Made by a program: the position numbers and the translations under genes
Notes under the pieces: generated by a model
Told to the model about the DNA's origin: nothing
Databases searched by the model: none
The model's input: the letters and a program-made list of their open reading frames with translations, nothing else
From: an uncultured Bacteroidota bacterium
Lineage (GTDB): Bacteria; Bacteroidota; Bacteroidia; Bacteroidales; P3
Reading direction: 5' to 3'
DNA: 42,287 nucleotides
Assembly: GCA_902784865.1 (NCBI GenBank)
Contig: CACZWL010000019.1
Coordinates: forward strand, 1 to 42,287
Shown: in pieces, positions 1 through 42,287 of the stretch
How the letters are laid out: the number at the start of each line of letters is the position of its first letter
Position numbering within the stretch: position 1 is the first letter of the stretch

Positions 1-421
1 GCAGACCCTCACCAAGTACAACACCAGCACCACTTGGGGCACACCCGACAACCTGACCACCTTGCAGGCGATTGACGACGCTGCCGCGCAGAAGCTGGGA
101 GACGGCGCCCGCATGCCGACCAAGGAGGACTGGGAAGAACTCATCGCCAACACCACAGCCGAGTGGACCACTGTGAACGGCGTCGCAGGCCGCAAGTTCA
201 CCGCCGCCAACGGCAACAGCCTTTTCCTGCCCGCCGCCGGCTGCCGCGACGGTTCGGGGCTCTACGACGCTGGCAGCGACGGCGGCTACTGGTCCTCGTC
301 GCTCGAGGGCTACCCGCGCAACGCGTGGGGCTTCTACTTCAATTCGGACGACCAGTACATGGGCAGCGACGGCCGCGGCTACGGGTTCTCCGTCCGCGCT
401 GTGCGTGCCAGTCAGAACTGA
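1..421 (+). CDS. C-terminal part of a surface protein with a FISUMP (Fibrobacter succinogenes major paralogous) domain; 5' end outside window
   Basis: The frame is open from base 2 to the stop at 419-421, so this is the last ~139 residues of a longer protein whose start lies to the left. The visible part has the FISUMP signature: a TKYN stretch, a DDAA-like segment, RMPTKEDWEEL, a NGVAGRKFT strand, NGNSLFLPAAG, GYWSSS and a terminal GFSVRAVRA. The same domain closes the giant protein at 27880-33558, which has TKYN, IPTLAEWLELL, NGNSFFVP and GFPIRAVRR in the same order. By family knowledge such domains sit at the C-terminus of exported proteins in Bacteroidota and Fibrobacteres; their function is not established. 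Nothing can be said about the missing N-terminal part. A strong terminator follows. Confidence 0.8.
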   Translation, partial: QTLTKYNTSTTWGTPDNLTTLQAIDDAAAQKLGDGARMPTKEDWEELIANTTAEWTTVNGVAGRKFTAANGNSLFLPAAGCRDGSGLYDAGSDGGYWSSSLEGYPRNAWGFYFNSDDQYMGSDGRGYGFSVRAVRASQN

Positions 422-488
422 CCTTGTTCCCACAGGAGCCCGCGCAGGGCGACACCATGAATAGCCGTGGGCGCAAGCCCACGGACTG

Positions 489-537
489 ACCCCCAAGCGA
501 GAATCCGGAGACCCACGGCTTTCGGGGTGTTTTTTTT
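489..537 (+). terminator. Rho-independent terminator of the FISUMP gene
   Basis: ACCCC and AAGC (489-498, one bulged C) pair with GCTT and GGGGT (518-528), followed by eight T (530-537). A small GTGGGC-GCAA-GCCCAC hairpin lies just before it at about 465-480. Confidence 0.7.
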
Positions 538-539
538 GT

Positions 540-802
540 GAAATGTTAATACCTGTTAAACGAGGCCTCGTTTAACAGGTATTAACATTTCGCTTTTCAG
601 TCACTTTTCATGTACCTACCATATACCTACCATTCACCTACCAGATGGCTTAAAATGCTGAGTATTAGTCGCTTGATTATAGTGTACTGTGTCTCAGGGG
701 TTTGCGGTGGTTGAAGTGCGGTATTCTGCCCATTGGAGACCTTCGGCGAAACACTCGGAAACGGTCCGTCAACTTTCCTAATAAGTGTTAATTTAACAGT
801 TT
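540..802. repeat. Dispersed intergenic repeat, copy 1 (second copy at 27449-27732)
   Basis: The element opens with a perfect 52-bp palindrome (540-591). It continues with three ACCTACC motifs 11 bp apart (614, 625, 636), then CAGATGGCTTAAAA, an ACTGTGT block, CAACTTTCCTAA and a closing TGTTAATTTAACA palindrome (789-801). The same landmarks occur in the same order at 27449-27732. I see no ORF inside. It lies between the FISUMP terminator and the 3' end of the convergent oxidoreductase gene. It may be a MITE-like or REP-like non-autonomous repeat; that is inference from the palindromic ends. Confidence 0.75.
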
Positions 803-838
803 TTTAAGAAATCGGCTCGTTGATTTCAATGTATGTGG

Positions 839-3800
839 CTATTTGAAGGCGTTCTCGCTGAGGCCGTGGCCTGAGAGGGCGAGGTCGTCCATGTAGGAGG
901 GCACTTCGCGGCCGAGGTATTTGTCGACGTATAGCTTGGCCAGGTATTGCCCCAGCATGAATCCGTGACCGCGCAGGCCTGTGAGGAGTCCGGCTTCGGG
1001 GTCGACGATGTAGCGTGGCTCGGTGTAGCGGCCAGCCCAGCAGGCGAGGAAGCTGACCTCCTTGAGGCCGGGGAGCCATTCGGCGAACACCTCGCTGACA
1101 ATCTCGAGGAACTCGCGGCTGTTGTAGTTGATGTTCTGCCGGGTCTCGTAGGCGTCGGTGTCGGGGCTGGCGCAGCCTATGATCTGTCCCGTATGGGCGA
1201 ACTGCTGCCCGTAGACGGCGCTGAATCCTTTGTAGTGTCGGCGGTCGATGATCATGTCGAGCGCATCGCCGCCCACTCCCATCAATGGCAGGCGACGGGT
1301 GATGAAGGCCTGGTGTTTGACGGGGAACAGGCCGGTGTCGATGCCCAGCATGTCGGTGAATTTCTCGGCGCCCCAGCCCATGGCGTTGGCGAAGTGGTCG
1401 CAGGTGTATTCCACGTAGCGACCTTCGTGGTTGCGCACGAGGGCCACCACCTTTTCGCCTTGGCGCCATACCGACAGGAGTTCGCAGTCCTCGTAGTATT
1501 GTCCGCCGTGCTGCAGGCCAACCGCGCGCACGTAGTCGATGACGCGGCCCGGGGTGGCTTGCCAGCAGTCGCGCGTCATGAGGGCGTGGCTGTAGGTGGT
1601 GCGGCTGTCGTCCCACAGGGGCGAGATTTCTTTTTTGAAGTCCTTGCGGTCGACCATGTAGGCGTCGCTCCAGGCGCGCGAGGCGTCGAGGGCGCGGTAG
1701 GTGGCCTCGTCGTGCACCAGGTTGACATAGCGCGTGGGCTTGTAGTTGATGTTGCAGACCGATTGAATCTGCTTGAATATCTCGTGGCTGTGCTGAGCTA
1801 TGTCGGCTATGTCGGGGTTGGAGAAAGCCGGGCGACCGCCGCCGATGTTGCGCCACGAGGCGCCGTGGCTCCAGTTGACCATCACGGGGTTGAACCCTGC
1901 CTCGGCGAAGTAGCGGAAGAGGGCGCTGCCGGCGATGCCGCCACCGGCAATGAGCGCCTTCACCTCCTCCCGTCTTACGTCGTTGCCGCTTGGGAAAATG
2001 TACACCTCGCGCCGACCTTCGTTAAAGATGTCGCCCAGCGTGACTTGGTTGGAGAGCGGGGCGCGTGGTGTGGGTTCGCCGGTGAGCTCGATGCCGTGGC
2101 TGCGCAGCAGTCCGCGGGCGCGGGCGATGCAGCGTTTGCCGCGGCAGGGTCCCATGCCCATGCGGGTGATGTGCTTCAGCTCATCGACCGAGATATATGT
2201 CCGTTCGCCCACGGCGGCCAGGAGTTGCTCGTCGGAGATGTCCTCGCAGTGGCAGACGTAGATTGGGGCTTTCTGCGAGTTCTGCGTATTTTGTGTATTC
2301 AGAGAGGCCGGAAGGCGGTCTTTGAGGATGAAGCCTTTGGCGTCGGTGAGGTGGCCGTCGAGGCGGCCCACTTTGACGCGCGCCACGTCGGTTTTGTTCT
2401 CTTTAAGGAGCACCTTCTCGACGAGGCCTTCGCCGACGGCCTGCCCGTTGTTGTCCACCAGGTAGACCTCGGCACCCTCTTCCACCGCATACTCCACGGG
2501 CAGGAAGCACCAGTCTTTCTGCATGTTGTAGCCGAAGATGGCCAGGCCTGGACAGTGGTTGACGCACTCCATGCAGCCGATGCATTTGTCGTAGTCCACC
2601 GAGGGAGTCGCCGAGGTGGAGGGTTTGCTGATGGCCTGCTGGGGGCAGGAGAAAGTGCATGGGTTGCAGGCAAATCCGTAGAGGCAGTCTATCAGCACGA
2701 AGGGGCGGGCCGCCATGCGTTCGGCGGAGGGCAGGTCGGGCTGCTCTTTGAGGCGTACGGGATGTTGTTGGGAGTCGATGTATTGTCGTGAGATGTCGAG
2801 GTATTCGTCGTAGTTGTAGCGCAGCCCCAGCTCGGTGGCTATCTCGTAGGCTGCCTGTCGGCCGCGCAGCACGGCGCTGGTGCCCTCGCCGATGCGTATG
2901 GCGTCGCCCACGCCGTAGGCATGGGGGCCGAACAGCTCCTTGCCCTTGGCAAGCAGCTGGTTGTCGGGCACCAGGCCGGTGCAGATGTTGATGATGTCGA
3001 TGTCGTCGATCACCTGTTCGGTGCCTGCGATGGGTTTGAAGTTCTCGCATCGGGCTATGACGGCGCCCGTGATGCCCGTGAGGTCGGCGTTGGGGATGGC
3101 GCGCACGAGGGTGTAGCCCGTCATGATGGGAATGCCGAGGCGTCGCACGCGGTTGGCCTGCACGGGGAAGCCCCCTTCGCGCGGCATGGCCTCGATGATG
3201 GCCTTGATTACGGCTCCGGCCTGCACGGCCTGGTACGAGGTCAGGTATCCGATGTTGCCGGCGCCCACGGTGAGTACGCGTTTGCCCAGCAGGGTGTGCT
3301 CCTGGTTCATCATCTTCTGGAAGACTGCGGCGGTGTAAACGCCTGGCACGTCGTCGTTCTCGAAGGCGGGCATGAAGGGCACCGCGCCGGTGGCCACCAC
3401 CAGGTGATGCGCGTCGACGTAGGCCATCTGCCCCGAGACCAGGTTCTTGATGGCCAGCCGCGGGCCTTCCAGTATGTCCCACACGGTGTTGTTGAGCAGT
3501 ATGCCGTCGTGGTTGTCGCCGGCCAGGGTGCTGGCGATGTCGAAGCCGCGCATGCCGCCGTATTTCTTCTGGCGTTCGAAGAAGAAGAATTGGTGGGTCT
3601 GCATGTTGAACTGTCCGCCGATGCGGGCGTTGTTGTCGATCACCAGGCAGTCGATGCCGAAGTGCCGCAGCTGCTCGCGGCAGGCCAAGCCAGCGGGGCC
3701 TGCGCCGACGATGGCCACGGTGGTCTTATATATCCGCAGGGGCTGTCGCTCCACGTCGCTCTCGTCGGCCGGCAGGGGTGCCCGCTCGGGGTCCAGGCGT

Positions 3801-4072
3801 TGCACCTCCTTCACCCCGTCGACGGGGGTGATGCAGATGCGCCTCACCTTGCCGTCCACCAGCATCTCGCAGGCTCCGCATTTGCCTATGCCGCACTCCA
3901 GCGAGCGGTTGCGCCCGTCGAGCGAGTGGCTGTGCACCGGGAAGCCGGCCTCGTGCAGCGCCTTGGCCACGGTGTAGCCTTTGCGGCCTCCTATTTTCTG
4001 TCCCTCGAAAAGGAATTCCACCACTTCGGCATCGGGGATGTCGAGGATGGGGTGTTGGCTGATTCTGTACAT
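839..4072 (-). CDS. Single-chain multi-cofactor amine/amino-acid dehydrogenase-like protein (fused HcnA/HcnB/HcnC-type oxidoreductase)
   Basis: About 1077 residues. N to C: a [2Fe-2S] domain with C60, C65, C68, C80; an FAD/NAD(P) disulfide-oxidoreductase fold with GAGPAG (~123-128) and a second Rossmann motif GAGNIG (~270-275); a two-cluster ferredoxin segment with C463, C469, C472, C476 and C497, C500, C503, C507; a BFD-like [2Fe-2S] segment with CHC at 607-609 and C643, C648; and a C-terminal D-amino-acid-oxidase fold starting at AGGGIAGSAL (~709). In HcnABC, opine oxidases and the D-hydroxyproline dehydrogenase of Pseudomonas these parts are separate subunits. An amine or imino-acid dehydrogenase passing electrons through the clusters is therefore likely; the substrate is unknown. 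I chose ATG 4072 because the frame upstream, to ATG 4111, is a low-complexity leader. No strong promoter is visible, so it may be read from the 4574 gene. Confidence 0.8.
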   Translation of the reverse strand: MYRISQHPILDIPDAEVVEFLFEGQKIGGRKGYTVAKALHEAGFPVHSHSLDGRNRSLECGIGKCGACEMLVDGKVRRICITPVDGVKEVQRLDPERAPLPADESDVERQPLRIYKTTVAIVGAGPAGLACREQLRHFGIDCLVIDNNARIGGQFNMQTHQFFFFERQKKYGGMRGFDIASTLAGDNHDGILLNNTVWDILEGPRLAIKNLVSGQMAYVDAHHLVVATGAVPFMPAFENDDVPGVYTAAVFQKMMNQEHTLLGKRVLTVGAGNIGYLTSYQAVQAGAVIKAIIEAMPREGGFPVQANRVRRLGIPIMTGYTLVRAIPNADLTGITGAVIARCENFKPIAGTEQVIDDIDIINICTGLVPDNQLLAKGKELFGPHAYGVGDAIRIGEGTSAVLRGRQAAYEIATELGLRYNYDEYLDISRQYIDSQQHPVRLKEQPDLPSAERMAARPFVLIDCLYGFACNPCTFSCPQQAISKPSTSATPSVDYDKCIGCMECVNHCPGLAIFGYNMQKDWCFLPVEYAVEEGAEVYLVDNNGQAVGEGLVEKVLLKENKTDVARVKVGRLDGHLTDAKGFILKDRLPASLNTQNTQNSQKAPIYVCHCEDISDEQLLAAVGERTYISVDELKHITRMGMGPCRGKRCIARARGLLRSHGIELTGEPTPRAPLSNQVTLGDIFNEGRREVYIFPSGNDVRREEVKALIAGGGIAGSALFRYFAEAGFNPVMVNWSHGASWRNIGGGRPAFSNPDIADIAQHSHEIFKQIQSVCNINYKPTRYVNLVHDEATYRALDASRAWSDAYMVDRKDFKKEISPLWDDSRTTYSHALMTRDCWQATPGRVIDYVRAVGLQHGGQYYEDCELLSVWRQGEKVVALVRNHEGRYVEYTCDHFANAMGWGAEKFTDMLGIDTGLFPVKHQAFITRRLPLMGVGGDALDMIIDRRHYKGFSAVYGQQFAHTGQIIGCASPDTDAYETRQNINYNSREFLEIVSEVFAEWLPGLKEVSFLACWAGRYTEPRYIVDPEAGLLTGLRGHGFMLGQYLAKLYVDKYLGREVPSYMDDLALSGHGLSENAFK

Positions 4073-4122
4073 ATTGTGTGTGTTTAATGGATTAATATTC
4101 TTTATGTACAAGGTGTATGTGA

Positions 4123-4166
4123 GGGTGTAGGGGGGGGGAGGAATGGGGCGGTGGGGTAGGGTGGGG
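4123..4166 (+). other. G-run cluster with quadruplex potential between two minus-strand genes
   Basis: G runs at 4123-4125, 4130-4138, 4145-4148, 4153-4156, 4159-4161 and 4163-4166 are separated by one to six bases, which satisfies the usual four-run quadruplex pattern. The G-rich strand is the template strand for the flanking leftward genes, so their RNA would be C-rich here. Confidence 0.55.
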
Positions 4167-4190
4167 TGCGGAGGCGGCGCCGGTGCGGGG

Positions 4191-4574
4191 CTACTGCTCC
4201 GACAGGATTTCGGTGACGATGAACTGGCTGTTGCCGCGCCATGGCAGGGTGCCGAAGTAGCGTTTCCAGCGCAGCTCCACGTGTTTGCCCGAGGCGCGCA
4301 TCAGGCGCTCGGCCACGCGCTGGTCGGTCACCGAGAACTTGAACGCGTTGCTCTGCAGATTGTTCATGCCACCGGCCGACTTGAAGCCGCTCTGTATCAT
4401 CTTGCCCTCGTAGGTCTTGAACACCACGCCCTCCTCCTGGAAGTAGTTGATTTCGCCTGCGTTGACGCCCGTGCTGTAGACGAAGCAGTAGCGGAAATAG
4501 ATGAACGCCGCCAAGGCTAAAACGACTATGGTAGAGGTTGTTGTGATGATTTTTGCTTTGCGTGTGATGGCCAT
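4191..4574 (-). CDS. Small membrane-anchored hypothetical protein
   Basis: 127 residues. One hydrophobic segment near the N-terminus (IVVLALAAFIYFRYCFVY) is followed by a ~95-residue soluble part containing STGVNAGEINYFQEEG, KTYEGKMIQSGF and LPWRGNSQFIV. I recognise it as a conserved Bacteroidales hypothetical; similar short proteins have been carried in databases under a misleading 6-phosphogluconate dehydrogenase label, which nothing here supports. The start at 4574 is set by the promoter: a TTG at 4598 lies inside the -7 box, while ATG 4574 has AAAGGA just upstream. The protein is probably held in the inner membrane with its C-terminal part outside. It lies 118 bp upstream of the oxidoreductase gene on the same strand. 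Confidence 0.75.
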   Translation of the reverse strand: MAITRKAKIITTTSTIVVLALAAFIYFRYCFVYSTGVNAGEINYFQEEGVVFKTYEGKMIQSGFKSAGGMNNLQSNAFKFSVTDQRVAERLMRASGKHVELRWKRYFGTLPWRGNSQFIVTEILSEQ

Positions 4575-4595
4575 ATCCTTTGTGTTTTGAGACTG

Positions 4596-4627
4596 CAAAA
4601 GTACGCATTTTTTGTCACCCGGACAAA
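4596..4627 (-). promoter_or_regulatory. Bacteroidota-type promoter of the small membrane protein
   Basis: On the minus strand TTTG (4624-4627) and TACTTTTG (4596-4603) are separated by exactly 20 bases, matching TTTG-N19/20-TAnnTTTG. The ATG at 4574 follows 21 bases after the -7 box. Confidence 0.8.
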
Positions 4628-4641
4628 TTTATTTCTTCCGT

Positions 4642-4743
4642 TCAGCCTGAAAACCGTGTCTTTGCTTCCTCGAAACGACCGTTGTGCAGCAGAAGGAAAT
4701 CGGCGGCCGCATGAAGATAGGCCAGTGCGGCGTACCGGTGGAA
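4642..4743 (-). pseudogene. Possible C-terminal gene remnant (HEPN-like composition)
   Basis: Just downstream of the nucleotidyltransferase, in the +1 frame relative to it, runs an open stretch with protein-like composition: YFHRYAALAYLHAAADFLL, then HNGRFEEAKTRFSG and a stop at 4642-4644. It has no start codon of its own. Minimal nucleotidyltransferases are commonly paired with HEPN proteins, which are all-helical and rich in Tyr, His and Ala, so this could be the tail of a deleted HEPN partner. It could also be chance; the assignment rests on composition and position only. Confidence 0.25.
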
Positions 4744-4750
4744 ATAAAAT

Positions 4751-5050
4751 CTAGGCAATGGCGATGCCTGAGCGCATTACGTCGTCGTACAATGGAGACG
4801 GATGCGCATCTTCAAGGAGCACGGGCTCCAGCAGGGTGCTGACTTTGCGCGTGGCCGACCACAGCTGTGGCATCACGCTGAACCAGTCGCTTTTAAGTTC
4901 GTGGATGACTATGGCCACGTCGATGTCGCTGTCGGGCGTGGCTGTTCCCTTGCTGTAGGAGCCATAAAGGTAGACTTTGGGGTTGTCAAACAGCCCCTCG
5001 ATGGCCTCTTTGTACTGGCGGACGAGTGCTATAGCCTGCTTTTGATCCAT
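4751..5050 (-). CDS. Minimal nucleotidyltransferase (MNT / pol-beta superfamily)
   Basis: 99 residues. The active-site signature GSYSKGTATPDSDIDVAIV carries the GS motif and the paired aspartates D-x-D that bind metal and NTP in the DNA polymerase-beta superfamily. The rest matches the short MNT domain in length, ending MRSGIAIA. By family knowledge, MNT proteins usually act with a HEPN partner as antitoxins that AMPylate the toxin; no complete HEPN gene is adjacent here. I chose ATG 5050 (MDQKQAIALV), the usual family start; an in-frame ATG at 5089 would add 13 residues but overlaps the forward promoter elements at 5082-5112. No convincing own promoter is visible. Confidence 0.8.
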   Translation of the reverse strand: MDQKQAIALVRQYKEAIEGLFDNPKVYLYGSYSKGTATPDSDIDVAIVIHELKSDWFSVMPQLWSATRKVSTLLEPVLLEDAHPSPLYDDVMRSGIAIA

Positions 5051-5081
5051 TGCTGAAGGTCTAATTTGGGAAAAGAAAAAT

Positions 5082-5112
5082 TTTGCCATGTGAGAATTTA
5101 TTCGTATCTTTG
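5082..5112 (+). promoter_or_regulatory. Forward promoter upstream of the lepA leader region
   Basis: TTTG (5082-5085), 19 bases, TATCTTTG (5105-5112). It points rightward into about 340 bases without a convincing gene before lepA. Confidence 0.75.
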
Positions 5113-5393
5113 CACGGCAAGCGCGGCGCGGTGGGTCTGGCGTATGTCGCTGAGAATGTGGTTACCGATTATGATGTCTTGAAATTCGTCCCGGTTGGAT
5201 GGCTCGGGGGGACGAAGAACAGACGAAGAACAGTCCTAGGAGATACCTATGGATGCCCAGTGGGTGCCCTAGTGTCCGCCAGGTGCGCGGCACGGGTCGG
5301 CCAGGGGTGCCGACGGGGTGGCGCGGGCCGTTGCGTCAGGGGGCGCCGCCACTGGGCAGAAGGGCCTGAAAATAAGCCCCGCGAAAGAAAAAT
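5113..5393 (+). other. Intergenic region with an 11-bp-phased array, no confident gene
   Basis: The first ~95 bases can be read as GLAYVAENVVTDYDVLKF, which looks protein-like but has no good start and runs into repeat sequence; it may be a gene scrap. From 5213 the sequence falls into 11-base units: CGAAGAACAGA, CGAAGAACAGT, CCTAGGAGATA, CCTATGGATGC, CCAGTGGGTGC, CCTAGTGTCCG, fading into GC-rich sequence. The first 36 bases (5213-5248) recur exactly at 33787-33822. Confidence 0.6.
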
Positions 5394-5424
5394 TTTGCCG
5401 TGTCGGTTTTTCTTCGTAATTTTG
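5394..5424 (+). promoter_or_regulatory. lepA promoter
   Basis: TTTG (5394-5397), 19 bases, TAATTTTG (5417-5424), 28 bases before the lepA ATG. The segment GAAAAATTTTGCC also occurs at the 5082 promoter, and AAAAATTTTGCCA at the 33914 promoter. Confidence 0.85.
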
Positions 5425-5452
5425 CACTTTTGAATACCGACACTACCGACCG

Positions 5453-7264
5453 ATGAAGAACATACGCAACTTCTGCATTATTGCACACATCGACCACGGC
5501 AAGAGCACCCTCGCCGACCGCCTGCTGGAGGTGACAAACACCGTCAGCCAGCGCGAAATGCAAGACCAGGTGCTCGACGATATGGACCTCGAGAAGGAGC
5601 GCGGCATCACCATCAAGAGCCACGCCATCCAGATGCAGTACCGCGTCCCCGCGGACAGGAATAACGAGTACGCCGGCCAGGAGTTCACCCTGAACCTTAT
5701 CGACACCCCCGGCCACGTCGACTTCAGCTACGAGGTCAGCCGCGCCATCGCCGCCTGCGAGGGCGCTCTCCTCGTCGTCGACGCCACCCAGGGCATCCAG
5801 GCCCAGACCATCTCCAACCTCTACCTCGCCCTCGAGAACGACTTGGAAATCATCCCCGTGATGAACAAAATCGACCTCGACAGCGCCATGCCCGACGAGG
5901 TGGCCGACGAGATTGTCGACCTCCTCGGCTGCTCGCACGACGACATCCTGCGTTGCTCCGCCAAGACCGGCATGGGTGTGCCGGAGATACTCGACGCCAT
6001 CGTCGGCCGCATCCCCGCCCCCACGGGCGACCCCGCGGCTCCGCTCCAGGCTCTGGTCTTCGACTCGGTCTTCAACCCCTTCCGCGGCATCATCAGCTAC
6101 TTCCGCATCATGAACGGCACCCTCCGCACGGGCGACCACGTCAAGTTCTACTCCACCGGCCGCGAGTACGACGCCGACGAGATCGGCGTGCTCCGCCTCA
6201 ACATGGAGCCCCGCAAGGAGCTCTCAGCCGGCAACGTCGGCTATATCATCTCCGGCATCAAGAGCTCGAAGGAGGTGCGCGTCGGCGACACCATCACCCA
6301 CGTCGCCACCCCCTGCGAGCAGCCCATCGAGGGCTTCGAGGCCGTCAAGCCCATGGTCTTCGCCGGCGTCTACCCAGTCGACACCGACGACTACGAGGAG
6401 CTGCGTGCCAGCATCGAGAAGCTGCAGCTCAACGATGCCTCGCTCACCTTCGAGCCCGAGTCGTCGCTAGCCCTCGGCTTCGGCTTCCGCTGCGGATTCC
6501 TCGGCCTGCTCCACATGGAAATCATACAGGAACGCCTCACCCGCGAGTTCAACATGGACGTCATCACCACCGTGCCCAACGTGCAGTACAAAGTCAAGCT
6601 CACCAACGGCACCGAGCTCGACGTCTACAACCCCTCCGGCATGCCCGAACCCAACAACATCGCCGAGGTCTACGAGCCTTACATCCACGCCCAGATCATC
6701 ACCAAGGCCGACTTCATCGGTCCGGTAATAAAACTCTGCATGGACAAGCGCGGCATCCTCAAAAACCAGAACTACCTCACCACCGACCGCATCGAAATCA
6801 CCTTCGACCTGCCTCTCGGCGAGGTGGTCTTCGACTTCTACGACAAGCTCAAGTCCATCTCCAAGGGCTACGCCTCGTTCGACTACTACGTCAACGGCTA
6901 CCAGCCCTCCAAACTCGTCAAGCTCGAGATACTCCTCAACGGCGACCCCGTCGACGCCCTCTCCACCCTCACCTATGTCGACAACGCCTACCCCATCGGC
7001 CGCAAGATGTGCGAGAAGCTGAAGGACCTCATCCCCCGTCAGCAGTTCGACGTCGCCATCCAGGCCGCCATCGGCAGCAAGATCATCGCCCGCGAGACCG
7101 TGCGCCAGGTGCGCAAGGACGTCACCGCCAAGTGCTACGGCGGCGACATCACCCGCAAGCGCAAGCTCCTCGAAAAGCAGAAGGAGGGCAAGAAGCGCAT
7201 GCGCCAGGTCGGCAACGTCGAGGTGCCGCAGAGCGCCTTCCTCGCCGTCCTCAAACTCGATTAA
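5453..7264 (+). CDS. lepA: Elongation factor 4 (LepA), ribosome back-translocase GTPase
   Basis: 603 residues, the usual LepA length. The GTPase domain shows the P-loop [14 protein letters not shown], switch [15 protein letters not shown] and NKIDL. The C-terminus carries the LepA-specific domain ending [16 protein letters not shown], then [15 protein letters not shown]4 binds the ribosome and GTP and remobilises stalled or mistranslocated ribosomes; it acts in the cytoplasm and at the inner membrane. The start is the first ATG after a canonical promoter. A lipoprotein gene follows after 33 bases on the same strand. Confidence 0.97.
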
Positions 7265-7297
7265 AGCAAATCATTAATCATTAAACAGTTACATACA

Positions 7298-7843
7298 ATG
7301 AAAAAGACACACCGTTTCCTCGCAGCAGCCTTCGCGCTGGCCATGCTCTTCTCCTTCACCGCCTGTGGCGACAAGGACAACGACACCGACAAGCCGGCCC
7401 CCACCCCCGACGTCCATGAACCTTGGCAAGGTGAGGTCCACTCCGCCTCCAGCACCTTCGGCCTCCACTATAAGGGTTCCGAGGTCGCCGCCGGCAGCCT
7501 CATCACCTATGTCGGCACCGACGATGATATCGCCAACGAGATGATTGCCGTGTCGCTCGTCATCGAGAACAAGACCGAGTCCGATGTCGTCACCATGCAG
7601 AAGGTCGAACTCGTCGAAGGCCCCAACTCGATGAAAGAGGTCAGCATTTGCGGCAACGGAAGCTGCCCCTGGAATGGCAACGCCTACACCACCGTCCCCG
7701 GCCTCAACGCCGCCATCCCCGTTGCCATCGAGGTCCACACCCCCGACCACACCCGTCCCGTCGATGCCGTCTACCGCGTCACTGTGGGCCAGGGCCGTAG
7801 CCTCGCCGACCCCCAGGTCGTCTTCCTGCGCATCAAATTCTAG
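7298..7843 (+). CDS. Small lipoprotein of unknown function
   Basis: 181 residues. It begins with a type II signal peptide: MKK, a hydrophobic core and the lipobox FTAC with Cys23 as the lipidated residue. The acidic residues right after the cysteine (GDKDNDTD) resemble the negatively charged lipoprotein export signal described in Bacteroidota, so display on the outer surface is possible. The mature part is mostly beta-strand in character (VSLVIENKTESDVVTMQKVE), with two cysteines in SICGNGSCPW. I do not recognise the family. It lies between lepA and aspS on the same strand with short gaps and may be co-transcribed with them. Confidence 0.85.
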   Translation: MKKTHRFLAAAFALAMLFSFTACGDKDNDTDKPAPTPDVHEPWQGEVHSASSTFGLHYKGSEVAAGSLITYVGTDDDIANEMIAVSLVIENKTESDVVTMQKVELVEGPNSMKEVSICGNGSCPWNGNAYTTVPGLNAAIPVAIEVHTPDHTRPVDAVYRVTVGQGRSLADPQVVFLRIKF

Positions 7844-7901
7844 CCCCCTCCCTCCTGTGTGGCTGAGCGGCGATGCATGCTAATGTAAATAATATATAAA
7901 T

Positions 7902-9652
<1,751 letters not shown>

Positions 9653-9656
<4 letters not shown>

Positions 9657-9684
9657 TTAGGGCTAGTTGGACTAGTTAAACTAG
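9653..9684 (+). repeat. Short CTAGTT repeat between aspS and menA
   Basis: CTAG recurs at 9653, 9663, 9672 and 9681, three of the four followed by TT, with spacings of 10, 9 and 9 bases. The first copy overlaps the aspS stop codon. No hairpin with a T-tract is formed, so it does not look like a terminator. Confidence 0.5.
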
Positions 9685-9702
9685 AAAAAAACAGAAAACG
9701 CT

Positions 9703-10575
9703 ATGAAAGCATTAATCATGTCTATGCGCCTCCGCACCCTCCCGCTTTCGCTGGCGGGGGTGATGTGCGGAGGGCTGGTGGCCTATGGCCGCTACGGTGG
9801 CAGTGTGTGGACCCTGGTGTTCCTCTTCCTGACCACCGCCTGCCTGCAGATACTCACCAACCTCGGCAACGAGATGGGCGACTACCAGAGCGGCGTCGAC
9901 ACCGCCGACCGCGAGGGTCCGCACTACAGCCTCGCCAACGGCCGCCTCACCGTCAAGCAGATGTGGGCCGCCATCAACACCATGGTCGTCCTCTGCTGCG
10001 TCTTCGGCTTCGCCATGGTTGTCAGCTCCTTCGGCAACCTGCTCCACAGCTGGCCGGCGTGCCTGCTCATCGTGCTGGGTGCCATGGCCGTGTGGTCGGC
10101 CAGCCACTACACCCTCGGCAAGAACCCCTACGGCTACCGCGGCCTGGGCGACATCTTCGTCTTCCTCTTCTTCGGCCTCGTCTCCGTGCTGGGCAGCTAC
10201 TATGTGGTGGCCCGCAGCATGGACTGGCAGATGCTCTATCCCGCCGTCGGCATCGGCCTGCTCAGCGTGGGCGTCCTCAACGTCAACAACGTGCGCGACA
10301 TGGCCTCCGACGAGGGTATCCGCCGCACGGTGCCGTTACGGATAGGGGAGCGGTGGGGCAAAATCTACCAGGCTGCGCTGGTAATCATCGGCTTGGCGAT
10401 GATGGTCATCGGCAGCGGCACCCCCTGGATGGTGCTCTTGGGCGCGCCCCTCGGCTGGCACCTCTACATGGTGCGCACACGCTCCGGCCGCGACCTCGAC
10501 CCCGCGCTGCCCCTGCTGGTCCTCTCCACGGCCGCCGCCGCCGTCATCTACATCATCGCCCGCTATGGCCTATGA
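9703..10575 (+). CDS. menA: 1,4-dihydroxy-2-naphthoate polyprenyltransferase (MenA)
   Basis: 290 residues, a UbiA-superfamily integral membrane protein with about eight or nine hydrophobic segments. The first prenyl-diphosphate/Mg site reads NLGNEMGDYQSGVDTADREG and the second region NVNNVRDMASDEGIRRT, both in MenA style. It joins the polyprenyl chain to dihydroxynaphthoate, giving demethylmenaquinone in the inner membrane. The next gene, menG, carries out the following and last step, and its start codon overlaps the end of menA by 11 bases, so the two are probably translationally coupled. Confidence 0.93.
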   Translation: MKALIMSMRLRTLPLSLAGVMCGGLVAYGRYGGSVWTLVFLFLTTACLQILTNLGNEMGDYQSGVDTADREGPHYSLANGRLTVKQMWAAINTMVVLCCVFGFAMVVSSFGNLLHSWPACLLIVLGAMAVWSASHYTLGKNPYGYRGLGDIFVFLFFGLVSVLGSYYVVARSMDWQMLYPAVGIGLLSVGVLNVNNVRDMASDEGIRRTVPLRIGERWGKIYQAALVIIGLAMMVIGSGTPWMVLLGAPLGWHLYMVRTRSGRDLDPALPLLVLSTAAAAVIYIIARYGL

Positions 10576-11248
10576 TTTCGACAAGATAGCCCGCGACTAC
10601 GACCGCATGAACCACCTGATGACCCTCGGGTTGGACAAGTGCTGGCGCAAACGGGCCGTTAAAGAACTGCCGGCCGGCGGCAGCCGACGGTCGGTCCTCG
10701 ACGTCGCCTGCGGCACCGGCGACATGTGTCTGCTCCTTGCCAAGCAGGGCGCCGCGGTCACCGGAGTGGACCTCAGCGAGGAGATGCTGGCTATTGCCCG
10801 AAAAAAAGTTGCGTCAGCCAAATTCCAATTTTCAACTTTCAATTTTCAAATTTCCGATGCCGAGCGCCTGCCTTTCCCCGATGCCTCCTTCGACGCCGTC
10901 ACCTGCGCCTTCGGCGTGCGCAACTTTGTCCACCTCGAGCGCGGCCTGGCCGAGATGATCCGCGTCCTCAAGCCCGGCGGCACCATGGCCATACTCGAGA
11001 TGGCCACCCCCGACAGCCGCCTGCTCCGCCCCCTCTACGACCTCTATGCCGGGAAAATCATCCCCTGGCTGGGCCAGCACCTCGCCGGCAGCCGCGAGGC
11101 CTACACCTACCTCCCGGCCTCCATCAGCCGCTTCCCCAAAGGCGACGCCTTCCTCCGCATACTGCAAAACGCAGGAGCACAAGTCCGCAACTGCCGGCAG
11201 CGCAAGCTGACCTTCGGCGTATGCCGACTCTATCTGGCCTCGCGCTAG
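10565..11248 (+). CDS. menG: Demethylmenaquinone methyltransferase (MenG/UbiE)
   Basis: 227 residues. A class I SAM methyltransferase with motif I VLDVACGTGDMCLLLAKQGA, the acidic VTGVDLSEEML and the UbiE signatures LPFPDASFDAVTCAFGVRN and RVLKPGG. It methylates demethylmenaquinone with SAM. The start MAYDFDKIARDYDRMN is the family start and lies inside the menA 3' end. An oddity: residues ~88-97 are encoded by an AT-rich run of 7-bp repeats (10826-10853) in an otherwise GC-rich gene. The repeat replaces sequence near strand beta3 without changing overall length much compared with E. coli UbiE. Confidence 0.95.
   Translation: MAYDFDKIARDYDRMNHLMTLGLDKCWRKRAVKELPAGGSRRSVLDVACGTGDMCLLLAKQGAAVTGVDLSEEMLAIARKKVASAKFQFSTFNFQISDAERLPFPDASFDAVTCAFGVRNFVHLERGLAEMIRVLKPGGTMAILEMATPDSRLLRPLYDLYAGKIIPWLGQHLAGSREAYTYLPASISRFPKGDAFLRILQNAGAQVRNCRQRKLTFGVCRLYLASR
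10826..10853 (+). repeat. Intragenic 7-bp tandem repeat (CAATTTT type) in menG
   Basis: Four 7-base units: CAATTTT, CAACTTT, CAATTTT, CAAATTT. The low GC contrasts sharply with the flanking gene. A related unit (AAAATTC) occurs three times inside the gene at 23961-24740. Confidence 0.7.
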
Positions 11249-11352
11249 CAAACAATGAGGGCTCCAAGACAGGAGCCCCCAATTGCTATTAATCCTAAAA
11301 CACAAAAAAAATGGATGGTGTTTCCTTTTAAATTCGACTCTTTGAATTCCAT
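11245..11352 (-). CDS. Possible 35-residue single-pass membrane peptide
   Basis: ATG at 11352, stop TAG at 11245-11247, overlapping the end of menG by four bases on the opposite strand. The peptide has a polar N-terminus (MEFKESNLKGNT) and one hydrophobic, glycine-rich segment containing FFCVLGLIAIGG and LGALIVC. A promoter-like pair, ATTG-N20-TACTTTTG, sits just upstream on the same strand, which would leave an almost leaderless message. No homology is known to me. It could be chance coding in a non-coding interval, so confidence is low. Confidence 0.25.
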   Translation of the reverse strand: MEFKESNLKGNTIHFFCVLGLIAIGGSCLGALIVC

Positions 11353-11362
11353 TTTCTGGATG

Positions 11363-11394
11363 CAAAAGTACACCCGTTTTCCCGACCCCGCAAT
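11363..11394 (-). promoter_or_regulatory. Possible leftward promoter for the 35-residue ORF
   Basis: On the minus strand ATTG (11391-11394), 20 bases, TACTTTTG (11363-11370). The -33 box deviates by one base from TTTG. Confidence 0.4.
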
Positions 11395-11474
11395 AACCAA
11401 AATTGGTGATTCTTCTCCGGGCGGCGTTTATTGTGCTGAAAACCAACGGTGTAGTATTGCCGTGGAAACAAAAA

Positions 11475-11506
11475 TTTGCAAGGTTCCAAAAAAAATCGTA
11501 TCTTTG
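11475..11506 (+). promoter_or_regulatory. Promoter of the Sel1-repeat gene
   Basis: TTTG (11475-11478), 20 bases, TATCTTTG (11499-11506), 24 bases before the ATG at 11531. The rest of 11249-11474 holds only the possible antisense ORF and a GGGCTCC/GGAGCCC hairpin (11259-11278) without a T-tract. Confidence 0.85.
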
Positions 11507-11530
11507 CACCTCCAAAATCGACCCTTATAG

Positions 11531-13267
11531 ATGAAGAAAATTGCACTTTTTCTCCTCGTGCTGCTTCCGTTGGCAGCCACCGCACAGACTCCCTCGCAAC
11601 TGAAAAAACAGGGCAAGGCCGGCAACCGCGACGCCTACACCGCCCTCGGCGCCTACCACGAGCAGCGCCAGGAATACAAGAAAGCCGCCAAATACTACAC
11701 CCTCGCCGCCACGCCGCAGGCCGACTACGAGCTGGCCACCCTCTACCTCAACGGCCACGTCGGCGCCTCGACCGACAACGACATCGCCCGCGGCATCGCC
11801 CTCCTCCGCCGCTCCGCGGCGGCAGGCAACCGCGACGGCCGCTATTGGCTCGCCTACTGCTACGTCCAGGGCCTCGCCGGCATGCAGAAGGCCGACAGCG
11901 CTGCCCTCATCTTCGAAAGCCTCGCCCAACAGGGCGACAGCATGGCGCTGCTGCAGCTCGGCCTCGCCTACGACCTCGGCAACGGCGTCGCACCCGACAC
12001 CGCACGCGCCCTCAGCCTCTACCGCCAGGCCGGCGACCGCGGCGTCAGCAACGGCTACACCTTCCTCGCCGACTTCTACCGCGACGGCGAGTTCGTCGGC
12101 CGCAACGCCGACACCGCCTTCGCCCTCTACCGCCGCGCCTACGCCCTCGGGGGCAACAACACCGCCGCCGCCGAAGCCCTCGCCCTCTGCCACCTGAACG
12201 GCATCGGCACACCCAGCGACACCGCCGCCGCCCTGCCCTTCGTGCAAGAGGCTGCAGCCCAGGGAAGTGCGCAGGCCAAGGCCCTCCTGGCCGACTACTT
12301 CAACTACGGCTGGGCCGGCCTCACCCCCGACGGCGACACCGCCCTCGCCCTCTACTATGCCGCCTCGCAGGACGGCTACCCCTATGCCGACTACATGATG
12401 GGCGCCTGGCTCTACAGCCAGCAGGCCTTCGACCAGGCCTTCCCCTTCATCTCCTCCGCCGCCAGCAACGGCTACACCGACGCCTACCTCCTCTATGCCC
12501 GCGCCATCCTCCACGGCAACGGCGTCGAGGCCGACCCCGAAGGCGCCTACGGCTTGCTGCGCCACGTGGCGCACCTCTTCGACAACGGCGAGCCCCAGCA
12601 CCTCCTCGGCCTGATGCACCTCTCTGGCTTCGGCTGCGAAAAAGACCCGGCCCTCGCCGTCAGCTACCTCGACACCGCCGCCGGCTTCGGCAACACCGCC
12701 GCCATGATGACCCTCGGCGACCTCTACGCCACGGGCCAGGGCGTCGTACGCGACACCCTCCGCGCCGTCCAGTGCTACCAGCGCGCCATCGACTCCGGCT
12801 CCGTCAGCGCCATGATGCGCCTCGCCGGCAGCTACGCCAGCGGCCGCACCGCTCCCCTCGACCTCAAGCGCGCCGCCGAACTCTACCAGCAAGCCGCCGA
12901 CCACGGCAACCTCGAGGCCCTCTGCCGCCTCGGCCTCTGCTACGAGCGTGGCGAGGGCGTCATCCTCAACTCGCGCCGCGCCTTCAACCTTTACAACGAG
13001 GCCGCCGACCGCGGCTCCTCCTACGGCATGTTCCTCGTTGGCATGTGCTACATCGACGGCGTATACGTCCAGGAAGACTCCGAACAAGCATTCCAGTGGT
13101 TCCTCCGCGCCGCCGAGGCCGGCAACCTGCAGAGTTGCTACAACGTGGGTCTGATGTACCACACCGGCGAAGGCGTCAAGAAAAACAAGAAAGAGGCCAA
13201 GCGCTGGCTCACCCTCGCCGCCGACAACGGCCACCCCGCCGCCGCCGACCTCCTCAAAACCCTGTAG
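11531..13267 (+). CDS. Secreted Sel1-like tetratricopeptide repeat protein
   Basis: 578 residues. A cleavable signal peptide (MKKIALFLLVLLPLAATAQ) is followed by roughly a dozen Sel1-like repeats of ~36 residues. Typical units are ADYELATLYLNGHVGAS, ALLQLGLAYDLGNGVA, ALCRLGLCYERGEGV and SCYNVGLMYHTGEGVKKN. Sel1 repeats form alpha-solenoids that bind other proteins; a periplasmic scaffold role is likely but no partner is evident. The protein ends soon after the last repeat with no anchor or sorting domain. It has its own promoter and is followed by two GGGGCGAAT palindromes. Confidence 0.9.
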   Translation: MKKIALFLLVLLPLAATAQTPSQLKKQGKAGNRDAYTALGAYHEQRQEYKKAAKYYTLAATPQADYELATLYLNGHVGASTDNDIARGIALLRRSAAAGNRDGRYWLAYCYVQGLAGMQKADSAALIFESLAQQGDSMALLQLGLAYDLGNGVAPDTARALSLYRQAGDRGVSNGYTFLADFYRDGEFVGRNADTAFALYRRAYALGGNNTAAAEALALCHLNGIGTPSDTAAALPFVQEAAAQGSAQAKALLADYFNYGWAGLTPDGDTALALYYAASQDGYPYADYMMGAWLYSQQAFDQAFPFISSAASNGYTDAYLLYARAILHGNGVEADPEGAYGLLRHVAHLFDNGEPQHLLGLMHLSGFGCEKDPALAVSYLDTAAGFGNTAAMMTLGDLYATGQGVVRDTLRAVQCYQRAIDSGSVSAMMRLAGSYASGRTAPLDLKRAAELYQQAADHGNLEALCRLGLCYERGEGVILNSRRAFNLYNEAADRGSSYGMFLVGMCYIDGVYVQEDSEQAFQWFLRAAEAGNLQSCYNVGLMYHTGEGVKKNKKEAKRWLTLAADNGHPAAADLLKTL

Positions 13268-13275
13268 CCCTCTCC

Positions 13276-13336
13276 GTAGGGGCGAATCATTGTTCGCCCG
13301 TCCAATTTCCTGGGGCGAATGATGATTCGCCCCTAC
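13276..13336. repeat. Two GGGGCGAAT...ATTCGCCCC palindromic repeats
   Basis: Copy 1 (13276-13300) contains GGGGCGAATCATTGTTCGCCC; copy 2 (13312-13336) contains GGGGCGAATGATGATTCGCC and ends CCTAC. Two more copies lie at 19478-19498 and 19523-19546, so the giant gene between them is bracketed by this family. Confidence 0.85.
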
Positions 13337-13375
13337 AGTCATCGGTGTGTGTGTCCATTATTTAGATATTCGTGT

Positions 13376-13414
13376 ACGAAATATTTCGTGCATATATTTT
13401 TTTTTGTATATTTG
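13376..13414 (+). promoter_or_regulatory. Promoter of the giant surface protein, overlapped by a palindrome
   Basis: TTTC (13384-13387), 19 bases, TATATTTG (13407-13414). A perfect 14-bp palindrome ACGAAATATTTCGT (13376-13389) covers the -33 box, a plausible operator. The leader then contains TATAGGAGAT just before ATG 13475, one of the few Shine-Dalgarno-like sites in the window. Confidence 0.6.
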
Positions 13415-13474
13415 CATTTTAAACATAAATGTAAAGGCTAGTATAATAATTTAATAATCAAAATTATAGGAGAT

Positions 13475-16400
13475 ATGAGAATGTTTAAAAATCCTATGAA
13501 TTTTATATATAGAGCCGCTTTGTCGGCAGCATTTGTCCTGCTTTTGGCTCCGCAGGCCGTGGCGCAGTCGCCCTGTCCCACCGTTGCGACCACCGTCGAG
13601 CCTATCCCCTTCAGGGCTTACTTTGACAATGATGAGCCCAACTCCTGCGGCATAACTTGGGGTGGTGCCGCTGGCAGCGCCCTCGCTGCCGGTCATCAAA
13701 TTAATACCCATAGCTCTACGCTCAACTGGCGTGTCTATACCAACGGTAATGGCAAGGATCTGGGTGGTTCGACCAATCCTGGCAATGGCACTTATCTGCC
13801 TCATATGGTTACTAGTAATGCCACTTTCAATAGGTGCAGTTTCCAGAAATCGGGCACCAGAAGCTTCTCCATTGTTTCCAAGACGGGAACCTTTAACAAT
13901 CCTGCCAATACCTCGCAGGTGTATACCCCCGGCACTGTCAACTATGTGATGTTGCCGCCGATGAACAGCCCCTTGAATATTCTCAAGTTCAGCTTTTGGT
14001 TCTGCACCAATACTTCCACTGCCGGCCAGCTGGAAGTCGGCTACGTAACCGCCGACGGTACCGGCAACGATGCCACCAGCGTTACCACTTTCGTCGCCGT
14101 TGCCACTTTCAATGCCTCGAGCGAGAGTGTTACCACCACCGGTGGTCTGCAGGCCGCCGGTGTCGGTAAGGACGTCGAGGTCTCATTTGCCTCGGCTCCC
14201 GCCAATGCCACGCGTATCGCCCTCCGCTGGGTCAACAACACCAGCACCCTGGCGGCTTGCAACATCGACAATCTGGAGGTCGACTACAATGTTACCTGCC
14301 TGCCGGTAACCAACCTTCAGGAGACTGATGTCCAGTACGACCGCGCCTCCATCTCCTGGACCGACCTCAATTCCGCCAGCCGATGGCAGGTCTCCCTCAA
14401 CGGCGGCAGCCCCGTTACCGTTACCTCCACCGAGTACACTTTCACCGGCCTCACCCACAACACCGAGTACACCGCCCAGGTAAAATCCGTATGTAGCGAC
14501 GACGACATCTCGAATCTCACCGAAATCACATTCCGCACCGTCGCCTGCTCCCCCGTTGCCAACCTTGTGGCTGTCCCCAACTACACCTCCGCCACCCTCA
14601 CTTGGAGCGATGTGAATTCCGCCACCCAGTGGCAGGTCTCCCTCGACGGCGGCAGCCCTGTTACCGTCTCCTCCCCCTCCCACACTTTCACCGGCCTCGC
14701 CCCCAACACCGACTACACCGCCACCGTGCGTGCCGTCTGCGCCCCCGGCGTCCTCTCCGACCCGGTTACTGTGAACTTCCGCACCGTGTGCCCGCAACCC
14801 ACCTCCCTGGCCATCGACCGCATCGATGGCGACGAGCTCCACCTCATGTGGAACGGCATCGCCAGCCAGTACGAGGTGCAGCTTGCCTCCGACAACGCCT
14901 TCTCCTCCGGCCTCCGCACCGCCACCGGCTCCACCACCGGCGCCAGTTTCGACGGCCTGACGGTGGGCGAGTACTACTATGCCCGCGTCCGTGCGCTGTG
15001 CGGCAGCGACTACAGCGCCTGGAGCAATGTCCTGGAGGTCTACTTCGTCGACCTTATCGGTTCGGCCCCCGAGACCGGCCTCTACGAGTCCACGGGCACC
15101 GTGGTGCTCAACGACCTCGAACCCCACGACTGGAAAATCTACACCACCGAGGTCGACAAGCCCTTGCGCTCGCTCAACCCCCTGGATGTGAAGATTACCT
15201 ACCGCGGCCACGGCACCGCCAACGTCTCTTCCAACATCACCTACACCGAGGGCAACGAGGACATGGCCTACTATGTGCCGGTGCAGATGTCCGAGTTCAC
15301 CGCCAACTGCAGCCCCTCCGATGTCAGCGTCGGCATCTCGCCCGAGGAGCGCCACTACCACACCCTCGTCTACTATAAGACCCTCGACCGCCTGAACAAG
15401 AACGAGGGCACCGGCCGCGTCGAGTACCGCACCATCTTCAACCCCTTCTCGCGCCGCCCCACCTTCGGCAACCCCGCCGACTACAACCTGGCATCCAACA
15501 CCTTTGCCCTCTCCCCGGCCTCCTACATCGGCGCCCCCTGCTGGCGCGGCTTCTACATGTGGAGAATCGACCGCATCTCCGGCGGCAGCGTCTACACCAC
15601 CAAGACCGGCGGCACGCCGCTGGCCGTGGGCGATGTGATCAAGGCCGACAAGGCCCTCTATTTCGAGGCCAGTTCCACCCTGGAGCTTGAGTTCACCGCC
15701 CTCTGGGCCCCCGCCGCCGTGCGCTACACGGTGGGTCCCAGTATGGCGTGGTCGCACCACCCCTCCAAGGGTTGGGGTCAGTTCGCCGAGCGCGACATCG
15801 CCGGCATCGAGCGCAACTTCGTGGTGCTCAACGGCGTCTTCCGCCTCACCGGCCCCGTCAAGGGCGCTGACTGGCCGCAGCTGATAGTCGAGGCCGGCAA
15901 CCCCAACGGCAGCGAGTGGGACTACAACGCCACCTACACCTCGGTCTTCCCCAACGGCACCTACGACGGCGTTACCCCCGCCTACGGCCCCGTGAAGACC
16001 GCCACCACCACCCCCACGGGTGTCGAGCGCGTGCCCACCTACATCGACCTCTGCCCGGGCCTGACGAAGCAGGACAACCGCGTGGTTACCATCTGCTCCG
16101 ACGTGCGCTTCGAGTACCTCGCCTTCAGCCGCCTGCGCGGCGAGCGCAACGCCTTCTTCCTCGACGGCACCCCGGCCGCCACCTGGGGCACCATCGCCAC
16201 CGACGGCACCCACAACCTCACTCTCGGCCGCGGCATCGAAACCATGTTCGACGACAACCTGGGCACCTTCAACTACATCTGGGGTTTCGGGCCGCTCGTA
16301 AACAACAACGCCACTAACGCCGCCACCTGGGGCTTCCGTCGCGACGCGGACAACAATGTCCTCACCAACGGCGGCGTAAAAATCAATAGCGGTGTCGATT

Positions 16401-19400
16401 TTAGGTACGAATTCCCGACAAGAGAAGTACTAACCAGAGACTTGGACATCACCATCCGTCTGGAGAGCGGCTATGTGGGCTGCCTGATGACTATCTATGG
16501 CTGGAATGCCAACTACCAGACCCAGGAGGGTACTGACATGACGAATATCTATGGTGATGGAAAGATTGAAACAAAGACCACCCCTGCTCACCGAGCCGAC
16601 GGCACCGACAACCACGCCCGTTTCATCATGGGTACCGACTACGACCGTGCCGACGAGGCGCAGAAGGTGCGCAACCTGGGTACCGACTATGCCTCGCGCT
16701 TAAATCCCAGGGGCGAGCCCTATGAGACCCTCGACTCGATGCTCTACCACGAGGTCTACAAGAACGCCAAGACCAAAATCTACCGCCCCTTCCGCGTCGG
16801 CAACTTCAATGGCAATATCAACAATCAGGACAAGGACAGCGTCTACAGCGAGATGATTATTAAGAGCGGCTTTGTCGGCCAGGAAATCATCGACCGCGAA
16901 ATCGGCCACATGGAGGGCAGCACGGCTGCCGGCCGTTTCTTCCCGGACAAGACCGTCCACGGCGTTACCTTCTCCGGCAACCGCCTCTCCTGGACGCCCA
17001 AGTCTATCTACAACTGCGTATCCGCCAATAATATACATCGCGGCAAGCGCCGCATGCTTATCGAAGGCGGCATGCTCAACTGCTGCGTCTCCCTCGGCGC
17101 CTGGGACCGCACCAACGACGTTTCCCGCTGGGCCAAGCAGCCGGGTGTTACCGGCGCCTCCGCCATATTCTGGGACCCCTATCGTGACGGCGACGAGACC
17201 CCCAACGATGTCTCCACCCTCCGCATGACGGGCGGCATCATCACCGGCGCCCTCTTCGGCGGCGGCAACACCTACACCGCGTCCGGCGGCGGCCGCCAGA
17301 TGATTATCACCGGCGGTGTTGTCCGCGCCTGGATTTCCGGCGGTGTCAACGGCGGCGACGCCAATGTCGACCAGTGGGAGGGTATCCACTACGGCAACGC
17401 CTGGATTTACGCCGGCGGCAACTTCCATGTCGGCAGCGGCGACACCACCCACACCACCGTCGGCGACTCAATCCTCTTTCAGGGCAACAACGGCGGCATC
17501 AACGGCTCTACCGACGGCAATATCTTCGGCGCCGGCTGCGGCATACGTCCCATCCAGTTCAATACCAGTGGACCAATCAGTACCGACTGGAACGAAAACG
17601 CCTACAAGTTCCACCGCATGGGCCGCATCGACAGCTCCTTTGTCTATGTGGCCGACAACGTCGTCGTGGAAGGCGACATCTACGGTGGCGGCAACTTTGG
17701 CTACAACAACACCGGTAACGGCTTCGAGGAAGCCCTGGCCAAGGATAAAGCCAACAAAATCGGCCAGTCCGGCGGCTCCGACACCACCAAAGACTCGCGC
17801 GCCAAGGGCATGGCCACCCTGCGCATCCTCGGCGGCGAGGTGGGAGGACGTGTCTTCGGCGGCTCCAACCAGAAGATGAGCCGCATGGCCGACATACGCA
17901 TGACCGGCGGCCTCGTCAAGCGCGGCATCTACGGCGGCTGCAACACCTGGGGCTTCATGACCGAGAGTGTTACCCTCGACATCCTCGGCGGCACCGTCGG
18001 CACGCCCGAGCTCCCCGGCGTGGTCTGCGGCGGCGGCCTCGGCAAGGAGACGGCCGTATTCAAGGATGTAACCCTCAACTTCGGCGCCGCCGGCACCGCC
18101 GGCCCCACCATTTACGGCGACATCTACGGCGGCAGCCAGCAGGGCACCACCAACGGCGGCAGCATTACCCGCACACAAATCGGCACGTACCTCATAAGCG
18201 GTTGGGACTACCCCATCTACAGCACCTCCATCGATACCTCCGAGGCCCAGGGCCAAGGCTATAACACCAACTACAGGACCACCGTCAACTTCTACTCCGG
18301 CAGGCACCTCGACGGCGCCATCTTTGGCGGCGCCTGGGGTCCCGACAACGCCTTCGCCACCGTGTACGGCGATGTGGAGGTCAACATCCTCGGCGGACAG
18401 GTCAACGACGTCTTCGGCGCCAACGACGCCACCGGCAAGCCCATGGGCAGGGTGAAGGTCAATATCGGCACCCCCGACTCGGTGGCCGCCAGCACCGCTG
18501 ACGGCAACAAGGCCCACCGCAACCGCCCGCTCGTAACCGGCTCCGTCTACGGCGGTGGCCGCAATGCCTCCTACGGCTCCGGCAAGGACAACTACATCCC
18601 CGTGGTCGATATGTACTCCGGCACCGTCATGAACAACGTCTTCGGCGGCGGCCAGGGTAGCACCGCCGTCATCGACCACCCCGCCGAGAACTACTCCACC
18701 AAGGTGCACATCCACCACGGCACCGTGATGGGCAACGTCTATGGCGGCGGCAACGACGCCAAGGTGCTCGGCAACACCCGCGTCATCATCGGCGTGGACG
18801 CCACCACCGCCTACACCCTCACCGTGACCACCGCCGACGCCTCGATGGGCACCGTTACCGGCGGCGGCACCGTCCTGCAGGACCAGGATGTGCAAATCAA
18901 GGCCACGCCCAAGGCCGGCTACCGCTTCACGCAGTGGCACGACGGCAACACCAGCAACCCCCGCTACATCGCCATCAACTCCGACACCACCTACATCGCC
19001 CAGTTCGAGGCCATAGTCGAATACACCATCACCGTCACCTCCGCCGATGACGCGATGGGCACCGCCTCCGGCGGCGGCAACTACGACGTCGACCAGGTGG
19101 CCGTCATCACCGCCGCGCCCGCGGACGGCTACCGCTTCACCGGCTGGAGCGACGGCTCCTCCTTCAACCCCCGCCACGTTACCGTCTCCGGCGATGCCAC
19201 CTTCACCGCCCAGTTCGAGGCGCTGCCCAAGTACCAGATTACCGCCACCGCCAACAACACAGCCATGGGCACCGTTACCGGCAGCGGCGAGTTCACAGTG
19301 GGTCAGAGTACCCAGCTTAGGGCCACCCCCAATGCGGGCTATAAGTTCGTCAGGTGGGCCGATAGCGGCGCCGGTTGGCAGAATGACAGCCGCTACGTCC

Positions 19401-19453
19401 TCGTCGAGGGTACGAAGAGCTACACCGCCATCTTCGAGGCCGTTACCCCTTGA
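13475..19453 (+). CDS. Giant secreted protein: three FN3 domains, glycine-rich repeat region, three InlB-like repeats
   Basis: 1992 residues. Signal peptide at ~1-31 (AALSAAFVLLLAPQAVAQ); a beta-rich N-terminal domain; three fibronectin type III domains at ~275-525 (ASISWTDLNS, ATLTWSDVNS, ELHLMWNG); a long central domain ~529-1240 starting near RSLNPLDVKITYRGHG; a glycine-rich region ~1250-1775 with recurring VYGGG, IYGGC and VFGGG turns, suggestive of a right-handed beta-helix; and three divergent InlB B-repeats ~1776-1990 (ASMGTVTGGG, GYRFTQWHDG). The central, glycine-rich and InlB parts match the protein at 27880-33558. No type IX sorting domain or LPxTG is visible, so the mode of anchoring is unknown. 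Adhesion or substrate binding at the surface is inference. FN3 copies 1 and 2 are very similar in DNA. Confidence 0.85.
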   Translation: MRMFKNPMNFIYRAALSAAFVLLLAPQAVAQSPCPTVATTVEPIPFRAYFDNDEPNSCGITWGGAAGSALAAGHQINTHSSTLNWRVYTNGNGKDLGGSTNPGNGTYLPHMVTSNATFNRCSFQKSGTRSFSIVSKTGTFNNPANTSQVYTPGTVNYVMLPPMNSPLNILKFSFWFCTNTSTAGQLEVGYVTADGTGNDATSVTTFVAVATFNASSESVTTTGGLQAAGVGKDVEVSFASAPANATRIALRWVNNTSTLAACNIDNLEVDYNVTCLPVTNLQETDVQYDRASISWTDLNSASRWQVSLNGGSPVTVTSTEYTFTGLTHNTEYTAQVKSVCSDDDISNLTEITFRTVACSPVANLVAVPNYTSATLTWSDVNSATQWQVSLDGGSPVTVSSPSHTFTGLAPNTDYTATVRAVCAPGVLSDPVTVNFRTVCPQPTSLAIDRIDGDELHLMWNGIASQYEVQLASDNAFSSGLRTATGSTTGASFDGLTVGEYYYARVRALCGSDYSAWSNVLEVYFVDLIGSAPETGLYESTGTVVLNDLEPHDWKIYTTEVDKPLRSLNPLDVKITYRGHGTANVSSNITYTEGNEDMAYYVPVQMSEFTANCSPSDVSVGISPEERHYHTLVYYKTLDRLNKNEGTGRVEYRTIFNPFSRRPTFGNPADYNLASNTFALSPASYIGAPCWRGFYMWRIDRISGGSVYTTKTGGTPLAVGDVIKADKALYFEASSTLELEFTALWAPAAVRYTVGPSMAWSHHPSKGWGQFAERDIAGIERNFVVLNGVFRLTGPVKGADWPQLIVEAGNPNGSEWDYNATYTSVFPNGTYDGVTPAYGPVKTATTTPTGVERVPTYIDLCPGLTKQDNRVVTICSDVRFEYLAFSRLRGERNAFFLDGTPAATWGTIATDGTHNLTLGRGIETMFDDNLGTFNYIWGFGPLVNNNATNAATWGFRRDADNNVLTNGGVKINSGVDFRYEFPTREVLTRDLDITIRLESGYVGCLMTIYGWNANYQTQEGTDMTNIYGDGKIETKTTPAHRADGTDNHARFIMGTDYDRADEAQKVRNLGTDYASRLNPRGEPYETLDSMLYHEVYKNAKTKIYRPFRVGNFNGNINNQDKDSVYSEMIIKSGFVGQEIIDREIGHMEGSTAAGRFFPDKTVHGVTFSGNRLSWTPKSIYNCVSANNIHRGKRRMLIEGGMLNCCVSLGAWDRTNDVSRWAKQPGVTGASAIFWDPYRDGDETPNDVSTLRMTGGIITGALFGGGNTYTASGGGRQMIITGGVVRAWISGGVNGGDANVDQWEGIHYGNAWIYAGGNFHVGSGDTTHTTVGDSILFQGNNGGINGSTDGNIFGAGCGIRPIQFNTSGPISTDWNENAYKFHRMGRIDSSFVYVADNVVVEGDIYGGGNFGYNNTGNGFEEALAKDKANKIGQSGGSDTTKDSRAKGMATLRILGGEVGGRVFGGSNQKMSRMADIRMTGGLVKRGIYGGCNTWGFMTESVTLDILGGTVGTPELPGVVCGGGLGKETAVFKDVTLNFGAAGTAGPTIYGDIYGGSQQGTTNGGSITRTQIGTYLISGWDYPIYSTSIDTSEAQGQGYNTNYRTTVNFYSGRHLDGAIFGGAWGPDNAFATVYGDVEVNILGGQVNDVFGANDATGKPMGRVKVNIGTPDSVAASTADGNKAHRNRPLVTGSVYGGGRNASYGSGKDNYIPVVDMYSGTVMNNVFGGGQGSTAVIDHPAENYSTKVHIHHGTVMGNVYGGGNDAKVLGNTRVIIGVDATTAYTLTVTTADASMGTVTGGGTVLQDQDVQIKATPKAGYRFTQWHDGNTSNPRYIAINSDTTYIAQFEAIVEYTITVTSADDAMGTASGGGNYDVDQVAVITAAPADGYRFTGWSDGSSFNPRHVTVSGDATFTAQFEALPKYQITATANNTAMGTVTGSGEFTVGQSTQLRATPNAGYKFVRWADSGAGWQNDSRYVLVEGTKSYTAIFEAVTP

Positions 19454-19477
19454 GGCGCAAACAACCCACACACCACA

Positions 19478-19505
19478 GGGGCGAATTTGATTCGCCCCTT
19501 TTTTG
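19478..19505 (+). terminator. Terminator built from a GGGGCGAAT palindrome
   Basis: GGGGCGAAT/ATTCGCCCC (19478-19498) forms a 9-bp stem with a three-base loop and is followed directly by a run of T (19499-19504), so this repeat copy can serve as the terminator of the giant gene. A fourth copy (19523-19546) without a T-tract follows. Confidence 0.65.
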
Positions 19506-19522
19506 TTGCAACCCGCACCGTT

Positions 19523-19546
19523 GGGGCGAATAATGATTCGCCCCTA
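19523..19546. repeat. GGGGCGAAT palindromic repeat, fourth copy
   Basis: GGGGCGAATAATGATTCGCC followed by CCTA; same family as 13276-13336 and 19478-19498. Confidence 0.8.
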
Positions 19547-19590
19547 CAGTCTCACCCCTCCCCCCTTTGGAATCCCCGTGTGAAAAATAT

Positions 19591-19622
19591 TTTCACCACA
19601 TTATAAAAAAGTTGTATCTTTG
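19591..19622 (+). promoter_or_regulatory. thrS operon promoter
   Basis: TTTC (19591-19594), 20 bases, TATCTTTG (19615-19622), 37 bases before the thrS ATG. Confidence 0.75.
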
Positions 19623-19659
19623 CAGTTTGAAATAGTACGCATATAAGAGATATAAAGTG

Positions 19660-21594
19660 ATGATAAATATAACATTACCAGATGGTTCCGTGCATCAGCA
19701 TGAGGCTGGTGTCACCCCCTTGGATATAGCAAAAAGCATCTCCGAGGGCCTTGCCCGCAATGTCTTGGCTGCCAAAGTCAACGACAAAGTGATGGAACTT
19801 TACCGTCCCATCACCGAGGACGCCACCGTGCAGCTCCTCACCTGGAACGACGAGGAGGGCAAGCACACCTTCTGGCACACCTCGGCCCACCTCCTGGCCA
19901 CGGCCCTGCAGGAACTCTACCCCGGCATCAAGTTCGGCATCGGCCCCGCCATCGAGAACGGCTTCTACTACGACATCGACTTCGGCACCTACCAGGTCTC
20001 GAGCGACGATTTCCCCAAGATCGAGAAGAAAATGATGGAACTCGTCCAGGCCAAGACCCCCATCTGCCGCCGCGAAGTCTCCAAGGCCGACGCCCTCGCC
20101 GAGTTCAACGGCCGCAACGAGAACTATAAGGTCGAGCTTATCAACGACCTCGAGGACGGCACCATCTCCTTCTACGAGAGCGGCCCCTTCACCGACCTCT
20201 GCCGCGGCCCCCACCTGGTCGACTTCGGCGCCATCAAGGCCGTCAAGCTCCTCAGCCTCGCCGGCGCCTACTGGCGCGGCGACGAGCATCGCCCGCAGCT
20301 CACGCGACTCTATGCCATCTCCTTCCCCAAAAAGAAGGAACTCGACGAATACCTCCTCATGCTCGAAGAAGCCAAGAAACGCGACCACCGCAAGATAGGC
20401 CGCGAGATGGGCCTCTTCATGTTCAGCGACATGGTCGGCAAAGGCCTCCCCATCTGGCTGCCCAAAGGCACCGACCTCCGCCTCCGCCTGCAGGACTTCC
20501 TCTCGAAGATACAGAAACGCTACGGCTACAAGCAGGTCATCACCCCGCACATCGGCGGCAAGCAACTCTACGTCACCTCAGGCCACTGGGACCACTACGG
20601 CGCCGACTCCTTCCGCCCCATCACCACCCCCGAGGAAGGCGAGGAATACCTCCTCAAGCCCATGAACTGCCCCCACCACTGCATGATCTACCGCAACGAG
20701 CCCGTCTCCTACAAGGAACTGCCGCTCCGCATCGCCGAGTTCGGCACCGTCTACCGCTACGAGCAGAGCGGCGAGCTCCACGGCCTCACGCGCGTGCGTT
20801 CCTTTACTCAGGACGACGCTCACATCTTCTGCCGCCCCGACCAGGTCAAGGAAGAGTTCATCAAGGTCATGGAGATTATCGAGATTATCTTCAAGGCATT
20901 GAGTTTCGAGAACTTCGAAGCCCAGATATCGCTGCGCGACCCCAGCAACACCACCAAGTATGTCGGCACCGACGAGAACTGGCAGAAAGCCGAGCAGGCC
21001 ATCGTCGAAGCCTGCCAGGAGAAAGGCCTCAAGGCCCGCGTCGAACTCGGCGAGGCCGCCTTCTATGGCCCCAAGCTCGACTTCATGGTCAAGGACGCCA
21101 TCGGCCGCCGCTGGCAGCTCGGCACCATACAGGTAGACTACAACCTCCCCGAGCGCTTCGGCCTCGAGTATATAGGCTCCGACGGCCAGAAACACCGCCC
21201 CGTCATGATCCACCGCGCACCCTTCGGCTCCATGGAGCGCTTCTGCGCTGTGCTCATCGAACACACCGGCGGCAAGTTCCCCCTCTGGCTCACCCCCGAC
21301 CAGTTCATCATCCTCCCCGTCAGCGAGAAGTATATCGACGAGGCCCGCGCCATGAAGGCACGCCTCGAAGACCTCGGCCTCCGCGGCACCATCGACGAGC
21401 GCAGCGAGAAGATAGGCCGCAAGATACGCGACGCCGAACTGGCCAAGGTACCCTTCATGCTCATCCTCGGCGAGAAGGAAATCGCCGAAGGCACCGTCAG
21501 CGTCCGCCGCCAAGGCGCAGGCGATCTCGGCGCCATGAAGCCCGAAGCCTTCGCCAAGATTATTGAAGAAGAGATAGAAGCAGTAATGCAATAA
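19660..21594 (+). CDS. thrS: Threonyl-tRNA synthetase
   Basis: 644 residues. N-terminal TGS domain (~1-62, [16 protein letters not shown]); second editing domain with the HTSAHLLA metal motif and [10 protein letters not shown]; class II core with the zinc-site cysteine in [10 protein letters not shown], motif 2 [20 protein letters not shown] and motif 3 near [16 protein letters not shown]; then the C-terminal anticodon-binding domain ([20 protein letters not shown]). It charges tRNA-Thr and edits Ser-tRNA-Thr. ATG 19660 is preferred over the GTG immediately before it. It is first gene of a thrS-infC-rpmI-rplT cluster, with infC beginning 22 bases after the stop. Confidence 0.97.
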
Positions 21595-21602
21595 ATTAAT
21601 AT

Positions 21603-21619
21603 AGGAGAACCAAGTTATA
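21603..21619 (+). promoter_or_regulatory. Shine-Dalgarno site and AUA start of infC
   Basis: AGGAG (21603-21607), nine bases, ATA (21617-21619). A clear Shine-Dalgarno sequence is unusual in this window, which makes the non-AUG start more credible. Confidence 0.6.
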
Positions 21620-22183
21620 GCAACACCCTACAGACCCGGCCCCTTCGCCGGCAACCGCGGCAGGGGCCCCGTGAAGAAAGAGCCCGAACACCTGACCAAC
21701 GAGCGCATCGACGTTCCCATGGTCCGCGTCGTCGGCGACGGCATGGAGCCCACCATCATGAACACCAAGGAAGCCCTCCGTCGTGCCTACGACCAAGGCC
21801 TCGACCTGGTGATGATCTCGCCCACCGCCAACCCGCCCGTGTGCAAAATCATAGAGTACCAGAAGTACCTCTATGAACAGAAGAAGCGCGAGAAGGAGCG
21901 CAAGGCCAACTCCACCAAGATAGTCATCAAGGAGATACGCCTCTCGCCCCAGACCGACGACCACGACTTCGAGTTCAAGCTCAACCACGCCATCCGCTTC
22001 CTCAAGGAGGGCAACAAGGTCAAAGTCGACGTCTTCTTCCGCGGACGCTCCATCGTCTACAAGGAGCAGGGTGAAGCACAGCTGCTCAAGTTCGCCGAGG
22101 CACTCCTCGAATACGGCAAACCCGAACAGCTGCCCCGCCTCGAGGGCAAGCGCATGCTCATGATCATCGCCCCCAAGAAGTAA
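21617..22183 (+). CDS. infC: Translation initiation factor IF-3, apparently starting at AUA
   Basis: 188 residues. The IF3 N-domain (NERIDVPMVRVVGDGMEP, ISPTANPPVCKIIEYQKYLY), the basic linker (KKREKERKANSTKIVIKEIR) and the C-domain (SPQTDDHDFEFKLNHAIRFL) are intact. IF3 binds the 30S subunit and discriminates against wrong start codons. No ATG lies upstream of the conserved part. The frame opens after a TAG at 21602-21604, and an AGGAG at 21603-21607 stands nine bases before ATA 21617, giving ATPYRPGPFAG after the start. A GTG at 21671 is the other option but would drop 18 residues and has no Shine-Dalgarno site. Rare start codons on infC are a known autoregulatory device in other bacteria. 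Confidence 0.85.
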   Translation: MATPYRPGPFAGNRGRGPVKKEPEHLTNERIDVPMVRVVGDGMEPTIMNTKEALRRAYDQGLDLVMISPTANPPVCKIIEYQKYLYEQKKREKERKANSTKIVIKEIRLSPQTDDHDFEFKLNHAIRFLKEGNKVKVDVFFRGRSIVYKEQGEAQLLKFAEALLEYGKPEQLPRLEGKRMLMIIAPKK

Positions 22184-22245
22184 GGCCCCAGAGAGAAGAA
22201 ACCAAATGTATCAACATATAGTCTAACTTAAAAAACAGTAAAGTA

Positions 22246-22440
22246 ATGCCTACAATGAAGACCAAGTCCGCTGCCAAGAAGCGTTTCGCTTTCACCGGTA
22301 CCGGCAAAATCAAACGCAAGCATGCTTACCACAGCCACATCCTCACCAAGAAGGAGACGACTCAGAAGCGCAACCTCGACCACACGACCCTCGTGAGCCG
22401 CGACGACGAGAAGCGCGTCAAACGTATGTTGCTTGCCTAG
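22246..22440 (+). CDS. rpmI: 50S ribosomal protein L35
   Basis: 64 residues, very basic, with the L35 pattern [20 protein letters not shown] and [14 protein letters not shown]. It is part of the large ribosomal subunit. It sits in the conserved infC-rpmI-rplT order, 62 bases after infC, with an AT-rich leader. Confidence 0.97.
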
Positions 22441-22479
22441 TCAACAGGAGTTATTAACCATTGCTCAGCGCCTACAAGA

Positions 22480-22510
22480 GCAGCGGGTCAGCCCCAGGGC
22501 ACCGCGCTGC
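22480..22510 (+). promoter_or_regulatory. Hairpin in the rpmI-rplT spacer, possible L20 autoregulatory site
   Basis: GCAGCG (22480-22485) pairs with CGCTGC (22505-22510), extended inward by GGT/ACC around one bulged G. L20 represses this operon through a leader structure in other phyla; a similar role here is inference from position only. Confidence 0.4.
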
Positions 22511-22538
22511 CGCCTGAACGAAAAAACAATTAAAACTT

Positions 22539-22886
22539 ATGCCAAGATCAGTAAACGCTGTGGCCTCCAGAGCCCGCAGAAAGAAAATCCTCAATCGCAC
22601 CAAAGGTTATTGGGGCAGAGGTAAAAACGTATGGACCGTCGCCAAGAACAAGTGGGAAAAAGGTCAAACCTACGCCTACCGCGACCGTAAGAACAAGAAG
22701 CGCGAGTTCCGCTCGCTGTGGATCAACCGTATCAACGCCGGTTGCCGCATCAACGGTGTCTCGTACTCCGTCTTTATGGGCGAACTTCACAAGAGCGGCA
22801 TCGAGCTCAACCGCAAGGTGCTCGCCGACCTCGCCATGAATCATCCCGAGGCCTTCACCGCCGTTGTGAAGATGGTGAAAAAGTAA
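22539..22886 (+). CDS. rplT: 50S ribosomal protein L20
   Basis: 115 residues with the L20 signature [20 protein letters not shown], then [10 protein letters not shown] and a helical basic N-terminus; the C-terminal globular part reads [20 protein letters not shown]. It is an early assembly protein that binds 23S rRNA. It lies 98 bases after rpmI, a longer spacer than usual, which contains a hairpin. Confidence 0.97.
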
Positions 22887-22914
22887 CAACTAACCCTTAA
22901 AAACACTTATTGTC

Positions 22915-23268
22915 ATGGGAAAAACTGAATTAATGCAATTTGTAGAGAATTTGGTCGAGCGCAAGGAGTTCCCCGAATTCAAGGCTGGCGATACCATCAC
23001 TGTCCATTACAAGATCAGAGAAGGAAACAAAGAACGTATCCAGAACTTCCAGGGCGTTGTCCTGCAGCGCCGCGGAAGCGGATCGACCGAGACCTTTACT
23101 GTCCGCAAGATTGCCAACGGCATCGGAGTGGAACGCATCTTCCCCTTCAGCAGCCCGTTCATCGAGCAGATTGATGTCAACAAGCACGGTGCCGTGCGCC
23201 GCGCCCGCATCTTCTACCTCCGCAGTCTCACCGGTAAGAAAGCCCGTATCAAGGAAAGAAGACGCTAA
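22915..23268 (+). CDS. rplS: 50S ribosomal protein L19
   Basis: 117 residues with the L19 pattern [34 protein letters not shown] and [19 protein letters not shown]19 sits at the 30S-50S interface. It follows rplT by 28 bases on the same strand, so it probably joins the thrS-infC-rpmI-rplT transcript; in many other bacteria it is instead in the rpsP-trmD operon. A strong terminator closes the unit. Confidence 0.97.
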
Positions 23269-23305
23269 CCGGCGTCCTCCACGTCCTTGCGATACATTTG
23301 GAAAT

Positions 23306-23340
23306 GAGGGAGTCCCCTACGGGATTCCCTCTCTTTTTTT
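23306..23340 (+). terminator. Terminator after rplS
   Basis: GAGGGA and TCCC (23306-23316) pair with GGGA and TCCCTC (23321-23331) across a CTAC loop, followed by TC and seven T. Confidence 0.85.
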
Positions 23341-23369
23341 CAAAAAAATAGTCCAAAAGTCAATTTTAT

Positions 23370-23401
23370 TTTGCCTATGTCGTTTTTTCTTCGTACCTTT
23401 G
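23370..23401 (+). promoter_or_regulatory. Promoter of the phosphatase/PurL-like pair
   Basis: TTTG (23370-23373), 20 bases, TACCTTTG (23394-23401). The predicted start of transcription falls at or next to the ATG at 23406. Confidence 0.85.
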
Positions 23402-23405
23402 CACC

Positions 23406-23450
23406 ATGAAATTGACGGTCGCAACGACCCCCAACAGCCTATCGCAATGA
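23406..23450 (+). CDS. Possible 14-residue leaderless upstream peptide coupled to the phosphatase gene
   Basis: ATG 23406 lies four bases after the -7 box and reads MKLTVATTPNSLSQ, with TGA at 23448-23450 overlapping the phosphatase start (ATGA). The geometry suggests a leaderless mini-ORF that delivers ribosomes to the next start. There is no protein-level evidence. Confidence 0.35.
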   Translation: MKLTVATTPNSLSQ

Positions 23451-23968
23451 GCAGAAACATCCTCTTCGTCTGTCACGGCAACATCTGCCGTAGCCCCATG
23501 GCCGAGTTCATCTTCAAGCGCATGGTGCGCCGCGCCGGCCTCGAAGAACAGTTCCAGGTTGCCTCCGCCGCCACCAGCAGCGAGGAGGTGGGCAACCCCG
23601 TCTATCCCCTCGCCAAGCGCACCCTTGCCGAGCACGGCATCGGATGCCCGGGCAAGACGGCCCGGCAGGTCGAGCCCGACGACTACCGGCGCTACGACTT
23701 CATCGTCGGCATGGACGAGGCAAACCGCAACAACCTCCTCGACCTCTTCGGCGGCGACCCCGAGGGCAAGGTCAGCCTGCTCCTCGACCACACCCCGGCC
23801 TCCGACACCGAGCACCACGGCCGCGACGTCGCCGACCCCTGGTACACGCGCAAGTTCAACATCGCCTACGACGACATCAACATCGGCTGCCAGGCCCTCT
23901 TCGACGCCCTCGAGCCCGAAGCCCGCGCCGAGGCCGACAAGGCCGCCAGCCAAGCACGCAATGAGTGA
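23447..23968 (+). CDS. Low-molecular-weight protein tyrosine phosphatase
   Basis: 173 residues. The catalytic P-loop VCHGNICRSPMAE has the Cys-x5-Arg-Ser signature right after the first strand, and the general-acid aspartate is in VADPWY near the C-terminus, as in the LMW-PTP family. The cytoplasmic enzyme dephosphorylates tyrosine or arginine on proteins; the substrate is unknown. ATG 23447 overlaps the stop of a 14-codon upstream ORF. The gene for a truncated PurL relative starts inside its 3' end. Confidence 0.93.
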   Translation: MSRNILFVCHGNICRSPMAEFIFKRMVRRAGLEEQFQVASAATSSEEVGNPVYPLAKRTLAEHGIGCPGKTARQVEPDDYRRYDFIVGMDEANRNNLLDLFGGDPEGKVSLLLDHTPASDTEHHGRDVADPWYTRKFNIAYDDINIGCQALFDALEPEARAEADKAASQARNE

Positions 23969-24740
23969 ACCGGTAGTGGACTTCTCCATCGTCGAGGCCA
24001 TGGGCATCTCGCGCCAGGCCTACGATGAGGTGCTCGACATCATCGGCCGCCAGCCCTCCATCGAGGAGCTCTCCACGCTCCTCGCCATGTGGGAGAGCAA
24101 CGGCCGCCAGCAGAGCCTCCTGGCATGGCTCCGTGGCCAGCACCATGCCGTCCATCGCGACGACTACCTCTACTCCGGCCCCGACGACCACCGCGCCATC
24201 CGCGAGCCCCGCATCAAGGAGTGCCTCGACATAGCCCACGCCCTCGCCCAGAATACAAAGTCCAAAATTCAAGATTCAAAATTCACCACGGGGTTGCTGC
24301 TCTACCTGGTGGGCAATGTGGGAGCCGGGTTTGCCGACAGCGAGTACGCCCGCCGTTGCCTCCACCTGGCCGACCAGCCCATGGCCGCCTCGGGCAGCGA
24401 CGAGGACTGCCAGTATATCGAGCTGATCCTCGGGTCGTTGCATTCGGCCGCCATGGTCGAGGCCAGCCATAGGGTGGGGGAGGGCGGCCTCTTCTGCTCG
24501 CTGCTGCGCATGTTGGCCCCTCGCGGCTTCGACATCCTGGCCCCGCGCGAGGTGCGCCTCGACGCCTTCCTCTTCGGCGAGGAACGCGGCCGCTACCTTG
24601 CCATCCTTCCTGAAAGCCAGGATGATGCCTTCCTCCTCAAGATGGACGAGGCGCGCCTCAACTGCTGCTTCCTCGGCCGCACCACCAAGGACCGCATCCT
24701 CGTCGACGGCTTCGACTTCGGCCTGGTAGGCAGTTTTTGA
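23961..24740 (+). CDS. PurL-like protein lacking the ATP-binding core (FGAM synthase linker joined to an AIRS_C domain)
   Basis: 259 residues. The N-terminus MGISRQAYDEVLDIIGRQPS with LAMWES lines up with the PurL linker domain, whose usual form is LGLSxxEYxxIxxxLGRxPN...MWSEHCSYKS. The C-terminal ~150 residues (LLLYLVGNVGAGFADSEY, VGEGGLFCSLLRML, DAFLFGEERGRYLAIL) look like an AIR-synthase C-terminal domain. The SHDxSDGGL motif is degraded to ASHRVGEGGL, and the whole FGAM-synthase core is absent (PurL is ~740 residues or more). It is therefore unlikely to make FGAM and may be regulatory. It overlaps the phosphatase gene by eight bases. A 7-bp AT-rich repeat (24264-24284) is inserted in frame between the two parts. 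Confidence 0.75.
   Translation: MSEPVVDFSIVEAMGISRQAYDEVLDIIGRQPSIEELSTLLAMWESNGRQQSLLAWLRGQHHAVHRDDYLYSGPDDHRAIREPRIKECLDIAHALAQNTKSKIQDSKFTTGLLLYLVGNVGAGFADSEYARRCLHLADQPMAASGSDEDCQYIELILGSLHSAAMVEASHRVGEGGLFCSLLRMLAPRGFDILAPREVRLDAFLFGEERGRYLAILPESQDDAFLLKMDEARLNCCFLGRTTKDRILVDGFDFGLVGSF
24264..24284 (+). repeat. Intragenic 7-bp tandem repeat in the PurL-like gene
   Basis: AAAATTC, AAGATTC, AAAATTC: 21 bases, exactly seven codons, so the frame is kept. The unit is close to the reverse complement of the menG repeat unit. Confidence 0.7.
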
Positions 24741-24781
24741 AGGTTGCGAATTTTTAACAGTTCCGGTATGGTTTTTTTTCC

Positions 24782-24789
24782 TACCTTTG
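24782..24789 (+). promoter_or_regulatory. -7 element of the ABC importer operon
   Basis: TACCTTTG (24782-24789); no good TTTG is found 19-20 bases upstream, so only the -7 box is called. The leader to ATG 24846 is about 55 bases. Confidence 0.5.
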
Positions 24790-24845
24790 CAGACAGTTTC
24801 CCCGCATGGGAAATAGTATAAGAACTCTATTTATAGCTATTTAGG

Positions 24846-26327
24846 ATGAATAAGAAATTTAATTGTCTGTTGTACCTCGGCGTGGCGTTGCTTGTTTTTG
24901 TCGCAGCGTGCGGCCGTGCCGACCAAGCGCCGGTGCAGCTGGAGTCCGAGGCCGACCTTGTCGGGATGCGTGTGGCCTACAATTCCGGCTCGGTCTACGA
25001 AATCATGTTCTCGCCGCGCACCGACATCGACAAGCTCAGTTTCAATGTCCAGACTGACTGCATCGAGGCTCTTGTCGGCGGCCAGGTCGATGTCTATACC
25101 GACGACGACTGCCTCATCCCGCCTGACGAGCAGCGCCGCCTCGGCATCCGTCTGGCGCTCCGCGGCGAGAAAGCCTTCCCCTGCGGCATGGCCTTCCGCA
25201 AGGAGTCGGTGGAGCTGCGCGAAGCGTTCAGCCATTTCGTCGATTCGCTCGTTGCCACCGGCGAGATGCAGGCCATATACGAGCGTTGGTTCCTCTGCGA
25301 CACCCCCTCGACCCTGCCCATGGCCGACCTCGGCCCCGAGCCGCAAGGCAAGCCCCTGCGCGTCGGCGAGGCCGTCAACATGCCTCCCGTCGCCTTCCCC
25401 GTGGAGCGCGAGTGGCGCGGCCTCGAGCCTGACCTCGTGCAGCGTTTTGCCCGTCATATCGGACGCCCCGTGGAGTTCGTCTATATCCCGACAACCTCGT
25501 TCGTGGCGGCCCTGCTGAGCGGCAACGTCGATATTCTCGGCGGCGGCATCTTCATCACCGAGGAGCGCCAGAAGACCCTTTCGTTTGCCTCGAGCCACTT
25601 CAGTGCGCACCCCGGCTACTATGTCAAGGACGACTCCCTCAAACCGCGCTTAGGCTTCGGCCAGCGCATGAAGGAGATGTTCCGCAACAACCTCGTCGTC
25701 GAGAACCGCTGGCGCTACATCACCGAGGGTCTGTGGGAGACGGTCAAGATTTCGCTCCTCTCCCTCTTGCTCGGCTCCATCCTCGGCGCAGGCGTCTGCT
25801 GGATGCGCATGAGCCGCCGCCGCTGGCTCTCCACCACGGCCGGCGTCTACGTCGAGATTATGCGCGGCATACCCATGCTGGTGTTCCTGATGATCATGTT
25901 CTATGTCGTCTTCTCGGGCACGGGTCTGAGCGCCACGGCCGTGGCCATCGTGGCCTTCGCCCTCAACTTCGCCGCCTACGTCAGCGAGATGTTCCGCACC
26001 GCCATCCTCGCCGTCAGCCACGGCCAGACCGAGGCGGGCCTCGCCATAGGCTTCAACCGCTGGCAGACCTTCTTCTACATCGTCGCCCCGCAGGCCCTGC
26101 GCAACGTGCTGCCCGTCTACAAGGGCGAGTCCGTCTCGCTGGTCAAGAACACCTCCATCGTCGGCTATATCGCCATCCAGGACCTCACCCGCGCCAGCGA
26201 CATGATACGCAACCGCACCTTCGACGCCTTCTTCCCCCTGCTCATCGTCACCGTCATCTACTTCATCCTCGCTTGGCTCCTCGGCAAGCTCCTCGACCTA
26301 ACCGTTAAAAACACCGCAAAGAAATGA
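24846..26327 (+). CDS. Amino-acid ABC importer: substrate-binding domains fused to the permease
   Basis: 493 residues. A hydrophobic N-terminus ends in a lipobox-like VAAC (Cys22). Residues ~35-155 resemble the second lobe of a family 3 binding protein (LVGMRVAYNSGSVYEIMF, AIYERWF), ~170-265 a first-lobe segment (LRVGEAVNMPPVAF, GLEPDLVQRFARHIG, VDILGGGIFITEER), and ~285-490 a HisM/GlnP-type permease with five or so membrane segments. The permease has the EAA loop HGQTEAGLAIGFNRWQTFFY, which contacts the ATPase. Such fused importers take up polar amino acids; the specificity is not readable. The next gene, the ATPase, overlaps by four bases (ATGA). Confidence 0.88.
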   Translation: MNKKFNCLLYLGVALLVFVAACGRADQAPVQLESEADLVGMRVAYNSGSVYEIMFSPRTDIDKLSFNVQTDCIEALVGGQVDVYTDDDCLIPPDEQRRLGIRLALRGEKAFPCGMAFRKESVELREAFSHFVDSLVATGEMQAIYERWFLCDTPSTLPMADLGPEPQGKPLRVGEAVNMPPVAFPVEREWRGLEPDLVQRFARHIGRPVEFVYIPTTSFVAALLSGNVDILGGGIFITEERQKTLSFASSHFSAHPGYYVKDDSLKPRLGFGQRMKEMFRNNLVVENRWRYITEGLWETVKISLLSLLLGSILGAGVCWMRMSRRRWLSTTAGVYVEIMRGIPMLVFLMIMFYVVFSGTGLSATAVAIVAFALNFAAYVSEMFRTAILAVSHGQTEAGLAIGFNRWQTFFYIVAPQALRNVLPVYKGESVSLVKNTSIVGYIAIQDLTRASDMIRNRTFDAFFPLLIVTVIYFILAWLLGKLLDLTVKNTAKK

Positions 26328-27403
26328 TCACCATCCGTCACCTCAGCAAACGATACATCAACCCCGACGGCTCTGTCTTCGAGGTTCTTAAGGACGTCAA
26401 CTGCGAAATCAGCAAGGGCGAGGTCATCAGCATCATAGGCCCCTCGGGCACCGGCAAGAGCACCTTCCTCCGCGCCATCAACCTCCTCGACCCGCCCTCC
26501 GGCGGCGAGATTATCTTCGACGGCGAGAACATCCTCGCCAAGGGCTACCCCCTCAACAAGATGCGCCAGAAGATGGGCATGGTCTTCCAGAGCTTCAACC
26601 TCTTCGAGCACCTCAGCATCCTCGACAACGTCACCTTCGCCCCCATGAAGCTCCACGGCCTCTCCCGCCAGCAGGCCGAGACCGAGGCCATGGCCATGCT
26701 CCGCAAAGTCGGCATGGCCGAGAAAGCCGGCGCCATGCCCTCCGACCTCTCCGGCGGCCAGAAGCAGCGCGTAGCCATAGCACGCTGCCTCGCCATGCAC
26801 CCCGAGGTCATCCTCTTCGACGAGCCCACCTCGGCCCTCGACCCCACCATGGTCGGCGAGGTCCTCAGCGTACTCCGCCAGCTCGCCTCCGAAGGCATGA
26901 CCATGCTCATCGTCACCCACGAGATGAAGTTCGCACGCGACGTCAGCACGCGCATCTTCTTCATGAACGAGGGCATCATCTACGAGGACGGCACGCCCCA
27001 GCAGGTCTTCGAGAACCCCGTCCACAGCGCCACCAAGGCCTTCGTCCAGCGCATTCACAAGCTCCTCTTCGAGGTCGACAGCCCCGACTTCGACCTCCTC
27101 GGCGTCCACTCGCAGGTGGCGGCTTTCTGCAACAAATACAATATCAGCGCCAAACGCGACGCCGCCGACACCCTGGTCGACCTCGCGGCCTCCTCGCTCA
27201 TGGCCGGCAGCCACCCCTATACCCTCCGCCTCTCCTACGGCGAGCATGCCGCCGTCGCGGCACTCGACATCATGAAGGAAGGCATCGACGCCTCGCCCCT
27301 CAAGGACGCCGACCCACAGACGGTGGCCGCCATGCGCGCGCTCTGCTCCGAACTTGTCGAAGAACCCACCACCCGCGGCTTCAGGCTCAAGTTCATCCTC
27401 TGA
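26324..27403 (+). CDS. Amino-acid ABC importer ATP-binding protein with a C-terminal extension
   Basis: 359 residues. GlnQ/HisP-type ATPase: Walker A GPSGTGKST, Q-loop VFQSFNLFEH, signature LSGGQKQRVAIARCLA, Walker B VILFDEPTSALDP and the switch His in VTHEM. It powers the permease encoded just upstream, with an ATGA overlap. The usual family length is ~245 residues; here ~110 more follow, beginning about HSQVAAFCNKYNISAKRDAA and ending RGFRLKFIL. I do not recognise this extension; its position suggests regulation of transport. No clear terminator follows before the repeat at 27449. Confidence 0.92.
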   Translation: MITIRHLSKRYINPDGSVFEVLKDVNCEISKGEVISIIGPSGTGKSTFLRAINLLDPPSGGEIIFDGENILAKGYPLNKMRQKMGMVFQSFNLFEHLSILDNVTFAPMKLHGLSRQQAETEAMAMLRKVGMAEKAGAMPSDLSGGQKQRVAIARCLAMHPEVILFDEPTSALDPTMVGEVLSVLRQLASEGMTMLIVTHEMKFARDVSTRIFFMNEGIIYEDGTPQQVFENPVHSATKAFVQRIHKLLFEVDSPDFDLLGVHSQVAAFCNKYNISAKRDAADTLVDLAASSLMAGSHPYTLRLSYGEHAAVAALDIMKEGIDASPLKDADPQTVAAMRALCSELVEEPTTRGFRLKFIL

Positions 27404-27448
27404 CCCCTCGGCGGCACGATTTGCCCGTGGCGCCAAGCCGTCGCGACC

Positions 27449-27732
27449 GAAATGTTAATGGATGTTAAACGCACCCTTGTTTAACATCCATTAACATTTC
27501 CATTTTCCACTCACCAACCATAGTCGAACCATATACCTACCATTCACCTACCAGATGGCTTAAAAGACTGTAAATTAGCGTATTAAATGTATATTACTGT
27601 GTACCAGCGTCTTGCGGCGGTTTTTACCACCCTTTTCCGCCCCTGCAGACCCCTTGCGGACGCATTTTCTACCCCTCGCCAACACCCCGCCAACTTTCCT
27701 AACAAATGTTAAAAACCTATTTTTTAACATTT
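27449..27732. repeat. Dispersed intergenic repeat, copy 2
   Basis: Opens with 22-bp inverted arms (27449-27470 and 27479-27500) around GCACCCTT, then TCGAACC, ACCTACC, ACCTACC at 11-bp spacing (27524, 27535, 27546), CAGATGGCTTAAAA, ACTGTGT, CAACTTTCCTAA and closing 12-bp inverted arms (27704-27715 and 27721-27732). The order matches copy 1 at 540-802, while the palindrome arms differ in sequence. Confidence 0.75.
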
Positions 27733-27759
27733 ATTCAGGGTGGTATTGAAGAAAAGTCG

Positions 27760-27767
27760 TATCTTTG
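27760..27767 (+). promoter_or_regulatory. -7 element of the second giant surface protein
   Basis: TATCTTTG (27760-27767) without a good -33 box; it lies just outside the repeat element. The leader to ATG 27880 is about 110 bases and contains an in-frame ATG at 27811. Confidence 0.55.
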
Positions 27768-27879
27768 TACCTTAATTCTCTTTATAATGGAATAATGTAA
27801 ATAGTTGATAATGAGATACTTCCCCCCTGCGCACTACCGTCATGTGCTGAAAACCAGAAGAACCAACAATGTTATCGCA

Positions 27880-30800
27880 ATGAATAGACCATTTGCCCTC
27901 TTTTTTGCACTCCTGCTTTCCTGCGGCATGTTGAGAGCCGCCGCCGTCGACGAGGCCACTGCCAAGACCGTCGCCGCCCACGTGTTGGGCGTAAGTGAAT
28001 CGCAGCTGGTCAACCGCACAACAAGACTCTATAGTAGCTACCAGCAGAATATGTTCTTGTTTGTGCCGCAGAGCGGTACGGGCTTTGCCATCATCTCGGC
28101 CACCGACTATGCGCTGCCCGTCATCGGCTATTCCACCACGACGGTGTTCGACTCGGTGCTCTCGCGCAACTCGTACTACGCCATATACCAATGGCTCAGT
28201 GTCTGCAACTCCCAGCTCAACACGTTGAAGGGCGGCTCGTATGCCGCCTCGGCAACTGTGACGGCGCAGTGGGCGCAATTGAAAACCGGTGCGCCAACGG
28301 CGACGCAGGCTGCCATCAGCCCGATGCTGGCCACCAAGTGGGGCCAGACGGGCGACTATGCGCTGCGCACCCCGGTGGTGACGAGCACCGGTGCGCACCG
28401 CCCGACAGGCAGCGTGGCTGTGGCCATGGCGCAGGTGATGAAATACTTCGGGCTCCCCCAGCGTGGTACCGGTAGCGTCTCTTACAGCAGTGGCAGCCCG
28501 TCCGTGAGCGTCTCGGTCAGCTTCGACACCGTCTACAACTACGCCAACATGCCCAACCAGCTGACCTCCGGCAGCACCGGCCTGCAGAAACAGGCCGTCA
28601 GCCACCTGATTTACCACGCCGGCGCATCAATCAGCACGTACTACGCCGCCAGCTACTCCCGTGCGGGAACCACGGGAGGCAACACCATAGCCACCGCGCT
28701 GAGGAACTATTTCAAGTTCCGCTCCACAACAACCTTCATCAACTACTCCTCGACCTACTACACCACGTGGACCACCAAACTGATGGACGAGCTGGTCCTC
28801 GGCCGCCCCATCATCTACACCGGCAACTACTACCTGAACGGCGTCATCGACGGCTGCGACAGCTGGGGCAACTTCCACTTCAACTGGGGCCTGGGCGGCA
28901 TGTTCGACGGCTACTGGGCCGTGGGCTCGCTCAACCCGGGCAGTTACAACTACAGCAACACCAACCAGTATGCCGTCATCGGCATAGCTCCCACCAGCGA
29001 GGAGACCGTCACCGTCACCGCCCAGCCCAACGACCCCGCCTGGGGTTCCGTCAGCGGCGCCGGCAACACTACCAAATACACGACCGTCACCCTCACTGCC
29101 AACACCGTCCGCAACTACAACTTCACCACCCGCTTCGTCCGCTGGTCCGACGGCGTCACCACCAACCCCCGCCAGATCTATGTCACGGATGATGTCAACC
29201 TCACCGCCGAGTTCGAGAAGTTCGACAACGTCACCATCGCCATCGCCCCCAACAACCCCGACTGGGGCACCGTCAGCGGCGGCGGCCGCTACGCACCCTT
29301 CGACGTCGTCACCCTCCGCGCCACGCCCGTCCGCAAGACCTACTACTCCACGCGCTTCGTCCAGTGGTCCGACGGCGACACCCGCAACCCCAGCTCCTTC
29401 TACGCCGGCAACGAGGACCAGTCCTACATAGCCGAGTTCGAGTACATACCCCACACCCACATCGAAGTCGAGTCCAGCGAGCCCGACTGGGGCACCGTCA
29501 GCGGCGGCGGCCACTACGCCCCCACCGAGAGCGTCACCCTCACCGCCACGCCGGTGCAGGGCGCCACCTTCGTGCGCTGGGCCGACGGCAGCACCGCCAA
29601 CCCCCGCACCTTCACCGCAGGCAGCACCGACCAGCGCTACGTCGCCTTCTTCACCTATGTCGGCAATGTCACCATCACCGCCACGCCTGCCAACGCCAGC
29701 CAGGGCACCGTCAGCGGTAGCGGCAGCTACCTGGTGGGCAACCCCGTCACCCTCACGGCTGTCCCCGCACAGGGCTACACCTTCAGCCGCTGGAGCGACG
29801 GAAACACCCAGAACCCGCGCCGTTTCAACGCCGCCTCCGACCTCACTCTCACCGCACAGTTCGCCTCCGGCGGCACCTCCGTGGCGGCCGTCACGCCCGA
29901 CAACCCCGTCGTCCTCGACGACCGCGAGAGCCACGCCTGGAGCTACTACTCCGACCCCGACAACCCCGTCCGCAGCCTCAACCCCGCCGACGTCAAGATC
30001 ACCTACCTCGGCTACGGCACCAAGACCATGTATAGCAGCAACGCCGCCACCCCCACCGGCAGCCCCGACCAGAACGTGGCCGCCAGTGCCGTCGGCATCG
30101 GCATCGACGCGCCCACCAAGAACGCCTACGTCTACTACAAGACCCTTGAGCGTATCGACGGCCCCACGGCCCTCAGCGCCGAGCGCGCCACGGGGCCCTG
30201 CAAATACCATGTCATCCCCAACCCCTTCTCCATACGTCCCACCTACGGCAGCGGCGACACCCGCTGGCGCGGCTTCTACAAGTGGCGCGTCCGCCGCCTT
30301 GTCGGCGGCGCCATCTTCACCGACCGCGCACGCACCCAGATGGTGGCCCAGGGCGGCATGGTCGACGCCGACCAGGAAATATATATCGCCCCTGCGGCGG
30401 AGTACGGCATGGAGATCGAATTCGAGGCCATCTGGGCCCGCGCCTTCGTCTTCGGCCCCACAGGCCCCATGGAGGGCATCAACGACACCCTCGTCACCAC
30501 CGCCATGCGCGCCACCGGCACCAACGCCTACGAGCGCAACTTCGTCGTCCTCACTCCCGAGAACATCGCCCCCATCACCACCAGCGGCACCACCAAGCTG
30601 AGCTACAACATGGAGCCCGCCACTATCACCGCCGTCTATCCCAACGGCACCGACGGCACCTCGAGTGCCCGCCTCACCGCCGTGCCTAACGTGGCCCTCA
30701 ACCAGCACTTCTTCTGCATGGCCGACACCAAGTTCGAGTACATCAACATCAACGGCACCGACAAGGCCTTCGCCGGCAACGCCTTCAACCTCGCCATGGG

Positions 30801-33558
30801 TCGTGGCATCAAGAACTCGCAGTCGAGCAGCAGCGCCTGCTTGCTCAAGCTGGTGGGCATGAGCAGCACCAGCCCCAAGCGGCGCTACACTATGAAGTAT
30901 ACCATCGACACCAGCTATGTCGAAACCACCGACACTACCTGGAATGCCGACCATACGTCCTACACCATCGCCATGAAGGCCGTCTACGACACTACGGCAC
31001 GGTGGCGCGAATACCGTATCGACGATGTCAACATCAACGATGAGTACGACTACAATGACGGCCACTTCGTGATACGCATCGAGAGCGGCAGGTACGGAGA
31101 TGTCATTCCTTTCTTTGGCGGCGTCTCTCCCAGCAATGCCAGCTCTTCCTGGACTGCCAATGTCAACACCGCCTCTCCTGGTACCGGCAATCAGCCCGGT
31201 ATTTATTATGGGTATTCCACCCCCTACACCTACACGATGTATGCTGTCTTCGGCAGCGACTATGACCGCAGTACAGGGCAGAACGACTTGCTCACCACCA
31301 CCAACTACCTGCAGGGAGCCTACTCCACATGGAGCAATCTGTCGGCCAGAACAAAAAATGTAGACCAATACGTGTGGGTTGTCAAGAGCGGCAACCACCT
31401 GCCCGGCCGCATGGGCTACGGCCAGGGCGGAACGGCCACCTTCTACCTCGGTACCGTGGGTGACCCGTACACCGGCAGCTACTATGCCCGTCGCCGCATC
31501 GACGTCGAGGGCGGCCTGGTTCCCGGTGTGTCGGGTGGTCAGGATTGGTCGACAGGCAACTATACCGACCAGTATGATACCATAGTGACCATACGCGTGC
31601 GTGGTGGCCATGTGCGCGGCATCATCCACGGTTCGGGCGAATATGTCTCGGCCAAAGGCAGGCGCCGCATTGTCATCACCGGCGGCACCATCAACGGATG
31701 GGTGGCCGGCGGCTGCAACGGCAGCCGCACCGACGGCGGCGAGCTTATCGGCGACACCTACGTCTACATCGGTGGCAAGGCGAGGCTCGAACCATCGGCT
31801 GCCGACCCCTTCATCAACTCGTCGAAAGGCGGCAACGTCTTCGGTGCCGGCAGCGGCAACAGCGGCGCCGCCGGTACCACCGCCACCGTCGGCAAGGTGC
31901 AGAACTCCAACATCGTCATCGCCGACAGCTGCTACATAGCCCGCAACGTCTACGGCGGCGGCAACTATGGCGGCGTCATCGGCGGCGGCTCGAAGATATA
32001 CCTCCTCGGCGGCACCGTAGCCGGCAAGGTCTTCGGCGGCGCCAACCAGCAGATGGGCAAGCAGGTGGACATCGTGATGCGCGGCGGCAAGGTCAAGGGC
32101 GGCGTCTATGGCGGCTCCAACCGCCTGGGCAACGTCAGCGGCCCCGTCACCGTCCGCATCGAGGGCGGCACCGTGGGCGAGGAGGGCTGCCTCGACACCC
32201 TCGGTTGCGTCTTCGGCTCTGGCTACGGCGTCAACTCCGCCGTCCTGGGCAGCGTCGAGGTATTCGTCGGCGACAAGGCCACGCGCAAGACCCACCGCGA
32301 CGACCCCGTCATCTACGGCAGCGTCTACGGCGGCGGCTTCAGCGCGGCCTACAATGCCGTAGGCCATAACTACCATGTCACCGCTTGGAACGGCGCCGTC
32401 AAGGGCAATGTCTTCGGCGGCGGCCTCGGCCCCACGGCCGTCATCAGGGGCGATACCCGCGTCAACCTCTTCGGGACCTCCAACGTCAGCGGCAACGTCT
32501 ACGGTGGCGGCAATATGGGCAAGGTCACGGGCAACACCTATGTCGTCGTCGGCGACGACACGCGCACCTATACCCTCACCGTCGAGGCCAACGATGCCTC
32601 GATGGGCACCGTCACCGGCGGCGGCGACTACCTGGCTGCCTCCGACGTGCGCCTCCGCGCCACGCCCGCCAGCGGCTACCGCTTCGTGCAGTGGGACGAC
32701 GGCAACACCGAAAACCCCCGCTCCGTCACCGTCGTCGGCGACGTCACCTACACCGCCGTCTTCGAAGCCATCACCACCTACGCCCTCACCGTCAATGCCA
32801 ACGACGCCTCGATGGGCACCGTCGCAGGCAGCGGCACCTACGAGGCTGGAACCTACGCCACCATCAGCGCCACACCCAACACGGGCTACCGCTTCCTCCG
32901 CTGGGACGACGGCAGCAACGAGAACCCCCGCACCGTCAGCGTCACCGGCATCGCCACCTATACCGCTGTCTTCGACGTACTGCCTGCCGGATGGGTCGAC
33001 CTCGGCCTGCCCAGCGGCCTGCTCTGGACCGAGACCAACCTCGGCGCCAGCAGCCCCGAGCAGTACGGCGACTACTACGCCTGGGCCGAGACTACCCCCA
33101 ACAAGGCCAGCTACTCCCACTCCACCACCGCCTACTATAGCGGCTCGGCCTACACCAAGTACAACGCCACCGACGGCCTCACCACCCTCGAATCCTCCGA
33201 CGACATCGCCTACCTCACCTTCGGCGGCGACGCCCACATACCTACCCTGGCCGAGTGGCTCGAGCTGCTGCAGTACACCACCGTCTCCACCGAGACGCTC
33301 AACGGCGTCAAGGGGCGCCGCTTCACCAGTACCCGCAACGGCAACTCCTTCTTCGTGCCCTACACGGGCTACAAGAGCGGCAATTACACACAAGAAGCCA
33401 CAAGCGTCACCTACTTCTGGACCTCGTCGCTCAGCCCGAGCAGCTATTTGCAGGCCACCGACATCTATATCAACGACGGCCACGCCGGCCTTTACGGCAA
33501 CAGCACCGCCGGCGAAGGCCGCTACTACGGATTCCCCATCCGCGCCGTGCGCCGCTGA
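27880..33558 (+). CDS. Giant secreted protein: C10 pseudo-peptidase, InlB-like repeats, glycine-rich repeat region, FISUMP domain
   Basis: 1892 residues. Signal peptide (FALFFALLLSCGMLRAAA); a Spi-type propeptide ~23-120 (GTGFAIISATDYALPVIGYS); a streptopain-family (C10) domain ~140-354; four InlB-like repeats ~371-663 (DWGTVSGGG, FVRWADGS); the central and glycine-rich regions shared with 13475-19453; two more InlB-like repeats ~1561-1704; and a C-terminal FISUMP domain (WVDLGLPSGLLWTETN ... FPIRAVRR). In C10 enzymes the nucleophile lies in GCVATAMAQ; here it is GSVAVAMAQ (Ser178). The His of GHAF before V-x-DG is Leu319, although WGQ and NWG are kept. The domain should be proteolytically dead, perhaps a binding module. 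ATG 27811 would add 23 residues before the signal peptide and has a leader resembling that of the mutase gene. Confidence 0.85.
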   Translation: MNRPFALFFALLLSCGMLRAAAVDEATAKTVAAHVLGVSESQLVNRTTRLYSSYQQNMFLFVPQSGTGFAIISATDYALPVIGYSTTTVFDSVLSRNSYYAIYQWLSVCNSQLNTLKGGSYAASATVTAQWAQLKTGAPTATQAAISPMLATKWGQTGDYALRTPVVTSTGAHRPTGSVAVAMAQVMKYFGLPQRGTGSVSYSSGSPSVSVSVSFDTVYNYANMPNQLTSGSTGLQKQAVSHLIYHAGASISTYYAASYSRAGTTGGNTIATALRNYFKFRSTTTFINYSSTYYTTWTTKLMDELVLGRPIIYTGNYYLNGVIDGCDSWGNFHFNWGLGGMFDGYWAVGSLNPGSYNYSNTNQYAVIGIAPTSEETVTVTAQPNDPAWGSVSGAGNTTKYTTVTLTANTVRNYNFTTRFVRWSDGVTTNPRQIYVTDDVNLTAEFEKFDNVTIAIAPNNPDWGTVSGGGRYAPFDVVTLRATPVRKTYYSTRFVQWSDGDTRNPSSFYAGNEDQSYIAEFEYIPHTHIEVESSEPDWGTVSGGGHYAPTESVTLTATPVQGATFVRWADGSTANPRTFTAGSTDQRYVAFFTYVGNVTITATPANASQGTVSGSGSYLVGNPVTLTAVPAQGYTFSRWSDGNTQNPRRFNAASDLTLTAQFASGGTSVAAVTPDNPVVLDDRESHAWSYYSDPDNPVRSLNPADVKITYLGYGTKTMYSSNAATPTGSPDQNVAASAVGIGIDAPTKNAYVYYKTLERIDGPTALSAERATGPCKYHVIPNPFSIRPTYGSGDTRWRGFYKWRVRRLVGGAIFTDRARTQMVAQGGMVDADQEIYIAPAAEYGMEIEFEAIWARAFVFGPTGPMEGINDTLVTTAMRATGTNAYERNFVVLTPENIAPITTSGTTKLSYNMEPATITAVYPNGTDGTSSARLTAVPNVALNQHFFCMADTKFEYININGTDKAFAGNAFNLAMGRGIKNSQSSSSACLLKLVGMSSTSPKRRYTMKYTIDTSYVETTDTTWNADHTSYTIAMKAVYDTTARWREYRIDDVNINDEYDYNDGHFVIRIESGRYGDVIPFFGGVSPSNASSSWTANVNTASPGTGNQPGIYYGYSTPYTYTMYAVFGSDYDRSTGQNDLLTTTNYLQGAYSTWSNLSARTKNVDQYVWVVKSGNHLPGRMGYGQGGTATFYLGTVGDPYTGSYYARRRIDVEGGLVPGVSGGQDWSTGNYTDQYDTIVTIRVRGGHVRGIIHGSGEYVSAKGRRRIVITGGTINGWVAGGCNGSRTDGGELIGDTYVYIGGKARLEPSAADPFINSSKGGNVFGAGSGNSGAAGTTATVGKVQNSNIVIADSCYIARNVYGGGNYGGVIGGGSKIYLLGGTVAGKVFGGANQQMGKQVDIVMRGGKVKGGVYGGSNRLGNVSGPVTVRIEGGTVGEEGCLDTLGCVFGSGYGVNSAVLGSVEVFVGDKATRKTHRDDPVIYGSVYGGGFSAAYNAVGHNYHVTAWNGAVKGNVFGGGLGPTAVIRGDTRVNLFGTSNVSGNVYGGGNMGKVTGNTYVVVGDDTRTYTLTVEANDASMGTVTGGGDYLAASDVRLRATPASGYRFVQWDDGNTENPRSVTVVGDVTYTAVFEAITTYALTVNANDASMGTVAGSGTYEAGTYATISATPNTGYRFLRWDDGSNENPRTVSVTGIATYTAVFDVLPAGWVDLGLPSGLLWTETNLGASSPEQYGDYYAWAETTPNKASYSHSTTAYYSGSAYTKYNATDGLTTLESSDDIAYLTFGGDAHIPTLAEWLELLQYTTVSTETLNGVKGRRFTSTRNGNSFFVPYTGYKSGNYTQEATSVTYFWTSSLSPSSYLQATDIYINDGHAGLYGNSTAGEGRYYGFPIRAVRR

Positions 33559-33597
33559 CATCCTGTCGGCGGGTAGGGCGAACTGCGCAAATACGAA

Positions 33598-33687
33598 GCC
33601 CCCGTAGAGGGTTTATATTGATAATCCGCACGACTGCACGGGTCCACAAGAGATCCCCCCGTCAGGGGGTCCATGTCGATAGCGCAC
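33598..33687 (+). repeat. Two degenerate direct repeats after the giant gene
   Basis: Units at 33598-33631 and 33653-33687 share the plan CCCCCGT, a G-rich segment, TATTGATAATCCGCAC or TGTCGATAGCGCAC. Each has a short internal CCCC/GGGG pairing. There is no ORF with a start; an A9 tract follows at 33692-33700. Confidence 0.45.
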
Positions 33688-33786
33688 ATTCAAAAAAAAA
33701 CGCCGACGGGTGAAACAAAACGCCGTCGCCTACGTTATACACTAGGCGGCCCTCTCGCCGCATGCCCTCCCATACCCCGGAGAATC

Positions 33787-33864
33787 CGAAGAACAGACGA
33801 AGAACAGTCCTAGGAGATACCTTGAAGGTACCTGGAGGACCCGGAGCACCCTAGGAGCGGCTAC
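33787..33864 (+). repeat. 11-bp-phased array upstream of the mutase promoter
   Basis: Units of 11 bases: CGAAGAACAGA, CGAAGAACAGT, CCTAGGAGATA, CCTTGAAGGTA, CCTGGAGGACC, CGGAGCACCCT, AGGAGCGGCTA. The first 36 bases equal 5213-5248. The array ends ~50 bases before the -33 box. Confidence 0.7.
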
Positions 33865-33913
33865 GGCTGTCGGCCCCTGTATCCGCCCCAAGGGGGCGGG
33901 AAAGACTAAAAAT

Positions 33914-33944
33914 TTTGCCACGTTAATATTATTTATTATATTTG
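33914..33944 (+). promoter_or_regulatory. Methylmalonyl-CoA mutase promoter
   Basis: TTTG (33914-33917), 19 bases, TATATTTG (33937-33944), about 42 bases before ATG 33987. Confidence 0.85.
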
Positions 33945-33986
33945 CACTTTGAACAAACGATACTATAATAATATAAACAATTGATA

Positions 33987-36140
<2,154 letters not shown>

Positions 36141-36148
36141 TCTCATTT

Positions 36149-37231
36149 ATGAATAAGATGAAAAGAACCATACTCCTGTCGATGCTCCTCGCCGTCGCCC
36201 TGACGGCAGGGGCTTTCGACTTCTCGGCCCAGGCCCCCTCGGGACAAACCCTCTACTACACCGTCACCGGCGGCACCAACGTCAAGGTGGTCAAAGGCAC
36301 CTATCCCCAGACGGGCAGCCTGACCATCCCCGCCACGGTCACCAACAACGGCACCACCTACAACGTCACGGCCATCGACGTCAGCGCCTTCAGCAACTGC
36401 CGCCAGCTCACCGCCGTCGTCGTCCCCTCGAGTGTCCGCTCCATCGGCCGCATGGCGTTCTATAACGACACCGCCCTGCACTCCATCACCCTCCCCAACA
36501 CCCTCACCGAGATAGGCCTCGCCGCCTTCACGAGTACCGGCTACGCCCGCGACACCAACAACCACACCGCCGACCACCTGCTGTATATCGGCAACTACCT
36601 GGTGCTCTCCGACATGGGCAAGCCTGAGGGTGCCATCGTCGTGCGCGAAGGAACCCTCGGCATTGGCGGTATGGCTCTTTTCTCCGACACCCTCATCACC
36701 AGCCTCACCCTCCCGGCCTCGCTCCGCTTCATCGGCACGCAGGCCATCGACGGATGCCATCGTATCGACACCATCCACTGCTATGCCGACACCCCGCCCG
36801 CTGTCGTCAGCGGCGCTTTCGGCACCATGCCCGGCCTTGTGGTCTCGGTGCCCTGTGGCCGTCTGGCCGCCTACCGCTCTGCCGGCGAGTGGAATACCCT
36901 GACCATCGTCGAGCGCTGCGGTGGCAGCAACCCCGGCGACGACCCTGGCGACGATCCCGGTGACGATCCCGGAGACGACCCTGGCGATGACCCCGGCGAT
37001 GTCGCCGTCGCTACGGTAGACCCCGTACCCGTGGCCATCGAGGTGATGCCCAACGGTTTACGTATCGCCAGCGACCCCGCGCGCCGTTGCACCGTGGCCG
37101 ACCACACGGGCCGCATCGTGGCTTCGCTGCCCTCGGCAGTGGCCGTCGTGCCCCTGCAGCACGCAGGCGTCTACGTCGTCACCGTCGAAGGGTGCCTCCC
37201 CCGCAAGGTGGTGTACGTGAAACATCGGTAA
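36149..37231 (+). CDS. Secreted BspA-like leucine-rich-repeat protein with a type IX-like C-terminal tail
   Basis: 360 residues. Signal peptide (MKRTILLSMLLAVALTAGAF), then LRR_5/BspA-like repeats at ~50-255 (VTAIDVSAFSNCRQLTAVVV, VRSIGRMAFYNDTALHSITL, LRFIGTQAIDGCHRIDTIHC). Next comes an acidic linker of five PGDD-type units (~262-284), encoded by a 12-bp DNA repeat at 36935-36994, and a ~75-residue C-terminal domain (VADHTGRIVASLPSA, GVYVVTVEG, KVVYVKHR). The latter resembles the type A sorting domain of the type IX secretion system, so surface export is likely. It starts nine bases after the mutase stop; ATG 36158 is an alternative start. It is convergent with the exporter gene. Confidence 0.85.
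   Translation: MNKMKRTILLSMLLAVALTAGAFDFSAQAPSGQTLYYTVTGGTNVKVVKGTYPQTGSLTIPATVTNNGTTYNVTAIDVSAFSNCRQLTAVVVPSSVRSIGRMAFYNDTALHSITLPNTLTEIGLAAFTSTGYARDTNNHTADHLLYIGNYLVLSDMGKPEGAIVVREGTLGIGGMALFSDTLITSLTLPASLRFIGTQAIDGCHRIDTIHCYADTPPAVVSGAFGTMPGLVVSVPCGRLAAYRSAGEWNTLTIVERCGGSNPGDDPGDDPGDDPGDDPGDDPGDVAVATVDPVPVAIEVMPNGLRIASDPARRCTVADHTGRIVASLPSAVAVVPLQHAGVYVVTVEGCLPRKVVYVKHR
36935..36994 (+). repeat. 12-bp coding tandem repeat (Gly-Asp-Asp-Pro units)
   Basis: Five units of the form GGNGAYGAYCCN, synonymous changes only, encoding GDDP five times; a sixth partial unit follows. Length changes here would keep the reading frame. Confidence 0.85.
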
Positions 37232-37249
37232 GCAAAAAACAGTAATTCC

Positions 37250-38056
37250 CTATCGGGGCCACTCGGCCGTCAGACTGTCGGCCGACGGCAGCGCCGCGCT
37301 CTGGCCGCTGGCGGTGCCCTTGGCCGTGTCGCGCATCATGTGGTTGTGCAGCGTCTGTATGATGCGTGTGCTCTGCGGCTTCTTCTCCCCCTCCTTGGCG
37401 CGGATGCGCGGATTGGTCTGGTAGAGCACCATCGAGATGACCAGGTACAGCGCGAAGGCAATCAGTATGCCGCCCATCAGCTTGTTGAACAGGTTCATCC
37501 TGCGGGCGGTGAAGAAGGTCTGCATCATGGCCGCCAGGCGGCACTTGGCGATGTCGGTGGCCAGCGATGCCAGCAGCATGCCGCAGAAGAAGAGGTAGCG
37601 GGCCGACCGCGTCAGGTCCATCTCGGCCGAGAGGAAGGTGATGATGGTCACCCAGTAGACCCATATCAGCGGGTTCAACCCGTTCATCAGCAGGCCCGAG
37701 AGGACCAGCTGCCAGTTCGACGTGGCCTGCTCGGCCTGGAAGCGCAGGCGGCTGCCCGCGCGCGTCTCCTTGCGCGTCTTGCAGCGGAACGTCCGCACTC
37801 CGAAGATTCCTATCGCCAAACCGCCTATGCTACCCACCCAAATGTTGTGCAGCAGGGCGTTCATATTGACATTTGACAGTACCGTCAGTATCAGCGAGAC
37901 TACCACAATATCGCTCACGCTCACTCCCACGGCATACCACACGGCCTTCTTGTAGCCATGGTGTATGCTGTTCTGTATCAGCGAGAAAAAGGCTGGCCCC
38001 ACGCTGAAAATCAGCGAGAGCAGGACGCCGCAGACTATGCCAATCAGTATCTCCAT
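37250..38056 (-). CDS. LysE-family exporter
   Basis: 268 residues, an integral membrane protein with about six hydrophobic segments. The N-terminus MEILIGIVCGVLLSLIFSVG then PAFFSLIQNSIHHGYK follows the LysE pattern G-x-GPA-F, with GLLMNGLNPLIWVYWVTII matching the second conserved P-containing segment. The family exports amino acids or related small molecules; the substrate is unknown. A charged tail of ~45 residues follows the last membrane segment. ATG 38056 is chosen because an earlier in-frame ATG (38098) lies upstream of the -7 box. Confidence 0.85.
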   Translation of the reverse strand: MEILIGIVCGVLLSLIFSVGPAFFSLIQNSIHHGYKKAVWYAVGVSVSDIVVVSLILTVLSNVNMNALLHNIWVGSIGGLAIGIFGVRTFRCKTRKETRAGSRLRFQAEQATSNWQLVLSGLLMNGLNPLIWVYWVTIITFLSAEMDLTRSARYLFFCGMLLASLATDIAKCRLAAMMQTFFTARRMNLFNKLMGGILIAFALYLVISMVLYQTNPRIRAKEGEKKPQSTRIIQTLHNHMMRDTAKGTASGQSAALPSADSLTAEWPR

Positions 38057-38075
38057 CCGGTGCGGATTTGATTTG

Positions 38076-38106
38076 CAAAGATACAAACTTTTTGTCATTC
38101 GGCGAA
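38076..38106 (-). promoter_or_regulatory. Promoter of the LysE-type exporter
   Basis: On the minus strand TTCG (38103-38106), 19 bases, TATCTTTG (38076-38083), 19 bases before ATG 38056. The -33 box deviates from TTTG. Confidence 0.6.
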
Positions 38107-38166
38107 AAAATATTTTCGCAATGGTACGATTTGGCTACTTTTGCCCCGCAACCTTCCAGATCGCTC

Positions 38167-38233
38167 CAGAGTCGAACCAGAGTCGAACCAGAGTCGAACC
38201 AGAGTCGAACAAGATACCTACCAGACACCTGCC
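38167..38233 (+). repeat. 11-bp-phased tandem array between divergent promoters
   Basis: Four exact copies of CAGAGTCGAAC (38167-38210) are followed by ACCTACC (38216) and ACCTGCC (38227). The core 7-mers TCGAACC/ACCTACC start at 38172, 38183, 38194, 38205, 38216 and 38227, all 11 bp apart. It lies between the exporter and yceD promoters. Confidence 0.8.
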
Positions 38234-38280
38234 GGATGCCTCGCGAAAAAGGCGAAAAAATACCCCGTGGTTAATTTTTT

Positions 38281-38311
38281 TTTGCCAGTATTAAATTTAT
38301 TCGTATCTTTG
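38281..38311 (+). promoter_or_regulatory. yceD-rpmF promoter
   Basis: TTTG (38281-38284), 19 bases, TATCTTTG (38304-38311), 22 bases before ATG 38334. Confidence 0.85.
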
Positions 38312-38333
38312 CAAACTCAATAGGAGTGTAAAA

Positions 38334-38840
38334 ATGAGTCGTCATGACGATATTATAATCCGCTTCAGTGGCTTGAAACCAGGGTTTTACGACTTCAGTT
38401 TCGCGCTGGCGGACGAGTTCTTTGAGGAGTGGAATTATGACGAAATTGTGGGCGGAAACGTGAAAATCGACACCAGAATGGAGCGCAAAGAGCACCTCCT
38501 GATGTTGAATTTTCACCTCGCAGGGCAGGTCACCCTCCTCTGCGACCGCTGCCTCGGCGAAATCACCCTCCCCATCGAGGGCGACGAGCAGCTCTGCGTG
38601 CGCTTCAGCGACACCGAGGAGAGCGACAGCGAAGACCTCGCCATCCTCCCCGAAAAGGCCGTGGAGATCGACCTCGCGCAGTGGCTCTACGAATACGTAG
38701 CCGTCCGCATACCCCTGCAACATGTACACCCCGACGGAGAATGCGACCCCGAAATGGTCCGTTTCATCGCCGCCGACGCTCCCCAGCGCAGCAACGACGA
38801 CATCGACCCCCGATGGGAAGCACTGAAACAGTTGAAATAA
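38334..38840 (+). CDS. yceD: DUF177/YceD-family protein
   Basis: 168 residues. The middle shows the family pattern FHLAGQVTLLCDRCLGEITL with its CxxC, and the protein ends in an acidic C-terminal half with DIDPRWEALKQLK, typical of the DUF177 tail. It is encoded 20 bases before rpmF, the conserved arrangement across bacteria. The family is linked to 23S rRNA or large-subunit maturation in plants and bacteria; the exact role is unsettled. Confidence 0.9.
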   Translation: MSRHDDIIIRFSGLKPGFYDFSFALADEFFEEWNYDEIVGGNVKIDTRMERKEHLLMLNFHLAGQVTLLCDRCLGEITLPIEGDEQLCVRFSDTEESDSEDLAILPEKAVEIDLAQWLYEYVAVRIPLQHVHPDGECDPEMVRFIAADAPQRSNDDIDPRWEALKQLK

Positions 38841-38860
38841 TAAATTAAAAAAGTAATAAT

Positions 38861-39046
38861 ATGCCACATCCAAAACACAGATTCTCGCAGACGAGAACGG
38901 CCAAAAGAAGAACGCACGACGCGTTGGAGCCCGCACAGTTGAGCACCTGCAGCAACTGCGGCGCACCTGTTATGTATCACCACGTATGCCCCGAGTGCGG
39001 CTACTATCGCGGTAAACTCGCCATCGCCAAAGGCGACCAGGAGTAA
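38861..39046 (+). CDS. rpmF: 50S ribosomal protein L32
   Basis: 61 residues. PHPKHRFSQTRTAKRRTHDA is the L32 start, followed by a zinc ribbon with CSNC and CPECGYYRG, so this is the zinc-binding form. It is co-transcribed with yceD and closed by a strong terminator. The plsX and fabH genes that often follow are not here. Confidence 0.97.
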   Translation: MPHPKHRFSQTRTAKRRTHDALEPAQLSTCSNCGAPVMYHHVCPECGYYRGKLAIAKGDQE

Positions 39047-39075
39047 CACCCCGCCGGTGACACAGCACAAAACCA

Positions 39076-39110
39076 AAGCGGGCACCCGACAGGGTGCCCG
39101 CTTCCTTTTT
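39076..39110 (+). terminator. Terminator after rpmF
   Basis: AAGCGGGCACCC (39076-39087), loop GACA, GGGTGCCCGCTT (39092-39103), then CC and five T. Confidence 0.92.
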
Positions 39111-39385
39111 ATATATAATACTATAATACATGGCATGCGGCCCTTTGCCTCGCGGCGGGTTCCGCCAGGCCTCCCCAAGGAGCCACCTCCCATAGACGAA
39201 GAAGGGAAGAAGAGGGTGGGTGCAAGATGCTTGCAATCAGTGTGTTATGTGTGTACAAAAATCGCCTCTTTTCCGGTTTTTGTTCAAAAAATGTGCAGCC
39301 TGTTTTCGGGAGGCGTAATGCGCTGTGGCACAGCGTACAGGGTGAAAATTTGCCCCCGGGTGCTCCCCATTCCGGGAAAAATGCG
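39111..39385. other. Intergenic region before mutS, no gene seen
   Basis: No ORF here has domain support. Visible structure is limited to a short palindrome TGCAAGATGCTTGCA (39221-39235) and two G/C-rich stretches. Confidence 0.6.
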
Positions 39386-39393
39386 TATATTTG
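39386..39393 (+). promoter_or_regulatory. -7 element of mutS
   Basis: TATATTTG, 56 bases before the mutS ATG; no TTTG at the right distance upstream. Confidence 0.5.
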
Positions 39394-39449
39394 CACTCCG
39401 AAACCCAGCCCGTGGGGTATGTATAATATATTGATATAGATAAAGGTAA

Positions 39450-42080
39450 ATGGCGAAAAAGACTGACTCCGAGTCCCCGTTGATGAAACAGCACTCTGAG
39501 CTGAAGAAAAAATTCCCCGACGCGATGCTGCTGTTCCGTGTGGGCGACTTCTACGAGACCTTCGGCGACGACGCCCGCAAGGCATCGCAGGTGCTGGGCA
39601 TCACCCTCACACGCAAGATGGCCGGCGGCGGCGAGTACACCGACCTCGCCGGCATACCCTATCACGCGCTGGAGCAGTACCTTCCGCGCCTCGTCCGTGC
39701 GGGCATGCGCGTGGCCATCTGCGAGCAGCTGGAGGACCCCAAGACCACCAAGGGCCTCGTCAAGCGTGGCATCACCGAGCTGGTGACCCCCGGCGTGGCC
39801 TACAACGACATGGTCCTCGAGGTCAAGGAGAACAACTTCCTCTGCGGCCTGCACCTCACCGACAAGGTGCACGGTATCAGCTTCCTCGACGTCTCGACCG
39901 GCGAGTTCTACGTCGCCCAGGGCGACCTCAACTATATCGACAAGCTCCTCACCAACTTCCGCCCCTCCGAGGTGGTCCTGCAGCGCAAGAAGCTGCGCTG
40001 GTTCCAGGAGCGCTTCGCCGAACGCTACTACACCAACACCTTCGACGACTGGGTCTTTGCGCCCGACTTTGCCAACGAGCTGCTCCTCAAGCAGTTCGGT
40101 ACCGCCTCGCTCAAGGGTTTCGGGGTGGACGACCTCGACATGGGCATCATCGCCGCCGGTGCCGTCCTCTACTACCTGCAGGACACGCAGCACAACCAGA
40201 CCTCCAACATCTGCCGCCTCAGCCGCGTCGAGCGCGACCGCTATATGTGGCTCGACAAGTTCACCGTCCGCAACCTCGAACTTGTCGCCTCGCCCAACGA
40301 GAACGCCCGCACGCTGCTCGACGTCCTCGACCAGACCCTCACCCCCATGGGCTCGCGTCTGCTCCGCCGTTGGATCCTCATGCCCCTCAAGGAGATAGCC
40401 CTCATCGAGGAGCGCCTCGGAGTCGTCGACAGCCTGGTGCGCGATGCCGACCTCCGGCAGCGCCTCCGGCAGCATGTCAAGGAGATAGGCGACCTCGAGC
40501 GCCTCGTCACCAAGGCCGCCGTGAGCCGTATCACCCCCCGCGAGATGCTCCAGCTGCGCCGCGCCCTCGAGGCCGTCGGCCAGGTCAAGGAGCTCTGTGC
40601 CTCGGTGCCCGGCGCCCTCGCCTCGCTGGCCGAGCGCCTCAACCCCTGCGCCTCGCTGGCCGCCCGCATCGGCCGCGAAATCAAGGACGACCCGCCCGCC
40701 AAGGTCGAGAAAGGCGGCGTCATAGCCGATGGCGTCAGCCCCGACCTCGACGAGCTCCGCTCCATGTCGACCTCAGGAAAGGACTACCTCATGGCCCTCC
40801 AGCAACGCGAAAGCGAGGCAACAGGCATCCCCTCCCTGAAAATAGGATTCAATAATATATTCGGCTACTACTTCGAGGTCTACAACACCCACCGCGACAA
40901 GGTGCCCGACCACTGGACACGTCGCCAGACCCTCACCAACGCCGAACGATATATCACCCCCGAACTCAAAGAGTACGAGGACAAAATCCTCGGTGCCGAG
41001 GAGCGCATCCTCGCCCTCGAGGCCCAGCTCTTCGCCCAGCTCACCGCCGCCGTCGCCGAGATGGTACAGCCCATACAGTACGATGCCCAGGTGGTGGCCC
41101 ACATCGACTGCCTGCAGAGCTTCGCCGAGGTGTCGCTCGTGGGCAACTACTGCCGCCCCGTCCTCTCCGAGGACAACAAGATTGCCATCCAGGAAGGCCG
41201 CCACCCCGTCATCGAGACCCAGATGGCACCCGGCGAGCAGTACGTCAGCAACGACGTCCTCCTCGACCGCGACAGCAACCAGATCATCATCATCACCGGT
41301 CCCAACATGAGTGGTAAGTCCGCCCTCCTGCGCCAGACGGCCCTCATCGTCCTCATGGCTCAGATGGGCTGCTACTGCCCGGCCAGGCAGGCCTCCATCG
41401 GTATCGTCGACAAGATATTTACCCGCGTCGGCGCCAGCGACAACATATCCAGCGGCGAGTCCACCTTCATGGTCGAGATGAACGAGACCGCCTCCATCCT
41501 CAACAACGTCAGCGACCGCTCGCTCGTCCTCCTTGACGAGATAGGCCGCGGCACCTCCACCTACGACGGCATCTCCATAGCCTGGGCCATAACGGAATAC
41601 CTTCATAACAATAAGAAGGCCCGCCCCAAGGTCATGTTTGCCACACACTACCACGAACTCATCGAAATGGAGCAGCAGTTCGACCGCATACGCAACTACC
41701 ACGTCAGCGTCAAGGAGATTGACGGCCGCGTCATCTTCCTCCGCAAACTCGTCCCCGGCGGCAGCGAGCACAGCTTCGGCATCCACGTCGCACGCCTCGC
41801 CGGCATGCCCCCACAGGTGCTCAACCGCGCCGATGCCATGCTGCGGATGCTCGAAGAGAAAAACGAACGCATCACCGCCGACACAAAAGGGGGCAAGAAC
41901 GGGAAAAAGAGCCCCGCCAACGACAATTTGGCAGGCTGTCAGCTCAGTTTCATACAGCTCGACGACCCGACATTGCTCGAGATAAAAGACAAGATATTAG
42001 ATATAGATATTGACACCCTCACCCCCATCGAGGCCCTCCTGAAGCTCAACGAGATAAAGAAGATAGTGTCGAAGAATTAA
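39450..42080 (+). CDS. mutS: DNA mismatch repair protein MutS
   Basis: 876 residues. Mismatch-binding domain with MLLFRVGDFYETFGDDA (the F-x-E motif that stacks on the mispair), connector and lever domains, then the ATPase with Walker A GPNMSGKSALLRQTA, Walker B LVLLDEIGRGTSTYDG and the ATHYHEL loop; a helix-turn-helix dimerisation end with LAGMPPQVLNRADAML. It recognises mismatches and recruits MutL. The length and N-terminus fit MutS1, not MutS2. The gene stands alone, with no mutL nearby. Confidence 0.97.
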   Translation: MAKKTDSESPLMKQHSELKKKFPDAMLLFRVGDFYETFGDDARKASQVLGITLTRKMAGGGEYTDLAGIPYHALEQYLPRLVRAGMRVAICEQLEDPKTTKGLVKRGITELVTPGVAYNDMVLEVKENNFLCGLHLTDKVHGISFLDVSTGEFYVAQGDLNYIDKLLTNFRPSEVVLQRKKLRWFQERFAERYYTNTFDDWVFAPDFANELLLKQFGTASLKGFGVDDLDMGIIAAGAVLYYLQDTQHNQTSNICRLSRVERDRYMWLDKFTVRNLELVASPNENARTLLDVLDQTLTPMGSRLLRRWILMPLKEIALIEERLGVVDSLVRDADLRQRLRQHVKEIGDLERLVTKAAVSRITPREMLQLRRALEAVGQVKELCASVPGALASLAERLNPCASLAARIGREIKDDPPAKVEKGGVIADGVSPDLDELRSMSTSGKDYLMALQQRESEATGIPSLKIGFNNIFGYYFEVYNTHRDKVPDHWTRRQTLTNAERYITPELKEYEDKILGAEERILALEAQLFAQLTAAVAEMVQPIQYDAQVVAHIDCLQSFAEVSLVGNYCRPVLSEDNKIAIQEGRHPVIETQMAPGEQYVSNDVLLDRDSNQIIIITGPNMSGKSALLRQTALIVLMAQMGCYCPARQASIGIVDKIFTRVGASDNISSGESTFMVEMNETASILNNVSDRSLVLLDEIGRGTSTYDGISIAWAITEYLHNNKKARPKVMFATHYHELIEMEQQFDRIRNYHVSVKEIDGRVIFLRKLVPGGSEHSFGIHVARLAGMPPQVLNRADAMLRMLEEKNERITADTKGGKNGKKSPANDNLAGCQLSFIQLDDPTLLEIKDKILDIDIDTLTPIEALLKLNEIKKIVSKN

Positions 42081-42106
42081 GCCGTGATGGCAGAAAAAAA
42101 ACAGGT

Positions 42107-42238
42107 TCATCCGCTGGCACAATAAAGTTTGCCTTCTCTCGTTCTTATTTCGAGAACTATTTTCCCGCCTTCGTAGCGCGTGCGTGTACACTCCTGTTCC
42201 CGGATCCCGAAGGCATGATACATGAAGCTGGTTTCCAT
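42107..42238 (-). pseudogene. Truncated ISL3-family transposase (N-terminal 43 residues only)
   Basis: From ATG 42238 the minus strand reads METSFMYHAFGIREQECTRT, then RYEGGKIVLEIRTREGKLYC and a stop at 42107-42109. This matches, from memory, the start of Bacteroidota ISL3-type transposases (YHAFG, a GGxI strand, T-x4-KLxC leading into a zinc-binding CxxC). The reading stops at the first zinc-ligand cysteine, whereas full proteins have about 400 residues, and mutS begins directly beyond. It is a remnant left of an IS end. Confidence 0.6.
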
Positions 42239-42283
42239 TCCGTAAGTTTTATTTTTGCATTTACATTACGAAATGCCAGCTTC
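42224..42283. mobile_element. Imperfect inverted repeat over the transposase start (IS end)
   Basis: GAAGCTGG (42224-42231) and CGTAA (42241-42245) pair with TTACG (42266-42270) and CCAGCTTC (42276-42283). Apart from a four-base insertion and one mismatch the arms are complementary over 18 bases. The left arm covers the transposase ATG (42236-42238). The right arm is followed by TTTT at the window edge. Confidence 0.55.
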
Positions 42284-42287
42284 TTTT

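Follow-up and report, generated by a model that had tools for sequence, protein, structure and literature searches.

Intergenic arrays with a constant 11-bp step and changing words in a group of uncultured gut and rumen bacteria

To understand what short words repeated at an exact 11-bp step are doing between bacterial genes, we started with the window, by which we mean the whole 42,287-nt stretch of DNA analysed here, from an uncultured Bacteroidota bacterium. The original prediction had named five sites with this period, and all five were found at those positions by TRF, direct reading and lag-11 scores. TRF reported a period-11 array at 38166-38214 (4.5 copies, 97% matches) and further ones at 609-643, 27528-27553, 5211-5233 and 33787-33807, and the five highest lag-11 scores of the window lie at 38177, 610, 5211, 27517 and 33784. 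A layout of 7-mers with 4-base spacers could be read directly at 38153-38245, 614 and 27524, and ACGAAGAACAG twice followed by TCCTAGGAGAT at 5213 and 33787 (Table 1). The array neighbours among nine window proteins scanned belong to the LysE, YceD, LepA, mutase and ABC families, and no Rfam RNA family exceeded its gathering score in the window. Two neighbouring genes have features of their own: within 4191-5050 a small gene with a nucleotidyltransferase domain (4751-5050) lies beside a 127-aa gene without a Pfam match, a pair that we presume might be HEPN/MNT-like, and the large gene at 27811-33558 contains a tandem pair of 210-bp repeats (32565-32975).

Table 1. Period-11 arrays and array-bearing elements of the window, with their flanking genes
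Feature	Position	Strand	Composition	Flanking genes
Array 1	38153..38245	+	seven in-phase 11-bp words and a partial eighth; in order TCGCTCCAGAG, TCGAACCAGAG x3, TCGAACAAGAT, ACCTACCAGAC, ACCTGCCGGAT	divergent: 37250-38056 (-, LysE family); 38334-38840 (+, YceD family)
Class C array	5206..5249	+	ACGAAGAACAG x2, TCCTAGGAGAT, ACC..	divergent: 4751-5050 (-); 5453-7264 (+, LepA family)
Class C array	33775..33838	+	ACGAAGAACAG (second copy complete, first nearly), TCCTAGGAGAT, ACCTTGAAGGT, ACCTGGAGG	tandem: 27811-33558; 33987-36140 (methylmalonyl-CoA mutase family)
Class A element, copy 1	541..812	+	left palindrome, array 590-650, right palindrome	convergent: 2-421; 839-4111
Class A element, copy 2	27447..27732	+	architecture as copy 1; array 27514-27560	tandem: 26324-27403; 27811-33558

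The arrays had also been proposed to differ in sequence while keeping the step. Words do vary and the step is kept, but the arrays at 614 and 27524 are not independent, because both sit in copies of one dispersed element of ~270 bp (class A). Nor do all units face the same side of the DNA, as had been supposed: since the step is 11 bp and not 10.5 bp, the faces drift along an array.

Next, we asked how far the signal extends in the source genome (2.40 Mb, 43 contigs). The check set beforehand was for a genome-wide excess at lag 11 in intergenic DNA; the excess was found, and the arrays are not limited to a few sites. In a sample of ~440 kb, intergenic identity at lag 11 (0.2908) was the maximum over lags 4-40, and 37.8 kb of intergenic DNA held 39 lag-11 arrays, against none in one mononucleotide shuffle; another 21 lay in the 406 kb classed as coding by the initial ORF rule. 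Lags 10, 12 and 13 gave 6, 6 and 4 intergenic arrays in this sample and, with the harmonic at 22 set aside, the runners-up by array count were lag 7, with 20 arrays, and its multiple, lag 14, with 14. The pattern ACCTACC-N4-ACCTACC has 201 matches on many contigs and its reversed control none, although these are not 201 independent origins because many are dispersed copies of two repeat elements. TCGAANN..ACCTACC, allowing 0-16 free bases, gave 184 matches (control 5); CCTACC..CCTACC gave 268 (control 20). The step is 11 or 22 in 99 of the 100 matches listed for the former and in 94 of the 100 listed for the latter, with lengths taken by eye. The listed places are mostly class A and class B elements and therefore show copies of arrays, not equally many independent arrays. 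A regular spacing of class A/B arrays at ~10 kb failed a better control: the spacing CV was 0.66 for 72 arrays on C1-C9, where a uniform null gave 0.865 (28 of 5000 as low or lower), and 0.846 for the 19 arrays on C1 and C2 against 0.795 under an intergenic-length null (2661 of 4000 at or below).

The phenomenon is real and extends well past the window: lag-11 arrays are frequent within the genus and close to background beyond it. Density per 10 kb of intergenic DNA was 12.0 in the source genome (52 arrays in 43.2 kb, a set that includes the window and L050, chosen for hits). The 17 samples of the same genus gave 5.2 (17 arrays in 32.6 kb; 9 of these samples had one or more), which falls to 3.7 (9 arrays in 24.0 kb) when five stretches picked on contigs with pattern hits are left out (L065, L066, L067, L068 and L070). 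Density was 0.9 in 15 samples from the family's other genera (3 arrays in 33.6 kb) and 0.5 in 18 samples from other families (2 in 38.9 kb). This comparison excludes samples below 5 kb (3/20 same-genus, 5/20 other-genera and 2/20 other-family stretches); L062 is all N. Gene calls came from a hexamer model built in-house, trained on short or pooled loci for the analyses of spread, mutS loci and G087, and low-complexity arrays were excluded from the analyses of density, mutS loci, gene context in relatives and promoter boxes. Of the family's 148 other genomes, 15 have the pattern ACCTACC-N4-ACCTACC, none with more than the 20 matches of G108.

Lag 11 was also the strongest lag in the best 80 of 246 mutS loci, taken from named Bacteroidales and Bacteroidetes MAG records, with 71 arrays against 2 after shuffling; lags 22, 7, 8, 14, 10, 12 and 13 gave 65, 61, 42, 40, 27, 17 and 10. 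These are not counts of independent sites, because the loci are largely one region across species. Upstream of MutS the signal is weak, since among 48 regions lag 11 attains 15 of 22 in 9 and lag 10 in nearly as many, 7 (low complexity unfiltered). Among 30 loci examined over 600 bp upstream of the gene for YceD, a lag-11 array of at least 16 of 22 is present in 7, with differing words (L091, L092, L096, L104, L108, L114 and L120), and a lag-7 array passing that threshold in 6. Intergenic arrays at lags 7 and 14 form the next class of short tandem repeats after lag 11 in the 80 mutS loci, and one locus, L058 of G061, has eight arrays at lag 7 and none at lag 11.

Such counts bear on a rival explanation, in which the arrays are non-functional tandem repeats: slippage or template switching by 11 bp, perhaps primed by palindromes, would grow and homogenise arrays by whole words, and their intergenic placement would merely reflect no selection against them there. 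The frequency of lags 7 and 14 relative to lag 11, in the mutS loci and upstream of YceD, speaks for this account. At one convergent gap, 6 of 10 loci hold multi-word arrays (L181, L182, L184, L185, L186 and L187), of which L182 and L186 share one word type. L184 and L187 have common flanks there but a core that differs in three adjacent words together, which also speaks for repeat growth. Slippage alone leaves it unexplained, however, why unrelated words should keep one step. Among 145 four-word arrays we counted 31 word classes (whole sequences were scanned, and some arrays may be coding). Across these classes variable columns cluster weakly, with 104 for the best 4-column windows against 98.6 (sd 3.3) and an adjacent-column correlation of 0.061 against -0.100 (sd 0.061).

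The full form of the arrays is seen in a related genome, G087, where a palindromic centre carries about four 11-bp words per side that fade outward. The centre CTCCTACCNNGGTAGGAG occurs 67 times in G094, 55 times in G087 and 39 times in G101. In a sample of 49 G087 dyads, which gives 98 arms, the information per word declines outward from 20.8 bits, a value largely set by the search pattern, to 14.9, 10.6, 8.0, 3.3, 1.9 and 0.3 bits, and 34 of the 49 have at least four words on both arms. Of the TAYCA cores, 158 of 159 share one phase at distances of 11-33 bp from the centre, as do 67 of 70 at 33-66 bp and 3 of 7 at 66-99 bp. The fifth base of words 2-4 holds between -0.02 and 0.13 bits, against 1.6-2.2 for the best base; the first base of word 4 is likewise near zero. 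The same positions tend to be conserved across these three words (mean rho 0.47, a value equalled or exceeded in 30 of 3000 permutations). Arms of the same dyad are slightly less alike than arms of different dyads (6.12 against 6.36 of 11 positions; 2980 of 3000 permutations gave at least the observed value), so the arms are not mirrored, an argument against a conserved hairpin there. The profile of 11 G101 dyads resembles that of G087.

Inverted arrays around a centre also occur with other words and in other species at many loci (52 matches, 44 without N runs; the eight with N runs were left out, then two duplicates). In 24 dyads of other words and species, arm words of the same index resembled each other more closely than those of different index (8.17 against 7.17), and L235, L246 and L241 are near-perfect palindromes; arm copying or pairing may therefore matter in these. 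Mirroring reached p=0.018 in 18 TACCA dyads from several species and was absent in the 49 dyads of G087 alone; mixed species dialects may lie behind that signal. In L184 the core is uniform along each arm but differs between the two arms, a pattern suggestive of local duplication. The arrays of the source genome are mostly one-sided.

We then turned to gene context. The 49 G087 dyads divide into 22 tandem, 19 divergent, 7 convergent and 1 at an edge, with none inside called genes. Among relatives, 71 arrays comprised 32 in divergent gaps (27% of intergenic length), 30 in tandem (63%) and 9 in convergent gaps (9%), with sites recurring because the loci are largely one region. The 59 intergenic arrays of the source genome (a count that omits 7 of 66, in called genes or at an edge) comprised 18, 35 and 6, and divergent gaps are not clearly enriched there, because they make up 26% of intergenic length. 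Where class A/B arrays of the source genome stand in tandem gaps, 11 of 13 have the orientation of the genes by our own count. Distances to TAnnTTTG boxes, which the original prediction had singled out for listing, proved not to be fixed: in 47 pairs of an array and a TAnnTTTGC box, the array lies upstream of the box in 39 (23-546 bp), in the leader in 7 and overlapping it in 1, without a control for gap geometry.

These placements weigh on the suggestion that the arrays act at the RNA level, as phased C-rich loading sites for Rho or as long 3' hairpins. Rho sites have been described with spaced C residues, the ACCTACC strands are C-rich and mostly co-oriented with genes in the tandem gaps above, and some dyads are near-perfect palindromes. 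Rho utilisation sites, however, are placed in transcribed RNA 3' of genes, and many arrays lie in divergent gaps, in all three sets counted above. Class C words are purine-rich, the G087 arms are unmirrored, and most boxes have the array upstream. We consider an RNA signal very improbable, and both hairpins and Rho sites are disfavoured as the main reading on gene context, box positions and the unmirrored G087 arms.

Because part of the signal is dispersed in copies, we also weighed a mobile or gene-converted family, in which class A (~270 bp) and class B (~105 bp) would be small elements and the array their recognition region; subterminal repeats serve as such a region for some transposases. 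In the ~440-kb sample we aligned 12 copies of class A and 11 of class B. Class A has matches at E <= 1e-5, carrying other array words, in 3 of 119 other genus genomes (class A relatives: G065, G119 and G108), and some arms at different loci are near copies (at most 49 of 55 positions, against 39-42 in column shuffles), too alike for an independent origin. Past the arrays in G087, however, no common flank was found (words 7-9 at 0.05-0.3 bits), some sites are common to different species, and viral contigs searched with two array patterns gave no match. The Y1, RAYT-like family PF01797 has two matches in the source genome and is matched in 62 of 149 family genomes; it was not found in the array-bearing draft genomes G094, G096, G121, G080 and G130, the first of which has the 67 centre matches. 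The RAYT reading is accordingly disfavoured, and a mobile family in general seems improbable to us.

Several other features were noted around these elements. The class A palindromes (541-812 and 27447-27732) read TGTTAATNNNTGTTAAAC.. and AAATGTTAAA..TTTAACATTT, and in several copies their variable bases change on both sides jointly. A distinct family of dispersed palindromes, containing GGCCTCACCCCC and CTCTCCTTTCAAGAGAGGGG, occurs at L046:4661-5310, L033:4183-4567, L042:18412-18454 and L038:18568-18613, and CCTAGG arrays with a 10-bp step adjoin class C 11-bp words at L039:10847-10893 and L042:9775-9842. The motif CTGTAAATCAG, with three exact intergenic copies in the source-genome sample, stands beside some arrays; it occurs in such gaps in the source genome and relatives (L032:16323-16623, L033:178-1046, L037:15809-17138, L182 and L186).

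To see how sites change between species, we compared G101 with G087. At 6 of 13 distinct G101 dyad loci (three repeats removed from 16 entries) a flanking protein matched the neighbour of a G087 dyad, at three of them on both sides, a figure that stands without a random control. In eight cross-species pairs covering six G087 sites (three pairs share one site; two near-identical G095 pairs were left out), the difference at the spacer base was 0.46, against 0.06-0.29 for the remaining bases of words 2-4. For words 2-9 outward it was 0.20, 0.18, 0.24, 0.38, 0.38, 0.48, 0.51 and 0.54, in an ungapped comparison whose outer values are inflated by whole-word shifts. Offsets of outer words between orthologous arms were multiples of 11 in 16 of 16, which we do not count as evidence because periodic arrays yield this by themselves. 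Array loci of G095 are nearly identical to those of G087 (L161 and L302, L167 and L301); with one genome per species in the set, this is either recent transfer or cross-binning of MAG contigs. Growth by whole words is favoured by the apparent gain, judged by eye, of a word beside the centre in L177 against L282 and in L322 against L284. Against it, a free spacer base stands beside conserved core bases in the same words, both within one genome and across species. Altogether we regard repeat growth without function as rather unlikely.

We favour the view that the arrays are double-stranded docking sites, positioned between genes, for a putative protein that would assemble cooperatively with one sequence-contact unit per 11 bp, and we give this reading a probability of about 0.5. 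Conserved cores with a free spacer base, phase held over four to five words, the dyad form, the unmirrored G087 arms and the intergenic placement, observed directly along with the period itself and some cross-species sites, fit sites in duplex DNA. The palindromic centre would be where assembly starts, spreading over about four words per arm with weakening contacts, and the most likely role would be that of an architectural or insulating complex between operons. Since the preferred word differs between species, and perhaps more than one such protein exists in the group, words would turn over while the step stays constant. The phased nucleoprotein structure of the original prediction is thus favoured by the fading dyads, kept cores, free spacer base and unmirrored arms, yet it is unproved: no candidate binding protein or function for the arrays was found, which counts against docking. 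So do the diversity of words, the weak clustering of columns, the likeness of arms within and between loci, the differing cores of L184, the abundance of lags 7 and 14, the one-sided arrays of the source genome and the failed spacing.

More tentatively, the arrays could belong to a genus-wide chromosomal nucleoprotein system, nucleating at palindromic centres between operons and extending along both arms in 11-bp steps, its code rewritten between species and its geometry fixed; this possibility, which we hold to be doubtful, would be akin to centromere or satellite systems that evolve fast. A protein ruler would be expected to leave such a trace in DNA, the step constant and the words variable. 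Should there be such a protein, the genus, with its 120 genomes, offers a natural experiment in which changes in the words should be matched by changes in the surface with which the protein reads them. Should there be none, an 11-bp growth process of a new kind shapes bacterial intergenic DNA.

In the limited literature set searched, no report matching such 11-bp arrays was found, and four known systems are the nearest comparisons. REP/BIME sequences are dispersed, intergenic palindromic repeats of lineage-specific sequence associated with RAYT transposases. The arrays are likewise dispersed, intergenic and palindromic, with lineage-specific sequence; they differ in the unmirrored arms of G087, and no Y1 transposase was found in several array-bearing genomes. 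In OmpR/PhoB sites a single motif is repeated a few times at a regulated promoter. Their direct-repeat geometry, as in the pho box, is 7 + 4 bp and is equalled here, and PhoP of M. tuberculosis is described as binding such 7-bp direct repeats with 4-bp spacers cooperatively (PMC4832192). Unlike them, the arrays have many sites and many words and are often centred on a dyad. OmpR/PhoB has one motif per regulator; several words of the arrays are unrelated within one genome, where more than one regulator may be at work. The set promoter distance of OmpR/PhoB sites has no counterpart in a range of 23-546 bp upstream of TAnnTTTGC boxes. Plasmid R1 parC likewise consists of tandem 11-bp iterons, of which ParR requires at least two (PMC9426499), but it is a plasmid centromere at a single site beside parM and parR, and the arrays lie at many chromosomal places. 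Finally, TAACTGA heptamers form many short intergenic direct-repeat sets, as the arrays do, in Beggiatoaceae, Cyanobacteria and some Bacteroidetes. There are 169 sets in one genome, mostly just upstream of start codons, with a step of 7, one word across lineages and one indirect repeat only (PMC4679880). From these and other STRR heptamers the arrays described here differ in their unit of 11.
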